DNA from: Epilithonimonas hominis
GTDB lineage: Bacteria > Bacteroidota > Bacteroidia > Flavobacteriales > Weeksellaceae
NCBI RefSeq assembly: GCF_003730015.1
Contig: NZ_RJTU01000015.1
Coordinates: forward strand, 1 to 64,000
Direction: 5' to 3'
DNA length: 64,000 nt
Part shown: positions 1 through 64,000 of the stretch, one piece after another
Numbering within the stretch: the first letter of the stretch is position 1
Layout: the number at the start of each line of letters is the position of its first letter
The notes under the pieces: generated by a model
What the model saw: only the letters and a program-made list of their open reading frames with translations
The model's database searches: none
What the model was told of the DNA's origin: nothing
Position numbers and translations under genes: made by a program

Positions 1-207
1 TTTTGTTAAGGAACGACTATTTAGCAGTATGGTAAACCTTGTGACAAGCGTAGTAACTTTTGAGCTTAGTGTTCTCGCAGATGAGGCGGGCAACACCGAT
101 ATTTTTTGACATTAAATTCTTATTACCGCCAGATAGCTTTGGGACCAAAGCAATACACCCCCGTCCCACTAAGGACGGGGTAATGCATTGAAATGAAACG
201 GTGGCTT
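1..207. other. Gene-poor edge, possible mobile-element end
   Basis: No recognisable protein gene. A perfect 8-bp inverted repeat (159-166 with 173-180, loop CACTAA) forms a GC-rich hairpin, like the subterminal hairpins of IS200/IS605-type or other mobile elements, but no transposase is in the window. On the minus strand a frame is open from about 207 down to a TAG at 17-19; its internal ATG at 112 would give a 31-residue peptide ending HTAK, of unknown meaning. The excisionase-like gene next door supports an element edge, but nothing here proves which element. Confidence 0.3.
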
Positions 208-495
208 TTAAGGCTCTTGCTCCATCAGGTTTTCAATAGCACTGCGGGAGTACATATACTTGTTACCTAATTTAGTAAAACTCAGCTTACCCTTTTTCCT
301 GAGGCGATAAATGGTGCTGTCGCTGATGTGATACAGCTGTTTGAGTTCGGCACTGTCTATGAGGTTATTTTTTACAGATTTTTCATTGGTTTTCAGCCAA
401 TTGGTGAGCAACTGCATTTGCTGACTGTTGAATTCTAAATATTGGGCTATCAGCATCAATAGATTCTCGTCTTCGGGGTTTAAGTTAGATTTCAT
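208..495 (-). CDS. Helix-turn-helix (excisionase-type) DNA-binding protein
   Basis: A 95-residue protein. The N-terminal half (about 1-45) is helical and acidic. The C-terminal half (about 46-92) is a MerR/excisionase-like helix-turn-helix: a helix beginning IDSAELKQLY, the turn and recognition helix around ISDSTIYRLRKKG, then the wing LSFTKLGNKYMYS. This HTH_17-type family is typical of conjugative transposons and genomic islands of Bacteroidetes, where it acts as a directionality factor or local regulator. No integrase or transfer gene is visible beside it, so it may be the edge of an element that extends beyond the window start, or a remnant. Function is inferred from family only. Confidence 0.75.
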   Translation of the reverse strand: MKSNLNPEDENLLMLIAQYLEFNSQQMQLLTNWLKTNEKSVKNNLIDSAELKQLYHISDSTIYRLRKKGKLSFTKLGNKYMYSRSAIENLMEQEP

Positions 496-686
496 AATAA
501 TATTAATTAGTTTGTGATATAAAATTAATAAACTTCTTTTATATGTAAAAAATTACCATTAAGAATATTGCTGAAGGGTGATATCAATCCATACCACCCT
601 AGCCCGTGGAGGTCTGATGTCAGGCAAAAGTACCACACGCGGTACCCTACGATGTGATGCCTTGTGAAGTGATAAGCTATCTAATG

Positions 687-716
687 AAAAAGCACAACCT
701 TGGCTGTGCTTTTTTT
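687..716 (-). terminator. Rho-independent terminator downstream of the superoxide dismutase gene
   Basis: Stem AAAAAGCACA (687-696) pairs with TGTGCTTTTT (705-714) around an 8-nt loop. The minus-strand copy ends in a T run and lies just past the superoxide dismutase stop. The sequence is symmetrical enough to work in both directions. Confidence 0.75.
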
Positions 717-732
717 AGTGGTGCATCAATGA

Positions 733-1401
733 TTATTTAACAGCCTGCTCATACCGGCGGCTCACTTCTTTCCAGTTTACAACGTTCCAGAAGGCGTTCA
801 GATAGTCTGCTCTTTTATTCTGATATTTTAGGTAGTAGGCGTGTTCCCATACATCGATTCCTAAGACAGGCGTGCCTTTTATCTCCGACACATCCATCAG
901 CGGATTATCCTGATTCGGGGAAGATGTCACTGCCAGCTTCTTATCTGCCGTAACCACTAACCAGGCCCAGCCGGATCCAAAACGGTCAGCGCCAGCCTTG
1001 CTCAGTTTTTCCTTCAGTGCATCCAAGCTTCCAAAGTTATCATTGATCGCTTTAGCCAGTTTCGCGGAAGGCATTGTATTTTTCTCAGGTGTAAGGATGG
1101 TCCAGAACAGCTCGTGGTTATAATGGCCACCCGCATTATTTCGTACTGCCGGGCTCTCTTTGGAGATGTGGGAAAGTATTTTTTCCAGGCTCTCTTTTTC
1201 CAGCGGTGTTCCTGCAACGGCTTTGTTCAGGTTACTTGCGTATCCTGCCGCATGTTTGGTGTAATGGATTTCCATCGTCTGCGCATCTATAGATCCTTCC
1301 AGTGCATTGTATGCATAAGGAAGCGCTGTCTGCTTAAACTGTGCCGACACCAACTGTGCAGCCATTAAAAAGCTGGCCGCTGCTATTTTTAATACTTTCA
1401 T
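733..1401 (-). CDS. Exported Fe/Mn superoxide dismutase
   Basis: Converts superoxide to oxygen and hydrogen peroxide. The protein has the Fe/Mn-SOD layout: an N-terminal helical domain with ligand histidine in EIHYTKH, the second ligand in [10 protein letters not shown], and the C-terminal motif [11 protein letters not shown] carrying the metal-binding Asp and His. The start at 1401 ([10 protein letters not shown]...) gives a clean signal peptide ending near residue 20 (LVSA/QF); an in-frame ATG at 1431 would put ten polar residues before it and is less likely. The family is usually cytosolic, so periplasmic or secreted location is notable. It is the last gene of a run with SCO1 and YHS proteins, 51 bp after SCO1, suggesting a shared copper/oxidative-stress role. 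Metal choice (Fe or Mn) cannot be settled here. Confidence 0.9.
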
Positions 1402-1452
1402 ATCCAATTGACTTATTGTTAAATTATTCAAATATATTCGTGTTTCTGCTGC

Positions 1453-2130
1453 TTACTGCAACAGTTTTTTAATATCTTCTATCAGTTTTTCTCTGTCCGG
1501 ATGATACTTGCCCCGCAGACTGGTTTTGGTGCCTTCGGGATCGTCATAGTTAAGCCCCGAATAATACAGTACCGGCCTATTATTTTCATCAAACCTGCAA
1601 CGCAGATTACCGTCCTTATCTACCAGCGCAATCATACCGCTGTGGTTCAGACTCTCGCTCTGATCTTCTTTATCGCCAACGTAGATATCAAACTGATCTG
1701 CCAGATTTCCAATATAATCCCGGTCTCCCGATACAAAATGCCAGTTTTGGCAAGTCGCGCCGATCATTCTGGCGTGATTTTTAAGCACCTCTGGCGTATC
1801 ATGAGTAGGATCTATACTGATGGATACGATTCCAAAATCCGGACGGTTGATCTCTGTCATAATGTATTTCATATTAGAATTCATAACGGGACAAATCGTA
1901 GGACAGCGGCTGTAGAAAAATTCAACCAGGTAAACTTTGCCCAGCATATCTTTATTGGAGATCTTTTGGCCGTTCTGGTCTGTCAGTTGAAAATCCGGTA
2001 CCTTCATTACCGTATAAAGGCTTTTACGGAAATAACTGGTTCCAATTCCTATCACCAAAAATAATACCGCAATGACAATGATTGGTGCTATGAGCTTGCT
2101 TTTGCTAATGGACCTTTTTTGAGGCTTCAT
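1453..2130 (-). CDS. SCO1/SenC-family copper protein
   Basis: A 225-residue membrane-anchored thioredoxin-fold protein of the SCO family, which delivers copper to the CuA site of cytochrome c oxidase or handles copper/thiol redox. One N-terminal transmembrane segment (about 14-33) anchors the domain outside the membrane. The copper-binding motif is seen as YSRCPTICPVM (CxxxC, about residue 75) with the partner histidine in LNHSGM (about 163). Its start codon overlaps the stop of the YHS-domain gene by 4 bp, so the two are translationally coupled. The superoxide dismutase gene follows. Family assignment is secure; the exact client enzyme is not shown. Confidence 0.92.
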   Translation of the reverse strand: MKPQKRSISKSKLIAPIIVIAVLFLVIGIGTSYFRKSLYTVMKVPDFQLTDQNGQKISNKDMLGKVYLVEFFYSRCPTICPVMNSNMKYIMTEINRPDFGIVSISIDPTHDTPEVLKNHARMIGATCQNWHFVSGDRDYIGNLADQFDIYVGDKEDQSESLNHSGMIALVDKDGNLRCRFDENNRPVLYYSGLNYDDPEGTKTSLRGKYHPDREKLIEDIKKLLQ

Positions 2131-2396
2131 TTTACAGCGTATTTTACCGGATTCTTTTTAAATTCGGCTTTACAATGGTCACTGCAAAAGCCATAAATCT
2201 TTCTTTTATAAACTGCTGTATCTTTAAGAAATTCCGCAGTTTTCATGTGACAGACCGGATCGTCTGCGTTAATGACTTTCACGCCTCTCAGGTCTGTTTT
2301 AGGCTTCCTTTTAGAAACATGCTTCACTTTGGGTGTTTCCTGTGCACAGGACAATATGGATACCAAAAGCAAGGATATGATTAAATTGATTTTCAT
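2127..2396 (-). CDS. YHS-domain lipoprotein
   Basis: An 89-residue secreted protein. The start at 2396 (MKINLIISLL) gives a signal peptide with lipobox LLVSILSC, so it is probably a lipoprotein; an upstream ATG at 2525 would place 43 arginine-rich residues before the signal and is rejected. The C-terminal half is a YHS domain: DPVCHMK, then KIYGFCSDHCKAEFKKNP, with three conserved cysteines and a histidine able to bind a metal. YHS domains occur in copper ATPases and metal-handling proteins. It overlaps the SCO1 gene by 4 bp, which supports a copper-delivery role. That role is inferred. Confidence 0.88.
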   Translation of the reverse strand: MKINLIISLLLVSILSCAQETPKVKHVSKRKPKTDLRGVKVINADDPVCHMKTAEFLKDTAVYKRKIYGFCSDHCKAEFKKNPVKYAVK

Positions 2397-2621
2397 TTTA
2401 AAATTGATTGAATGATTAACGGACTGATCCCTTTTATAACGGCGTCTGCGGTGTAAATGTGACAACACTGCAATACGACGATGTGTAATGATGATTTTTC
2501 TTAAGCTTGCCGAAGCACTGCTCACAGAAAGCGTGGTTAGATGGTCATCCTATTCACTTAAGGGATAGTTCCAATAATTAATTTGGTGCAACTAATTTCA
2601 TTGCATGAACAAGCTGAGAAA

Positions 2622-2987
2622 CTATGAAATGAGTGGCGGGCGAAAAATACCCGATACAGCCAAGTACTGATACAATGAGGCATCAGAAACATAAGGATCA
2701 TCCGCTCCAGCTTTAAAATCCGGAATCGGGACCGTTAAGATGTCTTCCGCTGTGAATGTTTCCGAAATGATAGAAAGCTTCAGCACCGATTGTTTGTCAG
2801 AATTCTGAGAAGATCCGGAGATTTGTTTTGCCAAGTAACATTTCCCGTTACAGTTCAGTTCCGGTCTCGCTCTGTTTTCACAAATATTCTTTCTGATGTA
2901 GGTGTAATTGATGGTATAGTCCAGCAACGGCAGCACCGGACGAAGTGCAACAATGAGTACAATACATATAGAAAATAATGCTTTCAA
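2622..2987 (-). CDS. Small membrane protein with CNGKCY motif (copy 1)
   Basis: A 121-residue protein of a family I cannot name. It begins with a hydrophobic segment (about 3-24), then LDYTINYTYI, a cysteine in KNICENRARPELNCNGKCYLAKQ (three cysteines: one, then a CxxxC pair), a Ser/Gln-rich linker, and a C-terminal end IFRPPLIS. A clear relative is encoded at 8935-9294 with the same order of motifs. Both copies stand upstream of copper-protein genes (YHS/SCO1 here, MbnP/peroxidase there), so a metal-binding or redox role in copper handling is likely but unproven. A 225-bp gap separates it from the YHS gene, so it may have its own transcript. Confidence 0.7.
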   Translation of the reverse strand: MKALFSICIVLIVALRPVLPLLDYTINYTYIRKNICENRARPELNCNGKCYLAKQISGSSQNSDKQSVLKLSIISETFTAEDILTVPIPDFKAGADDPYVSDASLYQYLAVSGIFRPPLIS

Positions 2988-3070
2988 CTTAACAAATGTA
3001 TTGCTTTAAAACACAATAAGCAATGATATTTGACAGTTTAACAGATATGATCATCAGATGCTGTTTGGAT

Positions 3071-3102
3071 AAAAAAAAGGCCGGAAGCAAGCTCCCGACC
3101 TT
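3071..3102 (-). terminator. Terminator of the endonuclease gene
   Basis: On the minus strand a GC-rich hairpin (AAGGTCGGGAGC / GCTTCCGGCCTT, two mismatches) is followed by eight T, 26 bp after the stop of the gene at 3129-4880. Confidence 0.75.
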
Positions 3103-3128
3103 AAGGTTATTTTCTAAAACCAAATGGC

Positions 3129-4880
3129 TTAGTCCACGATGATTTTACTGCCTCCTGTCTTAGTCTTTACAAAATAAACACCTTTGGACAGCTTTCTTAC
3201 ATTTATTTTTTCATTGGCAGTAGCACTAACCGTCTGCACCAACTGCCCGTTTGCATTATAAATCTGTACCGCTTCATTGTTCCCGATACCACTGATGAAC
3301 AATTCGCCATTCTTCACAGGATTAGGATAAACCGTAAGTTTGTTGTTTTTAGACACCTGCTCACTTACTGCCATTTTTGTATAGCATGTCCAGGAAAGGT
3401 TATCAAAAGAAACCCTGTTACTGCTTGTATTATCCACCAGCTCAATGACTACATTACCATCTACATTGATATCGTTAATGGTATAGCTTTTAGCTGTTTT
3501 AGAATAAGGAATCTGCCCTTTTACCTCACCATTTACCTTCAGTGTGTATGATCCTTCTGCATCGCTGAACGGAAGGTAAGTTTTTACCGTTAATGATCCG
3601 ATACCTCCGGATATGGTAGAAGAAGTCAAAGTACCTTTTCTCAAACAAATCGCTCTGTTATTATCACCATCGATGTGGATCTGCTTATCTGTTCTGGCAT
3701 TGGTAGCAGTCCAGGTAATGCCTTTGTTTACCCACGTTCTTTCCGCATAAGAAGAATTGGTAGCTGGAATGTTTTCAAAATCTTCAGTTCCGCAGGTGGT
3801 TGGTGTACCATCAGGATTATCTGTACCAAGTGTCTGAGCCTGAACCGTAGCGCTGCTATTGGATTTATTACCCGCAGCATCTCTCGCCACGACATATAGC
3901 GTGTATGTGGTGGAAGGTGCAAGACCTGAGATGGCTGCTGAAGTGGAAGTAACAGACGTTTGGAATGCATTGTCCACATATACATCATAACCGCTAACTG
4001 CAACATTATCTGTGGATGCTGTCCAAGCTAATGCCACCGAAGTAGACGTAACACCTGTAACATTCAGATTAGTAGGTGCAGAAGGCGCTTCGGAATCCGA
4101 AGTGGTTCCCCCACTGAAGGTGTCCGGCCAAGTATTCTGCGCCGCTGGACCTCCCCAAATCACTGTAGCAAGATAAGCGTTATCTATAAACGGGTTTCTG
4201 TTACCCTGGGTTTGAGCTACCACACTATTTCTTTGCTTTTCAAAATCGGAAACAGGATCTTCGATATTCCATTTCAGTAGAATATCCGGAAAATCAGAAG
4301 AATAGGTGGAAGGATTCATCGTGATGTTAAGCGGCAGACATCTGCTGTTGTATCTGACATACATATACATCAGAATCCTTGCAACATCGCCTTTCCATTC
4401 ATCACCAGGAAACCATCCGCCACGGCTTGTCTTATAAGCGGTAGCACCTGTTCCGTCATCAAATAAAAGACTTCCTCTGGTGCTGTTCAGCGTATTATCT
4501 GCCGGACGCAGGTGATGTCCGTCTGCACCAGGACCCGAAGTTCCAAGATTGGGAGTACCTTTGGATTTGGCGTAAACGTGCTCACGGTTCCACGAACCAC
4601 CTATAGGACGGCTTCTCTGGTGAGTACCGGAACTTTGGGAGCCGTAAATCAACAGTAGATTTGCAGGGTTCTGAGGATCCACATCACTGGTTTTCATCAG
4701 CGTTTGCAACTCGCTGTAGGAAATGGTCTTGGTGTGGGTGCTGGAGATTAGTGTGGCGAGATCGCTTTTCAGCGCATTGCCTGTCTTGCTGAAATTGACA
4801 CCAGAATAATAAGATGGCGCCGACTGTGCAAAAGCAAACAATGACACAATACCAGCAAAAAAAGAAAGTTTTAACTTCAT
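3129..4880 (-). CDS. Secreted endonuclease I with fibronectin III and T9SS sorting domain
   Basis: A 583-residue multidomain nuclease. After a signal peptide (about 1-19, FAQS/APSYY) comes an endonuclease I (EndA/NucM, beta-beta-alpha metal type) domain to about residue 245, with WNREHVYAKS and DGHHLRPADNTLNSTRG as metal/active-site motifs. A fibronectin type III domain follows (about 264-350), then a beta-rich domain (about 360-500) that may bind a ligand, and a T9SS type A sorting domain (about 515-583) with LTVYPNPVKNGELFISG, GQLVQTV and KGVYFVKT. It should be exported and released or surface-anchored, cutting extracellular DNA or RNA, perhaps for nutrients. Two shorter relatives are encoded at 56798-59212. 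The middle beta domain is not assigned. Confidence 0.9.
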   Translation of the reverse strand: MKLKLSFFAGIVSLFAFAQSAPSYYSGVNFSKTGNALKSDLATLISSTHTKTISYSELQTLMKTSDVDPQNPANLLLIYGSQSSGTHQRSRPIGGSWNREHVYAKSKGTPNLGTSGPGADGHHLRPADNTLNSTRGSLLFDDGTGATAYKTSRGGWFPGDEWKGDVARILMYMYVRYNSRCLPLNITMNPSTYSSDFPDILLKWNIEDPVSDFEKQRNSVVAQTQGNRNPFIDNAYLATVIWGGPAAQNTWPDTFSGGTTSDSEAPSAPTNLNVTGVTSTSVALAWTASTDNVAVSGYDVYVDNAFQTSVTSTSAAISGLAPSTTYTLYVVARDAAGNKSNSSATVQAQTLGTDNPDGTPTTCGTEDFENIPATNSSYAERTWVNKGITWTATNARTDKQIHIDGDNNRAICLRKGTLTSSTISGGIGSLTVKTYLPFSDAEGSYTLKVNGEVKGQIPYSKTAKSYTINDINVDGNVVIELVDNTSSNRVSFDNLSWTCYTKMAVSEQVSKNNKLTVYPNPVKNGELFISGIGNNEAVQIYNANGQLVQTVSATANEKINVRKLSKGVYFVKTKTGGSKIIVD

Positions 4881-4911
4881 TTCGAAAATATTTATTTTTT
4901 TTTGTTTATAC

Positions 4912-5427
4912 TTATTTTAAACGGACAACAAAAGGATTTTCGGTAATAGTGACTGGAACCAAACGGTCGAATTCGAGAAAATAATCACCATCGAACCTGT
5001 AAAGCCTGGCGGCAATCTCCCCGTCACCCGCTGCAGGTACAAATGATATCTGCACCCCGTGTTGCAACGCATCCTCCGAACAGCTGAAGTTATCAAAGCT
5101 ATCTGTCTGCTGCCCCAAGCGAACGACCTGTGTCAGCAAGCCCGGATGCTCACTGCCTGCCCCTACAAAAATCCTGTTATTCCCTTCATCGATCCCAATC
5201 ACATACAAGGGTTCTTTTTTTCCACCCACATTGATTCCTTTCCTCTGCCCCAGTCTGAAACGGTCTGCACCATCGTGCTCACCTACCAAAAAACCATCAA
5301 ACAAAGAATACTGTCTCCTTGACGCTTTCCAGATCAACTCATCCCTTTTGGAAGGGAATGCCGGAGCTTCTGCTCGATAGATTGCTGATTCCGCAGGAAT
5401 TTCCACTATCTGTCCTTTTTTAATCAT
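4912..5427 (-). CDS. Standalone MnmA-type PRC/beta-barrel domain protein
   Basis: A 171-residue protein resembling only the central and C-terminal barrel domains of the tRNA 2-thiouridylase MnmA: DRFRLGQRKGINVGG, EPLYVIGID, NRIFVGAGSEHPGL, and a later FVPAAGDGEIAARLY matching the barrel that follows. The PP-loop ATP-binding domain and the two catalytic cysteines of MnmA are absent, and no such sequence lies upstream, so it cannot thiolate tRNA alone. It starts cleanly at an ATG (MIKKGQIVEI) with no frame interruption, so it looks like a functional single-purpose gene rather than debris. It could bind RNA or assist another enzyme. Residue conservation is high around the barrel loop. Confidence 0.75.
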   Translation of the reverse strand: MIKKGQIVEIPAESAIYRAEAPAFPSKRDELIWKASRRQYSLFDGFLVGEHDGADRFRLGQRKGINVGGKKEPLYVIGIDEGNNRIFVGAGSEHPGLLTQVVRLGQQTDSFDNFSCSEDALQHGVQISFVPAAGDGEIAARLYRFDGDYFLEFDRLVPVTITENPFVVRLK

Positions 5428-5537
5428 ACTAAATATGGGATCATTTCATTAAAAAACCCTTCATTATTAAAAGGTCGCTAATATAAAAATTATTAATTTA
5501 ATGAAAAATAAAGAACTATAGATTGTTAATAAAATAA

Positions 5538-5744
5538 AAATCACACTCAACAGGATTGGTTTTCAATGATATCCTCCGAACAGACAGAAATACAATATTA
5601 ACCAATTATGCAGATCAGAATCAGTATTTCAAAGATTACAGAGATGCCAGATACATTATGATTAACCTGAAATACAATTTCGGCAATCAGAAAGTAAAGG
5701 ATGCTAAAGCCGGTGAAAAAACGGCAGAACAAAAACGATTGTAA
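5538..5744 (+). pseudogene. C-terminal remnant of an outer-membrane beta-barrel receptor
   Basis: The frame is open only from after a stop at 5535-5537 and encodes about 68 residues with NYADQNQYFKDYRDARY and INLKYNFGNQK, a typical last-strand end of TonB-dependent or OMP_b-brl outer-membrane proteins, followed by a lysine-rich tail. There is no usable start or signal peptide, and the rest of the gene is absent, so this is a decayed fragment. Confidence 0.65.
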
Positions 5745-5770
5745 ATCCTATTGAGACTATCACAATTGAA

Positions 5771-5796
5771 AAAGGAGAGCAAAAAAGCCCTCCTTA
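5771..5796. terminator. Bidirectional terminator
   Basis: AAGGAGAGC (5772-5780) pairs with GCCCTCCTT (5787-5795), one mismatch, with A-rich and T-rich flanks. It lies between the receptor remnant and the convergent gene at 5803-6765. Confidence 0.65.
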
Positions 5797-5802
5797 ATTA
5801 TT

Positions 5803-6765
5803 TTATAAACCAAAATTAAGAAACAAACTGAATCTGGATTTGGCTTCAATATCACCACCGGCCAGATTGGTATAAGCTGGCAACATCAGTTCCGTTCCGA
5901 GGCTTAACTTACTGAAAGATACTTCAAAACCAGCTTTTCCATACAGGGCGCTTCCTGCTGTTTTTGGCATCACCTCACTGAACTGGCGGTTCCAGTCGAA
6001 CACCTCGCCCTGCAAACCGATCTTGCCGGACAAAACACTTTGCGTGCTGTTCCAAAGTCTGTAAAATGCTGTAGCAGAATAGTTCCACTGATCTCCGAAC
6101 TGATAATGTTTTTTATTTTCAGTTTTGATGGTATAATCTGTATTGATGAGCATTGCAAAACGGTCTTTCTGAAATTTATAGTTCATTGCAAGCTGATAAT
6201 CCCAACTTCCTGTTCCCAGCTGAAAACTCGGATTGACTCCTGTAATTCCTTTTTCGTCAAATTTTCCGAGTGGAATCTTAACGCCCAATCCTGCGTTAAT
6301 CTGGTGAAACAAATTTTTAGATTTTACCAGTTCATAGATGCCCATAAGACTGGCATCCCCTATTCCACTAATGCTGATGTCGCCCTGAAGTGTTTTTTTG
6401 CTATGAAACTGAAACGGAATACTTCCGTAGATGCTTAGCTTTTCAGTGACAGGAATTTTCCCCCAAAGCTGAACGGTATTGAAGTACTGATCCTGGGTGA
6501 GATCCTCTACAAAAAGGTTTTCTTTGGCTTTATAATGCTGCGCAAAATATTTGATCCCGATAAATTGCGGATTCAGTAAAGATTCGAATCCTGACGACCC
6601 GTTTCCTGCAGCACATCCGCAAGCGTCACAAAAAAATGCCTGACTCTTGGAAGAGGTAAAGAATGTGGATTCGTAGCGTGGCACATACAGACTGTCCGTG
6701 ATATTTTTTGATTTTATGGAGATAAAAGTGAACAAGGAAATGATGAATAATATAAAGTATTTCAT
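5803..6765 (-). CDS. Probable outer-membrane beta-barrel protein of the copper cluster
   Basis: A 320-residue protein with an N-terminal signal peptide (MKYFILFIISLFTFISIKS) and a body of alternating strands, ending SRFSLFLNFGL with a terminal aromatic/aliphatic strand typical of porin-like proteins. Near residue 45 it has FFCDACGCAAGNGSSG, a compact CxxCxC cluster that could bind metal in the periplasm. It follows the di-heme peroxidase gene by 79 bp on the same strand, so it may be the last gene of the MbnP operon and move copper or a small ligand across the outer membrane. Similar proteins are often annotated simply as transporter. The substrate is not known. Confidence 0.7.
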   Translation of the reverse strand: MKYFILFIISLFTFISIKSKNITDSLYVPRYESTFFTSSKSQAFFCDACGCAAGNGSSGFESLLNPQFIGIKYFAQHYKAKENLFVEDLTQDQYFNTVQLWGKIPVTEKLSIYGSIPFQFHSKKTLQGDISISGIGDASLMGIYELVKSKNLFHQINAGLGVKIPLGKFDEKGITGVNPSFQLGTGSWDYQLAMNYKFQKDRFAMLINTDYTIKTENKKHYQFGDQWNYSATAFYRLWNSTQSVLSGKIGLQGEVFDWNRQFSEVMPKTAGSALYGKAGFEVSFSKLSLGTELMLPAYTNLAGGDIEAKSRFSLFLNFGL

Positions 6766-6815
6766 TTTTTAACAATTAAATTTTAGCTAAATCCGAAAAG
6801 TGTTCTACTATTTGA

Positions 6816-6846
6816 GACGGGCTAAAGCTCGTCACCATTGATAATT
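6816..6846. repeat. GGGCTAAAGC-type intergenic repeat
   Basis: GACGGGCTAAAGCTCGTC forms a hairpin (one G-T pair) and is followed by ACCATTGATAAT. A close relative lies at 34261-34290 (CGGGCTAAAGCCCG then ACGCAATTGATAG). It sits between the peroxidase and outer-membrane protein genes. This looks like a dispersed palindromic repeat unit. Confidence 0.6.
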
Positions 6847-7921
6847 ACTCTGCGAATGCTTTATTGGTAATAAAATTCTGATCGCTAAGGGTTTTCAGAA
6901 AAGCAATGATATACTGTTTTTCCGAAGGGTTCATTCTGATCCCGACATGACCATCCTTTTTCAGCAAAGGATCAAGATTGGGCTGATTTTCCACCTGATC
7001 TGAATAAAAATTGAGAACTGCTTCCAGAGTAGTGAAACGACCATCGTGCATATAAGGCGCTGTATATTCTACATTTCTGAGGCTTGGCACACGGAACTTC
7101 ATGTTATCATTCCAATCCAGCGTAACACGGTATCGCCCTCTGTCATTATACTGAGCATTGTAATACATCCCTGTATTCCGAAAACTTTCATCCGTGAATA
7201 AAGCTCCGGAATGGCAACTTGCACAATTATTTCTGAACAATTGATAACCCTCATTTTCTTCTGCCGTAAAAGTGGTTTTCCCCTTCAGCACACGGTCATA
7301 TTTAGAATCTGCAGAAACCATCGTCGCCATGAACTGGGAAATCGCTTTCAAAACTCGCTCTCCCGTAATATTCTTATCACCAAAAGCCGCCTTAAAAAGC
7401 TTTTTATAGTTGGCATCTGTATTTAGTTTTCCTACCACTTCCGGCATTGAGCTGTCCATTTCAAAATCCGTAGTGATGGGAACTAACGAGCGTTCGTCCA
7501 AATCGTGGCTTACGCCGTCCCAAGTATAATTGCTGAGAAAAGCCATATTCTGAATTGGTGGCGCATTCCGGATCCCCAGTCTGTTATCAATGCCGTGGCT
7601 AACCGGATGACCGTGATGTGTAAACGCATTTTCCTGTATATGACAAAAGCCGCAGGAAATAGAATTGTTACGGGACAATCTGCCCTCATAAAATAACTTC
7701 TTCCCCAAAGCCACACCATTTACCGTGACAGGATTCTTTTCCCTGTCAAAAGCTAATGCTGGAAAATCAGCGGGAATCTCAAGATCATAGGCTTGATCTG
7801 CAATATATGCTTCACCTTCAAAATCGTCTTTACAGCCTGTAAAAACACTGAAAACTAAAGTGGCAAAAATCCAAAGAATGCAAAAACACATACTTCGGAA
7901 TTTAAATATTTTTTTAATCAT
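6845..7921 (-). CDS. Di-heme cytochrome c peroxidase, MauG/MbnH-like
   Basis: A c-type di-heme protein of the bacterial peroxidase/MauG group. The start at 7921 (MIKKIFKFRS) gives a signal or lipoprotein leader with TGC near residue 30; upstream ATG 7963 is less likely. Two CxxCH haem sites are visible, SCGFCHIQ (about 83) and NCASCHSG (about 230). The conserved C-terminal part reads RVPSLRNVEYTAPYMHDGRF. It overlaps the MbnP gene by 8 bp. In methanotrophs the partner enzyme MbnH oxidises a tryptophan of MbnP to kynurenine to make a copper site; this gene order suggests the same pairing. Peroxide detoxification is the alternative. Confidence 0.88.
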   Translation of the reverse strand: MIKKIFKFRSMCFCILWIFATLVFSVFTGCKDDFEGEAYIADQAYDLEIPADFPALAFDREKNPVTVNGVALGKKLFYEGRLSRNNSISCGFCHIQENAFTHHGHPVSHGIDNRLGIRNAPPIQNMAFLSNYTWDGVSHDLDERSLVPITTDFEMDSSMPEVVGKLNTDANYKKLFKAAFGDKNITGERVLKAISQFMATMVSADSKYDRVLKGKTTFTAEENEGYQLFRNNCASCHSGALFTDESFRNTGMYYNAQYNDRGRYRVTLDWNDNMKFRVPSLRNVEYTAPYMHDGRFTTLEAVLNFYSDQVENQPNLDPLLKKDGHVGIRMNPSEKQYIIAFLKTLSDQNFITNKAFAE

Positions 7922-8744
7922 TGTGTACGTGATCCACTTTGAACATCTTGATAAGATTGTCACTCACATTCACCAGATGCTGATCCAATCCCATATCCAT
8001 ATCATTGTCTCCAGTGAGGGTCAGTTTGTTTTGTCCACTCAAATACTGATTCAGATCTGCCAAAATATGGATGGATGGTGTGATATCTTTGCTCACCCGG
8101 GCAGTTGTAGGCAGATCCAGCGTCACTTCTCTGTAAAGATCTGCTGTTCCGTTGGCTGTTGTATTTCCCATATTTCCAGCGTGATTCATAAATTCTTTAT
8201 CCGCAGCAGCAGTTCCGTATAAACCTTCCATTTTTGTAAAAATATAACCGGCAGCCCAAGACCACGCCATTCCGGATTCTTTTGCTTTTTGCCAGAAAAT
8301 GCCCTGTCCGTCCTGACCTAATAGATAAGCCGACTGGCTAACTCCGAGTCCGAATTTTATTTTTTTATAGTTGTTTTTAGGAATATCGGAAAGATTAATT
8401 GCGACGATTCCGCCTGTAGCTTTGGATTGATCTATGATAAATGCGCCCTTGTCCGGGTTGTTATAATTGTATTTGAATTCGTTTCCGTTTTCATCGATCA
8501 AGACGATATTGCTCACAATGTATTTCAAAGTAGAGAATCTGTGTTTCTGTCCGTTTGCAGATGTCTGAACAGTCTGATTCAGAACAATGTCTCCTATTCC
8601 GCTGAATCCGTTTTCGAATTTGACCTGAAGATTTCCAGGAGTGGTGTCTTGGGTGTCGTTTTCATCATCATTACTCCGGCAGGATGAAAGTGTGAAAAAT
8701 GTGATAGCGACTAGTAGTATGGATAAAATTTTATTGATTTTCAT
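7914..8744 (-). CDS. MbnP-family copper-binding lipoprotein
   Basis: A 276-residue lipoprotein. The start at 8744 (MKINKILSIL) gives a signal peptide with lipobox TLSSC near residue 21; the longer frame from 8816 adds a non-signal leader. The family signature is in the middle: GMAWSWAAGYIFTKMEG, similar to the WxWxxGY/F..EG stretch of MbnP proteins, where a tryptophan is modified to kynurenine for copper binding. Histidines near the C-terminus (DQHLVNV, FKVDHVHND) may be extra ligands. Its stop overlaps the start of the di-heme peroxidase gene, fitting an MbnP-MbnH pair. There is no methanobactin gene nearby. Confidence 0.82.
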   Translation of the reverse strand: MKINKILSILLVAITFFTLSSCRSNDDENDTQDTTPGNLQVKFENGFSGIGDIVLNQTVQTSANGQKHRFSTLKYIVSNIVLIDENGNEFKYNYNNPDKGAFIIDQSKATGGIVAINLSDIPKNNYKKIKFGLGVSQSAYLLGQDGQGIFWQKAKESGMAWSWAAGYIFTKMEGLYGTAAADKEFMNHAGNMGNTTANGTADLYREVTLDLPTTARVSKDITPSIHILADLNQYLSGQNKLTLTGDNDMDMGLDQHLVNVSDNLIKMFKVDHVHND

Positions 8745-8774
8745 TTTAGATTTTTTAATTTGTAAAGTTTTATA

Positions 8775-8920
8775 AGTACAATGGCACGTTGCTTTATCCC
8801 GCAATAGGGATAGCAACGGTTATCCTTTTGCTTACAGCGAAGGACAAAAGCCTGGGCAAGCAAAAGATATGAGTGGATAGCCCGACCCGAGCCGCAGGAT
8901 ATGCGGTGGAAAGGGGATTG
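8775..8920. repeat. Intergenic palindromic repeat, REP-like (copy A)
   Basis: Between the MbnP gene and the next one upstream, 8761-8934 holds no gene but a repeat-like stretch: AACGGTTATCCTTTTGCTT, then GCAAGCAAAAGATATGAGTGGATAG. Its order of blocks (AACGG.AT.CTTTT.CTT ... AAAAGATA..AGTGGA.AG) matches the stretch at 17248-17347, so both probably belong to one family of dispersed palindromic units. Confidence 0.5.
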
Positions 8921-8934
8921 CCAAAAAAATTAAA

Positions 8935-9294
8935 TTAAAAAACCGGTGGTCTGAAAATGTGTGATAGAAACAAATAAGAATACTCTGCTTGGTAATTGAA
9001 ATGAAGTGGTGCAAAAGTCGGCTTCAGGAGCACAGCTATCTTTGCTACAGCTTCCGGAACATAAAAATCCAACACTTTCTGTACGGAGTTCTTGGTTTTA
9101 GAATCGTTTTGCGATTCATTTTTTGCCAGTTCTTTTCCTACGTAACATTTACCGTTACAATGAATCTGTGGCTTATCCTTATTGATACAAAGGACTTTGG
9201 AAATATAATCATAGCTCACCGCATAATCCAGCACAGTAGCCAGAGGTTTCAGCACCAGATAAAATGCCAGAAGAATGTGCTGTGTAAACTTCAA
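8935..9294 (-). CDS. Small membrane protein with CNGKCY motif (copy 2)
   Basis: A 119-residue relative of the protein at 2622-2987: hydrophobic N-terminal segment, LDYAVSYDYI, a cysteine followed by PQIHCNGKCYVGKE (CxxxC), a polar linker, and a C-terminal IFRPPVF. Overall identity is modest, but motif order and length agree, so the two are paralogues. It lies upstream of the MbnP and di-heme peroxidase genes on the same strand, 190 bp away with a repeat between. A role in copper handling at the membrane or periplasm is inferred from this repeated association. Confidence 0.72.
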   Translation of the reverse strand: MKFTQHILLAFYLVLKPLATVLDYAVSYDYISKVLCINKDKPQIHCNGKCYVGKELAKNESQNDSKTKNSVQKVLDFYVPEAVAKIAVLLKPTFAPLHFNYQAEYSYLFLSHIFRPPVF

Positions 9295-9362
9295 AAGACT
9301 AAATTATTTATGCAAAAAAAATGAATTGCAAAAGCAGGATAGGAGTGATAATTGTCAGCCCA

Positions 9363-10058
9363 TCAGGATACGCTGACTCCGAATATATGTCCGACAAAAG
9401 CTGTGATGCCCATCGCTACGGTTCCCCAGAAACAAATTCTGAGTACGGCAATCCCAATTTTAGAACCGCCTGTTCTTGCGGAAACAGCGCCTAATATCAT
9501 CAGAAAAACTATAGAAAAGCCATACTGAAAATAGACCATTTGCTTGATAGGCGCCAAAAGTGAAACACCAAACGGCAACAACGCACCCAAAGCAAAAGAT
9601 CCGAATGATGCCAGAGCAGCCTGCAAAGGTTTTGCCTGACTGATCTCATTGATTCCCAGCTCATCGTGAGCGTGCGCAGCCAGAGCATCGTGTGCAGTGA
9701 GTTCTGTTGCCACCTGCAAAGCAGTTTCTTTACTGACGCCGCGCTTCTCATATATCTTTGCAAGCTCCTGAAGTTCGATTTCAGGCATCTCTTCCAACTC
9801 TCGTTTTTCCCTCAAAAGATCTGCGTTTTCGGTATCTTCCTGTGAACTTACGGATACATATTCGCCGGCAGCCATAGACATTGCTCCGGCAATCATCCCG
9901 GCAAGTGCCGCTAGAATGATGGTGTTCCTATCCGGAGAAGCAGCTGCTACACCAATGACAATACTGGTGGTAGAAAGCAAGCCATCATTGGCTCCCAAGA
10001 CCGATGCTCTGAGCCAGCCTACTCTATTGACATAATGTTTTTCCAATTGGTGGTGCAT
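9363..10058 (-). CDS. VIT1/CCC1-family membrane transporter (iron/manganese)
   Basis: A 231-residue protein of the vacuolar iron transporter family. It starts with HHQLEKHYVNRVGWLRASVLGANDGL and continues with STTSIVIGVAAA, the family's conserved first transmembrane region, followed by GAMSMAAGEYVSVSSQ. A hydrophilic cytosolic metal-binding loop runs from about 78 to 150 with EDTENADLLREKRELEE, then three C-terminal transmembrane segments. Members move Fe2+ or Mn2+ out of the cytosol. The gene stands alone, upstream of the copper cluster and downstream of stress genes. Substrate is not established by sequence. Confidence 0.9.
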   Translation of the reverse strand: MHHQLEKHYVNRVGWLRASVLGANDGLLSTTSIVIGVAAASPDRNTIILAALAGMIAGAMSMAAGEYVSVSSQEDTENADLLREKRELEEMPEIELQELAKIYEKRGVSKETALQVATELTAHDALAAHAHDELGINEISQAKPLQAALASFGSFALGALLPFGVSLLAPIKQMVYFQYGFSIVFLMILGAVSARTGGSKIGIAVLRICFWGTVAMGITAFVGHIFGVSVS

Positions 10059-10372
10059 AACCTTCTATTTAGAAACTTAAAATTAGATAAATATTATGAC
10101 AAAACAACCGATGTTTATTTGTACTGATTACAAATTAATGCACTTCTGGAAGTATTTCTAATTAAGGTTTAGATTATTACTTTTATTCCGCTATTATCCT
10201 AAGACGATATGATTATTTGCTTATTTACTTGATATATTTTTTAAGGTAATTGTTTTCGGTGTCGCCAAGAAAAGCTGCCAAAGGACAAGACATTACTATT
10301 AGTGATTTCATAGTAATTCCATCTTCTGATTTAGCAATGAATACAAGATTAATAGCATTTAAGTTTTTAATT
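10059..10372. other. Gene-free gap with weak reading frames
   Basis: No supported gene lies here. Plus and minus frames near 10230-10370 are open for about 40-60 codons, for example a minus-strand frame containing MSCPLAAFLGD that ends at about 10226. None has a start signal or recognisable domain, and base use looks non-coding. Confidence 0.4.
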
Positions 10373-10984
10373 TTAAAAATCAAGAAATCCGTCTGCAAGA
10401 CTTTTCCATTGTATTTTGGTCAGCTGAAAAAAACCGCCTATTGACACCAATAAATTTCTAATCCTGCCAAAGAATCCAGTTCTGGAAATGTTAGGAACTT
10501 CGTTACGACCATAGATTCCCGCTTTTATATAATCTATACCTCTGGAGATGATAAATGAAGAGGATGATTCTCTGGCATAAAAATGCGCAATATGTTCTTC
10601 ATTACTCTGTGGAACCGCTGACGGACGACAGACCAGGAGATACCTTTCCAGCTCGTCACCATAACATCTGTCATCTATCTTCATCACTTCTACCCAATCA
10701 TAACCTTTGGCTTTGATATCTCCAGGACCGGGAATATCAATCCTGATATAATCTCCTTTTCTGGGCATCCTTTCCACATAAGATCCAACGCAATCGAATA
10801 GCCTGAAATCTGCGGATAAATCCCCACCATATTCTTTCCACCGATGGATAGAAAAAAAACGATCTTTCAGAATCTCAAAATGGTTTGCAACATGTTCTTC
10901 AGACTCAAAGCTTCTCTTACTTTCGGTATCGTGAAAAGCGCCTTTTTTCTGGACAGGAACTCCAGGTATCTGTTTTGCTTTCAT
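10373..10984 (-). CDS. Conserved protein of unknown function
   Basis: A 203-residue soluble protein I do not recognise. It is rich in charged residues and has no signal peptide or transmembrane segment. Segments that look conserved are HFEILKDRFFSIHRWKEYGG, MPRKGDYIRIDIPGPGD, YDWVEVMKID and YLLVCRPSAVPQSNEEHIAHFY. The order and spacing suggest a beta-rich domain followed by a helical tail (about 160-203) with a hydrophobic stretch GFFGRIRNLLVSIGGFF. It is encoded just downstream of a ferritin-like DUF892 gene, a context linked to general stress. Function is not assigned. Confidence 0.65.
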   Translation of the reverse strand: MKAKQIPGVPVQKKGAFHDTESKRSFESEEHVANHFEILKDRFFSIHRWKEYGGDLSADFRLFDCVGSYVERMPRKGDYIRIDIPGPGDIKAKGYDWVEVMKIDDRCYGDELERYLLVCRPSAVPQSNEEHIAHFYARESSSSFIISRGIDYIKAGIYGRNEVPNISRTGFFGRIRNLLVSIGGFFQLTKIQWKSLADGFLDF

Positions 10985-11061
10985 TGTTATATAGTTTGAT
11001 TTTACGACACTTTCAATTTATGAAACTATATTCGGTTTTTTTATGATCTCACTCATAAAAA

Positions 11062-11081
11062 AAGAGCAGCTAACTGCTCTT
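11062..11081 (-). terminator. Terminator of the DUF892 gene
   Basis: AAGAGCAG and CTGCTCTT form a perfect 8-bp stem with a CTAA loop; the minus-strand copy runs into seven T. It lies 96 bp past the stop of 11177-11761. Confidence 0.7.
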
Positions 11082-11176
11082 CAATTTCATTTCTTTTCCC
11101 GTAATTTCTATAAGTCACTTTAATACTGAGAAAGATTACAAAGTCTGAGTTTATGAAAATCACTGATAAGTTAGAC

Positions 11177-11761
11177 TTATTTTTCTTTTGCTGCCTTGGA
11201 ATTAAGGTTGGTATCTGCCAGTTGAGTCAGTAGCTCATCGCATTTTTTCTCTTCTTCCAATGTTTGTAAAAGAATCTCTAAAGCTTCTGATTCCTGGAGA
11301 ATTTTTGCATAGGCAGCCAATGTTCCGTAAGTGGCAATCTCATAATGTTCTACTTTTTGTGAGGCAGCAATTATGCCTGCATCTCTCACTGTTCCGGCTT
11401 CTGTTTCCTGAATAATGCTGTCACCTTCATCTAAAATTCCCTGCATTGCATCACATTTTTTAGCCTGTGCTTTTTTACCTATCGCTTTGAAACAGTCCTC
11501 TAGCCGGGTCACCTGATTTTCTGTTTCGGCAAGATGTTTTTCAATGGCAGTTTTTAGCTTTTCATTGGTTGCATTTTTTATCATTTTAGGCAATGCCTTT
11601 ACCAACGCTTTTTCTGCCCAATAGATATCTTTCAAACTGTCTTCGAAAAGGTCATTCAGATTTTTTGCTGCATCTTTCTTTGCAGGTGTTTTTTTAGCCG
11701 AAGCTGTACTTTTTGTAGCCGTTTTCGTTTTTGAGGCTGTTGTTGTTTTAGTAGTTGCCAT
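11177..11761 (-). CDS. Ferritin-like DUF892 (YciE/YciF-type) protein with basic N-terminal tail
   Basis: A 194-residue protein. Residues about 33-190 match the YciE/YciF (DUF892) ferritin-like four-helix family: DLFEDSLKDIYWAEKALVKALPKMIKNA, ENQVTRLEDCF, VEHYEIATYGTL and a final EEEKKCDELLTQLA, which carry the Glu/His positions of a likely di-metal site. The first 32 residues are a Lys/Thr/Ala-rich tail (TTTASKTKTATKS, AKKTPAKKDAAKN) resembling histone H1-type tails, unusual for DUF892 proteins. A DNA-binding stress role, like Dps with a basic tail, is possible but speculative. Confidence 0.85.
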   Translation of the reverse strand: MATTKTTTASKTKTATKSTASAKKTPAKKDAAKNLNDLFEDSLKDIYWAEKALVKALPKMIKNATNEKLKTAIEKHLAETENQVTRLEDCFKAIGKKAQAKKCDAMQGILDEGDSIIQETEAGTVRDAGIIAASQKVEHYEIATYGTLAAYAKILQESEALEILLQTLEEEKKCDELLTQLADTNLNSKAAKEK

Positions 11762-11942
11762 AATTATTATTTTTAATGATTAATTTCAATAATAAATCAA
11801 TAAACTCAATTTATATGCCAAATAAAAATAATAATATTAATAAAAATAAATAGATTTAATAATTAACTTCGACTTATTCAAACACTGTTACCCACAGGCA
11901 TTCAATCAACATATAAAACGAATTTGCTAATTTCAAAACAAA

Positions 11943-11968
11943 AAAACCGGAACAACTGTTCCGGTTTT
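11943..11968 (-). terminator. Terminator ending the RND efflux operon
   Basis: A 12-bp perfect inverted repeat, AAAACCGGAACA/TGTTCCGGTTTT, with a 2-nt loop. On the minus strand it is followed by a T run and lies 8 bp past the stop of the DUF2892 gene at 11976. Confidence 0.8.
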
Positions 11969-11975
11969 ATCTATG

Positions 11976-12182
11976 TTATTTAATACAGTTTGTTTTTGCA
12001 TTGCTGACTCCTAGTTTATCTAACATCCAATACATCAGACACCAGTTGGTGAGAGCGTGTATCCACATATTAATTCCTACAAAGCCAGTAAGCCAAAACC
12101 AGTTTGAGCTTACATAAATCCCTAAAAGAAGACTTCCCAAAATGAAAGTTCCAGCGACTGCGTGTACTATTCTTGTTTGCAT
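11976..12182 (-). CDS. DUF2892 (YgaP-like) small membrane protein
   Basis: A 68-residue protein with two predicted transmembrane segments (about 7-25 and 30-50). It begins MQTRIVHAVAGTFILGSLLLG and has WLTGFVGINMWIHALTNWCLMYWMLDKLG, a pattern seen in DUF2892 proteins and in the membrane part of the YgaP rhodanese. Such proteins are often encoded near rhodaneses, as here (19237-19548). It ends the operon. The cysteine in NWCLMYW lies in the membrane and may take part in sulfur chemistry; that is inference. Confidence 0.8.
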   Translation of the reverse strand: MQTRIVHAVAGTFILGSLLLGIYVSSNWFWLTGFVGINMWIHALTNWCLMYWMLDKLGVSNAKTNCIK

Positions 12183-12200
12183 ATAATTTTATTATTTTTT

Positions 12201-12392
12201 TTACTTATTATCTAAAACTGATACCAGGAGATAGCCCATTACTAATCCATAAATAGAACTATTAAAAGGATTGGATGTGATTGCACAGCTTCCTGTGCTG
12301 CAACCGACTAAGTAATAATACAGATATCCTGCAATGGCTCCTACTAGTGCTCCGATAAGCGATGGTACTCTCTTTTTACTTAAAATTTTCAT
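12201..12392 (-). CDS. DUF6132-family small membrane protein
   Basis: A 63-residue protein with two transmembrane segments (about 12-28 and 44-60) separated by VGCSTGSCAITSNPFNSS, which contains a CxxxxC pair placed near the membrane face. The N-terminus is basic (KILSKKRV), so the Cys pair probably faces outward. The family is small and of unknown function, found in Bacteroidetes beside thiosulfate/persulfide-type genes. It overlaps the upstream PII-like gene by 17 bp, so they are co-translated. Confidence 0.75.
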   Translation of the reverse strand: MKILSKKRVPSLIGALVGAIAGYLYYYLVGCSTGSCAITSNPFNSSIYGLVMGYLLVSVLDNK

Positions 12393-12681
12393 CTTCTGAA
12401 TCGATTGTTACAATGTGAATCTGGGAAAGAGTTTCCTGCTTGGAGTTGAATTCGTGTATATTTTTATAAATGCTATCCACACAGTTATACTCTGAAAAAA
12501 CCGTGAAAAGAAGAGAATCTATAGCAATATCATCTCTTCCGAACCAGTTGTTGGTTTCGTTTTTATCGTTTTTAAAACCTTTTACAGATTGGTAAGAAAA
12601 TGATCTTACTCCCGAATTTTTAAGAATGTTAATAACATCTTTTTCAAATTCTTCAATTGCTGTGATTAATAATAATTTCAT
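12376..12681 (-). CDS. Small soluble protein, possibly PII/DUF3240-like
   Basis: A 101-residue soluble protein. It opens with MKLLLITAIEEFEKDVINILKNSGV and ends LSQIHIVTIDSEDENFK, with alternating beta-alpha-beta segments suggesting a small ferredoxin-like fold such as PII or DUF3240, a family encoded beside RND metal-efflux pumps. Similarity is weak and the assignment is a guess from context. It lies 36 bp downstream of the RND permease gene and overlaps the DUF6132 gene. A regulatory role for the pump is the most economical reading. Confidence 0.5.
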   Translation of the reverse strand: MKLLLITAIEEFEKDVINILKNSGVRSFSYQSVKGFKNDKNETNNWFGRDDIAIDSLLFTVFSEYNCVDSIYKNIHEFNSKQETLSQIHIVTIDSEDENFK

Positions 12682-12717
12682 AAAATAAAATATTTAATTA
12701 TTGGAAACTTAAAAGGT

Positions 12718-15700
12718 TTATACTTCAAAAAACTTATCATCAGATTCGGATCTTTTCTCCCATTTTTTTCTTTCAGTAGCATAATAAACCAATGGCACAA
12801 CTACCAGTGTAAGCAATGTAGAAACAATTGCTCCAAAAACCAATGAGATAGCCAATCCCTGGAAAATAGGATCAAAAAGAATGATGACTGCTCCAATTAC
12901 AACTGCTCCTGTCGTTAATAAAATTGGTGTTGTTCTCACAGCTCCGGCTTCGATTATTGCCTGCTTCATAGGAATTCTTTCTTTGAGACGGATTTCTATA
13001 AAATCGATTAAAAGTACAGAGTTTCTTACCATTACTCCCGCTAATGCAATCATTCCAATAAAAGATGTTGCCGTAAAAAATGCGCCTAACAACCAATGTC
13101 CCAGCACAATTCCAATCAATGATAGCGGAATCGCAACCATCATCACAATCGGTGTTTTGAAATTTTGGAACCACCCGACAATCAGCATATAAATAACGAT
13201 AATTACGACGGCGAAAGCAGTTCCCAGATCACGGAAGACCTCTAAAGTGATTTGCCATTCTCCGTCCCATTTTACGGTATAATTGCTTTCATCTTCTGGT
13301 TGATTCATATAAAGTTCATTCATCGAATAGCCATTTGGTAATTGGATTTTCTTAAGCTTTTCGTCCATTCCGAGAATGGCATAAGCCGGGCTTTCCAGTT
13401 TTCCTGCCATATCAGCAAGGACGTAAACTACTCTTTTCTGGTCTTTTCTGTAAATGGTTTTGTCCAGTTCTTTCTCCTCTACTCTTACTAAATCGCCCAC
13501 AGGAACCATTCCCATTTGCCCTTTTACTTTTAGTCCTATAATATCCTGAATATTAGATTTATCGGCATTTTTCAATTTCATTACAATATCTACAGGATCA
13601 CTCGATTTTTCATCGTAAAGATTTCCAATTGGATACTCTCCCATCAGACAGGTTATATTGCCTACAATCTGCTGTGGTGCAACACCGTTCAACATAGCCT
13701 TTTCTTTATCCGGAACTAGCTTGAATTCTTTCTGTGGCGCTTCCACCATCCAGTCAATATCCACGACATCATCGGTTTTTTTCAGAATATCTTCCACCTG
13801 TTTCGCTACTTTTATTTGTCCTTCATAATCAGGGCCGTAGATTTCTGCTACAATTGTTGAAAGAACCGGTGGTCCGGGCGGAACCTCCACTATTTTTACA
13901 TTGGCTCCGTATTTGGCCGCTATTTTCTGTATTTGCGGACGAATTGCTTTCGCTACATCGTGGCTTTGTTTATCACGGTCTTCTTTGTGCAAAAGATTGA
14001 CCTGAATATCTGCCGTATTACTACTTCCACGCATATCGTAATGACGAACCAAACCATTGAAAGTTATTGGTGCAGAAGAGCCCACGTAATTCTGATAATT
14101 GACCACTTCCGGAACTGTCTTCAGGTATTGCGCAATGTCTTGAGTAACTGCAGAGGTTCTTTCCAGCGTTGTTCCTTCCGGCATATCGATTACTACCTGA
14201 ATTTCATTTTTATTATCAAAAGGAAGCATTTTTACCGCTACCCATTTGGTAAAAAACGCTGCTACAGAAACCAACAGTAAAACCACAGTTACTCCCATCA
14301 TCGTCCATCGTTTTGATTTTGAATCTAACAGCGGTTGTTCAATTTTTTTATAGATCTTGTAAATTCTGCCTGTTTCCAGACCTTGTTCTTCTTTATGATG
14401 TTGCTCATCTTTTACCTTTAATAAATGATAACCGAGATAAGGCGTCACCGTTAATGCCACAAAAAGGGAAAGCATCATCGCAATCGAAGCTCCAATTGGC
14501 ATTGGTGACATATAGGGACCCATCATTCCTGATACGAATGCCATTGGCAAAATCGCAGCAATGACGGTGAAAGTTGCTAAAATAGTAGGATTCCCGACTT
14601 CATTAATGGCATAAATTGCCGCTTGTTTGAACGGTAATTTCCTCATATGAAAATGCCTGTGCATATTTTCTGCTATGATGATACTGTCATCCACCACAAT
14701 TCCGACCACAAAAACCAATGCAAAAAGCGTGATTCTATTCAATGTATATCCTAAGATATAATAGCTGAATAAGGTTAAAGCAAACGTCAATGGAACTGAA
14801 AAGAAAACCACCAAACCACCTCTCCAGCCCATTGCCAACATCACAAGAATTGTTACTGCCAAAATCGCAACGCCAAGGTGCATCAATAATTCTGATACTT
14901 TGTGAGAAGCTGTTTCTCCATAATTTCTGGTAACTTCTACGTGTACGTCATTTGGAATCAGATTTTTCTTTAACTCATCTACTTTGGTAAGAATCTGCTC
15001 CGATATTTTCATCGCATCGGCACCTTTCACTTTGGAAACCGAAACCGTAACGGCAGAATATTCCGATTTGAATTTTTTGCCATTTTCTACTGCATTTCCA
15101 TAACCAAAACTTACATAATTGGCAGGATCAGAAGCGCCGTCTTTTATTGTTGCGACCTGTTTCAGATAGACCGGCATATTCTGAGAAGTTCCGATAACCA
15201 GATTTTCAACATCTTCGGCAGAGTTTAGAAACTGACCTGTAGTCAAAAGATATTCAGAATCGCCTGAATCAAATTTCCCGGATTGTGAACTTCCGTTATT
15301 GGCTTGAATCATCTGCATTACAGAAATTGCATCGACGTTCAGTTCCGCCATTTTATCTTTATCTAAAACAACTTGTAACTGGCGGTTTCTGCCACCTATG
15401 GTTTTGGTAAGAGAAACATCTTTTATTTTTTTGATTTCGGAAGATAATTCTTCTCCGATCTGACGAAGCTGAAAGTCATTGTAATTAGCATTGTCACTCC
15501 ACAAAGTCAAGCCGAGCATCGGGACATCATCAATGGAACGGGTTTTCACCATTGGTTCCATCACACCTTTCGGAAAGATGTTTTTATTCTTCATTAGCTC
15601 ATCATAAAGCTTTACATAAGAACGTTCCGTATCTTCGCCAACATAAAACTGGACAATAATCATAGCCTGTCCGTTCATCGCCATAGAATGGATGTGTTCT

Positions 15701-15945
15701 ACACCTTTGATGTTGGAAATAATCTTTTCCAGAGGTTTTACGATACGGCTTTCCACTTCCTTCGGGTTTGCTCCGGGATAACCTACCATTACATCCGCCA
15801 TCGGAATAATAATCTGCGGTTCTTCTTCTCTCGGTATTAATGTCGAACTATAAAGGCCAATAATCATCAAAGCAATCATCAACAGAATGGTCAATTTTGA
15901 ATTGATGAAAAACTCGGCGATACGTCCTGCGAATCCTTTTTCCAT
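12718..15945 (-). CDS. RND-family efflux permease
   Basis: A 1075-residue inner-membrane RND transporter of the AcrB/MexB-like superfamily. It has 12 transmembrane segments and two large periplasmic loops, starting MEKGFAGRIAEFFINSKLTILLMI. Near segment 4 is VFVVGIVVDDSIIIAENMHRH, where the paired Asp are the proton relay; in HME metal pumps this site differs. It works with the adaptor (16018-17130) and TolC-type channel (17352-18659), both encoded directly upstream. The drug- or thiol-type substrate cannot be told from sequence, but the Crp/rhodanese/OsmC neighbours hint at a sulfur or thiol-linked toxin. Confidence 0.92.
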   Translation of the reverse strand: MEKGFAGRIAEFFINSKLTILLMIALMIIGLYSSTLIPREEEPQIIIPMADVMVGYPGANPKEVESRIVKPLEKIISNIKGVEHIHSMAMNGQAMIIVQFYVGEDTERSYVKLYDELMKNKNIFPKGVMEPMVKTRSIDDVPMLGLTLWSDNANYNDFQLRQIGEELSSEIKKIKDVSLTKTIGGRNRQLQVVLDKDKMAELNVDAISVMQMIQANNGSSQSGKFDSGDSEYLLTTGQFLNSAEDVENLVIGTSQNMPVYLKQVATIKDGASDPANYVSFGYGNAVENGKKFKSEYSAVTVSVSKVKGADAMKISEQILTKVDELKKNLIPNDVHVEVTRNYGETASHKVSELLMHLGVAILAVTILVMLAMGWRGGLVVFFSVPLTFALTLFSYYILGYTLNRITLFALVFVVGIVVDDSIIIAENMHRHFHMRKLPFKQAAIYAINEVGNPTILATFTVIAAILPMAFVSGMMGPYMSPMPIGASIAMMLSLFVALTVTPYLGYHLLKVKDEQHHKEEQGLETGRIYKIYKKIEQPLLDSKSKRWTMMGVTVVLLLVSVAAFFTKWVAVKMLPFDNKNEIQVVIDMPEGTTLERTSAVTQDIAQYLKTVPEVVNYQNYVGSSAPITFNGLVRHYDMRGSSNTADIQVNLLHKEDRDKQSHDVAKAIRPQIQKIAAKYGANVKIVEVPPGPPVLSTIVAEIYGPDYEGQIKVAKQVEDILKKTDDVVDIDWMVEAPQKEFKLVPDKEKAMLNGVAPQQIVGNITCLMGEYPIGNLYDEKSSDPVDIVMKLKNADKSNIQDIIGLKVKGQMGMVPVGDLVRVEEKELDKTIYRKDQKRVVYVLADMAGKLESPAYAILGMDEKLKKIQLPNGYSMNELYMNQPEDESNYTVKWDGEWQITLEVFRDLGTAFAVVIIVIYMLIVGWFQNFKTPIVMMVAIPLSLIGIVLGHWLLGAFFTATSFIGMIALAGVMVRNSVLLIDFIEIRLKERIPMKQAIIEAGAVRTTPILLTTGAVVIGAVIILFDPIFQGLAISLVFGAIVSTLLTLVVVPLVYYATERKKWEKRSESDDKFFEV

Positions 15946-16017
15946 AATTTTAGGTTTAAGGTTCTAGGTTTAAAGTTCAGTATTATTGAATTTGAACTTT
16001 AAATCCTGAACTTTGAA

Positions 16018-17130
16018 TTACTTTACTTGAACTTTTACTCCGTTATACAATTTTCCTGTTGAAGAAACAATGTAGGTTTCCTTAGAGTTCAAACCGGACA
16101 AAACCTCTACTTGATCGCCTAATGTTTTTCCTATTCTTACCCATCTAAGAACGGCTGTATTTTGCGAACTGACCACATAAACGCCTGTAAGCTGACCGTT
16201 TTCTACCAAAGCTGAAGTAGGAATCATCATTGTTTCATTCAAATCCTGATTTATTTTCCCTGATGTTTTGAAAGGGAATTGCGCATTCACAAACATTCCC
16301 GGAAGCAAATCAGAAGCATTATGAATATTGATTTTCACCATATATTGTCCACCTGTGTTCGTTGCTGATTTACTGATTTCTGATACTGTTCCGGAAACGT
16401 TTCTGTTCATTGATTTTAAGCTGACATCAACCGGCATTCCATTGGAAATCATCGTGATATTCTGCTCAGAAACCAAAACCTGAGCCTGCAAAGATGACGG
16501 CGATTCTATCGTCAGTAAAGGCATTCCAGGATTTGCCAAATCTCCTTGTTCCGCAAATTTTGCAGTAATGGTTCCGGAAATGGGCGCAGTAATATTGGTG
16601 TAACGATACTGTGCATTCACTTCGTTTTTAATCTGTTTCGCAGCCTGTAAACCTGCACTTGCCATTTCGTAGCGTGCCCTCATATCATCTAGTTCTTTTT
16701 GGGAAGCACTTTGAGATTTATATAAATTCTGAAATCTTTCGTAATCTTTTTTAGCCATATTATAATTGGCCTGAGCTTGGGAAATCTGCGCACTGGCTTG
16801 TCCGCCTTTTGCCTGAATATCTGTGGCATTGATACTTACCAAAAGTTGTCCTGCCTGAACGTTTTGTCCGACTTCAGCTTTCATTGAAGTGATATAACCC
16901 ATCATTCGGGTAGAAATATTGACTGAATTTTTTGCCACCAGTTTTCCACTTGCTGTGGCAGATGAACCTTCCGAGCCTGATGTGCTATGACTGACTGTAA
17001 CAGAAATTGGCGCATCGGAATTCTGTGCGGATTTTTTTTCGTCTGAGGAGCAGCTCCCTATCAGAAGTGCGCTGAGAATCAAGGTGGAATAAAGGTATAT
17101 TTTCATAAGTAGATATTTAATTGTTTTCAT
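16018..17130 (-). CDS. RND efflux periplasmic adaptor (HlyD/MFP family)
   Basis: A lipoprotein with leader MKIYLYSTLILSALLIGSC; either 17130 or the downstream ATG at 17106 can serve as start, and 17106 gives the cleaner lipobox (LLIGSC). The body has the adaptor pattern: lipoyl half-motifs around VGQNVQAGQLLVSIN and YRYTNITAPISGTITAKF, an alpha-helical hairpin (about 110-165), and beta-barrel domains with SLKSMNRNVSGTVSEI. It bridges the RND permease and outer-membrane channel. It lies 72 bp upstream of the permease gene. Confidence 0.92.
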   Translation of the reverse strand: MKTIKYLLMKIYLYSTLILSALLIGSCSSDEKKSAQNSDAPISVTVSHSTSGSEGSSATASGKLVAKNSVNISTRMMGYITSMKAEVGQNVQAGQLLVSINATDIQAKGGQASAQISQAQANYNMAKKDYERFQNLYKSQSASQKELDDMRARYEMASAGLQAAKQIKNEVNAQYRYTNITAPISGTITAKFAEQGDLANPGMPLLTIESPSSLQAQVLVSEQNITMISNGMPVDVSLKSMNRNVSGTVSEISKSATNTGGQYMVKINIHNASDLLPGMFVNAQFPFKTSGKINQDLNETMMIPTSALVENGQLTGVYVVSSQNTAVLRWVRIGKTLGDQVEVLSGLNSKETYIVSSTGKLYNGVKVQVK

Positions 17131-17247
17131 CGGCTATATGCAATCGCCCATCTTTGTAGTTTTTTGTTTACAAAATTGTTAATGGCGATTTCATCAATGG
17201 ATGTTATTTTAATTGATTTAGAATTATAATTTTTAACAGAATATGCT

Positions 17248-17347
17248 TACTAGCCCCGATGGAAACGGCATACTTTTTCTTTTTTGAAATGGCAAAAAGC
17301 TTTGGCAAAAAGAAAAAGATACAGTGGACAGCGGGAAATAGCTCCTA
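17248..17347. repeat. Intergenic palindromic repeat, REP-like (copy B)
   Basis: The block AGCCCCGATGGAAACGGCAT is followed by CTTTTTCTTTTTT, an inner stem, then AAAAAGAAAAAG and GATACAGTGGACAGCGGG. The two T/A-rich arms are complementary, so a long hairpin can form. Copy A is at 8775-8920. The repeat sits between TolC-family and adaptor genes and could end or protect the first part of the transcript. Confidence 0.55.
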
Positions 17348-17351
17348 AAAT

Positions 17352-18659
17352 TTATTGTTTCAAGAATTTTTGATATTCCCAGGCGGTGTTATACTCAAAA
17401 ATAGCCTGTTCGTATTCTAACTCTTTTTGGGACATCAATGTTTCTGCGGAAAGCAAATCTGCGGATTTTTCCAAACCTTGATCGTAGCGGTTTTTGCGGA
17501 TTCTGTAGGCTTCTTTGCTTTGTTCCCAAGCTTGCTTTGTAAAACTGACCTTCGTTTGTCCGTCTTCTATCTGGCGATTGGCTTTACTGAGTTCTAGCTG
17601 ACTTTGTTTGGTATATTGCTCGATTTCCGTTTCTGCCTTGGAACGCTCTGCTTTATATTTTTCTTGTTCGCTTTTCGATTTGAGTCCGTCAAAGACATTC
17701 CAGGAAAGCTGAATTCCTGCGAGATAACCGTTGGCATTGAATTGGGCAAGTTTGTTGTCATACATTTCAAAACTTCCAAACGCATTGAGTTTTGGGAGAA
17801 ACTTGGCTTTTGCAGATTTTATCATCCAGCCGTAAGCTTCTAGAGATTTTTGATAAGCTTGTAAATCCTTTCTATTGTCGTTTACGCTCAGATTAGAATC
17901 AACGATATATTCTGCGTATTGCAAAGATTCTGTGGGCTTTAGCACTTTATTATCAGAGTTTTCATTCAGTAAAAAATAAAGGTAATCCGAAGCATTTTTT
18001 ACATTGGATTTTGCTGTCTGAATCTGACTTTCTATCTCGCTGATCCTTACATCCATATATAACACTTCAGATTTCTGAATCATACCGTTTTTGTAATAAT
18101 TGTCGATTACTTTTTTATTGGCAAGTGTAGTTTGCTTAGCATTTTCAAGGGTTTCGAGCATTTTATAAGCCAGCTGAAGCATCATATAGGATTTTTTTAA
18201 CTCAAACTGAACGTATTCTCTGGTTCTTTCTGTTTTGATGTTGAGCGCATCAACTTTTACTTGTCCGGCTTTTTTTTGATACACCGCATCCATATTGATG
18301 ATTGGTTGCTGAACTTCTATTTTTGTCGCAAAATTGGAGATGCTTTTAGGATTATTAAGGTTATCCGGATTGAAATCCATTGCTGTGATCCTTGCCTGAT
18401 TGAGCTTTGAACCAAAGGCATACAAAGGATTGTTGGTATTGGAAAATGTGTAAGAAGCATTCACATTCGGAAGATCCATTGCTCTTGTTCCTAAAAGTTC
18501 GGCTTGGGCGAGCTCTGCTTCTTTTTTTACCATTTTTACCTGAAGATTATTGTCGATTATTTTACTTTCCAGATCTGTTTTTGAAATATAAATAACCTCT
18601 TGTGAAAAAACTTCTGAATAGGTTGTCAATAATAAAATAAGTAGGCCTATTTTTCTCAT
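17352..18659 (-). CDS. TolC-family outer-membrane efflux protein
   Basis: The start at 18659 (MRKIGLLILLLTTYSEVFSQ) gives a signal peptide; the longer frame to 18788 has no leader and crosses a terminator. The mature protein has two repeated TolC modules of long helices (KSEVLYMDVRISEIESQIQTAK and KAETEIEQYTKQSQLELSKA) and beta-barrel strands such as LPNVNASYTFSNTNNPLYAFG. It should form the outer-membrane duct of the RND pump. On the minus strand, a TATTTTTG box (TAnnTTTG type) 20-30 bp before the ATG is a candidate promoter separate from the OsmC transcript, which ends in a terminator at 18753. Confidence 0.9.
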   Translation of the reverse strand: MRKIGLLILLLTTYSEVFSQEVIYISKTDLESKIIDNNLQVKMVKKEAELAQAELLGTRAMDLPNVNASYTFSNTNNPLYAFGSKLNQARITAMDFNPDNLNNPKSISNFATKIEVQQPIINMDAVYQKKAGQVKVDALNIKTERTREYVQFELKKSYMMLQLAYKMLETLENAKQTTLANKKVIDNYYKNGMIQKSEVLYMDVRISEIESQIQTAKSNVKNASDYLYFLLNENSDNKVLKPTESLQYAEYIVDSNLSVNDNRKDLQAYQKSLEAYGWMIKSAKAKFLPKLNAFGSFEMYDNKLAQFNANGYLAGIQLSWNVFDGLKSKSEQEKYKAERSKAETEIEQYTKQSQLELSKANRQIEDGQTKVSFTKQAWEQSKEAYRIRKNRYDQGLEKSADLLSAETLMSQKELEYEQAIFEYNTAWEYQKFLKQ

Positions 18660-18752
18660 TTCTCTAATTTTAAAGCAAAAATAGGATGACGCAAAATGCT
18701 GCACAGTAACCTTTATCACATAAAGAAATATTTGATGGAACTTGACAAAAAA

Positions 18753-18770
18753 ACCGCCAAAAAAGGCGGT
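18753..18770 (-). terminator. Terminator after the OsmC gene
   Basis: ACCGCC and GGCGGT form a 6-bp GC stem with an A6 loop; the minus-strand copy is followed by seven T. It separates the Crp-rhodanese-OsmC group from the efflux operon. Confidence 0.75.
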
Positions 18771-18796
18771 ATTAATTGAAAAATACATGGAAACAT

Positions 18797-19231
18797 TTAT
18801 GCTAATTTGATCTCAGAAATCATTGTAATTTTAGATTTTACGGAATTGGATATTAAACAATTGGCTTCAGATTTCTGAAGAACTTTTTCTGCTTTTTCTC
18901 TTTCAGATTCATTTTTAATAGTAACTACAGGTTCGAGAATCACTTCGGTCATCAGAAATTTTCCATCAATCTGTTCTAATTTTCCTTTAGAATTGCATTC
19001 AAAATTGACAAAATCCAGCTTGGAATTTTCTGCAATTGCTAAAAATGTGGTCATTAAACAACTGCTTACTGCTGCGGTGAACAGATGTTCCGGAGACCAT
19101 ATATTTTCCATTCCTTTAGGAAACTGTGGTGGTGTGGCTACCTCTAATTTTTGAGAAATTTCTGATGATGAGATTTCACCTTTACGATCACTTTTCCACT
19201 TTACATCGACGTTATAAAAATGTGCTTCCAT
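18797..19231 (-). CDS. OsmC-family peroxiredoxin-like protein
   Basis: A 144-residue OsmC/Ohr-type thiol protein. The two redox cysteines are in VSSCLMTTFLA (about 58) and SEANCLISNSV (about 124), the arrangement of the family that reduces organic or lipid hydroperoxides or, in some members, persulfides. The N-terminal strands and central helix match the fold. It overlaps no other gene but lies 5 bp downstream of the rhodanese gene, so the two are likely one transcript. OsmC next to a rhodanese fits handling of reactive sulfur or hydroperoxides. Which substrate is used is not shown. Confidence 0.85.
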   Translation of the reverse strand: MEAHFYNVDVKWKSDRKGEISSSEISQKLEVATPPQFPKGMENIWSPEHLFTAAVSSCLMTTFLAIAENSKLDFVNFECNSKGKLEQIDGKFLMTEVILEPVVTIKNESEREKAEKVLQKSEANCLISNSVKSKITMISEIKLA

Positions 19232-19236
19232 CAGTA

Positions 19237-19548
19237 TTAGATTTTATTGTTTAAACTTGACCAGCCACCACCATTGTGAACATTTTTATAGCCATTATTC
19301 TGCAAAATACTTTTAGCAGAAGCACTTCTCATTCCGGAAGCGCAACAAGTGATTATTGTTTTGTCTTTGTCTTTTAATTTCGAGAGATTTTTCTGAAGCT
19401 GATCTACAGGAATATTAATGGAATCTTTGATATGTCCTCCGTCATATTCACTTTTGCTTCTAACGTCTAAAATCAAAGCTCCTTTTTTCACAAGTTCTGC
19501 GTAATCGGTTTTATCCATCCCGAAAAGGTTTTTTATTGCATCTAACAT
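19237..19548 (-). CDS. Single-domain rhodanese
   Basis: A 103-residue rhodanese: LILDVRSKSEYDGGHIKDSINIPV and the active-site loop TCCASGMRSASAKS, where the second cysteine of CC, followed by ASGMRS, is the probable persulfide carrier. It has no signal peptide and so acts in the cytosol. It follows the Crp/Fnr gene by about 66 bp; a palindrome (TGTAAGTTACA) overlaps the regulator's stop and a TAAATTTG box lies just upstream, so this gene probably has its own promoter. Sulfur transfer between thiosulfate, persulfides and OsmC or DUF2892 proteins is a reasonable reading. Confidence 0.9.
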   Translation of the reverse strand: MLDAIKNLFGMDKTDYAELVKKGALILDVRSKSEYDGGHIKDSINIPVDQLQKNLSKLKDKDKTIITCCASGMRSASAKSILQNNGYKNVHNGGGWSSLNNKI

Positions 19549-19608
19549 TTTAATGATTGTTTAAATTGATGATGCAAATTTACCTTCAGGAATAATATCC
19601 GTCAGTGA

Positions 19609-19619
19609 TGTAAGTTACA
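19609..19619. promoter_or_regulatory. Palindromic candidate operator for Crp/Fnr protein
   Basis: TGTAA-G-TTACA is a perfect 5+1+5 palindrome about 60 bp upstream of the rhodanese start, beside a minus-strand TAAATTTG box (TAnnTTTG type). Binding by the adjacent regulator is inferred from location only. Confidence 0.4.
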
Positions 19620-20223
19620 ATAGCGTAATTTTATTTCGGGAAAGTTTTATCTTGCCTTCGGTTTCGATTTGTTTCAGAACACGGCTTACCGCCTCGCGAG
19701 TGATTCCAAGTTCATCTGCTAGTTGCTGATGGGTTACAGAAAGTTCTTTGGATTTATAAAGCTGCGATTTTTGGTTTAAAAGATGTAATAATCTTGCATC
19801 CACTTTCTGAAAAGCAACTGCATTGACCACTTCCAATAAGTCTTCAAATCTTCTTTGGTAAAGTCCAAAGATGAAATCCGTCCATTCCGGATATTTCCTG
19901 AGCCAGTCTTTCGCCTGCTGAAGGGAAATCATAAGAATCTCGGCGTTTTCTTCTACTACAACTTTCACTTTTGAAGTATCCTGAGTAAGCCCGGAAAGTA
20001 TAGAAGAAATACAGCTTTCGCCGGGAGTTAGATAATAAAGAAGAATTTCCCGTCCGTCTTCATCAGTACGCATTACTTTTATGCTTCCTGAGAGCACCAG
20101 CGGAATATAATTGATGTAAGAATTGATATCAAGAATTACGCTACCCGCAGGAAACAATTTTAAAGCTTTGCTTGCTTCAATTTCTTTTCGGAATTCGGGG
20201 TCAGATATTTTTTGAAAATTCAT
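19615..20223 (-). CDS. Crp/Fnr-family transcriptional regulator
   Basis: A 202-residue regulator: cyclic-nucleotide-type beta-roll domain (about 15-125, containing FPAGSVILDINSYINYIPLVLSG and LYYLTPGESC) followed by a winged helix (about 140-202) with QQLADELGITREAVSRVLKQ. There is a cysteine in PGESCISS but no Fe-S cluster set like that of FNR, so it may sense another ligand or a redox signal. It heads the group with rhodanese and OsmC and probably controls these and the efflux genes. Signal and targets are inferred. Confidence 0.9.
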   Translation of the reverse strand: MNFQKISDPEFRKEIEASKALKLFPAGSVILDINSYINYIPLVLSGSIKVMRTDEDGREILLYYLTPGESCISSILSGLTQDTSKVKVVVEENAEILMISLQQAKDWLRKYPEWTDFIFGLYQRRFEDLLEVVNAVAFQKVDARLLHLLNQKSQLYKSKELSVTHQQLADELGITREAVSRVLKQIETEGKIKLSRNKITLL

Positions 20224-20239
20224 AGAGTAAATATAAACA

Positions 20240-20247
20240 CAAAGATA
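20240..20247 (-). promoter_or_regulatory. TAnnTTTG-type -7 box of the Crp/Fnr gene
   Basis: Minus-strand TATCTTTG ends 16 nt before the ATG at 20223, matching the Bacteroidetes -7 element. A clear -33 TTTG was not found. Confidence 0.5.
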
Positions 20248-20308
20248 TTATTAATATTAAAAATGCCCGTCGAATAATTTTTGACAGACATTTATCATTC
20301 TGAATTTT

Positions 20309-20478
20309 TTATTTAAACCTTAAATTTAACGAAATAGTATCAGATTTCATCCCGATGGATTTTGTGTAATGTCCGTATCTTATTTCCAACATATTTAGTC
20401 TTTCTACGCCGAATAAACCGTTCTTCGGACTGATTCTGATTCCTGCTCCGTAAAAATGAACAACACTTATGATTATTT
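20309..20478 (-). pseudogene. C-terminal remnant of an outer-membrane protein
   Basis: Minus-strand frame: GAGIRISPKNGLFGVERLN, LEIRYGHYTKSIGMKSDTISLNLRFK then stop. The alternating, aromatic-ended pattern is that of the last strands of a beta-barrel. The frame is stopped by TGA upstream before any start, so it is a truncated remnant joined to the end of the gene at 20483. Confidence 0.6.
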
Positions 20479-20482
20479 TTTT

Positions 20483-20713
20483 TCATTTAAAATAATAAAT
20501 TACAAACGGCAGTTGTCTGTCTTTGCCATAATCTCCGTCTTTTGCAGGATGATCGTAATGTGCTTTGAAAAACGCAATCAGCGGCATTTCCGGGTTAAGT
20601 TGTTTGTGCTCCCAGTAATGTTCCACAAGAGTAGGTATTTTCCAAAGCTGATACAACTCGGTTGTAGAAACCAAGAATAAGGACAGTAATAATATGGAAA
20701 TCAGCTTTTTCAC
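20483..20713 (-). CDS. Truncated copy of the small czc-linked protein
   Basis: A 76-residue protein whose first 60 residues resemble the 127-residue protein at 26616-26999: MKKLISILLLSL, VSTTELYQLWKIP, VEHYWEHKQLNPE, HYDHPAKDGDYGKDRQLPFV. After LPFV the sequence departs into IYYFK and stops, losing the whole C-terminal half. Length and a junction with an outer-membrane remnant suggest a recombination event. It has a signal peptide and lies downstream of the CzcB/CzcA operon, so both sides of that operon hold a copy. Whether the shortened protein is functional is unknown. Confidence 0.75.
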   Translation of the reverse strand: MKKLISILLLSLFLVSTTELYQLWKIPTLVEHYWEHKQLNPEMPLIAFFKAHYDHPAKDGDYGKDRQLPFVIYYFK

Positions 20714-20899
20714 CCAATCAAAGGTATAAAATCTTCCTTTAAAAATGACTTTTAAATTAATCCGGATTATAATGCTAAAATGTTATATAAATTGTTCAGC
20801 TTGTTTTATTGTTTAAATTAATTCTGAAAATCAGTCTACACAGACTTTACATTTTTTAACTGACGATTAATTATATCAAATTACTTTAAACTTAATATT

Positions 20900-22039
20900 T
20901 TATTCTTCTTCCTCCGTATTTTTAAGTTTCATCAAAAGCGTGTAGGCATTTTTGGTCACGATCTTTTTATTCTCAAAATCATCAAAATTGAGAATCTGTG
21001 TAAATCCGTTTTCCGTTTCTCCCAAAGTCACCGGAGTCAATCGGTACGTTTGTTTTTTAACCTCAACAAACACAAAGTCTTTGCCTTCAAAATTCACGAT
21101 GCTTTCTTCCGGAACCGCATTGGAAAAAGAGGTGCTGGTTTCAATTTCGGCATTCATATACATTCCCGGAACGAGACTGTGGTCGTATTGATCGAAATGG
21201 CAGTGAACTTCTGCCAAACCGCCCTGACTGATATCTTTGCTGATGAGAAGGATTTCCCCATAATATTTTTTGTCTGGATCTGCATTCGTGTACGCTGCAA
21301 AACGCTGTCCTTTTTTCAGGTTTTCCAGATCTTTTTCGTACACTTTAAGATTCAGGTGAATATCGTCGGGATTGATGAGCTCAAAAAGCACATCCGAAGG
21401 ATTTACATATTTCCCGATGTTCACATTCACTTTGCTTACAAAACCATTGATGGAGCTGTAAACAGGAACACTTTTCGTAATGCTTCCTGATTTTAGAGAT
21501 TCAGGATTGACATTGATGAGTCTGAGCTGCTGCGCCAATGAGTTCATCAGAATTCTCTGGCTGTTCATTTCAGACTGGGCGAGCTGCATCGCTTTGTCGC
21601 TGCTTGCCTGACTTTGATTCAGGGTTTTCTGACGGTTGTAATCCAGTTCTGCAAAATGCGCTTTGGATCTTGCCATTAAATAATCCTGCTGAAGCTGAAT
21701 GAACTGCGGATTTTCAATCACTGCGATCACCTGACCTCTGGAAACCGGCATTCCCGGAAGAAGATTGCTGGATTTCAGATAACCGCCAAGCGGAATGCTT
21801 ACAGAAACCAGATTTTGTGGCGGAACATCGATCATTCCGTTTAATTTCAGGGTAGAAGCGATATTTTGTAATGAAAGTGTGGTTGTTTCTATCGGTGCAT
21901 TTCTTAACTGAGCATCGGTTAAAGTCACTACACTTTCGTCCTTCGGGAAGCTTTTTTCCTGTTTTGGTGCTTCTTCTTTTTTGCATTGGACGAAGACAAA
22001 AAAGCTGATTAACAAGGTATATATTGAAATTGATTTCAT
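20900..22039 (-). CDS. CzcB-like heavy-metal efflux adaptor (HlyD/MFP)
   Basis: A 379-residue periplasmic adaptor with a lipoprotein signal (MKSISIYTLLISFFVFVQC), lipoyl-type motifs GMPVSRGQVIAVIENPQ and VYSSINGFVSKVNVNIGKYV, and a helical hairpin from about 120 to 180. Near the middle are AEVHCHFDQYDH (a His/Cys/Asp cluster) and ADPDKKYYGEI, which suggest metal binding. It is 4 bp downstream of the fused RND pump gene, so co-translated. It would link the pump to the outer membrane; the substrate is probably a divalent metal. Confidence 0.88.
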   Translation of the reverse strand: MKSISIYTLLISFFVFVQCKKEEAPKQEKSFPKDESVVTLTDAQLRNAPIETTTLSLQNIASTLKLNGMIDVPPQNLVSVSIPLGGYLKSSNLLPGMPVSRGQVIAVIENPQFIQLQQDYLMARSKAHFAELDYNRQKTLNQSQASSDKAMQLAQSEMNSQRILMNSLAQQLRLINVNPESLKSGSITKSVPVYSSINGFVSKVNVNIGKYVNPSDVLFELINPDDIHLNLKVYEKDLENLKKGQRFAAYTNADPDKKYYGEILLISKDISQGGLAEVHCHFDQYDHSLVPGMYMNAEIETSTSFSNAVPEESIVNFEGKDFVFVEVKKQTYRLTPVTLGETENGFTQILNFDDFENKKIVTKNAYTLLMKLKNTEEEE

Positions 22040-22043
22040 TTTT

Positions 22044-25000
22044 TTATGGATTTAAAGTAAGGTATTCCAGTTCAATGGCGCTTTGGTTAAGCTTCCACAC
22101 TGCATCGGTATAATTGTTTTTAAGCTGTACTGCCTGATTTACGAGGATCACAAATTCAAGATAATTGATCTCACCGCCGATGAATTGTCTTTTCGCCGTT
22201 TCGGTAATGACGTCTGCATTTTTAAGGTCGGAACTTTCATATTTTGAAACAATTTCCAGATTGGACTGACAGATTTCTCTGGCTTTTTTAAGCTGATTCT
22301 GAAAGTTGAATTCCGCATTTTTCAGCTCACTTTCTGCAACAGACAACTCAACTTTTGCTGCTTCAATTCTCGCTTTCTGACCTGCTGAAAAAATCGGAAG
22401 CGAAACACCCAACTGCACCGAATGAAACTGAGGTGTCGCATCATATAACTTATCGTCCGGACCCAAACCTCTAAAACTGTTCAGGTTGTACGCCAATTGC
22501 AGTCCGGGAAGCATTTTTGCTTTTTCCAGCGCAATCTGTTCTGTGGAAATGTTTTTCTGCTGTTCCCAGATTTTCAGTAAAGGATGATCCGCCAGTTTTT
22601 CGTTTAAAGAATTGACAAAAGATTTTGAATCTTCGGGAATGAAATCTGTTTCTGTATTCAAAAGCCACTGAAACTGGATCTTTAATACTACTAATTCCTG
22701 CTGCAATTGCTTTAACTGAATTTCTATCGCCGATTTCTGGCTTGAAGCGGTTGTTTTTTCCAGAATATTGCTCTCCCCGGCTTTCAGACGAAGGTTCGCT
22801 TTGTCTGAAAAGTCGGTGTACAGTTTCAGGATTTCATTCAGCAGTTTTTCTTTTTCCTTCCAGTACAGAATGTTGTAAAAGGTAAGGCTGACTGCTTTTT
22901 TTAGTTCATATTCTTTCAGGGAAACATTCAGCAGAGATTTTTTCCATTCTTCGCTGTATACATTTTTCTGTTTTTTATAGACCGTCGGAAAAGCAATATT
23001 CTGGGAAACGCCAAATTTCATATCGTTGTATGCACTGTTGATCTGTCCGTAATCGAACGTCACACCAGTCTGCGGAATATCATTAGCCGATTTTATTAAA
23101 GCTTTGGAATATTCAGATTTCAGCTTTTCGTTTTTAAGATTTCTGTTATTTTCCAGTGCGGTATTGATCGCAGTCTGAAGATTGATTGGCGTTTGTGCCT
23201 TAAGTCCAAATCCTGCAAAGCTGAATAGCAAAATGAATACAGCCGTTATATTTTTGTGATTATTTTTCATTTTAAATCCTTTTTCAATGGTTACATAAAG
23301 AAGTGGAAGTACAAAAAGGGTAAGAAAGGTTGCCACGAGCAGGCCTCCGATCACCACAGTTGCCAACGGACGCTGAACTTCCGCTCCGGCTCCGTTGCTT
23401 AATGCCATCGGAATAAATCCTAAAGATGCCACGAAAGCCGTCATCAGAACCGGACGAAGTCTGGACTCTCCGCCATCAATTACAATTCTTACGATATTCC
23501 GGATTCCGCTTTTATATAATCTGTTGAATTCTGAGATGAGAACGATTCCGTTGAGAACTGCCACTCCGAAAAGAGCGATGAATCCAACACCTGCACTGAT
23601 GCTGAAAGGCATTCCTCTCAAAGCCAGAAGAAATACGCCGCCAATAATTGAAAGTGGAATTGCGGTGTAAATCAGCAGACTTTCTTTCACCGAGCCGAAT
23701 GCTAAGAACAACATCACAAAAATAAGTGCCAAAGCAACCGGAACGGCAATCATCAGACGCTGTTTTGCATTGTTCAGGTTTTCAAAAGAACCTCCGTAAG
23801 TCATATAATAACCTGTCGGAAGTTTTATCTCTTTGTTTACTTTAGTCTGAAGTTCTTCTACGATGCTCTGAACGTCTCTTCCTTTGATGTTAAATCCAAC
23901 GACAATTCTGCGTTGTGCATTTTCTCTCTGGATTTGGTTGGGTCCATTTTTTACCTCAACTTTTGCGAGCTGGGAAAGCGGAATCTGATTACCAAACGGA
24001 GTCGGAACGAGCAGATTTTTAATATCATCCACATTTTTACGGACTTTGGAATCGAGACGAACAACCATATCAAAACGTTTTTCGCCTTCGAAAACGAGAC
24101 CTGTACTCTGCCCTGCGAATGCAGCATTCACAATCCGGTTGATGTCGGAAATGGATAAATGATACTGTGCAATAACAGGACGGTTGTACTCTATGGTTAC
24201 CTGCGGCATTCCTGCAATCGGTTCGATGTAAAGATTCTGCGCTCCGTCTACGGTTTCAATAATTTTCCCGAGTTTTTGAGCATTTTGGGAAAGAACGTCC
24301 AGATCATCACCGAAAATTTTCACCACGACATCCTGTCTTGCTCCCGTCATCAGTTCATTGAAACGCATCTGCACCGGAAACTGGAAACTTACCGTTACTC
24401 CGGGAACGTCCTGTAATTCTTTGGTCATTTTATCCGCCAGTTCCGGAAATGTAGATGCAGAAGTCCATTCTTTTTTATCTTTCAGAATCACCATTAAATC
24501 GGCTGCATCCATCGGCATCGGATCTGTAGGAACTTCCCCGCTTCCGATTTTTGTCACGACTTTTTGTACTTCGGGAAATCTCGATTTCAGAATATGAGCG
24601 GCTTTTTGGGTACTTTCAATGGTTGTATTCAGATTACTTCCCGGCAAAACTCTGGTTTCTACCGCAAAATCTCCTTCTTCAAGGGAAGGAATAAATTCTC
24701 CTCCCATTCTGCTGAGAATGAAAATTGCCAATACGAAAAGTACTGCTACAATGGAGTATACCATTTTCGGAACTCTTAAGATTTTAAGCAGTGTTTTAAG
24801 ATAGAGTTTCTCTACTTTTTTCATCATCCGGTATGATAAAGTTGGTTTTGAGCTTCTTTTTCTCAACAGCAAAGAACTCATCATCGGAATGTAGGTTAAC
24901 GAAAGTAAAAATGCGCCTAATAAAGCAAAAGCCACCGTCTGAGCCATCGGCTTGAACATTTTTCCTTCAATTCCCTGTAAGGTAAGAATCGGAAGGTAAA

Positions 25001-26384
25001 CAATAAGGATGATGATCTGACCGAAGACAGCACTGTTCATCATTTTTCCGGCAGAATCGGTAACAATGGTGTCCATTTCTTCTTTTCCAACGGAGAATAT
25101 TTTTTTGAATTTTGAATTATGACTGAACTGATGCAAGACGGATTCTACAATAATCACCGCACCGTCGATAATCAATCCAAAATCTAGTGCACCGAGACTC
25201 ATCAGGTTTCCGCTGACTCCGAAAAGATTCATCATACAGATGGCAAAAAGCATTGCGAGGGGAATTACGGACGCCACAAGCAATCCTGCTCGTACATTCC
25301 CTAGGAACAGAACCAAAACAAAAACAACAATTAATGCGCCTTCTGTTAGGTTTTTTTCTACGGTTCCGATGGCGTTGTTTACCATTTTGGTACGATCAAG
25401 GAACGGTTCTATCACTACTCCTTTCGGAAGGGTTTTCTGGATCTGTGCGATTTTTTCCTTCACGTTTTTAATGACCTGATTGCTGTTTTCGCCTTTCAGC
25501 ATCATCACCACTGCTCCGGAAACTTCTCCCTGATCGTTGAACGTCATTGCACCGTATCGTGTTGCAAAACTGGTTTTCACCTCTGCAACATCTCTTATGA
25601 ACAGCGGAATTTCATTGGTTTTGGAAGCAATTGCTATATTTTTTATATCTTCAATATTTCCGATCAGACCTTCGCTCCGGATGTATAAAACAGTGGGGCC
25701 TTTTTCGATGTAAGCTCCTCCTGTGTTCTGGTTATTGGTGTTTAAAGCATCGAAAACATCGTTGATGGTGATTCCGTAAGCGTTTAATCTGTCGGGATTG
25801 ACAGCAATTTCGTACTGCTTTAATTTTCCTCCGAAACTGCTGACTTCGGCAACGCCTTTTACACCGAGAAGCTGTCTTCTTACGATCCAGTCCTGAATGA
25901 TGCGAAGTTCTGTAATGTCGTATTTTTTCTCGTAGCCTTTTTCGGGACGGATCACGTACTGGAAAATTTCGCCTAAACCTGTGGAAATAGGACCTAATTC
26001 GGGGGTTCCGATTCCCTGCGGAATCTGGCTCTGAACCTGCTGCAGCCTTTCTGCAACCTGCTGTCTTGCCCAGTAAATATCTACATCATCCTCAAAGACG
26101 ATGGTAACGAGCGATAAACCGAATCGTGAAAAACTGCGGATTTCTTTTAATCCTGAAATGTTATTGTTCGCCTGTTCTATGGGAAATGTCACAAGTCTTT
26201 CGATGTCTGTTGCTCCAAACGAAGGAGCAATGGTGATGACCTGAACCTGATTGTTGGTAATGTCGGGAACTGCGTCTATCGGAAGTTTGGTGACCTGATA
26301 GGAACCAATGCCTATCAATCCCAAAACCAACAGCGCAATGATGAGTTTATTCTTTACAGAAAACTCAATGATTTTTGTAAGCAT
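22044..26384 (-). CDS. CzcA-type heavy-metal RND pump fused to a TolC domain
   Basis: A 1446-residue protein. Residues 1 to about 1035 form a CzcA/CusA-type pump with 12 transmembrane segments; segment 4 has LGALDFGLIIDGAVIIVE, the DFG..DGAV form typical of zinc/cobalt-type rather than copper pumps. From residue 1039 (MKNNHKNITAV...) comes what looks like a normal signal peptide (FAGFGLKAQ), followed by a TolC-like domain (about 1065-1446; KSEYSKALIKSANDIPQTG, QLGVSLPIFSAGQKARIEAAK). The frame runs through without a stop, so pump and outer-membrane channel are one chain. Such long CzcA proteins occur in Bacteroidetes. The upstream promoter region carries a heptanucleotide tandem repeat. Confidence 0.92.
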   Translation of the reverse strand: MLTKIIEFSVKNKLIIALLVLGLIGIGSYQVTKLPIDAVPDITNNQVQVITIAPSFGATDIERLVTFPIEQANNNISGLKEIRSFSRFGLSLVTIVFEDDVDIYWARQQVAERLQQVQSQIPQGIGTPELGPISTGLGEIFQYVIRPEKGYEKKYDITELRIIQDWIVRRQLLGVKGVAEVSSFGGKLKQYEIAVNPDRLNAYGITINDVFDALNTNNQNTGGAYIEKGPTVLYIRSEGLIGNIEDIKNIAIASKTNEIPLFIRDVAEVKTSFATRYGAMTFNDQGEVSGAVVMMLKGENSNQVIKNVKEKIAQIQKTLPKGVVIEPFLDRTKMVNNAIGTVEKNLTEGALIVVFVLVLFLGNVRAGLLVASVIPLAMLFAICMMNLFGVSGNLMSLGALDFGLIIDGAVIIVESVLHQFSHNSKFKKIFSVGKEEMDTIVTDSAGKMMNSAVFGQIIILIVYLPILTLQGIEGKMFKPMAQTVAFALLGAFLLSLTYIPMMSSLLLRKRSSKPTLSYRMMKKVEKLYLKTLLKILRVPKMVYSIVAVLFVLAIFILSRMGGEFIPSLEEGDFAVETRVLPGSNLNTTIESTQKAAHILKSRFPEVQKVVTKIGSGEVPTDPMPMDAADLMVILKDKKEWTSASTFPELADKMTKELQDVPGVTVSFQFPVQMRFNELMTGARQDVVVKIFGDDLDVLSQNAQKLGKIIETVDGAQNLYIEPIAGMPQVTIEYNRPVIAQYHLSISDINRIVNAAFAGQSTGLVFEGEKRFDMVVRLDSKVRKNVDDIKNLLVPTPFGNQIPLSQLAKVEVKNGPNQIQRENAQRRIVVGFNIKGRDVQSIVEELQTKVNKEIKLPTGYYMTYGGSFENLNNAKQRLMIAVPVALALIFVMLFLAFGSVKESLLIYTAIPLSIIGGVFLLALRGMPFSISAGVGFIALFGVAVLNGIVLISEFNRLYKSGIRNIVRIVIDGGESRLRPVLMTAFVASLGFIPMALSNGAGAEVQRPLATVVIGGLLVATFLTLFVLPLLYVTIEKGFKMKNNHKNITAVFILLFSFAGFGLKAQTPINLQTAINTALENNRNLKNEKLKSEYSKALIKSANDIPQTGVTFDYGQINSAYNDMKFGVSQNIAFPTVYKKQKNVYSEEWKKSLLNVSLKEYELKKAVSLTFYNILYWKEKEKLLNEILKLYTDFSDKANLRLKAGESNILEKTTASSQKSAIEIQLKQLQQELVVLKIQFQWLLNTETDFIPEDSKSFVNSLNEKLADHPLLKIWEQQKNISTEQIALEKAKMLPGLQLAYNLNSFRGLGPDDKLYDATPQFHSVQLGVSLPIFSAGQKARIEAAKVELSVAESELKNAEFNFQNQLKKAREICQSNLEIVSKYESSDLKNADVITETAKRQFIGGEINYLEFVILVNQAVQLKNNYTDAVWKLNQSAIELEYLTLNP

Positions 26385-26408
26385 AATGTTTTGTTGAGCT
26401 TATTAGCA

Positions 26409-26455
26409 GATGATAGATAATTGATAATAGATGATAGATGATAGATGATAGATAA
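26409..26455. repeat. Heptanucleotide tandem repeat
   Basis: Three perfect copies of ATAGATG (26427-26447) plus a partial fourth, with a degenerate flank to 26409. It lies 25-70 bp before the start of the fused efflux pump gene, where a length change would alter promoter spacing or the leader. Confidence 0.7.
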
Positions 26456-26615
26456 CTGGTTTACAGATTAATATCTCTATTTTAATTTACTATTCTAGCA
26501 AATGCTTATGAATAAATAAGTTTGACCGTCTGATAAAAAATTAATGAACCTATCGTTGATTAACTTAATATCAAAACGTTCTCAAAAATATTTTTGAGAG
26601 AAATTCAGAAAAAAA

Positions 26616-26999
26616 TCAACAAGATTTCGGCGGCTGCCAAATGGAATTGAGAATATCTTTATTGTAAAAGAAGCTTTTGTAAAAAGTCTGTTTGGATTTA
26701 ATAATCGGGTTGGATTCTTTGTCGGACAACTGAAACGTAAAGGGTGTCGCAGGTGTACATACGATGATAAGATGCGCTGCGTGGGAAACAAACGGCAACT
26801 GCTGATCTTTGGTATAATCTGAATCTTTTACCGGATTATCATAATGAATTTTGAAGAATAACCCAATAGTGAGTTTCGGATTCTCCTGTTTGTGTTCTAA
26901 ATAATGCTCAATAAGAATCGGAATTTTCAAAAACTGATACAGCTCGGTTGTAGAAACCAAGTATAAACTAAGCAATAGTATCGAGATCAGTTTTTTCAC
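26616..26999 (-). CDS. Small secreted czc-linked protein of unknown function
   Basis: A 127-residue protein with an N-terminal signal (MKKLISILLLSLYLVSTT), then ELYQFLKIPILIEHYLEHKQENPK, KIHYDNPVKDSDYTKDQQLPFV, and a more variable C-terminal half ending WQPPKSC. The His-rich block (EHYLEHK, IHYDN) resembles a Zn/Ni-binding stretch, but no ligand can be proven. Proteins of this type are commonly encoded at the head of CzcA operons in Bacteroidetes. A truncated copy is at 20483-20713. Role in metal efflux is inferred. Confidence 0.75.
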   Translation of the reverse strand: MKKLISILLLSLYLVSTTELYQFLKIPILIEHYLEHKQENPKLTIGLFFKIHYDNPVKDSDYTKDQQLPFVSHAAHLIIVCTPATPFTFQLSDKESNPIIKSKQTFYKSFFYNKDILNSIWQPPKSC

Positions 27000-27061
27000 C
27001 TCGGCAAAATTATAAAATGTTTCGTTAAGAATGAATCTATATTATATCATTTCAAAAAATC

Positions 27062-28495
27062 TTAAACACCTTTTGCCAACCTTCTCACCATTCCGTTAAA
27101 AATTATCCCGTGAAACGGCAATACAGAATACCAATAGAGTCTTCCCGTTAATCCGTGAGGACGGAAAACCGCTTTTTGCCAAAGTTTACCTTTATACACT
27201 TTAAACATTAACCACGCTTCTCCGGGAAGTTTCATTTCTGCGAAAAGAATCAGTTTTCCTTCTTCTTTGTTGGCATACAGAACACGCCAGAAATCCAGTG
27301 CATCGCCTTCATGCAATTTGTCGGGATGTGTTCTTCCGCGTCTCAATCCCGGCCCGCCAACCAATAAATCCATAAATCCGCGAACCTTCCAGAGACTCTG
27401 ACCGTACCATCCGTTTGCACCGCCTAAAGAAAAAACTCTATGGAGACATTTTTCACGGTCATCATATTCTTCAGTTCTTAAATCTACAAAACAGCCGTAT
27501 TTTGGAACATCAAGATAATCTTTCAGACTGGAATCGCTTCTGCTGCTGATAAAGCTGTCTTTCCAGCTTGAAGCAATTTCGTTGTCCTGAATTTTAGCCA
27601 AAGTTCTTCTTAACGCCGTATCATAAGAAAATGGCTGAACTCCTGTAATCTGCTTGATTTCCGCAAGGCTTTCCGGTCTGCAGATAACTTCAATTTTCAT
27701 ACTTCCAACCAATGCAGAAGCTAAATTATAGGATGTTGAAGTAATAAAATACAGCCAGTAAGAAGACAATTTCGGAGTCATTACGGGAACGGTGAAAATT
27801 TTTCTTTTCAGTCCTCTGATTTTGGCAAACTCCAAAAGCATTTCTTTGTAGGTCAATACATTACCACATCCAATATCAAAATTTCTGTGATACGCCTGTT
27901 CTTTAAATAAAGTGAAAATCAGAAAATCCAGAACATTGGCAATTCCGATCGGCTGACATTTTGTGTGAAGCCATTTCGGAGCCACCATCACCGGTAATTT
28001 TTCAACCAAATCTCTTATAATCTCAAAAGAAGCACTTCCTGAACCAATAATAATTCCCGCTCTTAAAACTGTTGCCGGAACTTTACATTTCATCAGGATT
28101 TTTTCAACTTCAAATCTTGAACTCAGATGTTGAGAAAGCTCTTTTTCATTCGCCAAACCCGAAAGATAAACAATGTGTTTACAATCGGTGGTTTCAATAT
28201 AATTTGAAAAATTAACGGCGCATTGTCTTTCAATTTCTGCATAATCGTTGCTGTTGCTCATCGAATGCATCAGATAATACGCTCCCGAAATATCTTTCGG
28301 AATATTTTCCAGTGTTTCGGGTTTCAGAAAATCCACTTCCACCACTTCAATCTGGGCATCATCAATATCCACACTTTTAGAAAAACGGTTTTTATCTCTG
28401 CAGCAGCAGATTACCTGATAACCTTGTGCAGCGATTACGTTAATCATTCGTTTCCCGATATATCCGGTAGCGCCGGTAAGCAGAATTTTTTTCAT
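27062..28495 (-). CDS. SDR-type oxidoreductase with DUF2867 domain
   Basis: A 477-residue protein. The first 300 residues are an extended/atypical SDR: MKKILLTGATGYIGKRM with the NAD(P)-binding glycines (GATGYIG), then YYLMHSM, LSGLANEKELSQHL and VLRAGIIIGSGSASFE. The C-terminal part (about 330-470) is DUF2867 with FFSLGGANGWYGQSLW, RRGRTHPDKLHEGDALDFWRV and LPFHGIIFNGMV. The substrate is unknown. It is 48 bp downstream of the GTP cyclohydrolase II gene on the same strand, facing the photolyase genes across a divergent promoter, and may be part of that stress group. Confidence 0.88.
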   Translation of the reverse strand: MKKILLTGATGYIGKRMINVIAAQGYQVICCCRDKNRFSKSVDIDDAQIEVVEVDFLKPETLENIPKDISGAYYLMHSMSNSNDYAEIERQCAVNFSNYIETTDCKHIVYLSGLANEKELSQHLSSRFEVEKILMKCKVPATVLRAGIIIGSGSASFEIIRDLVEKLPVMVAPKWLHTKCQPIGIANVLDFLIFTLFKEQAYHRNFDIGCGNVLTYKEMLLEFAKIRGLKRKIFTVPVMTPKLSSYWLYFITSTSYNLASALVGSMKIEVICRPESLAEIKQITGVQPFSYDTALRRTLAKIQDNEIASSWKDSFISSRSDSSLKDYLDVPKYGCFVDLRTEEYDDREKCLHRVFSLGGANGWYGQSLWKVRGFMDLLVGGPGLRRGRTHPDKLHEGDALDFWRVLYANKEEGKLILFAEMKLPGEAWLMFKVYKGKLWQKAVFRPHGLTGRLYWYSVLPFHGIIFNGMVRRLAKGV

Positions 28496-28543
28496 AAGAT
28501 TGGTTTTGGTGACTGGAATTTGTTTCTCAGCGTAATGAGAAAA

Positions 28544-29134
28544 TTATACCTTTTCTAAGAGATGTCCAAAATAATCTTTCTTTTTTGAAAGATAACTTTC
28601 GTTCACCTCGTTAGATTCTATTTCCAAAGGAACTCTGTGATTGAGAATAATTCCGCTGTTTTCCAGAGATTTAAGTTTATCCGGATTATTGGTCAGCAAA
28701 TTAATTTCTTTCACATTCAGAATCTTAAGCATTTCCACCGCTACATCAAAATTTCTTCCGTCTGCAGGCAAACCCAACTTTAAATTGGCTTCCACCGTAT
28801 CAAAACCTTTTTCCTGAAGCGCATATGCTCTTAACTTATTGATGATTCCTATATTACGCCCTTCCTGTCGAAGGTAAATAATCATTCCTCCGTTTTCCGA
28901 CATATATTTCATTGCCGCGTCTAATTGCTGTCCGCATTCACATTTTTTAGAATGAAAAATCTCACCTGTAATACATTCCGAGTGAAAACGCACGTTTACC
29001 GTTTTGCTGAAATCTGTGTTTTCTGCTACCCAAACCAAGTGCGGATTCCAGTCTTCTTCGTGTTCTGAGAATGCATAAACAGTAAACATTCCAAAATCTG
29101 TAGGTATATTCGATTGTGCCTGTATCGTCAACAT
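28544..29134 (-). CDS. ribA: GTP cyclohydrolase II
   Basis: Opens the imidazole ring of GTP to start riboflavin synthesis. The protein (196 residues) has the zinc motif CITGEIFHSKKCECGQQL (three Cys), the catalytic YLRQEGRNIGI, and the C-terminal LTNNPDKLKSLENSGI. It has no DHBP synthase domain, so it is the short form. Its location beside photolyase genes suggests a local supply of FAD precursors. It is divergent from the TetR gene, with a shared promoter region that holds a perfect palindrome. Confidence 0.92.
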   Translation of the reverse strand: MLTIQAQSNIPTDFGMFTVYAFSEHEEDWNPHLVWVAENTDFSKTVNVRFHSECITGEIFHSKKCECGQQLDAAMKYMSENGGMIIYLRQEGRNIGIINKLRAYALQEKGFDTVEANLKLGLPADGRNFDVAVEMLKILNVKEINLLTNNPDKLKSLENSGIILNHRVPLEIESNEVNESYLSKKKDYFGHLLEKV

Positions 29135-29163
29135 AATTCAAAAATTAAATGGTTTATATAGTA

Positions 29164-29212
29164 CAAATTTATACTTTATTTTAATTAAATGTAAATATAT
29201 TTACTAAATTTG
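29164..29212. promoter_or_regulatory. Divergent promoter with TetR-type operator candidate
   Basis: The perfect 14-bp palindrome GTAAATATATTTAC (29191-29204) lies between two -7-type boxes: plus-strand TAAATTTG (29205-29212), 19 bp before the TetR gene, and minus-strand TAAATTTG (29164-29171) for ribA. A repressor here could block both directions. Confidence 0.6.
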
Positions 29213-29231
29213 TCAATAAATAAATTCTATT

Positions 29232-29891
29232 ATGCAAGAACAAGCCAATATCACGCAGGAAAAAATATTTGAATTATACGGAGATTATCTTTTGCATCAC
29301 GGAGAAAAACCTAAAAACGTTTATCTTTTTGCCAAAGAAAACGATTTTGAGGAAAAAGAGTTTTATCATTATTTCTCAGGATTCGAGCAAATCGAAAGAG
29401 AAATATTGAATCATCTTTTCACGAAATCTTTGGAACTCGCTTCGGAAGTGAATTCCTCGAGCGAAGTGACAACAAAAGAAAAACTCCTGAATGTGTATTA
29501 CATTTTCTTTGAAAATATGACGATGAACCGTTCATTAGTGTTATCTATTTTAGGAAGCAATAAAATTCAGAACATCAAAACGCTTCAGAATCTTCGAGAA
29601 ACCCACAAACAATTTGTTAATACTCTCAATTTCAACGAATGGGAAATGATTGAAAAAGCGAAAGAAGACATCCGAAAATTCAACGAAAAATCAAGACAGG
29701 AAGCACTTTGGCTCCATTTGGTTTCCGCCATTGATTTCTGGAAAAAAGACACTTCTCCCGATTTTGTAAAAACGGATATTTTCATCGAAAAAACCGTCGA
29801 TACGGGTTTTGAACTGATGGACAACGAGCCATTGAGAAAACTGGCTGACCTCGGGAAGTTTTTATTTAAAGAAACATTAAAGAAAAACTAA
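29232..29891 (+). CDS. TetR-family regulator
   Basis: A 219-residue protein. N-terminal helix-turn-helix with ITQEKIFELYGDYLLHHGEKPKNVYLFAKENDFEEKEFYHYFSGFEQIEREIL (several helices including the TetR recognition helix about 36-50), followed by a mostly helical ligand-binding and dimerisation domain. It ends immediately before the AarF/UbiB-like gene, with no gap (stop TAA then ATG), so they are co-translated. Binding to its own operator is inferred. The ligand is unknown. Confidence 0.85.
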   Translation: MQEQANITQEKIFELYGDYLLHHGEKPKNVYLFAKENDFEEKEFYHYFSGFEQIEREILNHLFTKSLELASEVNSSSEVTTKEKLLNVYYIFFENMTMNRSLVLSILGSNKIQNIKTLQNLRETHKQFVNTLNFNEWEMIEKAKEDIRKFNEKSRQEALWLHLVSAIDFWKKDTSPDFVKTDIFIEKTVDTGFELMDNEPLRKLADLGKFLFKETLKKN

Positions 29892-31211
29892 ATGAAAACA
29901 CTAAATAAAATCCCCACGGGAAAAATTGAACGGACAAGCAGCCTGCTTAAAGCCGGCGCAAAAGTCGGTGTCAACTACCTGAAATATTACGGAAATAAAA
30001 TCACGAAAGATGAAGATGAAGCCCGCAAAATCCTGAATGAGGACAATGCAACAGACATCTACGACTCACTGAAAGAATTAAAAGGTTCTGCGCTGAAAGT
30101 TGCCCAAATGCTGAGTATGGAAAAGAACATTCTTCCGGTGGAATATGTGGAGAAATTTTCGCTTTCGCAGTTTTCCGTTCCGCCTTTGTCTGGTGCTTTG
30201 GTCAAGAAAACATTCAGAAAATATTTCGGGAAAAATCCGGAAGATATTTTTGATGAATTTTCCGCAGAATCGGTTAATGCTGCGAGTATCGGACAGGTTC
30301 ACACCGCGAAAAAAGACGGCAAAAAACTGGCTGTGAAAATTCAGTATCCCGGTGTGAGAGAGAGCATTTCGAGCGACCTTAAAATGGTAAAACCGATTGC
30401 GATGAAGATGTTCAACATCAAAAAAGAAGGTTCGGAATCTTACTTTCAGGAAGTGGAAGACAAACTATTTGAGGAAACAGATTATAACTTGGAACTAAAA
30501 AGAAGTCAGCACTTTGCAGAAGAATGCAGTCATCTTCCGAATGTAAAATTTCCGCATTATTATCCTGAATTTTCGTGTGAGAAAATCATTACGATGGATT
30601 GGATGCCGGGAATTCATTTTTCGGAATTTACTAAAAAACAGAATCCTCAGGAAGATTTGAATAAAATCGGACAGACACTTTGGGATTTTTATATGTTTCA
30701 GATGCATATTCTGAAAAAAGTTCACGCCGATCCGCACCCGGGAAATTTCCTGATTTCGGAAAACAATGAATTATTGGTTATTGATTTTGGCTGTATCAAA
30801 GAGATTCCGGAAGATTTTTACATTCCGTATTTCGAACTGGCTAAAGAAGAAAATTTAAAAAATCCTGAAATTTTCCGTGAGAAATTATTCACCTTGGAAA
30901 TTCTTCGAGCAGAAGATTCAGAAAAAGAAAAAGAGTTTTTTGCCAAATTATTCTACGAATTGCTTGAATTGTTTACGAGACCGTTTAATATGGAAAAATT
31001 CGATTTTTCAGATGAATCATTCTTTCAGGAAATTGCCGATTTGGGACAGAAATATGCCAAAGCAAGTGATATGAAGGGAATGAATACCAACCGCGGTTCC
31101 CGACATTTCATTTACCTGAACCGAACGTTTTTCGGACTGTATAATATGATGCACGATTTGAAAGCGAAAGATGTGGCGATTAATCATTTCAAGAACTTCA
31201 TAAAATCTTAA
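29892..31211 (+). CDS. AarF/UbiB (ABC1) atypical kinase family protein
   Basis: A 439-residue protein with the ABC1/UbiB kinase-like core: the family's KxGQ-like motif as LKGSALKVAQML, SVNAASIGQVHTAKKDGKKLAVKIQYPG (the Lys-binding motif), and HADPHPGNFLISENNELLVIDFGCIKE (catalytic loop and metal Asp). UbiB members support quinone synthesis in respiratory chains, but here the neighbours are photolyases, so the role may differ. It carries no C-terminal transmembrane pair. ATPase activity is likely; the biological substrate is unknown. Confidence 0.88.
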   Translation: MKTLNKIPTGKIERTSSLLKAGAKVGVNYLKYYGNKITKDEDEARKILNEDNATDIYDSLKELKGSALKVAQMLSMEKNILPVEYVEKFSLSQFSVPPLSGALVKKTFRKYFGKNPEDIFDEFSAESVNAASIGQVHTAKKDGKKLAVKIQYPGVRESISSDLKMVKPIAMKMFNIKKEGSESYFQEVEDKLFEETDYNLELKRSQHFAEECSHLPNVKFPHYYPEFSCEKIITMDWMPGIHFSEFTKKQNPQEDLNKIGQTLWDFYMFQMHILKKVHADPHPGNFLISENNELLVIDFGCIKEIPEDFYIPYFELAKEENLKNPEIFREKLFTLEILRAEDSEKEKEFFAKLFYELLELFTRPFNMEKFDFSDESFFQEIADLGQKYAKASDMKGMNTNRGSRHFIYLNRTFFGLYNMMHDLKAKDVAINHFKNFIKS

Positions 31212-31213
31212 AA

Positions 31214-31369
31214 ATGCCTTCACAATTACCGTCAAAAATCAGTGAAGTCTGTGGACTGCCCTTCAACTGGCGGAAAAAGTGGAAAAAAAACTGGGACGAA
31301 GTAAAATATTGCAGTGAAAGATGCCGGAAAAACAAAAAATCAACATCCTCTGGTTCACCAAAGATTTGA
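31214..31369 (+). CDS. DUF2256 small zinc-ribbon-like protein
   Basis: A 51-residue protein. The central part matches DUF2256: VCGLPFNWRKKW, then NWDEVKYCSERCRKN, with three cysteines and CSxxC. It starts 2 bp after the AarF/UbiB stop and overlaps the start of the CRY-DASH gene by 49 bp. DUF2256 genes are often next to photolyases in bacteria, and such a pair is known for light-induced clusters. Its function is unknown. Confidence 0.85.
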   Translation: MPSQLPSKISEVCGLPFNWRKKWKKNWDEVKYCSERCRKNKKSTSSGSPKI

Positions 31370-32618
31370 GAACGAGAGATTCAGAATCCTTATACAATGC
31401 GATGCAGGAAGAGTTGCCTTTTCTTGCGGTGTATGTTTTTGACACTGAATTTTTTGCTCAAAAACAGTTCGGTTCCAAAAAATCGGAAAATACCGTGCAA
31501 AATTTTTGCTGAAAAGTGTAGAAAATTTAAAGCAGAATTTAGCGAAACAGAAGATTCCTTTTTTAGTTAAGTACAGCAAAACGGAAGATGTTTTTAAAGA
31601 AATATCCGAGGAATTTGAAATCGTGAAGATTTTCTGTCAGGAAGAATGGACGAAGGAAGAAACCGATCTTCAGGCAAAAATCCGAAGTGTGGTTCCGGCT
31701 GCCGTTTGGGAAAAATCGTATTCTCAATTTCTGGTTCATCCGCTTTTTGTTTTTAAAACGTTGGATAAAATTCCGATGCTTTTTACCGCGTTCCGGCAGA
31801 AAATTGAAAAAAATCTGCTGATCCGCCCTGAATTTGAATCGGAAGATTTGATGTACGATAAACCGGAAATTCATTTTAAAAGCGATACCATTTCGTTAAA
31901 ATCGCTCGGTTTTGAAGATTTTGAAACGGATGAAAGAACAGCTTTTCCTTTTTCGGGCGGAGAAAATGAAGCATTGAAAAGATTGCATCATTATTTCTCG
32001 GAAACGCAGAACTTGAGTGAATACAAGCAAACCCGAAACGGTTTGGTGGGAACAGATTACAGTTCGAAATTTTCGGCTTGGCTGTCGGATGGAAGTCTTT
32101 CTGCGGTAACCATTTACCACGAGATAAAAAAATACGAGGAAGAATTCGGAGCCAATGATTCAACGTATTGGTTGATTTTCGAATTGCTCTGGCGGGATTT
32201 TTTCAGATATATTTCTTTACAGTATAAAGATTTGATTTTCCGGAAAAGCGGAATCAATCATCAGAAATATTTCGCAGAAAACAATAAAACATTGATTCAA
32301 AAATGGAAAGATGGAGAAACGGATTCCGGTTTCGTGAATGCGAATATGCTTGAACTGAAAAATACAGGCTGGATGAGCAATCGCGGTCGACAGAATGTCG
32401 CTTCGTATTTCTGCAAAATCCTGAAACAGGACTGGAGAATCGGAGCGGCTTATTTTGAGGAAATGCTGATCGATTATGATGTTCACAGCAATTATGGAAA
32501 CTGGATGTATCTCGCCGGAGTCGGAAATGATAATCGTGACCGGACTTTCAACCCTGAAAAACAGGCAGAAATGTATGATTTCAATCAAAAATTCAGACGT
32601 TTATGGCTAAAACAGTAA
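31321..32618 (+). pseudogene. CRY-DASH-type photolyase/cryptochrome with a one-base frameshift
   Basis: Two overlapping frames make one protein of about 430 residues. From 31321: MPEKQKINILWFTKDLRTRDSE..., typical of the alpha/beta antenna domain of CRY-DASH. The second frame continues with KYRAKFLLKSVENLKQ, DGSLSAVTIYHEIKKYEE, RDFFRYISLQYKD and MLELKNTGWMSNRGRQNVAS, the FAD-binding region. At about 31473 one base is missing in GGTTCCAAA (expected GGTTTCC), which makes the first frame run into a stop at 31510-31512. The rest is intact. Either a sequencing error or a very recent inactivation explains it. CRY-DASH repairs cyclobutane dimers in single-stranded DNA or senses blue light. Confidence 0.9.
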
Positions 32619-34081
32619 AACATACCGCCCAATTGATCTTTCCGCATCAGCTTTTTGAGAATACGGATTATCTGGATAAAAACCAGCCTGTGTTTTTGGT
32701 GGAGGAATTTCTGTTTTTTAAACAGTATTCATTCCATCAACAGAAGATTGCGTTTCACCGGGCAACTATGAAATTTTATGAAAACGAGCTAAAAAAAGCA
32801 GGTTTTGAAGTTGAATATATTGAAAGTTCAGCGAAATATTCAGACATCCGGAATTTAATTCCAAAACTTGAAAAAGAGAATTTTACAACGATAAAAACAA
32901 CGGATGTCTGCGACAACTGGCTGGAAAAAAGATTAAAGGAAACAAAACTGGAACTCGAAATTTTGGATAGTCCGCTTTTCATCAACAGCAAAGAAGACCT
33001 GAAAGATTATTTTGAAGATAAAAAAGCCTATCATCAGACTGATTTTTATAAGCAGCAGAGAATTACCCGAAATATTCTGATGAAAGCAGGAAAACCTTTG
33101 GGCGAAAAATGGACGTACGACACCGAAAACCGGAAAAAATATCCGAAAAATAAAAAAGCGCCCGCAATTCATTTTCCGAAAAACAATGAATTTTACGAGG
33201 AAGCAAAACAATATACCGAAAAGCATTTTGCCAAGAATTACGGAACGCTTACGGATGAACAGCTCTACCCGACTACTTTTAAGGAAGCAGGACAATGGCT
33301 GGAACAGTTTCTTGAAAACCGTTTTCTTGAATTTGGCATTTACGAAGACAGCATCGTCGAAAAGGAACATTTTCTGCATCACAGCGTGCTTTCTCCTTTA
33401 ATGAATGTCGGACTTTTAACACCTGAATATGTGCTGGAAAAAGCGATTTCATTTGCAGAAGAAAACGATATTCCGGTGAATTCTCTGGAAGGTTTTGTCC
33501 GCCAGATTTTGGGTTGGAGAGAATTTGTGCGTGGGGTTTATGTGTATCAGGGAACACATCAGCGGAATAAAAATTATTGGAAGCACGACAAAAAACTTCC
33601 GGAGTCTTTTTACACCGCCAAAACAGGAATTCGCCCGATTGACCGTTCGCTTCAGAAAGTCCTGAAAACCGGGTACGCGCATCACATCGAACGACTGATG
33701 ATTTTTGCCAATTTTATGAATCTTGCTGAGTTCAATCCTGATGAAGTGTATCAATGGTTTATGGAAATGTTCATCGATTCCTACGACTGGGTGATGGTTC
33801 CGAATGTGTACGGAATGAGCAGTTTCTCAGACGGCGGAAAAATGAGCACGAAACCGTACATCAGCGGAAGCAATTATATTAAAAAAATGAGCGATTATCC
33901 GGACGGAGAATGGAATGAAAAATGGGATGCTCTGTTTTGGAACTTTATTAATGACCATCAAGATTTTTTTGCTAAAAATCCAAGATTGGGAATGATGCTG
34001 AGAACACTGGAGAAAATGCCGGAAGAAAAACGAAAACAGCATTTTAAAACAGCGAAGGAATTTATTGGAAGTTTGAGTTGA
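32603..34081 (+). CDS. PhrB-like photolyase family protein without Fe-S cysteines
   Basis: A 492-residue member of the prokaryotic cryptochrome/(6-4) photolyase family (FeS-BCP type). Typical sequence is present: LIFPHQLFENTDYLDKNQ, FHRATMKFYENELKKAG, VRQILGWREFVRGVYV, GYAHHIERLMIFANFMNL, WVMVPNVYGMSSFSDGGKMSTKPYISGS. The family normally holds a [4Fe-4S] cluster through four cysteines, but this protein has only one cysteine, in TTDVCDNWLEK near residue 100; where the cluster cysteines should stand there are others (for example GEWNEKWDALFW). It overlaps the CRY-DASH gene by 16 bp. It probably still binds FAD; cluster loss may change its role. Confidence 0.9.
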   Translation: MAKTVKHTAQLIFPHQLFENTDYLDKNQPVFLVEEFLFFKQYSFHQQKIAFHRATMKFYENELKKAGFEVEYIESSAKYSDIRNLIPKLEKENFTTIKTTDVCDNWLEKRLKETKLELEILDSPLFINSKEDLKDYFEDKKAYHQTDFYKQQRITRNILMKAGKPLGEKWTYDTENRKKYPKNKKAPAIHFPKNNEFYEEAKQYTEKHFAKNYGTLTDEQLYPTTFKEAGQWLEQFLENRFLEFGIYEDSIVEKEHFLHHSVLSPLMNVGLLTPEYVLEKAISFAEENDIPVNSLEGFVRQILGWREFVRGVYVYQGTHQRNKNYWKHDKKLPESFYTAKTGIRPIDRSLQKVLKTGYAHHIERLMIFANFMNLAEFNPDEVYQWFMEMFIDSYDWVMVPNVYGMSSFSDGGKMSTKPYISGSNYIKKMSDYPDGEWNEKWDALFWNFINDHQDFFAKNPRLGMMLRTLEKMPEEKRKQHFKTAKEFIGSLS

Positions 34082-34303
34082 TTTTAACGCAAAGCTCGCA
34101 AAGATTTTTTTTAAAATACTAACTGCTTTTAGGTTCGCAAAGGCGTTTCACTCAGCAAAGCAAAAAAAAAATTAGCTTTCAAAAAGAATAGAATGTTTGG
34201 CTTTAGCCTAAACTTAAAAATATATTTCGGCTAAAGCCTTTTTTAAATTAAACTTCAACATCGGGCTAAAGCCCGACGCAATTGATAGAATATTTATAAA
34301 AAA
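34082..34303. repeat. Intergenic repeats between photolyase and DUF2805 genes
   Basis: Gene-free. It holds ACGCAAAGCTCGCAAAG near 34087 (a GCAAAG-type repeat), the pair GGCTTTAGCC/CGGCTAAAGCC at about 34200-34240, and palindrome TCGGGCTAAAGCCCGA (34261-34276) followed by CGCAATTGATAG. The last matches the unit at 6816-6846. Confidence 0.6.
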
Positions 34304-34585
34304 ATGAATAAAAACCTCAACATACAACAAATCGACAGAATCATCGAAATGGCGTGGGAAGACCGAACGCCGTTTGAAGCCATACAGTTTCAGTTCGGAA
34401 TCAGCGAAGCGGAAGTGATTGAACTGATGCGTTCGGAACTGAAAGAATCAAGTTTTAAGCTATGGAGAAAAAGAGTGAATTCCGGAGTAAGCCAGAAACA
34501 CCTGAAAAAAAGAAGCGAAGAGATTGATCGCTTTAAATGCAGCAGACAGAGAATTATCAGCAATAATAAAATTTCTAAAAGGTAA
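34304..34585 (+). CDS. DUF2805 (TIGR03643) family protein
   Basis: A 93-residue protein of the TIGR03643/DUF2805 family: IDRIIEMAWEDRTPFEAIQFQFG, SEAEVIELMRSELKESSFKLWRKRV, then a lysine/arginine-rich tail (SQKHLKKRSEEIDRFKCSRQR). It is a small helix-rich, probably DNA- or RNA-binding protein of unknown function, and is repeatedly found beside photolyase genes. Here it continues the photoprotection cluster after repeats. Confidence 0.85.
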   Translation: MNKNLNIQQIDRIIEMAWEDRTPFEAIQFQFGISEAEVIELMRSELKESSFKLWRKRVNSGVSQKHLKKRSEEIDRFKCSRQRIISNNKISKR

Positions 34586-34738
34586 ATTTTACCACAAAAG
34601 ACACAAAAGAATTGTTTGAAGATAGAGTGCTTCAAAAGAGCAAAAAAGCTTTGTAAATAGACACTTTATTTCGTCAGACTAAGGATAAACTAAGCTCAGC
34701 CTTAAAATTAAAAGATAATTAAACGAATAGTATTAGAG

Positions 34739-34766
34739 ATGTCACACTGAGCTTGTCGAAGTGTCT
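34739..34766. repeat. TGAGCTTGTCGAAGTG repeat
   Basis: TGTCACACTGAGCTTGTCGA is a well-known dispersed intergenic motif in several bacterial groups. The whole stretch 34586-34811 holds only this and AT-rich ACCACAAAAGACACAAAAG-type sequence. Confidence 0.6.
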
Positions 34767-34811
34767 CAAAATAAAAACCTTCGTGTTCCAAAACATAAAA
34801 ATAAATTCATT

Positions 34812-35510
34812 ATGAAAAATATCGTTATCATCGGTTGCGGAAAGGGAATCGGTTTAGCAACAGCAAAGATTCTCGCAGAACAAAACAAAATTATCGGAAT
34901 TTCCAGAACGGAAAATCCAGAACTGAATCATCCGAATATTGAATTTCACACAATGGATATTCTTTCGGGAAACTTAGAAGAAATCAGTTTTCCGGAAATT
35001 ATCGACGGATTGGTTTATGCACCGGGAAGCATTAATTTAAAACCATTTAGCCGACTTTCTGTAGATGATTTTAAGAATGATTTTGAGATCAATGTTTTGG
35101 GAGCGGTAAAAATAATTCAGAAACTGTTGCCGAATCTCAAAAAATCAAATTCAGCTTCGATTGTGCTTTTCAGTTCTGTAGCGGCAAAATTGGGAATGCC
35201 TTTTCACGCTTCGATTGCGGCGAGCAAAAACGCGGTGGAAGGTCTTACAAAAAGTCTGGCGGCAGAATTTTCGGCTCAGAAAATCAGGGTTAATGCGATT
35301 GCACCTTCTTTAACGGACACGAATCTGGTAGCACAGCTTTTAGCAACACCTGAGAAAAGAGAAGCTTCTGCAAAAAGACATCCGTTGCAAAGAGTGGGAA
35401 CGGCTGAAGAAATTGCGGAAATGACAGCTTTCCTTGTTTCAGATAAATCGTCGTGGATTACAGGACAGATATTCGGAATTGATGGCGGAATGGGAACTGT
35501 TAAGCTTTAG
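34812..35510 (+). CDS. SDR-family oxidoreductase
   Basis: A 232-residue classical SDR. The start at 34812 (MKNIVIIGCGKGIGLATAK) puts the NAD(P) motif GCGKGIGLA at residue 8; an upstream ATG at 34761 adds 17 unlikely residues. The catalytic region shows FSSVAAKLGMPFHASIAASKNAVEGL: the usual Tyr of YxxxK is replaced by isoleucine (HASIAASK), so the Ser and Lys are present but the Tyr is not. The end has TGQIFGIDGGMG. Normal catalysis may be weak or altered. It may belong with the MarR regulator that follows. Confidence 0.85.
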   Translation: MKNIVIIGCGKGIGLATAKILAEQNKIIGISRTENPELNHPNIEFHTMDILSGNLEEISFPEIIDGLVYAPGSINLKPFSRLSVDDFKNDFEINVLGAVKIIQKLLPNLKKSNSASIVLFSSVAAKLGMPFHASIAASKNAVEGLTKSLAAEFSAQKIRVNAIAPSLTDTNLVAQLLATPEKREASAKRHPLQRVGTAEEIAEMTAFLVSDKSSWITGQIFGIDGGMGTVKL

Positions 35511-35585
35511 TTGGAGGATCTAGATGCTTCCACCTCTTTATTAGATTATAAAAAATATTTAAAATACTTAGATTAAATTTGCGCT

Positions 35586-36236
35586 ATGAATACTGATTTT
35601 TTCATTGATCTGCTTCATCAGGTTAAAGAATTTGAAAATTCCGAAGCTTATAAACCTCACTCTAATGTTGAGGATTTCCGTCTTTGGCTTAATGATCAAA
35701 AATACAGAAAAGAGAGCCCAACCAAACTTTTTAAAAATGAACAGCATCAGGTTTCTTTTACAGAAAATGAAATCTGCAAACAGGTTCTGCTTTTGGGACG
35801 ATATTCCAGACAATTAATTAGAAAGGGGTTGAATGATTTCCCTGAATTGGCCAATGAAGAATTCACCTACCTTTACCGATTGAAGGACGAACCGAATCTG
35901 ACTAAAATTCAGTTAATCGAAAGAAACGGTCACGAAAAACAAACCGGAACTCAAATCATCAAGCGTCTTCTGGAATATGGATTAATTGAAGAAAAAAACG
36001 ACAGCGAAGATAAAAGAAGTAAGCGTTTGAACATCACCGAAAAAGGTGAAGATTATTTCCACCGCTCCGTTGATAAAGTGAATATGACGTCTCGAATTCT
36101 TGCCGGGAAACTCGAAAATAATGAAAAGGCCGAACTTTTGGAATTACTCCGGAAGCTGAATGATTTTCACTCGCATGTTTACTCTGAGTATAAACGCTCT
36201 AACATTGATGAAATTCTTGAAATTTCCGCTAGTTAA
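35586..36236 (+). CDS. MarR-family regulator
   Basis: A 216-residue protein with a winged helix at about 100-160: LTKIQLIERNGHEKQTGTQIIKRLLEYGLIEEKNDSEDKRSKRLNITEKG, the last part being the family's wing. The N-terminal 90 residues are longer than in most MarR proteins. A TAAATTTG box (35574-35581) lies 4 nt upstream of the ATG, so the mRNA may be leaderless. It is the last chromosomal gene before the integrated element and may control the SDR gene. Confidence 0.85.
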   Translation: MNTDFFIDLLHQVKEFENSEAYKPHSNVEDFRLWLNDQKYRKESPTKLFKNEQHQVSFTENEICKQVLLLGRYSRQLIRKGLNDFPELANEEFTYLYRLKDEPNLTKIQLIERNGHEKQTGTQIIKRLLEYGLIEEKNDSEDKRSKRLNITEKGEDYFHRSVDKVNMTSRILAGKLENNEKAELLELLRKLNDFHSHVYSEYKRSNIDEILEISAS

Positions 36237-36385
36237 TTGATTTAATACCAATTAGATCAATAATAATACTTATTTTATAGAATGAGATTATTAAATGAAA
36301 ACTTTCGCATAAATATTCAGCTCCGAGATATTATACCTAATTTTTGCTTTAAAAAAAGTGATGTATTAAACTAGAGGAAGCATAT

Positions 36386-36400
36386 TTATTTTCCGATACA
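36386..36400. repeat. Attachment site (left window end of element)
   Basis: TTATTTTCCGATACA, identical to the last 15 bases of mnmE read on the plus strand (45045-45059). The flanks differ, so the identity is exactly 15 bp. This is the far-end copy of the core recombination site. Confidence 0.85.
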
Positions 36401-36438
36401 TAAAGTAACTAATATTGATAATCAATTAGTTACATTTT

Positions 36439-36460
36439 AAGGATACAAATAAGGTACAAT
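36439..36460. repeat. Candidate integrase arm site (left)
   Basis: AAGGATACAAATAAGGTACAAT is nearly the same as the stretch AAAGATACAATAAAGGTACAAA at 44902-44923 near the other end. Both hold GATACAA and GGTACAA, as in lambda-type arm sites, in the same direction. Confidence 0.55.
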
Positions 36461-36581
36461 TTCAGTAAAAAAATAGCAAAATAGACTAATAAAATTGATG
36501 AGGTGTTGGGAAATATTTACAGTACTTCCCGACTAACATATCATTATTAAAAAAAAATGCTTAACCTTTAAATTTAAAAAT

Positions 36582-36887
36582 ATGGAAAATCTACAAAGTT
36601 TATATTTCAAAGATGAAATACAGAAAATTGAACGCTCAGAAATTGATAAGGTAATTAATGAGATTGCAATGAGTTCAGAGATCCTTTACGATATGGAAAC
36701 ATCTACGGCTTTTGGTCTTTCTGCGTGGTTTAAATCTTATGTATTAAGTCCCGAATTTCAGGAATTAGATAGAAAAATACAAAGGGAAGTTTTTGACCAT
36801 TACGAAAATGCAAAATCTATTGTGGAATGCATTAATAAGTTTACTGAAAAACATAGGCTTGGCGACTTATGGGAAAAAGCACAATAA
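36582..36887 (+). CDS. Cargo gene of unknown function
   Basis: A 101-residue protein, predicted soluble and mostly helical, with acidic and charged residues (KDEIQKIERSEIDKVINEIA, QELDRKIQREVFDHYENAKS). No known domain is evident. It is the only plus-strand gene of the element, just inside the attachment site, which is where satellites often carry accessory genes such as phage defence or interference genes. It has its own terminator. The role is unknown. Confidence 0.65.
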   Translation: MENLQSLYFKDEIQKIERSEIDKVINEIAMSSEILYDMETSTAFGLSAWFKSYVLSPEFQELDRKIQREVFDHYENAKSIVECINKFTEKHRLGDLWEKAQ

Positions 36888-36926
36888 AACTTTTTGAAGT
36901 ATATTGAATTATTAGATAATGGTATT

Positions 36927-36956
36927 AAACACTCTGATTTTTTTAGGGTGTTTTTT
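36927..36956 (+). terminator. Terminator of cargo gene
   Basis: AAACACTCT (36927-36935) pairs with AGGGTGTTT (36945-36953) with one G-T pair, then a T run. Confidence 0.65.
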
Positions 36957-37065
36957 ATTTTAGTCAATCTTTTTAACTTTCCTTCATCAATTCTTATCTT
37001 CATAAAAACATCAATTCTTAAATGTATGTACTGAGCGTGAAATTTCGCTGAGTGAACAAAAAAAA

Positions 37066-37084
37066 GGCTGGAATAATTCCAACC
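37066..37084 (-). terminator. Terminator of the element's minus-strand operon
   Basis: GGTTGGAA/TTCCAGCC (one mismatch, 3-nt loop) followed by eight T on the minus strand, about 35 bp after the stop of the gene at 37118. Confidence 0.7.
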
Positions 37085-37117
37085 CACTATAAACATATCA
37101 TTTTAAAATTTTGAAAT

Positions 37118-37765
37118 TTACATAATCTGATTTTTTAAAACAATTGCTTCAATCTCTTTTATCTGTTCAGGCTCTAACTGCTCAATTGTTTCCTGTTTCA
37201 AAATTGTATTATTAATCTGAATGAAGTTATTATTTTGAATAGTCTTTCCTGATCCAGCATTTAAACATCCCATAACATTAAAATAAAGTTTTGCTGCTCC
37301 AATATCCCCATTTACTGCAAATTGAAATACCTTTGCCAATACTTTATCTGTCATAAATACAAACTGCTCTTTTTTTTCTAAATACAAAGAATTACTTCCA
37401 TATTCTTTTAAATGCTTTGTTACCGTCTGTCTGCTCAGTTCAGATTTATTGGCTATTTCTGAAGCCGTTGGCATTCGTCCGTATTCTTGCATTAAATTTG
37501 AAATTGTGGCGGTTATAGTATTATGATTCCGTTCCCAAATTTGATTTTTAGCTACAGGATGTAAAACTTTATCTAACTTATAGAGTAACTTATCATGATC
37601 ATCTAATTTTGTGGTATTCAGTAAATTTGTAAGTCTTTCATTTATTTGCTCTTGCTCGTCTTTTGAAAAATTATTAAAATCTATAATATCCAACTGATCT
37701 TTTTCAAGTAAATCTCCAAATCTTGTTTCAAAATCTGTAAACTTTTGTAAACTATCTTTCTTCAT
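37118..37765 (-). CDS. HTH protein, terminase small subunit-like
   Basis: A 215-residue protein. The centre (about 95-120) is a helix-turn-helix: MPTASEIANKSELSRQTVTKHLKEYG. After it comes KVFQFAVNGDIGAAKLYFNVMG, close to the GD..A.KL...G helix found in phage terminase small subunits of the phBC6A51 type, and a C-terminal NNFIQINNTIL... then IEQLEPEQIKEIEAIVLK, also seen in such proteins. A terminase small subunit in a satellite would redirect helper packaging to satellite DNA. The match is by pattern, not proven. Its start overlaps the stop of the next gene by 4 bp. Confidence 0.6.
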   Translation of the reverse strand: MKKDSLQKFTDFETRFGDLLEKDQLDIIDFNNFSKDEQEQINERLTNLLNTTKLDDHDKLLYKLDKVLHPVAKNQIWERNHNTITATISNLMQEYGRMPTASEIANKSELSRQTVTKHLKEYGSNSLYLEKKEQFVFMTDKVLAKVFQFAVNGDIGAAKLYFNVMGCLNAGSGKTIQNNNFIQINNTILKQETIEQLEPEQIKEIEAIVLKNQIM

Positions 37766-38073
37766 AACAATTGTTTTTTTCTATTTCCAATGTCAGGAAT
37801 GTTTGGAACATTAAAAACTCCTTTTACTTCAATATCGGATTCAACTGCCTTTAGTGTAGGTATAACAAATTTTGAAATATCTATGATGAACTTTAAACGC
37901 TCCTTTGGCTCAAGATCTTCAAAGTCCGCTTTAATCTTCTCTTTGTTACCATTGAGAAAATCAGTATAAAAATCTCTAATTTCTTTTGTCGTATTATTTA
38001 AACTTCCTTTTGGTCGTCCTGCTGGATTCAATACAGTCCCCTTCTTTAATGTTCCGTTTTCGTTTCTCTCCAT
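37762..38073 (-). CDS. DUF5681-like phage-associated protein
   Basis: A 103-residue protein with GTLKKGTVLNPAGRPKGSLNNTT at the start, the GRPKGS-type basic motif of DUF5681 and other proteins encoded near phage terminases. A helical stretch follows (KEIRDFYTDFLNGNKEKIKADFEDLEPKERLKF). It may bind DNA or serve with the HTH protein in packaging. It overlaps the neighbouring gene by 4 bp, so they form a translationally coupled pair. Confidence 0.7.
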   Translation of the reverse strand: MERNENGTLKKGTVLNPAGRPKGSLNNTTKEIRDFYTDFLNGNKEKIKADFEDLEPKERLKFIIDISKFVIPTLKAVESDIEVKGVFNVPNIPDIGNRKKQLL

Positions 38074-38105
38074 TTTTTTGCTATTTATTTATTAGTATTT
38101 CATTT

Positions 38106-39389
38106 TCAATTATTTCTAAATATCCACTTATCACAATCATAGATTATTATTTTTTTTATGCTCATTACATCCAGCAAATCATCTGCATCCTGTTGGTTTA
38201 ATCCTTCCAAATGGAAAAGTATCTGCATTGCATCATTAAAGCTTAATTCTGACTTATCGGCGAAAACTCTGCTGCTTAACTCTCTCAAATCTTCATCATT
38301 GAAATATAAAAGACCAAAGGTTAAACGTTCGGCTTTTGTATAATCAAAATAAGTTTTTGTTTTGCCGTCATATCCGTCACTTCCGTCACTCCTTTCCCTG
38401 AAGTCTCTCCAATCGTGCCGAATAAGAATATCTGCTAAATCATTACCCTGCTCCCGATCTTCAACACTTGCGAACCTCTCCAACAAATCAGAAAAAACAA
38501 ATCCTGTTTGCTTCATTTGTCTTTGAAATTGGTCTGCTTTGGCTCTCCACTCTCTAAAAGTGCTACCATCTTTGGATAGGTCGGGAAATACAAAAACATT
38601 TCTACCCTGTAATATTTTCAATTTGTCAAAAGAAAAACTGCTTTTATTATAAACTGCTAACCAAATCAATTGCTTTTCATCTGCTGGCATTCCAAAATAA
38701 AGACTTCCATAAATAGCGGTTTTTGGTGCTTCTACTAATGCTATCGGATTGTTTGGATAACGCTTCAATAGATGTTCCCCAAATAGGCAAGAAACCCTTT
38801 TATCTTGCTTAATGTAGTCATCTAACCATTTAGGCAAAACATCGTATTTTTTAGCTTCAATAGAATGTAACCAATTGGTATTGGTGGTATGATTATTCTT
38901 ATCAAATTGCTTTACTTGTATGGCTCTTATTCCGTCATTAATATCAATAAACGGAAATGTAATTGCACCTGCTGAGGTTGTTCCCAATCTGTATAATTCA
39001 ATTACTTTTGTGACCTCATCTACATCAAAAGGAAAAGCAACCCTACTTAATAGATTCTGAATGAATGTATTTTTGTCATAGCCTTGCAAAGTCTTTTTGA
39101 AAGTTTCAAAATCAAAGAAAATAGGATCTGATTTTTTGGAACATTTTGCAACATAATTTGATTTTCGCTGAGGTTTATAAGTTGTTGTAAATTGATCCTG
39201 CTGATACTTTTCTGCGTATGGATTCAAATAATAATTGCATTTGCTTTCCCTGTCACATCTTCCAAATTCATAAGGCAAATACTCCCTACTTTCAACATCA
39301 ATAAATCTTACAAAGGTTTTTTTATTGCACTGCGGACAAAGATGTTTTCTGCTTCCTTTCTCTAATTGATATTTGTATTCCGATTCCAT
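38106..39389 (-). CDS. DUF6371 protein with zinc ribbon and Toprim-like fold (primase-like)
   Basis: A 427-residue protein. N-terminal zinc ribbon: LCPQCNKKTFVRFI and FGRCDRESKCNYYLNPY (four Cys). The middle has a Toprim-like arrangement: ALVEAPKTAIYG (acidic start) and NVFVFPDLSKDGSTF (the DxxxD-type site). This matches DUF6371 of Bacteroidetes mobile elements, thought to be primase-like. Near the C-terminal part RSDGSDGYDGKT encodes a 9-bp repeating DNA sequence CCGTCA. It precedes the SF3 helicase gene in replication function and probably primes element replication. Confidence 0.8.
   Translation of the reverse strand: MESEYKYQLEKGSRKHLCPQCNKKTFVRFIDVESREYLPYEFGRCDRESKCNYYLNPYAEKYQQDQFTTTYKPQRKSNYVAKCSKKSDPIFFDFETFKKTLQGYDKNTFIQNLLSRVAFPFDVDEVTKVIELYRLGTTSAGAITFPFIDINDGIRAIQVKQFDKNNHTTNTNWLHSIEAKKYDVLPKWLDDYIKQDKRVSCLFGEHLLKRYPNNPIALVEAPKTAIYGSLYFGMPADEKQLIWLAVYNKSSFSFDKLKILQGRNVFVFPDLSKDGSTFREWRAKADQFQRQMKQTGFVFSDLLERFASVEDREQGNDLADILIRHDWRDFRERSDGSDGYDGKTKTYFDYTKAERLTFGLLYFNDEDLRELSSRVFADKSELSFNDAMQILFHLEGLNQQDADDLLDVMSIKKIIIYDCDKWIFRNN
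38365..38391. repeat. CCGTCA triplet (iteron-like, within the primase-like gene)
   Basis: CCGTCA occurs three times at 9-bp spacing (38365, 38374, 38383), with the second and third followed by CTT/CTC as in the cluster at 39413. It may be partly due to coding for DGSDGYDG. Confidence 0.5.
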
Positions 39390-39410
39390 AAAAAAAAGAT
39401 TATTTTTTTC

Positions 39411-39439
39411 GTGTCACTTCCGTCACTTCCGTCACTTTT
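39411..39439. repeat. GTCACTTCC triplet (iteron-like) between the two replication genes
   Basis: Three copies with 9-bp period (39413, 39422, 39431; the last ends GTCACTTTT). It covers the short gap between the SF3 helicase gene and the primase-like gene, a place where a replication origin would be likely. Confidence 0.6.
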
Positions 39440-41015
39440 CCACATTTACAACCCTCCCGAAATTCTTTTTGATAATCTCAAAACCTGCATTTTTTAGCCT
39501 GTCGCTAAATGTTTTTTGTGAACAGATTCTGTTTCCGAAATTCTCACAATAATACTTATACTCTTTGTACAGATCTTGCAAAGGCATTTCCTTTGAAACC
39601 GATATTTTATAATCATATTCATCAATAAACATCTTTACGCTGTCGCTTTCAGTCTTGTATCGTTCCAGCGTTTCTTTGGCTGCTTTACATTCAGAAAATT
39701 GTTTCTGCTTCAATAATCTATTCAACCCATCCAATACCCAATTGAAAACCCCTGAAAGTTCATTTTTGATAATCTTTTTATGTAATTCTGTGTCCTGATC
39801 TTCCTTCGGTATGGTAACATCAAACGGAATAATTAACCAACGGCGAAAAAATCCGTTATTATGTTCTACATCTTTTGGCAATTCATTACAATTAAAAATA
39901 AATTTGGCGTACTGATTCAATTGCATTGGCTTACCATACGGCAAACGTGCTGGAATTGTCTCCCCTGAAACCATTGCTTTAAATAGTGAAGCTTCAAGCT
40001 TTCCGTTTATTTCACTTGCATAGTTTACCAATTTATTAGAGATCATTGCTCTATAATATCCTGTATCATCAGTAAGCTGTTGCAATGAAAAACTGCTAAC
40101 ATTATCAATCCCCAATAATGCATTGACAATTTCAAAAAATACACTTTTTCCATTTGCTCCCGATCCATACAATACCAATGCAGCTTCCAGCTTTAAAACT
40201 CCCTGCCTTATGAATACATAGCCTAAATATTCTGCTAACACTCTTTGGCGTTCAACATCGGGCAATACTTTGTTTAAATACGCTTCAAACAATGGTGCAT
40301 TTGCTTTTGGATTATATTCAAATGGTAATTGATAGGTTATGAAATCAGATTGCTTAAATGGTCTTAATTTCGTGCCGTTTGCAGATATTTCAAATGTTCC
40401 GTTTTGCAAGTTTATTAGTACTTCGTTTTCATTTACTTCAGGCGTTGGCAAATAAGCATCAGAAAGAAATTGTTTAAATAAGTCTTGCTTAAATTGAAAG
40501 TATCTTGCTTCATACTTTTCAACTCCCATTTTTTCGGCTGCTAATCCTAAAAATTTCTGAAACGTTTCTTTGTCTAATTCTTTCCAAAAAGTACCGTTGT
40601 ATAGATAAATGAAATCCTGATTTTTACACAAACCCCAGCGGTTACATTCTGCTAATCTCAAAACCTCATCAATGGATAATATTAGATAATGTTTTCTTGT
40701 AACCTTTAAACGCTCCAATGATCCTTGCAGCCTTTTCCATTCATCCAAATCAGCTTTAAACTTCTCATCAGTATTAAATGATCCATCAGGATTGATAATT
40801 ATCTGCTCCAGCTTTTGAATTTTTCCCAATATCTCTACAATCTGCGGAAAAGCTATTGTTTGAAAATCCAACGGCTCAACCTGTTCAATAAGATTGGTTA
40901 ATATTTCGTTATGTGGAACGGCTGCACAAACTTTTGTAAGTTCGTTAATATGCTGTTGTATAATTCCAGGATTGCGCAAATCCTCAAAATTGGCATTTAT
41001 ATTATTGCTCATCAT
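39432..41015 (-). CDS. P4-type SF3 helicase/primase (D5_N-like)
   Basis: A 527-residue protein. The N-terminal part resembles D5_N; the helicase core has Walker A in LYGSGANGKSVFFE (about 284), a B-type acidic motif in KLVNYASEING, motif C in KFIFNCNELPKDVE, and the arginine-rich NGFFRRWLIIPF. SF3 helicases replicate small phages, plasmids and P4-like satellites. The gene overlaps the previous one by one base. Together with the primase-like protein it would give the element its own replication. Confidence 0.9.
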   Translation of the reverse strand: MMSNNINANFEDLRNPGIIQQHINELTKVCAAVPHNEILTNLIEQVEPLDFQTIAFPQIVEILGKIQKLEQIIINPDGSFNTDEKFKADLDEWKRLQGSLERLKVTRKHYLILSIDEVLRLAECNRWGLCKNQDFIYLYNGTFWKELDKETFQKFLGLAAEKMGVEKYEARYFQFKQDLFKQFLSDAYLPTPEVNENEVLINLQNGTFEISANGTKLRPFKQSDFITYQLPFEYNPKANAPLFEAYLNKVLPDVERQRVLAEYLGYVFIRQGVLKLEAALVLYGSGANGKSVFFEIVNALLGIDNVSSFSLQQLTDDTGYYRAMISNKLVNYASEINGKLEASLFKAMVSGETIPARLPYGKPMQLNQYAKFIFNCNELPKDVEHNNGFFRRWLIIPFDVTIPKEDQDTELHKKIIKNELSGVFNWVLDGLNRLLKQKQFSECKAAKETLERYKTESDSVKMFIDEYDYKISVSKEMPLQDLYKEYKYYCENFGNRICSQKTFSDRLKNAGFEIIKKNFGRVVNVEK

Positions 41016-41302
41016 TAAGAATTTACGTTGTTAAAAAGTGTTGGATCTGTTGTTAAATAACCTGCTCTGTGTTTGGTTATTCTGCAAAGTCCTTTTCTGA
41101 CTTCCTGAATAGAATTTTGCTCCTTCCATTCTGCAACGTAACGGCAAATATTAGCCCTATCTATACCTGTCTGAACGGAAACCATTTTCATAGTTTTTGG
41201 CTGTGTAGAAAAGGCGTTAAAAACCTTTGTCATTTGTCCGCTTATTTTCGTATCTTTACCCTGTCCTTTAAAAAAATTAGGGTTGTTCAATTTAGATCCC
41301 AT
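41015..41302 (-). CDS. Small winged-helix-like protein
   Basis: A 95-residue protein with a likely helix-turn-helix (about 35-65): TMKMVSVQTGIDRANICRYVAEWKEQNS, followed by a beta wing IQEVRKGLCRITKHRAGYLTT. It shares one base with the SF3 helicase gene and overlaps the upstream HTH gene by 11 bp. It may recognise element sites such as the iterons or regulate the operon. Confidence 0.65.
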   Translation of the reverse strand: MGSKLNNPNFFKGQGKDTKISGQMTKVFNAFSTQPKTMKMVSVQTGIDRANICRYVAEWKEQNSIQEVRKGLCRITKHRAGYLTTDPTLFNNVNS

Positions 41303-41648
41303 TGTTCAACCCTTTTTTATTGTTAGACAAATACGCATCTGCTTCCGCTTCTATTTCAGCAAAAGTTTTCTTTTTACCTTCCTTAATGTAATTGAGTAAT
41401 TCCGTTTGTGAGAAGTACAAACGTTTACCCTGCTTCATACAAGGTAATTCACGTCTTGAAACCTTACTGTAAATAGTAGGTCTTGAAAGTTTTAAAAGTT
41501 CTGCAGCTTCCTGAACCGTCAAAAGTTCATCTACATCGGCTTTTGTTTGCTTGTTAGTTACTGCTGTAAGAATGTTTGCGGTAACCTTATCCACAATACT
41601 ATTAATAAGTATTTCGGGATCAATTGGACTTAAAACTAAATTGTGCAT
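41292..41648 (-). CDS. HTH_17/excisionase-like DNA-binding protein
   Basis: A 118-residue protein with the HTH in about 45-90: LLTVQEAAELLKLSRPTIYSKVSRRELPCMKQGKRLYFSQTELLNYI, the pattern of excisionase-like proteins in Bacteroidetes islands. It precedes the helicase gene set. It is a candidate switch protein for the element, acting as directionality factor or repressor. Confidence 0.8.
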   Translation of the reverse strand: MHNLVLSPIDPEILINSIVDKVTANILTAVTNKQTKADVDELLTVQEAAELLKLSRPTIYSKVSRRELPCMKQGKRLYFSQTELLNYIKEGKKKTFAEIEAEADAYLSNNKKGLNNGI

Positions 41649-41721
41649 AATCCTTTGTTTTTAAATTATGCATCAAAATTATTTGGGGATTTTCGTGGGG
41701 AAATTCAGGGATTTTTCCCCA

Positions 41722-43017
41722 TTATTCCCTGTAAAGTTCCTTTTCTGTTAAATACGCTTTTGTTTTCTTCCAATCTTTTGCTAATGACTTCACTGCATTT
41801 AACCAATCTTGCGAAATGTTTTGTAAATCTTTGATGATAGATACATTATAATTTTTATTCAAATCTTTTACGGCATTATAAAAAGTGTCTGGCTTTATAA
41901 ATTGAATGTTATCTTTTCCGTATTGTTCTATCTCTTTTTTACTCAAACTTCCCTCAATTCTATTTATCGGTATTTGTCTACCATTTGCATACAAATCAAA
42001 AATATAAGCCAATGCATACTCTTTTGCTGTAAATTTTATAGGCTGTTCCTGCTGAGGTGCTGGAATGGATTCTGCTTTTTGATTTTGCTCTTTTACTATT
42101 GTATCTGAATAATTTTTATGATTTGCCATATCATAAAGCTTTTCGTACTCAATCAATCCTAATACATAATTGTAATGAGTTGGCATAAATCCTACTGTTT
42201 TCGTTTTATAATTTTCATATTTGAATGATAACATTAATTTGTGCTTAAAGTCTTTTACTGCGTTTTCAGAAAATATTTTAACCTCATCAATTTCACTTTG
42301 AAAAGTGCTGTTTTCTAACTTTATTTTTTGCTGTTCAAGCATTCTTTTTACTTCGCTATGTCGTTCATCAAAATCTAAATCCTTAACCTCATTTTTTAAG
42401 TAGTCCAAAAAGTCAGAAAATTTCTCAAAATGTAATTCATTTCGATTACTAATTAACTGCATTACGGCTTTTTCTATTCCTTGTTTGTCCAGACTTTCAA
42501 TAGTTACAACATTTGTTTGCAATTTGCTAAATTCATTGAAATCATCATCTTTAAAAAAATCATAAAATTCTTTTAAGGTTCTATCTAACTCAAAGAAAAA
42601 AGATTGTAAATAATAATCAAATTTTGTTTCATTTCTAAAATCCAAATATTTCTGTTTCGCTTCAAAAATTGGCTTCAAATCATCTTCCTTAAAATTTCTT
42701 TGAAGTTCAAACAAATCAGATTTAGCGTTTAAATTTATTATTGGTGTAGAAATATCTGCAATATTTAATTCGATAATTTTTTCTTTTAACGGAAATATTA
42801 TTTCAGCATCAACAATATCAAATTTTTCAGAAATCCTTTTTTGAATTTTATCATATTCAATCTTAGACTTATAATTATCATTAGGTTTTATAGATTTTCT
42901 TGTTTGAAGTAATTCATTTGTTTCATCAATCAAATTTTGTTTGCTCAATAAATAGTCTTTATTTGAGTGTAGAAAATTTATAAAATCAAATAAGTTTTGT
43001 ACGTTTTCTGTTATCAT
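41722..43017 (-). CDS. Large helical protein of unknown function
   Basis: A 431-residue protein, very rich in Lys, Glu, Asn and Ile, with coiled-coil-like stretches (residues about 25-110 and 215-260). The C-terminal third, after QKAESIPAPQQEQP, contains FTAKEYALAYIFDLYANGRQIPINRIEG, SKKEIEQYGKDNIQF and FYNAVKDLNKNYNVSI, suggesting a small helical module. No homology is recognised. It lies between integrase and HTH genes and may be an accessory or regulatory protein of the element. Confidence 0.7.
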   Translation of the reverse strand: MITENVQNLFDFINFLHSNKDYLLSKQNLIDETNELLQTRKSIKPNDNYKSKIEYDKIQKRISEKFDIVDAEIIFPLKEKIIELNIADISTPIINLNAKSDLFELQRNFKEDDLKPIFEAKQKYLDFRNETKFDYYLQSFFFELDRTLKEFYDFFKDDDFNEFSKLQTNVVTIESLDKQGIEKAVMQLISNRNELHFEKFSDFLDYLKNEVKDLDFDERHSEVKRMLEQQKIKLENSTFQSEIDEVKIFSENAVKDFKHKLMLSFKYENYKTKTVGFMPTHYNYVLGLIEYEKLYDMANHKNYSDTIVKEQNQKAESIPAPQQEQPIKFTAKEYALAYIFDLYANGRQIPINRIEGSLSKKEIEQYGKDNIQFIKPDTFYNAVKDLNKNYNVSIIKDLQNISQDWLNAVKSLAKDWKKTKAYLTEKELYRE

Positions 43018-43034
43018 TTTTGTCCTTTAAATAA

Positions 43035-44177
43035 TTATAATTCCAACTTTATCTTATTAGCTGCGGTTCTTTTGGCATCATCTACGATCTTTGCATAAAC
43101 CTGCGTTGTTTTCAAATCTTTATGTCCTAACATTTTAGAAACGGTGTAAATATCCGTACCGTTAAATAATTGAAGCGTTGCGAACGTATGGCGGAAACAA
43201 TGAAAAGTAATATCTTTTGTGATTCCTGCTGCTCCAATCCATTGGGCTAAATGCTTGTTACTGTATGCAGAATATTCCAAACCGTCAAAAACTTTATCTG
43301 CTGGATCTCTTCTTTCTCCACACAAAGAAACTGCCTGATCTGATATTGGTAATGTTTCAATTCCTTTGGTTTTCTTTTGGCTGAAATTAAGGAAATAACC
43401 TTGTCCCTCGATAAAAACAATTTCGCTCCAAACCATCTTTTGAATATCGGAAAACCTCAACCCTGTTAAGGCAGAAAATAAAGCTGCATTCTTTAATAAT
43501 GGATTGTTGCAAGGCGTTTTTACCAACTCATTTAATTCATTTATAGTAAGATATTCCCTGCGAGTTTCAGCGGCTTTTATTGGCTCTATTTTAGCATTAA
43601 GATCCGTTTTTAAAATGCCATCTTTGTACGCTTGTTTTAAGGTTGCCTTAACTTTATTAAAATATGAAACGGCTGAGTTTTGGGAAAGTGTCGCTTTTGT
43701 CCGTTTATTGGCTTTTGTAGTTAGAAGATATTCTTTGAACTCTTCCAAAAATACTTCGCTGAGGTCTGCAAATTTCAAATTTCCACCTGTAAAGTTTTTC
43801 AGATAATTAAGTGCAGAAATCCAATTATCATAATTGGAAGCTTTTCTTTTGTTGGCTAACTTTTCAAAATATTCCACAAAATTAAGTTCGTCTTTCTTTT
43901 TCTGCTTCAATACTTCTTTCTCAAACTCGCTGTAAACTTCGGGCTTATCAAAATAGTTTTGTCTTTTTTGGCGTATTGCTTCGGCTGTAACCAATGTATT
44001 TTTATTGTGATCCTTTTCCGTTTTGGTTTTTGGATTCTCATAAATGTACATTTTCAGAAACTCTCTTCTTGTTTCTTTTCCTGATTCAGAATTGTAAACG
44101 GCTGGATAAAAGTCTAAATATAAACTTTTCCTGTTGTCAGAAATTGTCTTTTGTCTTAATGATACTTTGATTCCCAT
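43035..44177 (-). CDS. Tyrosine recombinase (integrase)
   Basis: A 380-residue integrase with the usual three parts: arm-binding N-terminus, SAM-like core-binding domain (about 110-200), and catalytic domain. The catalytic set is visible: Arg in ALTGLRFSDIQKM, HCFRHTFATLQ (HxxR), LGHKDLKTTQVYAKI (His and the Tyr nucleophile). It should recombine the attachment sites at mnmE. It lies close to the mnmE end of the element, as in many islands. Confidence 0.93.
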   Translation of the reverse strand: MGIKVSLRQKTISDNRKSLYLDFYPAVYNSESGKETRREFLKMYIYENPKTKTEKDHNKNTLVTAEAIRQKRQNYFDKPEVYSEFEKEVLKQKKKDELNFVEYFEKLANKRKASNYDNWISALNYLKNFTGGNLKFADLSEVFLEEFKEYLLTTKANKRTKATLSQNSAVSYFNKVKATLKQAYKDGILKTDLNAKIEPIKAAETRREYLTINELNELVKTPCNNPLLKNAALFSALTGLRFSDIQKMVWSEIVFIEGQGYFLNFSQKKTKGIETLPISDQAVSLCGERRDPADKVFDGLEYSAYSNKHLAQWIGAAGITKDITFHCFRHTFATLQLFNGTDIYTVSKMLGHKDLKTTQVYAKIVDDAKRTAANKIKLEL

Positions 44178-44208
44178 TTGTCCTTTATTACTTCAAATTT
44201 AAAAATTA

Positions 44209-44236
44209 GTGACGGTTGTGACGGTTGTGACGGGTT
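44209..44236. repeat. GTGACGGTT triplet (iteron-like)
   Basis: Three copies at 9-bp period (44209, 44218, 44227), the last being GTGACGGGTT. The core GTGACGG is the inverse complement of the CCGTCAC triplets at 38365 and 39411. Confidence 0.6.
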
Positions 44237-44810
44237 AAAAAACATCTTTTTTTTTCGTATTAAAGACCTCATCAATTAAAACCTTTGGAATGTACACAAA
44301 TTTACCCTGCTTTATCTTTGGAATTTCCTCACGCTGGATAATCTTTTGCAATGCCGATTCCGAAATATTATATTTCTTTTGCGCTTCCGAAATACTGAAA
44401 CATTCCGAAACATCAAAGACCAGCTTTTTAGAATGATCCACCTTTGTACTATTCAATAACAATTCTAAATCCTGCCTTTTTACAATTGTTTTCTTTTCTA
44501 AAATATTACTTGCTTTCAGTTTTCCCGAGTTAATCAATTTATAAACATTTTGCCTTGAACATCCAATCAATCTTGAAACCTGTGTTACATTTAAAAACTC
44601 TTTTTCTTTTAGATCTTCAATTAGCTTAACTTTCTTTTGCTTTTTTACTTCTACTACTTCAATAGCACTATTAATCTTTTCGGCTCGTTTTCGGGCTTTA
44701 TAGGCTTTCTTTGCACAATCATCACTGCAACATCTTGTAACGGTTGTTTTGGCTATGAAATCCTTCCCACAATACTCACAAACTTTTTGAATTGAAATAT
44801 TACTGCTCAT
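44235..44810 (-). CDS. Zinc-finger plus double-HTH element regulator
   Basis: A 191-residue protein in three parts: an N-terminal Cys-rich ribbon (KVCEYCGKDF, TRCCSDDCAKK), a first HTH (about 73-115, FLNVTQVSRLIGCSRQNVYKLINSG), and a second HTH (about 138-180, CFSISEAQKKYNISESALQKII). Both are HTH_17-type, as in excisionase proteins. It is the first gene of the element operon. A TATCTTTG box lies upstream, and a 16-bp palindrome sits between box and start, so it may be autoregulated and control integrase and replication genes. Confidence 0.8.
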   Translation of the reverse strand: MSSNISIQKVCEYCGKDFIAKTTVTRCCSDDCAKKAYKARKRAEKINSAIEVVEVKKQKKVKLIEDLKEKEFLNVTQVSRLIGCSRQNVYKLINSGKLKASNILEKKTIVKRQDLELLLNSTKVDHSKKLVFDVSECFSISEAQKKYNISESALQKIIQREEIPKIKQGKFVYIPKVLIDEVFNTKKKDVF

Positions 44811-44872
44811 TCTGTACGATCTTGTTAAATGTTGTTATAAAGTGTTTAAAAGTGTAAACCAATAAACCAAAA

Positions 44873-44888
44873 AAAATAGTACTATTTT
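44873..44888. promoter_or_regulatory. 16-bp palindrome before the regulator gene
   Basis: AAAATAGTACTATTTT is a perfect palindrome between the -7 box (44901-44908, minus-strand TATCTTTG) and the ATG at 44810. It is a candidate operator of the element's own regulator or a helper-phage antirepressor. Confidence 0.5.
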
Positions 44889-44900
44889 GTACCTCACTTA

Positions 44901-44923
44901 CAAAGATACAATAAAGGTACAAA
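44901..44923. repeat. Candidate integrase arm site (right) and promoter box
   Basis: CAAAGATACAATAAAGGTACAA contains GATACAA and GGTACAA as at 36439-36460. The minus-strand TATCTTTG (44901-44908) inside it is also a TAnnTTTG -7 box, so integrase binding could block the promoter. Confidence 0.5.
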
Positions 44924-45044
44924 TATTTACATAAAATAACAAAGTATTGCAAAATATTACTATCTTTACAGAAATAAAAAAAGCCCTTAAATAAAGGCTT
45001 TATAATAGTTTAGTTTGTTTTGTTAGATTTTTATTTTGTAGCGG

Positions 45045-45059
45045 TTATTTTCCGATACA
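45045..45059. repeat. Attachment site (right window end of element), 3' end of mnmE
   Basis: TTATTTTCCGATACA; on the minus strand this is TGTATCGGAAAATAA, the last codons and stop of mnmE. Identical to 36386-36400. Confidence 0.85.
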
Positions 45060-46430
45060 AAACTTACTAAAAATATTCCCCAAAACCTCATCGTTTGTAA
45101 ATTCACCGGATATTTCCCCTAGATGCTCCAGCGCATTTCTCAGTTCATAGGCTAAAAGTTCTGTTGTGATTTGTGAAGTTACTGCCTCATCCACTTGTTT
45201 AACCGAATTCAGGGATTTTCGTAAAGCTTCGTAATGACGCTGGTTGGTAATCACGACATTTCCTTCTTCAGATTTCAAATGTTCTACGTAGGAAGACAAT
45301 TCGTTTTTAAGATCCTGAATATTCTGGTTTTCCACAGCTGAAATTTTTATGAAATCAAAATCGGTTGAGATATTATTTCTAAAAATCTGCTCTAACTTTT
45401 CGTAATGAGTTGGGACAACTTCATCAATTTTGGTAGCACAGATAATCAGTTTTAAATCATCTCTCAATAGAGATTTTATCATTTCCACATCTTCGGAAAG
45501 ATCTTCAGTTCCAGCATCAGCCAGATATACCAAAATCTCAGCATTTTCTACTTTTTCCTTAGCTTTTTTCACACCAATTGCTTCAATTTCGTCAGCAGTT
45601 TCGCGTAAACCAGCAGTGTCAATTAATCGAAAAGCGTGACCTTTGATATGGAGAATTTCTTCAATCGTATCACGAGTGGTTCCTGCGATGTTACTTACAA
45701 TTGCTCTTTCTTCTTTCAAAAGTGCATTCAGAAGTGTAGATTTTCCGGCGTTAGGTTTTCCAATAATTGCAACGGCAGTTCCATTTTTAATTGCATTTCC
45801 GTATTGGAAACTCTCAATCAAAGAATTTAGTTTATCCTCTATTTTATAAAGCAAGGATTTAAGCGCAGTTCTATCGGCAAATTCAACATCTTCTTCGGCA
45901 AAATCAAGTTCTAGTTCAATTAATGACGTAAAGTTCAATAAATCATTTCTCAGGAATGAAATTTCGTTCGAAATTCCACCTTTTAATTGATTAAGGGCTA
46001 CTTTTCTGGACGCTTCATTTTCGGAGGCAATCAAGTCAGCTATAGATTCAGCTTGAGACAAATCAATTCTGCCATTCATAAATGCACGCATTGTGAACTC
46101 TCCTGCTTTCGCCATTCTTGCCCCATTTTTAATTAAGGCTTCAAGAATTTTTTTACCAATGTAAGGCGAGCCGTGGAAAGAAATTTCTACGGAATTTTCT
46201 GTAGTGAATGTCTTTGGTGCATGGAAAACAGAAATCATCACTTCATCAATCGTTTCATCTTCATCTTTAATAAAACCGTAATGAACTGTATGAGAATCTA
46301 CTTTCTCCAGATTCTTCCCTTCAAAGATCTTGTTGACAATTTCAAAAGACTGATTCCCGGAAACTCTGATGATTCCAATCGCCCCGATTCCGTTAGCTGT
46401 TGCCAGCGCACAAATAGTGTCCTGATTCAT
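45045..46430 (-). CDS. mnmE: tRNA modification GTPase MnmE
   Basis: A 461-residue GTPase needed with MnmG to make the xm5U34 modification in tRNA. The G domain has GKPNAGKSTLLNALLKEERAIVS (P-loop), DTAGLRE and TKID; the N-terminal part binds formyl-tetrahydrofolate, and the end FSKFCIGK carries the family's conserved Cys. The last 15 bases of the gene are the attachment site of the integrated element; the C-terminus is still intact. It is the integration target. Confidence 0.95.
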   Translation of the reverse strand: MNQDTICALATANGIGAIGIIRVSGNQSFEIVNKIFEGKNLEKVDSHTVHYGFIKDEDETIDEVMISVFHAPKTFTTENSVEISFHGSPYIGKKILEALIKNGARMAKAGEFTMRAFMNGRIDLSQAESIADLIASENEASRKVALNQLKGGISNEISFLRNDLLNFTSLIELELDFAEEDVEFADRTALKSLLYKIEDKLNSLIESFQYGNAIKNGTAVAIIGKPNAGKSTLLNALLKEERAIVSNIAGTTRDTIEEILHIKGHAFRLIDTAGLRETADEIEAIGVKKAKEKVENAEILVYLADAGTEDLSEDVEMIKSLLRDDLKLIICATKIDEVVPTHYEKLEQIFRNNISTDFDFIKISAVENQNIQDLKNELSSYVEHLKSEEGNVVITNQRHYEALRKSLNSVKQVDEAVTSQITTELLAYELRNALEHLGEISGEFTNDEVLGNIFSKFCIGK

Positions 46431-46498
46431 GCATACAAAGTTACGTGATTAATATTCAAATCAACTTTAGAAAAAATAAAATAAAAGGTTTGAAATTA

Positions 46499-47032
46499 TT
46501 AATAACTCCAAAAACTCCATTGATTTCCGTTATAAAAAGCCAGTGTTTCGATTCCTCCATTATTCAGTAAAACCATCATTCCTGGCGCAGGATTGATAAT
46601 ATTTTTGTAAGAAGAAACGGTTGGTAAAACCATCGCTTTGTTTGTAGATTCTAAAACCAAAATACCATCTGCAGCAGAGGTATTAGCACCAATAACAACT
46701 TTAGCATTGGTATTTTCTTTAGCAGTTGGCTGAATACCCAAATATGAAGAAACATTAGCCGTCTGAACGCTCAAATCAACCCAAGTAGTTCCGTTGTAAT
46801 ATTCTACTCTGGCAGCACTTGGTGTAGTTGCATTTAGGATAATGCTTCCTGGCGTGTTAAGTCCTGTTTTATCTGTAATGTACGGAAGAATAATTCCTTT
46901 ATTCTGAGTGCTAGAAAATTCTAAAAGAACAGAAGTCTTATCCGTAGCTGTACCAACATTATCTCCAATTATGACCTGCGAAAAACTGAGTTTACAAATT
47001 GTAAACACCAAAGCGGTTAAAATCTTTTTCAT
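46499..47032 (-). CDS. Secreted protein of unknown function, related to its upstream neighbour
   Basis: A 177-residue protein starting MKKILTALVFTI with a signal peptide (to LSFSQ). It is rich in Gly, Thr and Asn. It contains ATDKTSVLLEFSSTQNKGIILPY and the block INPAPGMMVLLNNGGIETLAFYNGNQWSFW, like the NPVEGMMVYDTTENCLKVYV block at the end of the neighbouring protein. It is probably an exported beta-rich protein. The start at 47032 lies 2 bp after the stop of the upstream gene, so they form an operon. Function unknown. Confidence 0.75.
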   Translation of the reverse strand: MKKILTALVFTICKLSFSQVIIGDNVGTATDKTSVLLEFSSTQNKGIILPYITDKTGLNTPGSIILNATTPSAARVEYYNGTTWVDLSVQTANVSSYLGIQPTAKENTNAKVVIGANTSAADGILVLESTNKAMVLPTVSSYKNIINPAPGMMVLLNNGGIETLAFYNGNQWSFWSY

Positions 47033-47034
47033 TA

Positions 47035-48213
47035 TTACGGACAAGTTTTTTTATTGAAACATTTCCAACCAATTGCTGCGTTGACGTAAACTTTCAAACA
47101 GTTTTCAGTTGTATCATACACCATCATACCTTCAACTGGATTAGTAATATTTGCAAGTCCGGCTGTGCTTACCCGACTTATGACAAAAGGCTTCTTGTTG
47201 GATTCCAAAGCAATATAACCACCTTTTCTCACCATAGGCCAATTATTAGCATTTGCATCTGTACCAGCTCTCCCTATAGAAGTAATTCCCATTTTTGTAT
47301 CAGAAGTTGTTCCAGATGTCATTGCATTTTCTAGGCAATAAAGTGATAAAGAATTAGTACTATAAGCCGAAAAAGCAACATCACTATCTCCAGATAAAAC
47401 CTGTACAAATCTTACTGCACTGGTATAATTGGTTGATGTAATTCCAAAATCACTCAGTTTAAAAGTCAGAATTCTGACATCACGCGTTGTCCCGGAAAAT
47501 CCCGATCTGCTGTTATAATTATGTGGACAATTGCCTGCATAATAAAAACTCCAAAGAGCCTTTCCAGAAGGAGATACGGAAGAAAAATTCACATCTTTCT
47601 GAACACCTACAGTATTACCATTGGCATCAGTAAATTTAAAAACATCGAAACTTGAACTAGGCGCACCGACCTGCGTTACGATAATATCAGGAATATCATC
47701 TGTGATACAATTTGGATTAATATCAGCCAAAACATTGACCAAAAAAGTTAATTCTTGTTTAGGAATATTGAAAACTGCTGTACTTAAATCCAGACCATTA
47801 ATTCCATCTCTTAAATAATAACCTAAAGAAATACTACAGCTTAAGGAAGGCGTATTAGTTTGATCTTGAAGAACACCATTCACATACCTTGGAATACCAA
47901 TCAAAAAGTTGGTAGCCGTGCTAGTTGTATTAATTGATGTTGGAAAAGATCTGTAGCTTTCATTCACAAAACTGACTCCATTAGCTGTCAATGTTGCATT
48001 ATTGACATCCGTAGAATAGGTCACTCCTCCAACCGTTAACCCAAGAAGGTTATTGGTATCTTGTGCAGTAACATAAGTTGCCGAGTTATTTTGGGAAGTC
48101 CAATAAGTATTGTAATCACCATAAATGACACTTGGTCTCAATTGTGAATACATTAAAGAACAGAAAAAAAAAGTAAGGATTAGACATACTTTTTCATTTA
48201 AAATTTTATTCAT
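47035..48213 (-). CDS. Secreted protein of unknown function
   Basis: A 392-residue protein with signal peptide (MNKILNEKVCLILTFFFCSLMYSQ) and a beta-rich, Asn/Thr/Ser-rich body. The last 60 residues contain NITNPVEGMMVYDTTENCLKVYVNAAIGWKCFNKKTCP, a small module like that of the downstream protein. No catalytic motif is seen. It may be an adhesin- or surface-layer-type protein; this is a guess. It lies next to mnmE but is likely transcribed on its own. Confidence 0.7.
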   Translation of the reverse strand: MNKILNEKVCLILTFFFCSLMYSQLRPSVIYGDYNTYWTSQNNSATYVTAQDTNNLLGLTVGGVTYSTDVNNATLTANGVSFVNESYRSFPTSINTTSTATNFLIGIPRYVNGVLQDQTNTPSLSCSISLGYYLRDGINGLDLSTAVFNIPKQELTFLVNVLADINPNCITDDIPDIIVTQVGAPSSSFDVFKFTDANGNTVGVQKDVNFSSVSPSGKALWSFYYAGNCPHNYNSRSGFSGTTRDVRILTFKLSDFGITSTNYTSAVRFVQVLSGDSDVAFSAYSTNSLSLYCLENAMTSGTTSDTKMGITSIGRAGTDANANNWPMVRKGGYIALESNKKPFVISRVSTAGLANITNPVEGMMVYDTTENCLKVYVNAAIGWKCFNKKTCP

Positions 48214-48425
48214 CTTAGCTCATTTGTATTATAACCTCCGTATTTAGCAATGTGTGCTAACGACAAAGTTAGGAATAATTATCGAGAAAACAGTTTAATT
48301 ATGATTTAAATCATTATAATCATTTGCTAAAATATATTATCAATTTAAATTAATTTAGTCGAAACTAAATAGCATCTAGCATTCAACAATTTTAAAAGTT
48401 AAACCCATTTACAACTTGTAATTCT

Positions 48426-48433
48426 TATCTTTG
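48426..48433 (+). promoter_or_regulatory. TAnnTTTG -7 box of tyrS
   Basis: TATCTTTG ends 19 nt before the tyrS ATG at 48453. No strong -33 TTTG was found at the usual distance. The rest of 48214-48452 has no gene. Confidence 0.55.
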
Positions 48434-48452
48434 TCCGAAATTTTTTAAGACA

Positions 48453-49748
48453 ATGAATGCATTTATAGAGGAGCTAAAATGGCGCGGACTTTTTTCTGAT
48501 ATGACGCCGGGAACGGAGGAACAACTGGATAAAGAGATGACAAAAGCTTACATTGGGTTTGACCCAACTGCGGATTCTTTGCATATCGGAAGCCTTATCC
48601 AAATCAAAATTCTTGCCCATTTCCAGCAGCACGGTCATCAGCCGATTGCTTTGGTTGGAGGCGCAACAGGAATGATTGGTGACCCTTCTGGAAAATCTGC
48701 GGAACGTAATCTTTTGAGCGAAGAAACACTACTCTATTATGTGGATTGTCTGAAAAATCAATTATCCAGATTCTTAGAATTTGATGGAGAAGGCGATAAC
48801 AAAGCCATTCTTGTCAACAATTACGATTGGATGAAGAATTTTACTTTCCTGGATTTTGCTAAGAATATTGGAAAACACATCACTGTGAATTATATGATGG
48901 CAAAAGATTCTGTAAAAAAACGTTTCTCCGGAGATTCTGGAGTTGACGGCATGAGTTTTACAGAGTTCACTTACCAGCTTTTACAAGGCTATGATTACCT
49001 TCACCTTTACCAAAACGATGGTGTAAAGCTTCAAATGGGAGGTTCTGACCAGTGGGGAAATATCACAACCGGAACAGAATTAATCCGAAGAAAAGCACAA
49101 GGTGAAGCTTACGCTTTAACAGTTCCTTTGATTACAAAAGCGGATGGTTCCAAGTTCGGAAAGTCTGAAAGTGGTGAGAATTATTGGTTAGATGCTAAGA
49201 AAACTTCGTCTTACAAATTCTATCAATTCTGGCTCAATGCCACGGATGACGATGCAGAAAGATTCATTAAGTTCTACACTTTCCTTCCAAAAGAAGAAAT
49301 CGAAGCTTTGATTGAAGAACATAAAACCGCAGCTCACGAAAGAAAACTTCAGAAAAAACTGGCAGAAGAAGTTACAGTTTGGGTTCACGGACAAACAGAA
49401 TATGAAAAAGCTTTGAAAGCTTCTCAGATTCTTTTCGGACAATCTACAGCAGAGGATTTGGTAAGTCTAGACGAGGAATTATTCCTTCAGATTTTTGATG
49501 GTGTTCCTCAAAAAGAAGTTTCAAAATCTGAATTAGTTGGAAGCAATATCGTTGATTTAATTTCTGAAAAAACAGGTTTCTTAAAATCTAAAGGCGAAGC
49601 TAAAAGAGAATTAGCCGGGAACGCTATTTCCGTTAACAAAACCAAAGTTGGCGAAGATTATTCGGTTTCCGAAAGTGATTTAATTGATGGAAAATTTCTA
49701 CTTCTTCAAAAAGGAAAGAAAAATTATTTCATTGTAAAAGGAATCTAA
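48453..49748 (+). CDS. tyrS: Tyrosyl-tRNA synthetase
   Basis: A 431-residue class I synthetase attaching tyrosine to tRNA-Tyr. The ATP motif is [11 protein letters not shown] (HIGH-type) and the KMSKS-type loop is KFGKS. A C-terminal S4-like RNA-binding domain covers about 355-431 ([25 protein letters not shown]). It is a housekeeping gene, with no disruption. Confidence 0.96.
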
Positions 49749-49787
49749 ATTCACAAATACTTAATTAGTTCAATTACATTTTTTATA

Positions 49788-50540
49788 ATGGCAGTTATCA
49801 TCTTTATCATAGTACTTTGGTATTCTGGATTATTTTTTCAGACATTTTTCCTTCACCGTTATGCAGCGCATCAAACGTTTAAGATGTCAAAATTTGGCGA
49901 AAAATTATGTTATGTTTTAACTTGGATCACCCAAGGTTCTAACTATCTTTCCGCTTATGGTTATGGTGTAATGCACAGATTGCATCACGCATATGCAGAT
50001 ACAGAAAAAGACCCACATTCCCCAAAATATGATGCGAATCTTTTTGCAATGATGTGGAGAACTAAAAAAATCTACCAACAAATCAATGAGCAAAAAGCAA
50101 AAATAGAAGACAAATTCACCAAAAATGTTCCGCAATGGAAAGCTTTTGACAGATTCGCTAGCTCGTGGGGTTCCAGAATTGGATGGGCAGTTTTGTACAC
50201 GCTATTCTTCTATTTCTTCGCAACGGCTTGGTGGCAATGGTTATTGTTACCAGTTGCTTATATGATGGCGCCAATCCACGGTGTAATCATCAATTGGTTT
50301 GGTCACATCTACGGTTATGTGAATTTCAAAGTGTCTGATACTTCCAAAAATCTGTTAAGATTTGATTGGTTGATGATGGGAGAAGCTTACCATAACAATC
50401 ACCACAAACACGGCGGAAGAGCGAACTTCGGAGGGGTAAGATGGCACGAAATTGACGTTACTTATTGCATTATGATTCTTCTAGACAAGATGAAATTAAT
50501 TAAACTGAATCCTGTCGCAGTTGTAAAAAGAGAAATTTAA
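49788..50540 (+). CDS. Membrane fatty-acid desaturase
   Basis: A 250-residue membrane desaturase with three histidine boxes: HRYAAHQTF, HRLHHAYADTEKDPHSP and HNNHHKHGGRANF, which bind the di-iron centre. Hydrophobic segments lie at about 1-20 and 125-160. It introduces a double bond into acyl chains, probably acyl-CoA or acyl-lipid. It has its own terminator. The exact position specificity cannot be told. Confidence 0.9.
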   Translation: MAVIIFIIVLWYSGLFFQTFFLHRYAAHQTFKMSKFGEKLCYVLTWITQGSNYLSAYGYGVMHRLHHAYADTEKDPHSPKYDANLFAMMWRTKKIYQQINEQKAKIEDKFTKNVPQWKAFDRFASSWGSRIGWAVLYTLFFYFFATAWWQWLLLPVAYMMAPIHGVIINWFGHIYGYVNFKVSDTSKNLLRFDWLMMGEAYHNNHHKHGGRANFGGVRWHEIDVTYCIMILLDKMKLIKLNPVAVVKREI

Positions 50541-50557
50541 TTTTAAAATAAATATTT

Positions 50558-50588
50558 AGGCTAGGCATTTGATCTAGCCTATTTTTTT
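50558..50588 (+). terminator. Terminator of the desaturase gene
   Basis: AGGCTAG (50558-50564) pairs with CTAGCCT (50574-50580), followed by ATTTTTTT. Confidence 0.75.
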
Positions 50589-50620
50589 GATTGTAGAAGT
50601 GCTTTTACTAATCAGAATAA

Positions 50621-50653
50621 AAAAATACCGTTGAAAACTCAACGGTATTTTTG
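50621..50653. terminator. Bidirectional terminator
   Basis: AAATACCGTTGA (50623-50634) and TCAACGGTATTT (50639-50650) form a 12-bp perfect stem with A and T runs on either side, between the desaturase and the convergent oxygenase gene. Confidence 0.8.
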
Positions 50654-50671
50654 TTTAAATATAAATTTTAG

Positions 50672-51622
50672 TTAGATTTTTATCAAACCTAATTCAATCA
50701 ATCTTTCTCTTAAAAACTCTCCGGCTGTTGCATCTGGATATAGTTTCGGATTATTTTCATCCACACAATTTTCCAATGCATTCAAAGGCATATCGCTTAC
50801 TGGATGCATAAAAAATGGAATTGAATATCTTGAAGTTCCCCATAATTCTCTTGGCGGATTGACCACTCTATGAATCGTCGATTTCAATTTGTTATTCGTA
50901 TGTCTTGACAACATATCGCCAACATTAATCATCAACTCATCTGGTTCTGCAATGGCATCAATCCATTCACCTTCGTGGTTCTGAACCTGAAGACCTTTTC
51001 CTTGTGAACCCATCAAAAGCGTAATCAAATTGATATCTCCGTGAGCAGCAGCTCTTACCGCATCATCTGGTTCTTCTGTAATTGGCGGGTAATGGATTGG
51101 TCTAAGAATAGAATTTCCTTCCGCGATTTTATCATCAAAATAAAATTCATCCAAATCTAGATACAAAGCCAAAGCTCTCAAAACATATTTCCCTGTTTTT
51201 TCAAGCATCTGGTAAGTTTCTTTACCAACTTCATTAAATTTTGGAAGTTCCTCTACGATGACGTTATCAGGATATTCGCTTTTGTATTTTGAATCATCCG
51301 AAACATACTGTCCGAAATGCCAAAATTCTTTCAAATCTCCTTTTTTAAAGCCTTTTGCGGTTTCTTTTCCAAAACCAACATAACCACGTTGTCCTCCAAT
51401 TCCGGGGATCTCGTACTTCAGTTTTTTTTCTGTTGGGAGTTCAAAGAAGTTTTTGACTTCTCCATAAAGATCGTCTACGAGTTTGTCGTCTAGGAAATGT
51501 CCTTTTAAGGCAACAAAACCAATTTCTTCGTAAGCTTTTCCGATTTCATTTACAAATTTCTGTTTGCGTTCCGGGTTGTCCGAAAGGAAATCACGCAGGT
51601 CTACACTAGGTATTTTGTCCAT
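50672..51622 (-). CDS. 2-oxoglutarate/Fe(II)-type dioxygenase (isopenicillin N synthase-like)
   Basis: A 316-residue enzyme. The start at 51622 (MDKIPSVDLRDFL) is preferred; the frame extends upstream to 51670 but has no family match. Conserved parts are GFVALKGH near the N-terminus, AAAHGDINLITLLMG (HxD iron ligands), NVGDMLSRHTNNKLKSTIHRVV (distal histidine) and RYSIPFFMHP, where the Arg binds the co-substrate. Members oxidise diverse small molecules; the substrate is not known. It stands alone between terminators. Confidence 0.9.
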   Translation of the reverse strand: MDKIPSVDLRDFLSDNPERKQKFVNEIGKAYEEIGFVALKGHFLDDKLVDDLYGEVKNFFELPTEKKLKYEIPGIGGQRGYVGFGKETAKGFKKGDLKEFWHFGQYVSDDSKYKSEYPDNVIVEELPKFNEVGKETYQMLEKTGKYVLRALALYLDLDEFYFDDKIAEGNSILRPIHYPPITEEPDDAVRAAAHGDINLITLLMGSQGKGLQVQNHEGEWIDAIAEPDELMINVGDMLSRHTNNKLKSTIHRVVNPPRELWGTSRYSIPFFMHPVSDMPLNALENCVDENNPKLYPDATAGEFLRERLIELGLIKI

Positions 51623-51725
51623 TTTAGAAATTTTTCGTGGTGCTAAAATACGGTTTTTATAGCAACACAAAACTTATAGATAAAAACTTTTCAAAATTCT
51701 GAAATCTGTTAATTATATTTGCAGA

Positions 51726-52364
51726 ATGGATTTACAATATCTCGTGAGAGAACCTCAAAATATCACCCCAGAAACGCCCGTTTTATTTTTGCTTCACGGT
51801 TATGGAAGTAATGAAGAAGACCTTTTCAGTTTTGTTCCAACTTTGCCGGAAGATTGGTTGGTTATCAGTTTCCGAGCGCCGAAAGATTCCAGTTATGGAG
51901 GTTATGCTTGGTTTGATATCGATTTCAATAATGCTGAAAATTTTGTAGACGAAAATGAAGCAAACGAAGCTGTAAAACTCGTTTTGGAAAACATAATGGG
52001 CGTCACAAACCGATACGGATTGACGGATAACAAAACGCATCTTTGTGGTTTCAGCCAAGGTGGAATGATTGTTTATTCTTTGGCATTACACTATCCAGAT
52101 CTGTTCTCGAAAGTGGCTTGTCTAAGTTCTTATCCTGAGGAAAAACTTCTGAAAAACATCGATAGGAATAAAAAGAAATACGAAAACATGCGTTTCTTCA
52201 TCTCTCACGGAACAGAAGATGGTGTGATTCCTTTGGAATGGGGAAGAAAAGCTGCTGACCTTTTATATGATTTAAGTGCTTACTTTTCGTTCAGAGAATA
52301 TATGTCCGGCCACGGTGTAAATCAGAAAAATTATCTTGACCTGATGGAGTTTTTCAAGAAATAG
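51726..52364 (+). CDS. Alpha/beta hydrolase, carboxylesterase-like
   Basis: A 212-residue esterase of the phospholipase/carboxylesterase family: FLLHGYGSNEEDLFSF (oxyanion), LCGFSQGGMIVYSLAL with nucleophile Ser in GFSQG, FISHGTEDGVIPLE (Asp) and a C-terminal histidine in MSGHGVN. No signal peptide. TATATTTG at 51714-51721 lies only 4 nt before ATG, so a leaderless transcript is likely. The substrate is unknown. Confidence 0.9.
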   Translation: MDLQYLVREPQNITPETPVLFLLHGYGSNEEDLFSFVPTLPEDWLVISFRAPKDSSYGGYAWFDIDFNNAENFVDENEANEAVKLVLENIMGVTNRYGLTDNKTHLCGFSQGGMIVYSLALHYPDLFSKVACLSSYPEEKLLKNIDRNKKKYENMRFFISHGTEDGVIPLEWGRKAADLLYDLSAYFSFREYMSGHGVNQKNYLDLMEFFKK

Positions 52365-52412
52365 AATATTGTTGATGGATGATAATTGACTGTATGAATT
52401 AGTAATAAATAT

Positions 52413-52447
52413 AAATCCCGATAATTGAAAAATTATCGGGATTTTTT
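52413..52447. terminator. Bidirectional terminator
   Basis: A 14-bp perfect stem AAATCCCGATAATT/AATTATCGGGATTT with a GAAA loop followed by T, between the esterase and the convergent aminopeptidase gene. Confidence 0.85.
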
Positions 52448-52462
52448 GTGCATAATTTATTT

Positions 52463-53761
52463 TTAAGAATTCATCACATCCTCAATTTCCTCCACAGTAA
52501 TTGGAATATTAGCCATCATATTAAATGGTTTTCCTGATGACTGGATTACATAGTCGTCCTCAATTCTAACTCCAAAACCTTCTGCAGGAATGTAGAATCC
52601 TGGCTCATTGGTAAACACCATATTTTCTACAAAATCATCGGTTAAGATTCCATAATCGTGCGTGTCTAATCCCATATGGTGGGAAGTTCCGTGCATCATA
52701 TATTTTTTGTAAGCAGGCCATTTTGGGTCCTCGTTCTGAACATCAGCTTTGTCAATTAATCCTAATTGCAGCAATTCTGAAGTGTAAACCTCTCCCATTT
52801 CTTTGTGGAATCTGTACCAATTATTCCCCGCTACCAGACGATCCTCTGCTTCAATTTTACATTTTAATACGGCATTATAGATTTCTTTTTGTCTAGCAGT
52901 AAACCTTCCGTTTACGGGAATAGTTCTGGTAAGATCACTGGCATAATTGGCGTATTCTGCTCCTACATCCAGAAGAATCAAATCACCATCTTTAGTTTGC
53001 TGGTTATTAGCAATATAGTGGAGAACGTTTGAATTATTCCCACTAGCGATAATTGGTGTGTAAGCAAATCCCCGACTTCTGTTTTTTACAAATTCGTGAA
53101 TCAGTTCAGCTTCAATTTCGTATTCCCATACGCCCGGTTTGATAAAAGCTAATAATCTTCTGATTCCCTTTTCGGTAATATTACAAGCATTTTGAATCAA
53201 AGCTAATTCTTCTGGCTCTTTGATGCTTCTCAAACGCTGGAGAATTGGATTACTCCTTTTATAATTGTGCATCGGAAAATCTGCCTGCACTTTCTTGATG
53301 AAACGATCTTCCCTCAGTTCTGTCTCTACGGAATTTCTATAATGTTCATTTTTGTTGAGATAAACATTTTCTGCTTCATACATCAGGTTTTTAAAAACTT
53401 TGTCGAAATCACTGAGCCAATACACCGTTTTAATACCTGACAATTCATAAGCCTGATCTTTAGAAAGCTTTTCTCCTTCCCAAACTGCGATGTGATCATT
53501 CGTTTCACGCACAAACAAAATCTCCCTATTCTCTTCCAAATAAGCATCAGGAAAAATTACAAGAATGCTCTCTTCCTGATCTACACCACTTAAATAAAAA
53601 ATATCACGATGCTGCTGAAAAGGCATTGTAGAATCTGCACTTATGGGATAAATATCATTGGAGTTAAAAATCGCTATAGAATTTGGAAGTAGTTTTTCTG
53701 CAAACTTTTTTCTGTTTTTTACGAACAATGAGCTTGGGATCTTTTCGTATTTTGTTGTCAT
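52463..53761 (-). CDS. Aminopeptidase P-family metallopeptidase
   Basis: A 432-residue protein: N-terminal creatinase-like domain (about 1-170) and C-terminal pita-bread fold with two metal ions. Ligands are visible in LLDVGAEYANYASDLTRTIPV (Asp pair), HGTSHHMGLDTHD (His), FTNEPGFYIP (Glu) and RIEDDYVI (Glu). It removes N-terminal residues from Xaa-Pro peptides. No signal peptide; probably cytosolic. Upstream of it, on the plus strand, are decayed remnants, so it is the last intact gene in this stretch. Confidence 0.93.
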   Translation of the reverse strand: MTTKYEKIPSSLFVKNRKKFAEKLLPNSIAIFNSNDIYPISADSTMPFQQHRDIFYLSGVDQEESILVIFPDAYLEENREILFVRETNDHIAVWEGEKLSKDQAYELSGIKTVYWLSDFDKVFKNLMYEAENVYLNKNEHYRNSVETELREDRFIKKVQADFPMHNYKRSNPILQRLRSIKEPEELALIQNACNITEKGIRRLLAFIKPGVWEYEIEAELIHEFVKNRSRGFAYTPIIASGNNSNVLHYIANNQQTKDGDLILLDVGAEYANYASDLTRTIPVNGRFTARQKEIYNAVLKCKIEAEDRLVAGNNWYRFHKEMGEVYTSELLQLGLIDKADVQNEDPKWPAYKKYMMHGTSHHMGLDTHDYGILTDDFVENMVFTNEPGFYIPAEGFGVRIEDDYVIQSSGKPFNMMANIPITVEEIEDVMNS

Positions 53762-53934
53762 TACTAAAATAGATTTTTATTAATTTCTTTTTGGGATTAA
53801 TTTTCCCAAAAAGCGATTCAAATTTACAAAAGATAGACTGGAAAAGATGAACTAAAAATGTTTTTTTTTATACATCCACATTTAACATAATATTATAGAC
53901 ATATTTTCTATATTTGATACACAATAAATTTTTG

Positions 53935-54557
53935 ATGAACGTAAAATATAGTATCCTACTTGTTGTTTCCTTAATTATTCTGAGTATCATAAGCTACCAA
54001 CTAAGCATTGAAACTATTAATTCAAATGTCAGTTTACCAAAGCCAGCGCTAAACTATAATTTGCATCGGGATATTATTTATAAAAACACCCCAGAAAATA
54101 TCCCTTTGAAATTGGACATCTATCAGCCAAAAAAATCAACCGGTACCTGAATAAACTTTTCCGTACAGATGCCCATCCTGTTATTCAGAAATGGTTTAAG
54201 TTTTATTATCCAAAAACTTATATAACCAGAAATAAAAAAATATTGGAGCTTACAGGCTTTGATGTGGAAAAACAGAAATATGAAGCAATAAAACCTCTCA
54301 GAAAGCTCTCGCCAGCGAATTATGTTACCAAACACACCGTTCCGACATTAATATTTCACGGAAATCAAGATGATGTTGTAGATGTGAGGCAATCTGAACA
54401 TTTGGTTAAAAAGCTTCAAAATCATAAAATCAAGCATCAGTATTTTGTAGTACATAATGCCAACCATACCTTTAATAATATCAGTTCGGACGATGCTAAT
54501 AACATAGCCCAAAAAACCGTAAATTTCGTCAAGCATTACACAAAAAGACAAGAATAA
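53935..54557 (+). pseudogene. Alpha/beta hydrolase pseudogene with internal deletion
   Basis: From 53935 an N-terminal stretch (MNVKYSILLVVSLIIL signal, DIIYKNTPENIPLKLDIYQPKKS) stops at 54148; from about 54140 another frame continues as NRYLNKLFRTDAHPVIQKW, AIKPLRKLSPANYVTKHTVPTLIFHGNQDDVVDVRQS, VVHNANHTFNN. This is the start and end of a secreted alpha/beta hydrolase. The central part with the HGG and GxSxG nucleophile is missing and the frames do not match, so the gene is dead. Confidence 0.8.
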
Positions 54558-54558
54558 T

Positions 54559-55046
54559 TTGAAGAAGTTAGCATTTAGATTATTATCGATTTTAATATTC
54601 ATAATGATAAGCAGTAATATGTATTCTCAGGTAACTTTCCAGATTATCAGATTTATGGCTTCCTATTTTAATGGATGGAAACTTTTAGATGCTCAATTCA
54701 AATTCAAAAAAGATTTGGAAGGAAATTATAGTGTAACAAATCCTTGACTGTTCTGAAGGAAAAAAAGCATACAGCGAACTCCCGTGTCTGAATATTTAGC
54801 AAACATTTCAAAATCCGTCAGCTGAACAGCAACAGAAAGATTTGGACCTATCTGCCACCATATTATCAAACTTCCAAAAAAAACCCAATGATTTTATATG
54901 CAGTACGGGCAAAACCTTTTTGATGGTTACACCAGTTTTCCGGCGAATGACAAGTGTAATAAACGTTGGAAAAGAGAGCTAAAAAAAGCTTTGATGTGGC
55001 TTCTGAAATAATTCCACATTTTGCAGCTTTATATTTGTCCTTATAA
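54559..55046 (+). pseudogene. Degenerate secreted-protein remnant
   Basis: It begins TTG AAG AAG with a signal-peptide-like LAFRLLSILIFIMISSNMYSQ and MASYFNGWKLLDAQFKFKKD, then stops at 54747. Further fragments in other frames (FDVASEIIPHFAALYLSL) end at about 55046. Several stops and frame shifts divide it. Identity not recognised. Confidence 0.5.
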
Positions 55047-55078
55047 AATCAAAACAAAATACTAAATTTGCAAAACTT

Positions 55079-55438
55079 ATGGAAAGCAACAGACAAAGAA
55101 AAGTAGCACAGATTATACAGGAAGACATGGCAGAAATCTTCCGTAAACAGGCTTCAGACAGCAAGCAGAGTTTTTTGGTTTCTGTTTCGGATGTTAAAGT
55201 AACACCGGATCTTGGAATCGCAAAAATATACCTCAGTATTTTCCCAGCTGAACTTCGAGAGCCTATTATGAAGGAAATCAATGAAAACAATGCATTCTAC
55301 CGTAATTATATCGGACAGAAAATGGCAAAACAGGTTCGTATCATCCCCCAACTGGTTTTCTATATAGACACGAGTCTGGATGATGTAGAACGCATCGAAA
55401 AAGAACTGAAAGGCGAAGGAGATAATCCAATTCTGTAG
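55079..55438 (+). CDS. rbfA: Ribosome-binding factor A
   Basis: A 119-residue KH-type protein needed for maturation of the 30S ribosomal subunit and 16S rRNA 5' end. Family residues include ESNRQRKVAQIIQEDMAEIF, VSVSDVKVTPDLGIAKIYLS and IIPQLVFYIDTSLDDVERIEKEL. TAAATTTG at 55063-55070 lies 8 nt before ATG. The ABC permease gene follows 2 bp after the stop, so the two are one transcript. Confidence 0.93.
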   Translation: MESNRQRKVAQIIQEDMAEIFRKQASDSKQSFLVSVSDVKVTPDLGIAKIYLSIFPAELREPIMKEINENNAFYRNYIGQKMAKQVRIIPQLVFYIDTSLDDVERIEKELKGEGDNPIL

Positions 55439-55440
55439 TA

Positions 55441-56646
55441 TTGAAAAATGCTTTTTACATAGCGTCGCGCTACCTTATAGCGAAAAAAGGAAGCACAGCA
55501 GTCACGTTCATCACCTGGCTTGCAGCATTTGCAATGGTGGCGGCTGTGGCAGCTATGTTTATTATTATTTCTGTTTTTTCCGGTCTGGAAGATATTAATA
55601 AGCAGATGATAGCCAATCTGCATGCAGACCTCACCATCAAAAGCAAGACAGGAAAAGTTTTAAAAGATATCGGACTAATAAGAAGTGTACTGAAGAAAGA
55701 ATCTGCCGTTGCTTATTTTTCATCTCTTATAGAAGAAAAGGTATATCTGGGCTATAAAGACAATGGTGAGATTGCCTATCTGCGGGGTGTAGATTCTGCT
55801 TACACCAATGTTAATCCTATAAACGAAAACATTTTCTACGGAAAATATCCGGACTTCAAGTACAGCAATGAGGTGATTATGGAAAATGGCCTGGACAACA
55901 GATTATCTCTTCCTGTGAATTCTAGTCAGGACTTTGCAACAGTTTTGATGCCTAAGCCAGGAAAAGGAATTATACAAAGTGAAAATGATATTTTCAATAA
56001 GAGAGAAATCTATGTGACAGGCGTTTTCCCGGGAAATGACCAATTGGACAATTACATTATTGCACCGATAGAGCTTGCTCAACAGCTTTTGGATCTGCAC
56101 AAAAATGATTGCTATCAGATTGTTATTAAGCTTAAAAATCCGGCTGACGCAGAACGCATAAAAGCCAACCTTACAAAACAAATTGGAAATATTGCAGATA
56201 TAAAGACCAAATCCGAAGAAAATGCCGCATTTTGGAAAATGATCAATACGGAAAAACTGATGATCTATCTTATTTTCGGACTAGTCATTTTCATCACCAC
56301 ATTCAATCTCGCCGGAGCGATCACGATTTTACAACTTGACAAAAAAGATCAGGCAAAATCATTGATTGCACTCGGGTTTAATCTTAAAAATCTAAGATAT
56401 ATTTATTTTTTTACCGGCTTTTTAATCGTATCTGCGGGAGTCATTTGCGGTCTTATTATGGGCTCTGTTATTTGCTACATCCAGATCAGCACAGGCTTTT
56501 TCAAAGCTAGCGAAAATCTGGCATTTCCCGTAAAAATTGAATTGATGAATTACCTTACCGTTTCAGCAATCGCATTCTTTTTCGGATTATCCATTTCGTG
56601 GATTTTTTCTAAGGTGAATAAAAGATACATCAGCACTACCAATTAA
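55441..56646 (+). CDS. FtsX/LolC-type ABC transporter permease
   Basis: A 401-residue permease starting TTG-AAA-AAT 2 bp after rbfA. It has the MacB/LolC layout: an N-terminal transmembrane segment (about 22-45, FITWLAAFAMVAAVAAMFII), a large periplasmic domain, and three C-terminal segments (about 275-300, 320-350, 365-390). LolC/E proteins extract lipoproteins from the inner membrane; related permeases have other targets. No ATPase gene is adjacent, so the partner is elsewhere. The start TTG is inferred from position and family. Confidence 0.85.
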   Translation: MKNAFYIASRYLIAKKGSTAVTFITWLAAFAMVAAVAAMFIIISVFSGLEDINKQMIANLHADLTIKSKTGKVLKDIGLIRSVLKKESAVAYFSSLIEEKVYLGYKDNGEIAYLRGVDSAYTNVNPINENIFYGKYPDFKYSNEVIMENGLDNRLSLPVNSSQDFATVLMPKPGKGIIQSENDIFNKREIYVTGVFPGNDQLDNYIIAPIELAQQLLDLHKNDCYQIVIKLKNPADAERIKANLTKQIGNIADIKTKSEENAAFWKMINTEKLMIYLIFGLVIFITTFNLAGAITILQLDKKDQAKSLIALGFNLKNLRYIYFFTGFLIVSAGVICGLIMGSVICYIQISTGFFKASENLAFPVKIELMNYLTVSAIAFFFGLSISWIFSKVNKRYISTTN

Positions 56647-56797
56647 AACTCTTAGATTTTATTCATAGACTCCTGAATTTTCTCACCTCAGGACTAATTA
56701 ACATTTTATTACAGTAACTTAAATTTTGCTTAAAAATTCAATCATCTATTACAAACAGATTATAAATATTATAATTTTAAAGTCTTAATTTTGGACA

Positions 56798-57934
56798 ATG
56801 AATAAAAGCTTTATTATTGTGTTTGTTGGGATTTTCGGATTTGGCTTCTCTCAGATTCCAACAGGATATTATGACGGAACTACAGGCCTATCGGGCTACA
56901 GTTTGAAAACAAAACTTGCTCAAATAATTACTAATGGAGCAAAAGATATGGGCTACGGGAGTGGCACTGGAGGATTATGGCTAGGATACAAAACAACTGA
57001 TATCGATAAGTATTATGAAAATGACGGAACCATTATCGATATGTATTCCGAAAATCCTGCAGCCAATACTCCCGGTGTGAGCAATGACCCTTACGAATTC
57101 AAATGGGGACAGGCATCTGCAGGTGGCAACCAGTGCGGAAGCTATTCCGGAGAAGGAAGCTGCTATAACAGGGAACACTCAATCCCAAAAACCTATTTTG
57201 GCGGCATCAATGCAGTTCCTATGTCACACGATATCCATTTTGTAGTTCCAACGGATGGCTACACCAATTCCAAACGAGGAGATTATCCTTATGGCGAAGT
57301 TTCTACAGCAACTTGGACTTCCAAAAACGGAACTAAAGTTGGACCAAGCAAAGTTCCTGGTTACAGTGGTTCTGTTTTCGAACCTATTAATGAGTTCAAG
57401 GGTGATTTTGCAAGAATGGCTTTGTACTTTGTTACAAGGTACGAAGATAATCTCACATCATTTAGCCAATACCAAACAGCATCTAGCCCTCTAGATGGTT
57501 CTAAAAATAGAGGTCTGCAATTATGGTATCTTAATCTGATGTTAAAATGGAGTGAGCAAGATCCTGTTTCTCAAAAAGAAATTGACCGCAATAATGCTTC
57601 TTACACTTTCCAAGGTAACAGAAATCCGTTTATTGATCATCCGGAGTGGGTTGAAATGATCTGGGGCAAATCTCCTTTGGCTGTAGATGATGCTTCTTTC
57701 TCTAAAAATCTGACTATTGCTCCAAATCCTGTAAAAGGAAATATAATTAATATAACTGGAGACCAAGATTTGAAACAATTCAAAAAAGTTTTTATTTATA
57801 ATATGGTTGGACAAAATGTACAGACCATCGAAAATCCTTTCCAAGCGGGAAATACAATTACTCTTAATAATTTACCAAAGGGGGTTTACATTCTAAAAAC
57901 CGGAGAGTTAAACACTAAATTTATTATTGAATAA
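56798..57934 (+). CDS. Secreted endonuclease I with T9SS sorting domain (copy 1)
   Basis: A 378-residue nuclease: signal peptide (to FSQ), endonuclease I domain (about 19-300) with CYNREHSIPKTYFGG and SHDIHFVVPTDGYTNSKRGDYPYGE as active-site parts, then a T9SS type A sorting domain (about 310-378), LTIAPNPVKGNIINITGD, GQNVQTIENPF, KGVYILKTGE. A TAATTTTG box lies 4 nt before ATG (leaderless candidate). A second, similar gene follows in tandem. It is probably exported to degrade extracellular nucleic acid. Confidence 0.92.
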   Translation: MNKSFIIVFVGIFGFGFSQIPTGYYDGTTGLSGYSLKTKLAQIITNGAKDMGYGSGTGGLWLGYKTTDIDKYYENDGTIIDMYSENPAANTPGVSNDPYEFKWGQASAGGNQCGSYSGEGSCYNREHSIPKTYFGGINAVPMSHDIHFVVPTDGYTNSKRGDYPYGEVSTATWTSKNGTKVGPSKVPGYSGSVFEPINEFKGDFARMALYFVTRYEDNLTSFSQYQTASSPLDGSKNRGLQLWYLNLMLKWSEQDPVSQKEIDRNNASYTFQGNRNPFIDHPEWVEMIWGKSPLAVDDASFSKNLTIAPNPVKGNIINITGDQDLKQFKKVFIYNMVGQNVQTIENPFQAGNTITLNNLPKGVYILKTGELNTKFIIE

Positions 57935-58072
57935 TTACAGTAAATTTACATCTATAAAAGACAGAAGATATTTTCTGTCTTTTATTTTTCATTAATGCTT
58001 GATCAATTAAAAATCGTTAAAACTAGATGTAATAATTAATTTTATAACTTTACTAAAAATAAATTTACAGAA

Positions 58073-59212
58073 ATGAAAAAATCTTTACTTTTATTACTAG
58101 CTGGTATCTCAGGATTGCTAAGTGCACAAATACCAACCGGCTATTATGACAGTGCCAACGGACTTACCGGAAGTGCATTAAAAACTCAGCTGAGACAAAT
58201 CATTACAAATGGTCATCAGGATATGGGCTATGGATCAGGCAGTACAGGTCTTTGGAAAGCTTTCCAGACAACAGATAGAGACAAATACTATGAAAACGAC
58301 AATACAATCCTTGATATGTATTCTGAAAATCCTGCCGCTAATACGCCAGGTGTAAGCAACGATCCTTATCAGTTTAATTTTGGACAAGTTAGTGCAGGAG
58401 GAAACCAATGTGGAAGCACCAACCAAAACAATGAAGGTTTTTGTTATAATAGAGAACATTCTTTACCAAAATCTTTTTTTGGAGGGCAAAATGCAACACC
58501 AATGGCGAATGACGCAAACTTTGTTATTCCCACAGATTATTATGTTAACTCTAAAAGAGGAAATTACAACTATGGAGAGGTTGGTACAGCTTCACAAACA
58601 TTTTTGAACGGAACAAAGATTGGTAGCAGTAAGACTCCTGGATTTTTTGGGACAGTGTTTGAACCTATTAATGAGTTCAAAGGTGATATGGCAAGGATGC
58701 ATCTATATTTCATAACGAGATATGAAAACAATCTTTCTGATTTTTATAATCTAAATGTTTCCGGAAGTCCTTTTGATGGAAACAAATTTCCCGGATTTCA
58801 AAGCTGGTACATTAATATGTTATTAAGATGGTCTGCACAAGATCCCGTTTCGCAAAAAGAAATCGATCGTAACAATGCTGTGTATGTCTATCAAAAAAAC
58901 AGAAATCCATTTATAGATCATCCTGAATGGATCACAGCAATTTGGGGATCTGCACTTAGTATAGACGATGCATCTTTCTCTAAAAATTTGACTATTGCAC
59001 CAAATCCTGTGAAAGGAAATATAATTAATATAACTGGAGACCAAGATTTGAAACAATTCAAAAAAGTTTTTATCTATAATACTGTTGGACAAAATGTTCA
59101 AACAATTGAGAATCCATTCCAAAATGGAAATACAATCACTTTAAAAAATCTACCAAAAGGAGTTTACATCTTGAAAACAGGAGAATTGAACACAAAATTT
59201 ATCGTGGATTAA
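58073..59212 (+). CDS. Secreted endonuclease I with T9SS sorting domain (copy 2)
   Basis: A 379-residue relative of the preceding gene with the same layout: FCYNREHSLPKSFFGGQN, ANFVIPTDYYVNSKRGNYNYGE, and a C-terminal domain almost identical to copy 1 (KNLTIAPNPVKGNIINITGD). A run of about 59 bases is the same in both genes near 57740 and 59025, while the nuclease parts have diverged more, which suggests gene conversion or strong selection on the sorting domain. Location and role as for copy 1. Confidence 0.92.
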   Translation: MKKSLLLLLAGISGLLSAQIPTGYYDSANGLTGSALKTQLRQIITNGHQDMGYGSGSTGLWKAFQTTDRDKYYENDNTILDMYSENPAANTPGVSNDPYQFNFGQVSAGGNQCGSTNQNNEGFCYNREHSLPKSFFGGQNATPMANDANFVIPTDYYVNSKRGNYNYGEVGTASQTFLNGTKIGSSKTPGFFGTVFEPINEFKGDMARMHLYFITRYENNLSDFYNLNVSGSPFDGNKFPGFQSWYINMLLRWSAQDPVSQKEIDRNNAVYVYQKNRNPFIDHPEWITAIWGSALSIDDASFSKNLTIAPNPVKGNIINITGDQDLKQFKKVFIYNTVGQNVQTIENPFQNGNTITLKNLPKGVYILKTGELNTKFIVD

Positions 59213-59241
59213 TTGTCTAAAACAAATATTAAAATTTTGAA

Positions 59242-59270
59242 ATCAGTTGCTTACGCAACTGATTTTTTTT
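59242..59270 (+). terminator. Terminator of endonuclease copy 2
   Basis: ATCAGTTGC (59242-59250) pairs with GCAACTGAT (59255-59263), then seven T. Confidence 0.75.
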
Positions 59271-59298
59271 TACCTTGAGACTTCAAAAAGATTTAAAA

Positions 59299-59967
59299 AT
59301 GAAATATAACAAATTACTTTTCCAAAAGCTTTTCTTCTTGGCAATGATTCTCAACTCCCTGTTTTTCTCTGCACAAGATAAACCATTTTGGAAAGACATT
59401 CAGGAATTTAAAACAATCGATGACACCAAAGGAATCCCCACCAAACCAATTCTTTTTGTAGGAAGTTCATCCTTTACTAAATGGCAGGATGTGAATGATT
59501 ATTTTCCCGGAAAAACCATAATTAACAGAGGTTTTGGTGGCTCAAGGTTGCTCGATCTGAATTATTATGCGGATGATCTTTTAGATCCTTACAACCCCAG
59601 ACAAATTGTAATCTACTGTGGAGAAAATGATATTGCAACAGACAATCCTACTGCAGCAGAAGTATTTGAAAGATTCAAAACCTTTTTTGGGAAAATACGT
59701 CAGAAGTATCCTAGAGTTCCGGTGGCGTATGTTTCTATCAAATATTCTCCAAGCCGTGAAAAATTCTGGCCGGAAGTGACCGAAGTGAATGCCCTGATAA
59801 AAAGTTATCTTAAATCGCAAAAGAAAGCAAAATACATTGACATAACTAAAGTGATGAATGATGCCAATGGAAAACTCCGGACGGATATTTTCCTGGACGA
59901 CATGCTTCATATGAAACCGGAAGGTTACAGACTTTGGTCCCAAGTTATGAAATCTCATCTAAAGTAA
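59299..59967 (+). CDS. SGNH/GDSL-type secreted hydrolase
   Basis: A 222-residue protein. The start at 59299 (MKYNKLLFQKLFFLAMIL) gives a signal peptide to SLFFSAQ; an alternative TTG at 59275 overlaps the terminator. SGNH blocks: PILFVGSSSFTKW (nucleophile Ser block), INRGFGGSRLLDL (Gly), IVIYCGENDIA (Asn) and LDDMLHMKPEGY (Asp-x-x-His). It cleaves esters, perhaps on polysaccharides or lipids outside the cell. Substrate unknown. Confidence 0.88.
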   Translation: MKYNKLLFQKLFFLAMILNSLFFSAQDKPFWKDIQEFKTIDDTKGIPTKPILFVGSSSFTKWQDVNDYFPGKTIINRGFGGSRLLDLNYYADDLLDPYNPRQIVIYCGENDIATDNPTAAEVFERFKTFFGKIRQKYPRVPVAYVSIKYSPSREKFWPEVTEVNALIKSYLKSQKKAKYIDITKVMNDANGKLRTDIFLDDMLHMKPEGYRLWSQVMKSHLK

Positions 59968-60019
59968 AATGAAAAAAGTCTGACCTGACAGAAATCATCG
60001 TCGTAATTAATTATTTTTA

Positions 60020-60049
60020 TTTGTATTAATTCTAAATTAATTATATTTG
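60020..60049 (+). promoter_or_regulatory. Promoter of the small Cys/Lys-rich peptide
   Basis: -33 TTTG (60020-60023), 18-bp spacer, -7 TATATTTG (60042-60049): the complete Bacteroidetes pattern. The ATG at 60055 is 5 nt later, so transcription should begin at or within two bases of the start codon. Confidence 0.75.
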
Positions 60050-60054
60050 CATCT

Positions 60055-60207
60055 ATGATTCAGCAGATTATACCTTTCAAGATAGCGCTATTAGAGCCCG
60101 CTTACAGAAACGACGAAATGATGTATTGCGAAAAGAAAAAATGTTGCAAAAAATTCAAGAAAGGAAAACGTTGTAAAAAATGTCCTGGAAGAGCTAAAAT
60201 CAGCTAA
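60055..60207 (+). CDS. Small Cys/Lys-rich peptide, probably from leaderless mRNA
   Basis: A 50-residue peptide, too small to be noticed by length. After a hydrophobic N-terminal part ([15 protein letters not shown]) it has [22 protein letters not shown]: five cysteines among lysines, in the form C-x4-CC-x8-C-x2-C. Such spacing could bind zinc or nucleic acid, and the charge is very high. It has a full consensus promoter and ends 8 bp inside the convergent DnaJ gene. Coding status rests on promoter, start and residue composition; function unknown. Confidence 0.7.
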
Positions 60208-60844
60208 ACATCAGCCAGATTATCAGCGCAGTCAGTGCGATAAATATAAGAACAGAAACCAGTCTTTTAGATTGGTTTTCTTTTTTTGGAGATTTTGGTA
60301 ACGAGTCACTTGAATTGTTTAACGATTCTTTTTCCTCAGATTTGGATTCTGAATCTGCAAGCTCAGTAATGGTGATACCCTGAACGATGGTCTTGTGAAG
60401 AACCGTATTGGTTGCGTGAAGGAGAATCTGGAATTTCCCCTGAGAATCAAACTCTTTAATCCTAATTGTTCTTTCTCCATTTGGTTTTTCTAAACCGAAA
60501 GGCACAATTTTCACAAGGTCAGCATCATAAGTATTCCAATAAACTGTGATTTCCTCGCCTACTTTTGCTCGGATTTTACTTGCGGAAAAACTCTTAATTT
60601 TCGGAGGAAGAATACTTTTTACATTTCTCTGCTGACTGCTTAGATTCTGATCATAAAGTCGTCTTCTGTCCGCATCAGTTAGTGTTTCGTATGCTTCCTG
60701 AGCCTCTCGGAATCTATCTGAAAAGAACTCATCATTATCATTTTTATCCGGATGATATTTCAGGGATAATTTTCTGTACGCTTTTTTGATATCTTCTGCA
60801 GAAGCATCCTTAGGAATTCCGAGAAAGTAGTAGTAATCCTTCAC
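60200..60844 (-). CDS. DnaJ-domain membrane protein
   Basis: A 214-residue protein with an N-terminal J domain (about 1-65) holding [11 protein letters not shown] (HPD motif), a beta-rich middle part (about 75-160, [18 protein letters not shown]) and one C-terminal transmembrane segment (about 193-212). It probably anchors DnaK/Hsp70 at the membrane. No zinc-finger region, so it is not a full DnaJ. It is convergent with, and overlaps by 8 bp, the small peptide gene. Intergenic 60845-61100 upstream holds nothing recognisable. Confidence 0.88.
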
Positions 60845-61100
60845 AAAGCAAATTTAATGATTTCAAAACTTTTCATCAACAAAAAATGCAACGCTACACT
60901 TCCCGTTTTTCTGACAATATATCCATTTTGCTAAAATCATTCTGCAGTTTCCACTTGCAGCATCCTCTACCGAATTGCATTCTCACTTGTTGTTTCAATA
61001 CATTTAAGTGATTCAGGCTATTGAATTGGAATTATTTTATTCACCACATCATTTTATTACTTAACAATTTCTTGGCGAAATGATGATGATCTGCATCAAA

Positions 61101-61128
61101 AAAAACCACCCTTACAAGAGTGGTTTTT
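61101..61128 (-). terminator. Terminator of the DUF3108 gene
   Basis: AAAAACCAC-CCTT and AAGAGTGGTTTTT pair with one mismatch; T run follows on the minus strand. Confidence 0.7.
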
Positions 61129-61136
61129 GAGTATAT

Positions 61137-61904
61137 TTATTTTTTAAAATTTAATGGATATTTTACGTTGGTAAAACCATCAATGCTTGCTTTCAGTGAT
61201 CCAACTGCCAATTCGGCTTTTATCAGAATAGGAACTCTGTTTTGGTCATTAGAAACCCACATGGTTACTCCTTCTTTTTCTCTAAAAACCCTGCCGCTCA
61301 TTACAGATGGGACTATTTTTAAGCATTCTATTTTACCAAATTTGGTGGATAGTTTTTCAGCCGCTACAACTTTCAGCTGAAACGGAAAAATTTCATCATC
61401 TATCCAGACATTCATTCGCACTACACTACCTACTCGCAGGTTTTCTGATGGCAGGCTTCTGAGATAATAAAAACATGACATCATATCCTGGACATTGTCT
61501 GGCACATTTACTGTTTTTGCGGGTCTGTCCGTATGGATCTTATCAACCAAAACCAGCGAATTATTATTAGGATTAAAGGTGGTCTGCAAATGCTGTCTGT
61601 AGCTGCCTTCTGCCACATTTCTGACATAAAAAAGCGGTTCTTTTCTTGTATTGATATAACTTTCATAACTGTCCTCTACCTTAAAAAAAGCTTTCGCAGT
61701 GCCACTTGTTTTCCCTGTTCCTTTTACATAAAATGCTGGCTGACCGTTATATGATGTTTTAGTAGTGGCAAGCGTTGCATTTCCTGCTGTAATAAAGCCA
61801 TAATGAATTCTATAACTTAAAACTTCTCCTGCATTGATGTTATCAAACTGTCCGTATACAGTTGAAAAAAATAAAAATCCTATAAATAAAAAAATATTCT
61901 TCAT
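61137..61904 (-). CDS. DUF3108-family secreted protein
   Basis: A 255-residue protein with signal peptide (MKNIFLFIGFLFFSTVYGQ) and the DUF3108 pattern: LSYRIHYGFITAGNATLAT, GTGKTSGTAKAFFKVEDSYESYI, PDNVQDMMSCFYYLRSL, IECLKIVPSVMSGRVF, and the end VPILIKAELAVGSLKA. DUF3108 proteins are periplasmic or outer-membrane-associated beta proteins of unknown function, with a lipid-binding fold suggested for some. It is monocistronic by terminators on both sides. Confidence 0.88.
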   Translation of the reverse strand: MKNIFLFIGFLFFSTVYGQFDNINAGEVLSYRIHYGFITAGNATLATTKTSYNGQPAFYVKGTGKTSGTAKAFFKVEDSYESYINTRKEPLFYVRNVAEGSYRQHLQTTFNPNNNSLVLVDKIHTDRPAKTVNVPDNVQDMMSCFYYLRSLPSENLRVGSVVRMNVWIDDEIFPFQLKVVAAEKLSTKFGKIECLKIVPSVMSGRVFREKEGVTMWVSNDQNRVPILIKAELAVGSLKASIDGFTNVKYPLNFKK

Positions 61905-61959
61905 TAATTATGATATATGAATAAATTCTAAGACAAATAATTTGCCAAATATAAAAAAT

Positions 61960-61983
61960 AAACCTTCCGATTCCGAAAGGTTT
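61960..61983 (-). terminator. Terminator of glgC
   Basis: AAACCTTTCG/CGGAAGGTTT (one wobble) with a GAAT loop and T run on the minus strand, 14 bp after the stop of glgC. Confidence 0.65.
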
Positions 61984-61996
61984 AATATCGTAATAA

Positions 61997-63265
61997 TTAC
62001 ATTATGTTCGTTCCGTCAGGTATGACCGCATTTTTTTTAATGACCACTATACCATCTTTGATGGAATGGGTATCATAATCACCATCAGGGTGATGTTTTC
62101 CGCCAATGATTCTCACGTTATTTCCAATGTAGCAGTTTTTATCAAGAATAGCCATATCAATATAGCAATACTTTCCTATTCCCATATTGGTTTTTCCACT
62201 CAATTCATTATCAGACACTTCCTGAGCAGTCTGATAATAATCTGCACCCATTACATATGAGTTCACTATAGTCGTCCCACGATCTACCCTCGTTCTGTTT
62301 CCAATAATAGAATTTTCTATCTTATCTGCTAGAATAATACATCCGTCACCGAAGATTGTCTTGCTCACATAAGACCCGTTGATTTTAGTCGGAGGTAACA
62401 TCCTGGCTCTTGTATAAATGGGGTTAGAGCTGAAGAGATTAAATTGCGGAAGATCTTGTGCAAGATCCAGATTGGCTTCGTAAAAAGATTCAATAGTACC
62501 GATATCTGTCCAATAACCATCATACTGATAACTCAGTACATTGAGATTTCCAATGGATGCGGGAATGAAATCTTTTCCGAAATCATCGCCTTCGTGTTCA
62601 GCAAATAGTTTTCTTAATACATTTTTACTGAATACATAGATTCCCATAGATGCGAGATATTCTTTACCTTGAGCTTTACTTTCTTCACTGGTTTCAGATT
62701 TCCAATCTGCTAGAACGTCCAAACTTGGTTTTTCGGTAAAGGCAGTGATATTACCTTCTTCGTCAGCTTTCATGATTCCAAAACCTGTGGCATCTTTTGC
62801 ATTTACCGGAATTGTGGCAATGGTAATATCGCCACCTTTTTCTTTGTGGAAATCTATCATTTTCTTGAAATCCATCTGATATAGCTGGTCACCAGAAAGA
62901 ATCAGAATATATTCATATTCATATTTTTCAAGATGTTTCATTGTCTGGCGAACTGCATCTGCGGTTCCCTGGTACCAATTTTCATTTTCCACATTTTGTT
63001 CAGCAGCCAGAATATCAACAAAACCTTTACTAAATATATCGAAGTGATAAGAATTCTTGATATGGGAGTTCAACGACGCCGAATTAAACTGGGTTAATAC
63101 CAAAATCCTGTTCAGCCCGGAATTGAGACAATTGGAAATGGGAATGTCCACCAAACGGTATTTTCCAGCAATCGGAACCGCCGGTTTGGATCTGCTGTAA
63201 GTGAGAGGAAACAGTCTGCTACCTCTTCCGCCTCCTAAAACTATGGAGATTACGCTATCTTTCAT
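61997..63265 (-). CDS. glgC: Glucose-1-phosphate adenylyltransferase
   Basis: A 422-residue enzyme making ADP-glucose for glycogen. The nucleotidyltransferase domain has SIVLGGGRGSRLFPLTYSRSKPAVPIAGKYRLVDIPISNCLNSG; the sugar-binding region includes YQGTADAVRQTM and YTDIGT-like GYWTDIGTIESFYEAN. The end (about 300-422) is a left-handed beta-helix domain. It follows the glgA gene on the same strand after about 118 bp, so the two form a glycogen operon. Confidence 0.95.
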   Translation of the reverse strand: MKDSVISIVLGGGRGSRLFPLTYSRSKPAVPIAGKYRLVDIPISNCLNSGLNRILVLTQFNSASLNSHIKNSYHFDIFSKGFVDILAAEQNVENENWYQGTADAVRQTMKHLEKYEYEYILILSGDQLYQMDFKKMIDFHKEKGGDITIATIPVNAKDATGFGIMKADEEGNITAFTEKPSLDVLADWKSETSEESKAQGKEYLASMGIYVFSKNVLRKLFAEHEGDDFGKDFIPASIGNLNVLSYQYDGYWTDIGTIESFYEANLDLAQDLPQFNLFSSNPIYTRARMLPPTKINGSYVSKTIFGDGCIILADKIENSIIGNRTRVDRGTTIVNSYVMGADYYQTAQEVSDNELSGKTNMGIGKYCYIDMAILDKNCYIGNNVRIIGGKHHPDGDYDTHSIKDGIVVIKKNAVIPDGTNIM

Positions 63266-63383
63266 AAAAAGTGCTGGTTATATATTATTTTCTAGTTGTT
63301 TATATAAATTTAAGAATTGTTTTCAAATATTACGCCACTATTACCATAATATTTTGGGGCACTTTTCAGATTTTGTCCACCAA

Positions 63384-64000
63384 TTAATAATGGTATAATT
63401 CTGAATAATTCTCAGCAGACTTTTCCCAAGAAAAATCAAAGGACATATTATTGTAAATCAATCCCTTCAACAGTTCTTTTTGGCTGTAGATATGCAATGC
63501 TCTTTTGATAGCGTGCACGGCATCGTCTGCTCCGGGAAAAGTAAAATTGAGTCCCGCTCCACCTGTTGAGATATCCTGAACTGTATCTCTCAAACCACCA
63601 GTGTAACGCACGATAGGTATGGTGCCGTAACGCATAGAATACATCTGATTTAAACCACATGGTTCCACACGACTTGGCATTAGCAGAAAATCTGCCGAAG
63701 CATAGATCTGGTGCGATAAATATTCTTTATAGCCAAGATCCAACGCAAAATTAATATTAAACTGACTCTGCAAAGCTTTCAGTTCGTTTTCTATTTGTTG
63801 ATTTCCTGATCCCAAAATAATAATATTAAGGGAGCCATTGGTTTCCTGAATACTTTTCCGGACAATTTCCGGCAAAAGATCTGCTCCTTTCTCACCGGCA
63901 AATCTGCCTATAAATCCAAAGAGCGGAAGATTCGGATTCAGGCCATATTCTGCACAAATGACTTTTTTATTTTCCCACTTGCCTTCTTGTGCGTAATCTT
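63384..64000 (-). CDS. glgA: Glycogen synthase (C-terminal part; gene continues past the window)
   Basis: The frame runs open to the last base of the window, so the N-terminal part lies outside. Visible: GLNPNLPLFGFIGRFAGEKGADLL, LDLGYKEYLSHQIYASADFLLMPSRVEPCGLNQMYSMRYGTIPIVRYTGGLRDTV, the glycosyltransferase 5 (GT-B) nucleotide-binding region. It transfers glucose from ADP-glucose to glycogen. About 205 residues are present here of a usual 470-500. It ends 118 bp before glgC. Confidence 0.93.
   Translation of the reverse strand, partial: DYAQEGKWENKKVICAEYGLNPNLPLFGFIGRFAGEKGADLLPEIVRKSIQETNGSLNIIILGSGNQQIENELKALQSQFNINFALDLGYKEYLSHQIYASADFLLMPSRVEPCGLNQMYSMRYGTIPIVRYTGGLRDTVQDISTGGAGLNFTFPGADDAVHAIKRALHIYSQKELLKGLIYNNMSFDFSWEKSAENYSELYHY

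Follow-up and report, generated by a model that had tools for sequence, protein, structure and literature searches.

Phage satellites have been described mainly in Proteobacteria and Firmicutes. In SaPIs and Gram-negative PICIs, as outlined in parts of PMC6092414, an integrase gene, regulators and a pri/rep module with its origin are followed, in some of them, by terS. The PICMI of Vibrionaceae are presented in parts of PMC10803314 as small satellites with excision and replication genes and without capsid-remodelling genes, and the word 'terminase' is absent from the text of that source; further satellite families in marine and soil bacteria are treated in part of PMC11389934. No described satellite family in Bacteroidota was present among the literature matches listed, which does not prove that there is none. 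With regard to the gene backbone studied here, two named records, both Tn4555-type Bacteroides elements (the circular 10-kb record CP103138 and the pBUN2 island), are of the conjugation type. They share with our locus the order HTH, integrase, excisionase/HTH, AAA or DUF3987 helicase and DUF6371 primase, with other genes between these, and carry a mobilisation protein gene, or MobC plus a relaxase, directly 3' of the primase gene.

Here, we analyzed a 64,000-nucleotide stretch of Epilithonimonas hominis (NZ_RJTU01000015.1; referred to as the window), in which an earlier note had proposed a PICI/P4-like satellite at 36582..44810. All ten open reading frames of the claimed gene order were found in place, and the integrase, SF3 helicase and DUF6371 labels were well matched. 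The genes do lie within that extent, but the island reaches to its att repeats and spans 36386-45059 (8.7 kb, ten genes), with the following features:

36386..36400, no strand: distal att core TTATTTTCCGATACA, identical to the 3' end of mnmE; boundary between element and chromosome
36453-36459: distal copy of the arm-type site (n=1)
36582..36887, plus strand: 101-aa protein of unassigned function, the sole plus-strand gene, at the distal end; no Pfam or PADLOC match
37118..37765, minus strand: 215-aa putative terminase small subunit (TERS family), from family profiles, AF2 model, Foldseek and hhalign
37762..38073, minus strand: 103-aa DUF5681-like protein, below cut-off (Pfam DUF5681 E 0.01, 16.8 bits vs cut-off 27.5)
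38106..39389, minus strand: DUF6371/Zn-ribbon primase-like protein (DUF6371 3.3e-40, Zn_ribbon_16 1.2e-21)
38365..38390, minus strand: further 9-bp repeat array, within the primase gene
39411..39436, minus strand: iteron array of three 9-bp repeats (GTGACGGAA type) where the helicase and primase genes meet; candidate replication origin
39432..41015, minus strand: SF3 helicase with P4-family C-terminal domain (TIGR01613 2e-53, DUF5906 2e-18, D5_N 2.6e-12)
41015..41302, minus strand: 95-aa winged-helix-like protein (u95), weak HTH matches only, kept in relatives
41292..41648, minus strand: HTH_17 excisionase-like regulator (PF12728 3e-15; TIGR01764 4.1e-11)
41722..43017, minus strand: 431-aa protein of unassigned function; no Pfam, NCBIfam or PADLOC family, PHROGs at E >= 0.14 only
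43035..44177, minus strand: tyrosine integrase with Arm-DNA-bind_5 (PF00589, PF13102 and PF17293, all over cut-off)
44208..44233, plus strand: 9-bp repeat array upstream of the integrase gene
44235..44810, minus strand: 191-aa zinc-finger and double HTH regulator (PF12728 5.6e-19, PF13518 8.8e-7)
44887..44922, no strand: integrase arm-type sites TTGTACC and GGTACAA of the proximal arm, at positions conserved in 9/9 mnmE-type elements
45045..45059, no strand: proximal att core, formed by the final codons and the stop of mnmE (FCIGK*)

Both edges of the element carry a 15-bp sequence that repeats the mnmE 3' end exactly. The alignment of its left flank with the closest genome stops at 36400, and in that genome the left-flank sequence resumes after the distal core of its own, different element (L163:12555). 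Arm-site copies in the window element alone (n=3) were within chance (mean 0.85, maximum 4 in 500 shuffles), and the argument from these sites therefore rests on their conserved positions in the nine elements rather than on copy number. Duplicated mnmE ends were also observed in four other elements (L029, L044 of the type strain Chryseobacterium shigense DSM 17126, L045 and L055), while in L081/L030, likewise at mnmE, only the proximal core was seen and the contig stops about 3.4 kb past TERS. As for an uninterrupted mnmE-marR site, in 10 relatives mnmE was not found within the flank examined next to the marR-like gene. At the sequence level, the boundaries 36386-45059 were thus confirmed by the exact att repeats and the conserved arm sites, with the left edge backed by the closest genome; as in PICIs, the element encodes an integrase of its own that uses a specific attachment site. 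The survey of mnmE suggested in the earlier note, carried out in the window's genus and family, showed that this family of elements does use the site, but so do a relaxase-bearing element, found at the identical position in the closest genome, and other islands. The mnmE site by itself therefore proves nothing.

The helicase is of the P4 type by its match to TIGR01613 ('phage/plasmid primase, P4 family'; 181.2 bits, cut-off 108.7), the primase and the integrase match those of a Tn4555-like record (4.9e-39 and 2.8e-63, respectively), and the DUF6371-type primase family is also present in phage-like contigs (L191 and L233, by eye). From 46 helicase-primase junctions, 5 were too short and 41 were scored against mononucleotide shuffles; a 9-bp iteron array was present at 21/41 of them, compared with 1, 0 and 1 in the controls, several loci of the set being near relatives or phage-like. 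Given its conserved position, the junction array is probably the replication origin, and helicase, primase and array would together form a replication module with origin repeats of the kind found in PICIs.

The 191-aa regulator gene precedes the integrase gene; its zinc-finger part was judged by eye from Cys pairs near the N terminus. Its product matches phrog_57 (TerS) at 0.07, and a PADLOC search of four window proteins returned matches of the HTH type only, for this regulator. No AlpA profile was listed among the Pfam matches of the ten proteins, which include HTH_17 proteins only; Stl corresponds to no single profile, and this comparison of master regulators covers AlpA alone. The 431-aa protein has homologues in L022 and, next to mnmE in each case, in L029 and L030. 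Own genome counted, the 101-aa and 103-aa proteins have relatives in 4/296 and 11/296 family genomes, respectively, the latter also in the circular contig L185 (8e-11).

The coupled pair resembling a terminase small subunit and a DUF5681 protein, on which the satellite proposal had relied, is present, with 4 bp shared between the 103-aa gene and the start of the 215-aa gene, but the DUF5681 match is below the cut-off and the 215-aa protein's own match to a terminase small subunit (phrog_141) has an E of 0.43. This match covers the HTH region alone and is unspecific, since the same profile scores the excisionase-like protein better (3.9e-4); on its own, the 215-aa protein gave sub-cut-off matches to helix-turn-helix profiles only. 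At the family level, 42/60 TERS members match the terminase-small-subunit PHROG 24579 (E <= 0.01, best 8.9e-7), the window protein not being among the 42, and for the relative in L104 (E 0.0066) the match extends beyond the HTH (single range inspected). The 215-aa protein comprises an HTH (80-125), helices, a GD..AA..Y motif, a beta hairpin and a C-terminal helix, and in the family the GD..AA..Y helix and the C-terminal half are conserved outside the HTH. An AF2 model (pLDDT 88.1, pTM 0.65) had 'DNA-packaging protein small subunit' as its top Foldseek match in BFVD (E 1.4e-4); the fold search was weak, and VIA matches cover mainly the HTH, while TerS chains missing from the VIA list carry no evidential weight. 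With hhalign, TERS aligned to the phage TerS family L192/L191 (prob 68.5, E 4.6e-5), and in the phage-like L191 a large-terminase-like ORF comes immediately after the TerS gene (by eye). Against the TerS family phrog_606, hhalign gave a prob of 0.15, so the TerS types found after the primase gene cannot be called one family. 

Searched against the sequences of solved structures, the A2 profile retrieved domains of the HTH type (best E 0.013). Phage records contained no TERS match, the L104 and L099 members as queries yielding chance matches only, up to E 10, and the viral scan with the window protein as single query returned none. Among the loci examined, no TERS member was seen beside TerL; in the phage-like L106, which has TerL-like and portal-like ORFs (by eye), a short TERS relative lies about 6 kb off on the other strand. 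The window protein is therefore a putative terminase small subunit, an identity that rests on its relatives and not on its own match.

As the earlier note had held, no capsid, tail, large terminase or conjugation gene was recognised in the ten proteins. Pfam, PHROG and NCBIfam profiles listed no relaxase, large terminase, portal or tail family for them, the sole head-type listing was that of the 95-aa protein ('minor head protein', E 0.1), which does not amount to the own capsid of a cfPICI, and the P4 capsid-directing and activating proteins Psu, Sid and Delta had no Pfam match at E <= 1. Furthermore, single-sequence queries for relaxase, MobC, TerL, portal and MCP found none in 29 TERS elements, the window's included, from the integrase to 2.5 kb past TERS. 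Neither the element DNA (megablast) nor the 215-aa protein had a match among plasmid records.

An excised circular form was observed for relatives only, in metagenome contigs. One attP-type core each is present in L105, L185, L190 and L194, and the last three, which have terminal repeats, are closed circles each holding one mnmE-type attP. The viral primase scan found 112 loci, of which 80 were kept (79 new ones and L105). Terminal repeats were present in 7/79 loci, with TerS in L192, L200 and L217 and DUF5681-like proteins in L185 and L190, and neither among the proteins scanned of L194 and L203; thus, 3/7 closed IMG/VR circles with a DUF6371-type primase carry a recognised TerS. In L200 (1.4e-26) and L192 (1.1e-9) it follows the primase, and the L217 circle combines TerS (4.9e-28) with a head protease and a major head protein, no TerL or portal being recognised in four of its proteins compared with PHROGs. 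Relatives of the L217 head protein occur in 35 loci, itself included, most of which resemble ordinary phage contigs (by eye). The circular contig L104 combines a TERS relative with an integrase and a head protein (2.4e-12); a scan with that head protein found no further relative, so L104 stands as a single contig. An integrase gene upstream of the primase gene, on the same strand and within 7.5 kb, was present in 15 of 81 loci examined (79, L104 and L105). Within this set the slot survey covered all but L174, L184, L199, L211 and L215. PHROG profiles recognised packaging, head or tail genes in L175, L176, L182, L217 and L219; DUF5681-like proteins were found in L178, L182, L185 and L190, mob-like genes in L202 (by eye), and no match for the one protein scanned of L194.

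On balance, we regard the window element as likely to be an integrative phage satellite, and the best reading is that of an IME-type backbone turned satellite with PICI-like logic, PICI status being unproven. The PICI/P4-like label of the earlier note is thus supported by comparison as regards this logic, through the lack of a mob gene, the TerS and head genes of some relatives, the circles and the origin-like iterons, but not as an established membership, AlpA, Psu and Sid being absent from the matches and the two named records of this backbone being conjugation-type elements. Hijacking of phages is probably the way in which the element travels, since it carries an apparent packaging gene where its conjugation-borne relatives carry a mobilisation gene. 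As the att repeats show, the tyrosine integrase inserts the element into the mnmE 3' end and rebuilds the gene end, and the excisionase-like protein together with the integrase would release it as a circle of the kind seen in the relatives' contigs. The helicase and primase would then replicate it, probably from the junction array. The 215-aa protein may act as the element's own terminase small subunit, binding a packaging site on element DNA and recruiting the large terminase of a phage, whether infecting or resident, whose heads would then be filled with element DNA, by analogy with SaPI TerS; the DUF5681-like protein might, at a guess, be a packaging or regulatory accessory.

A different reading takes the element for a Tn4555-like IME whose relaxase was lost or which depends on mobilisation in trans via an oriT, with the 215-aa protein as a DNA-binding regulator or replication initiator. 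The integrase and primase matches, the relaxase-bearing element at the identical site in the closest genome, and the use of trmE (=mnmE) as an IME site already known for SGI1 (in part of PMC8409611) all speak for it. So do the HTH, the best-supported part of the 215-aa protein, the DnaD-like and O-like initiator profiles that match some TERS relatives, and the TerS profiles that also match other HTH proteins of the element. We nevertheless consider it unlikely: with no mob gene recognisable by single-sequence queries in any of the 29 TERS elements, an ancient and widely maintained loss would be required, some relatives have recognised TerS or head genes in the slot, and the conserved parts of TERS go beyond the HTH.

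Satellites are known to interfere with phages, and the island could accordingly be a defence island or a stand-alone integrative replicon, transferred only on rare occasions by transformation or vesicles, with TERS as a phage-interference protein such as a decoy small terminase. Solo TERS genes among ordinary genes, 22/29 of them in one Mucilaginibacter-dominated clade, suggest such a cellular use; yet this clade is one branch (98/94), whereas element copies are dispersed over many families, and the closed excised circles also make this highly improbable. Slighter still is the chance that an ordinary prophage was reduced to this remnant by losing its late genes: the primase family does occur in phage-like contigs, but other genomes and closed circles contain the same compact gene set, again with precise att ends, which argues against one-off decay and largely refutes this explanation.

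Coming back to the satellite with an IME-type backbone, we lean slightly towards a wider model, in which phylum-wide elements of Bacteroidota would share one backbone with an exchangeable post-primase transfer slot and switch vehicle by slot swap. Its backbone would comprise int, xis, helicase and DUF6371 or another primase, often with 9-bp junction iterons. The slot would hold either a relaxase (conjugation, Tn4555-like) or phage packaging and morphogenesis genes, the latter being TERS, another TerS, a head protease and capsid, a tape measure, or TerL and portal. If true, a family that shares the backbone of Tn4555-type resistance transposons, with conjugation swapped for packaging, would connect two major classes of hitch-hiking elements and account for the movement of relaxase-free Bacteroidota islands.

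Compared with PICIs (SaPI and Gram-negative), the window element has a similar module order, its origin and terS being putative, with other gene families, no AlpA-family match and another phylum. With P4-like satellites it shares the P4-family helicase domain and repeats at more than one site, a candidate origin among them; it differs in having no Psu, Sid or Delta match, a separate DUF6371 primase and a TerS-like 215-aa protein. It resembles PICMI in its small size, its excision and replication genes and its lack of capsid-remodelling genes. PICMI insert next to fis (parts of PMC10803314), whereas the window element lies at mnmE. In contrast to cfPICIs, it is without a head gene; the related circle L217 does show a cfPICI-like trait, encoding a TerS together with a head protease and a major head protein of its own. 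With Tn4555-type elements, finally, it has the int-xis-helicase-DUF6371 backbone in common; unlike them, it has no recognised relaxase or mobilisation gene, and the post-primase slot is instead taken by the packaging-type pair of the DUF5681-like and 215-aa proteins, which would replace mob on a backbone of the Bacteroides mobilisable type.

The ends of the element were defined by the 15-bp core TTATTTTCCGATACA, which comprises the last codons and the stop of mnmE and is present as exact copies at 36386-36400 and 45045-45059; no third copy turned up anywhere in the window when as many as 2 mismatches were allowed. Since at least two such matches were also reached in 10 of 100 shuffles, it is the position of the copies that counts. 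In the survey at mnmE proposed in the earlier note, this gene end was found to be duplicated likewise at four other elements adjoining it (L029, L044, L045 and L055), while L081/L030 showed only the proximal core copy, after which the contig ends. Measured from the cores, arm sites (TTGTACC/GGTACAA) had offsets of +137 to +143 and -64 to -100 in all 9 elements examined. The closest genome compared, G068, whose mnmE and marR-like neighbour are 100% and 98% identical to those of the window, carries a different element at the same site, with about 27 kb between cores; its flank aligned with the left flank of the window up to 36400, and its chromosome past the distal core matched the continuation of the window, AAATATGCTTCCTCTAG (L163 12555). 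Cores, arm sites and the G068 flank therefore set an element length of about 8.66 kb. The G068 element (L162 624-7942 and L163 12555, identical mnmE site) encodes an integrase, an excisionase-like protein, a VapE-type helicase, a Toprim primase, a NikA-like protein and a relaxase (PF03432, 3.7e-20). The mnmE site is a hotspot common to different vehicles. Another island at this att site, from the same genus (L171 1-14338), harbors an integrase, a large terminase (TerL; phage protein family profile phrog_2, 4.3e-32) with a 127-aa neighbour and, by eye, a long run of restriction-like genes.

Ten plausible genes were recognised in the element stretch, in the following order from mnmE:
191-aa zinc-finger/HTH protein
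tyrosine integrase
431-aa protein, no assigned function
HTH_17 excisionase-like protein
95-aa winged-helix-like protein
SF3 helicase with P4-family domain
DUF6371/Zn-ribbon primase-like protein
103-aa DUF5681-like protein
37118-37765, minus strand: 215-aa protein, putative terminase small subunit (family TERS)
101-aa gene, on the opposite strand to the rest

These results bear out the previous gene calls, but the assignments of the 103-aa protein to DUF5681 and of the 215-aa protein to terminase small subunits (TerS) score under curated thresholds. No mob or virion gene was recognised in the window element, in line with the earlier note.

Profile and structure searches, suggested in the earlier note as a check on 37118-37765, pointed both ways on a TerS assignment for the 215-aa protein: most relatives matched a TerS profile, whereas the window protein by itself yielded nothing past an HTH in profile searches. 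Among 60 TERS members, 42 matched the terminase-small-subunit profile phrog_24579 (8.9e-7 at best), 10 matched phrog_2538 and 9 phrog_141, a profile that fits the excisionase-like protein of the window element better (3.9e-4) than its 215-aa protein; speaking against TerS, 43 matched phrog_3502 (unknown function), 11 a DnaD-like profile and 10 an O-like initiator profile. The sole match at E <= 1e-3 in the viral structure search was a 'DNA-packaging protein small subunit' (1.4e-4); the top PDB chains were those of phage protein phBC6A51 (2ao9, E 0.06-0.15), and, on the negative side, a second look by VIA alignment matched mainly the HTH. By hhalign, TERS aligned with the L192/L191 family (prob 68.5, E 4.6e-5) from the recognition helix to the GD..A..Y..G helix; the L192 protein matches TerS profiles (1.1e-9), and its homologue in the phage-like L191 lies, by eye, directly 5' of a large-terminase-like ORF. 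We infer a TerS function for the window protein.

TERS relatives were detected in 16 of 296 Weeksellaceae genomes, own genome included (E <= 0.001), and in 6 of 395 genomes of the order (threshold 1e-8). A TERS pattern hit 119 stretches of the genome collection, and 68 loci were confirmed, every name being Bacteroidota. In a table of 75 rows, made up of these 68 loci, the window, L104 and five more loci, TERS was preceded on the same strand by an integrase gene plus two or more other core genes in 29; 5 rows were partial, 40 solo (contig-edge rows and circular L104 included), and TERS was not found in 1. The nearest upstream gene of at least 200 aa in the 29 elements encoded a DUF6371 primase in 12, a c16 family protein in 6 (PriCT_2 in the one member scanned); in the remaining 11 it belonged to other families, most of them unscanned. 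A cellular role for TERS is possible, and of this the solo copies are a warning: in a tree of 60 rows, whose bootstrap had not settled, 22 of 29 solo rows formed a single Mucilaginibacter-dominated clade (98/94), and element rows were scattered over Weeksellaceae, Flavobacteriaceae, Chitinophagaceae, Hymenobacteraceae, Cytophagaceae, Prolixibacteraceae and others. The solo genes seem to form a lineage of their own, perhaps a domesticated one. Several lie without an integrase amid ordinary genes (e.g., L049, L050, L052, L053, L068, L086, L093), and two MAGs hold three TERS loci each, Umea3_bin-1751 (L086, L087, L093) and AM3_bin-0905 (L076, L091, L092). In Chryseobacterium-type loci (L021, L024, L026, L027, L085), TERS is often followed by a T9SS sorting domain protein and a large DUF6443 (Rhs-like) protein, as seen by Pfam for L026 and from cluster maps for the rest. 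The L019/L044 element carries, distally, a cargo gene (L019 8603-9256) with a weak match to the anti-phage profile PD-T4-6 (4e-7).

The primase alignment picked out 112 loci when run against the viral collection, and 80 of them were kept; terminal repeats were present in 7 of 79 new loci. L217, a closed 8.8-kb circle (IMG/VR 3300012942_000311, 1-8791) probably from Bacteroidota, carries integrase, helicase and DUF6371 primase genes and, between primase and integrase, a head maturation protease (1.9e-32), a major head protein (2.6e-31) and TerS (4.9e-28); neither TerL nor portal was recognised among the 4 proteins scanned, and L217 is a candidate capsid-forming satellite. Among contigs with terminal repeats, L200 (12.2 kb) encodes TerS (1.4e-26) shortly past the primase, a tape-measure protein (1.1e-9) and an integrase on the opposite strand; L192 (4.7 kb) encodes TerS (1.1e-9), with no integrase recognised. 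A DUF5681-like protein follows the primase in L185 and, with a weaker match, was found in L190, and nothing was recognised in L194 and L203 among the proteins scanned of the slot after the primase. The 9.6-kb circle L104 (1-9623), found via TERS, combines a head protein, TERS, an integrase and, by eye, a 722-aa tape-measure-like protein; no second contig with its head protein was found. L105, L185, L190 and L194 each bear a single mnmE-type core, flanked by the distal end on one side and the HTH/integrase end on the other, the position expected of attP, the joined site of an excised circle. Linear relatives encode a tape measure and two TerS (L175), a tape measure (L176), TerL and a tape measure (L182), or portal, TerS and TerL (L219).

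Arrays of about three copies of GTGACGGNN were located at the helicase-primase junction (39411-39436) and at 38365-38390 and 44208-44233; of the seven 17-mers found at up to 3 mismatches, six fell inside the element, the expectation for the window being 0.04. Across loci, tandem arrays occupied 21 of 41 helicase-primase junctions scored, each equalled by no more than 4 of 200 mononucleotide shuffles, and only 1/41, 0/40 and 1/41 control stretches from the same loci. Their period was 9 in 19 of 21, with differing sequences; a kept position with varying sequence fits an initiator-binding origin.

With regard to transfer, the backbone also occurs in conjugation-type elements, namely two named records, pBUN2 and CP103138. 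Of the 29 TERS elements, none had a recognised mob gene; as the phmmer queries were single sequences, distant mob genes might be missed. Three 'Bacteriophage sp.' records with a window-type primase, taken from six matching, carry mob-like genes, so that a place in the viral collection is no evidence of packaging. The faecal 'Bacteriophage sp.' public scaffolds L320, L321 and L322 (MT836828, MT836838, MT836643), with mob-like genes, resemble Tn4555-type mobilisable elements and are probably mislabelled as phage. In L202 (5875-12843), read by eye, an integrase-HTH191-excisionase-helicase-primase module is followed by MobC-like and relaxase-like genes, with phage-like ORFs adjoining.

The window element is best read as a phage satellite on an IME-type backbone, which would use a helper for packaging. 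Directly shown are its gene content and boundaries, the lack of recognised virion or mob genes, its recurrence, the circular relatives with the slot content of part of them, and the position of the iterons; packaging, helper and TerS function are inferred. No match to phrog_2, the large-terminase family searched, was found in its own draft genome, and any helper would probably be an infecting phage. No satellite family of Bacteroidota was described among the literature matches listed. The available portion of a 2024 review names Bacteroides for NBU1 only (PMC11389934), an excerpt reporting lateral transduction in Bacteroides does not contain the word 'satellite' (PMC12946183), 'Bacteroid' is absent from the text of PMC10111431, and PMC12324425 describes other ocean elements. 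PICIs carry int, regulators, pri/rep, an origin and at times terS (PMC6092414), and PICMIs, which are small satellites, lack capsid-remodelling genes (PMC10803314). The integrase and primase of the window matched those of CP103138 (2.8e-63 and 4.9e-39), a circular 10-kb record with HTH, integrase, 'transposase', excisionase, AAA ATPase, DUF6371, mobilisation protein and CfxA, a set similar to that of Tn4555 as given in PMC13183296. In pBUN2, the order is HTH, integrase, further genes, HTH, DUF3987, DUF6371, MobC and relaxase, mob genes thus following the primase where the window element has its DUF5681-like and 215-aa genes.
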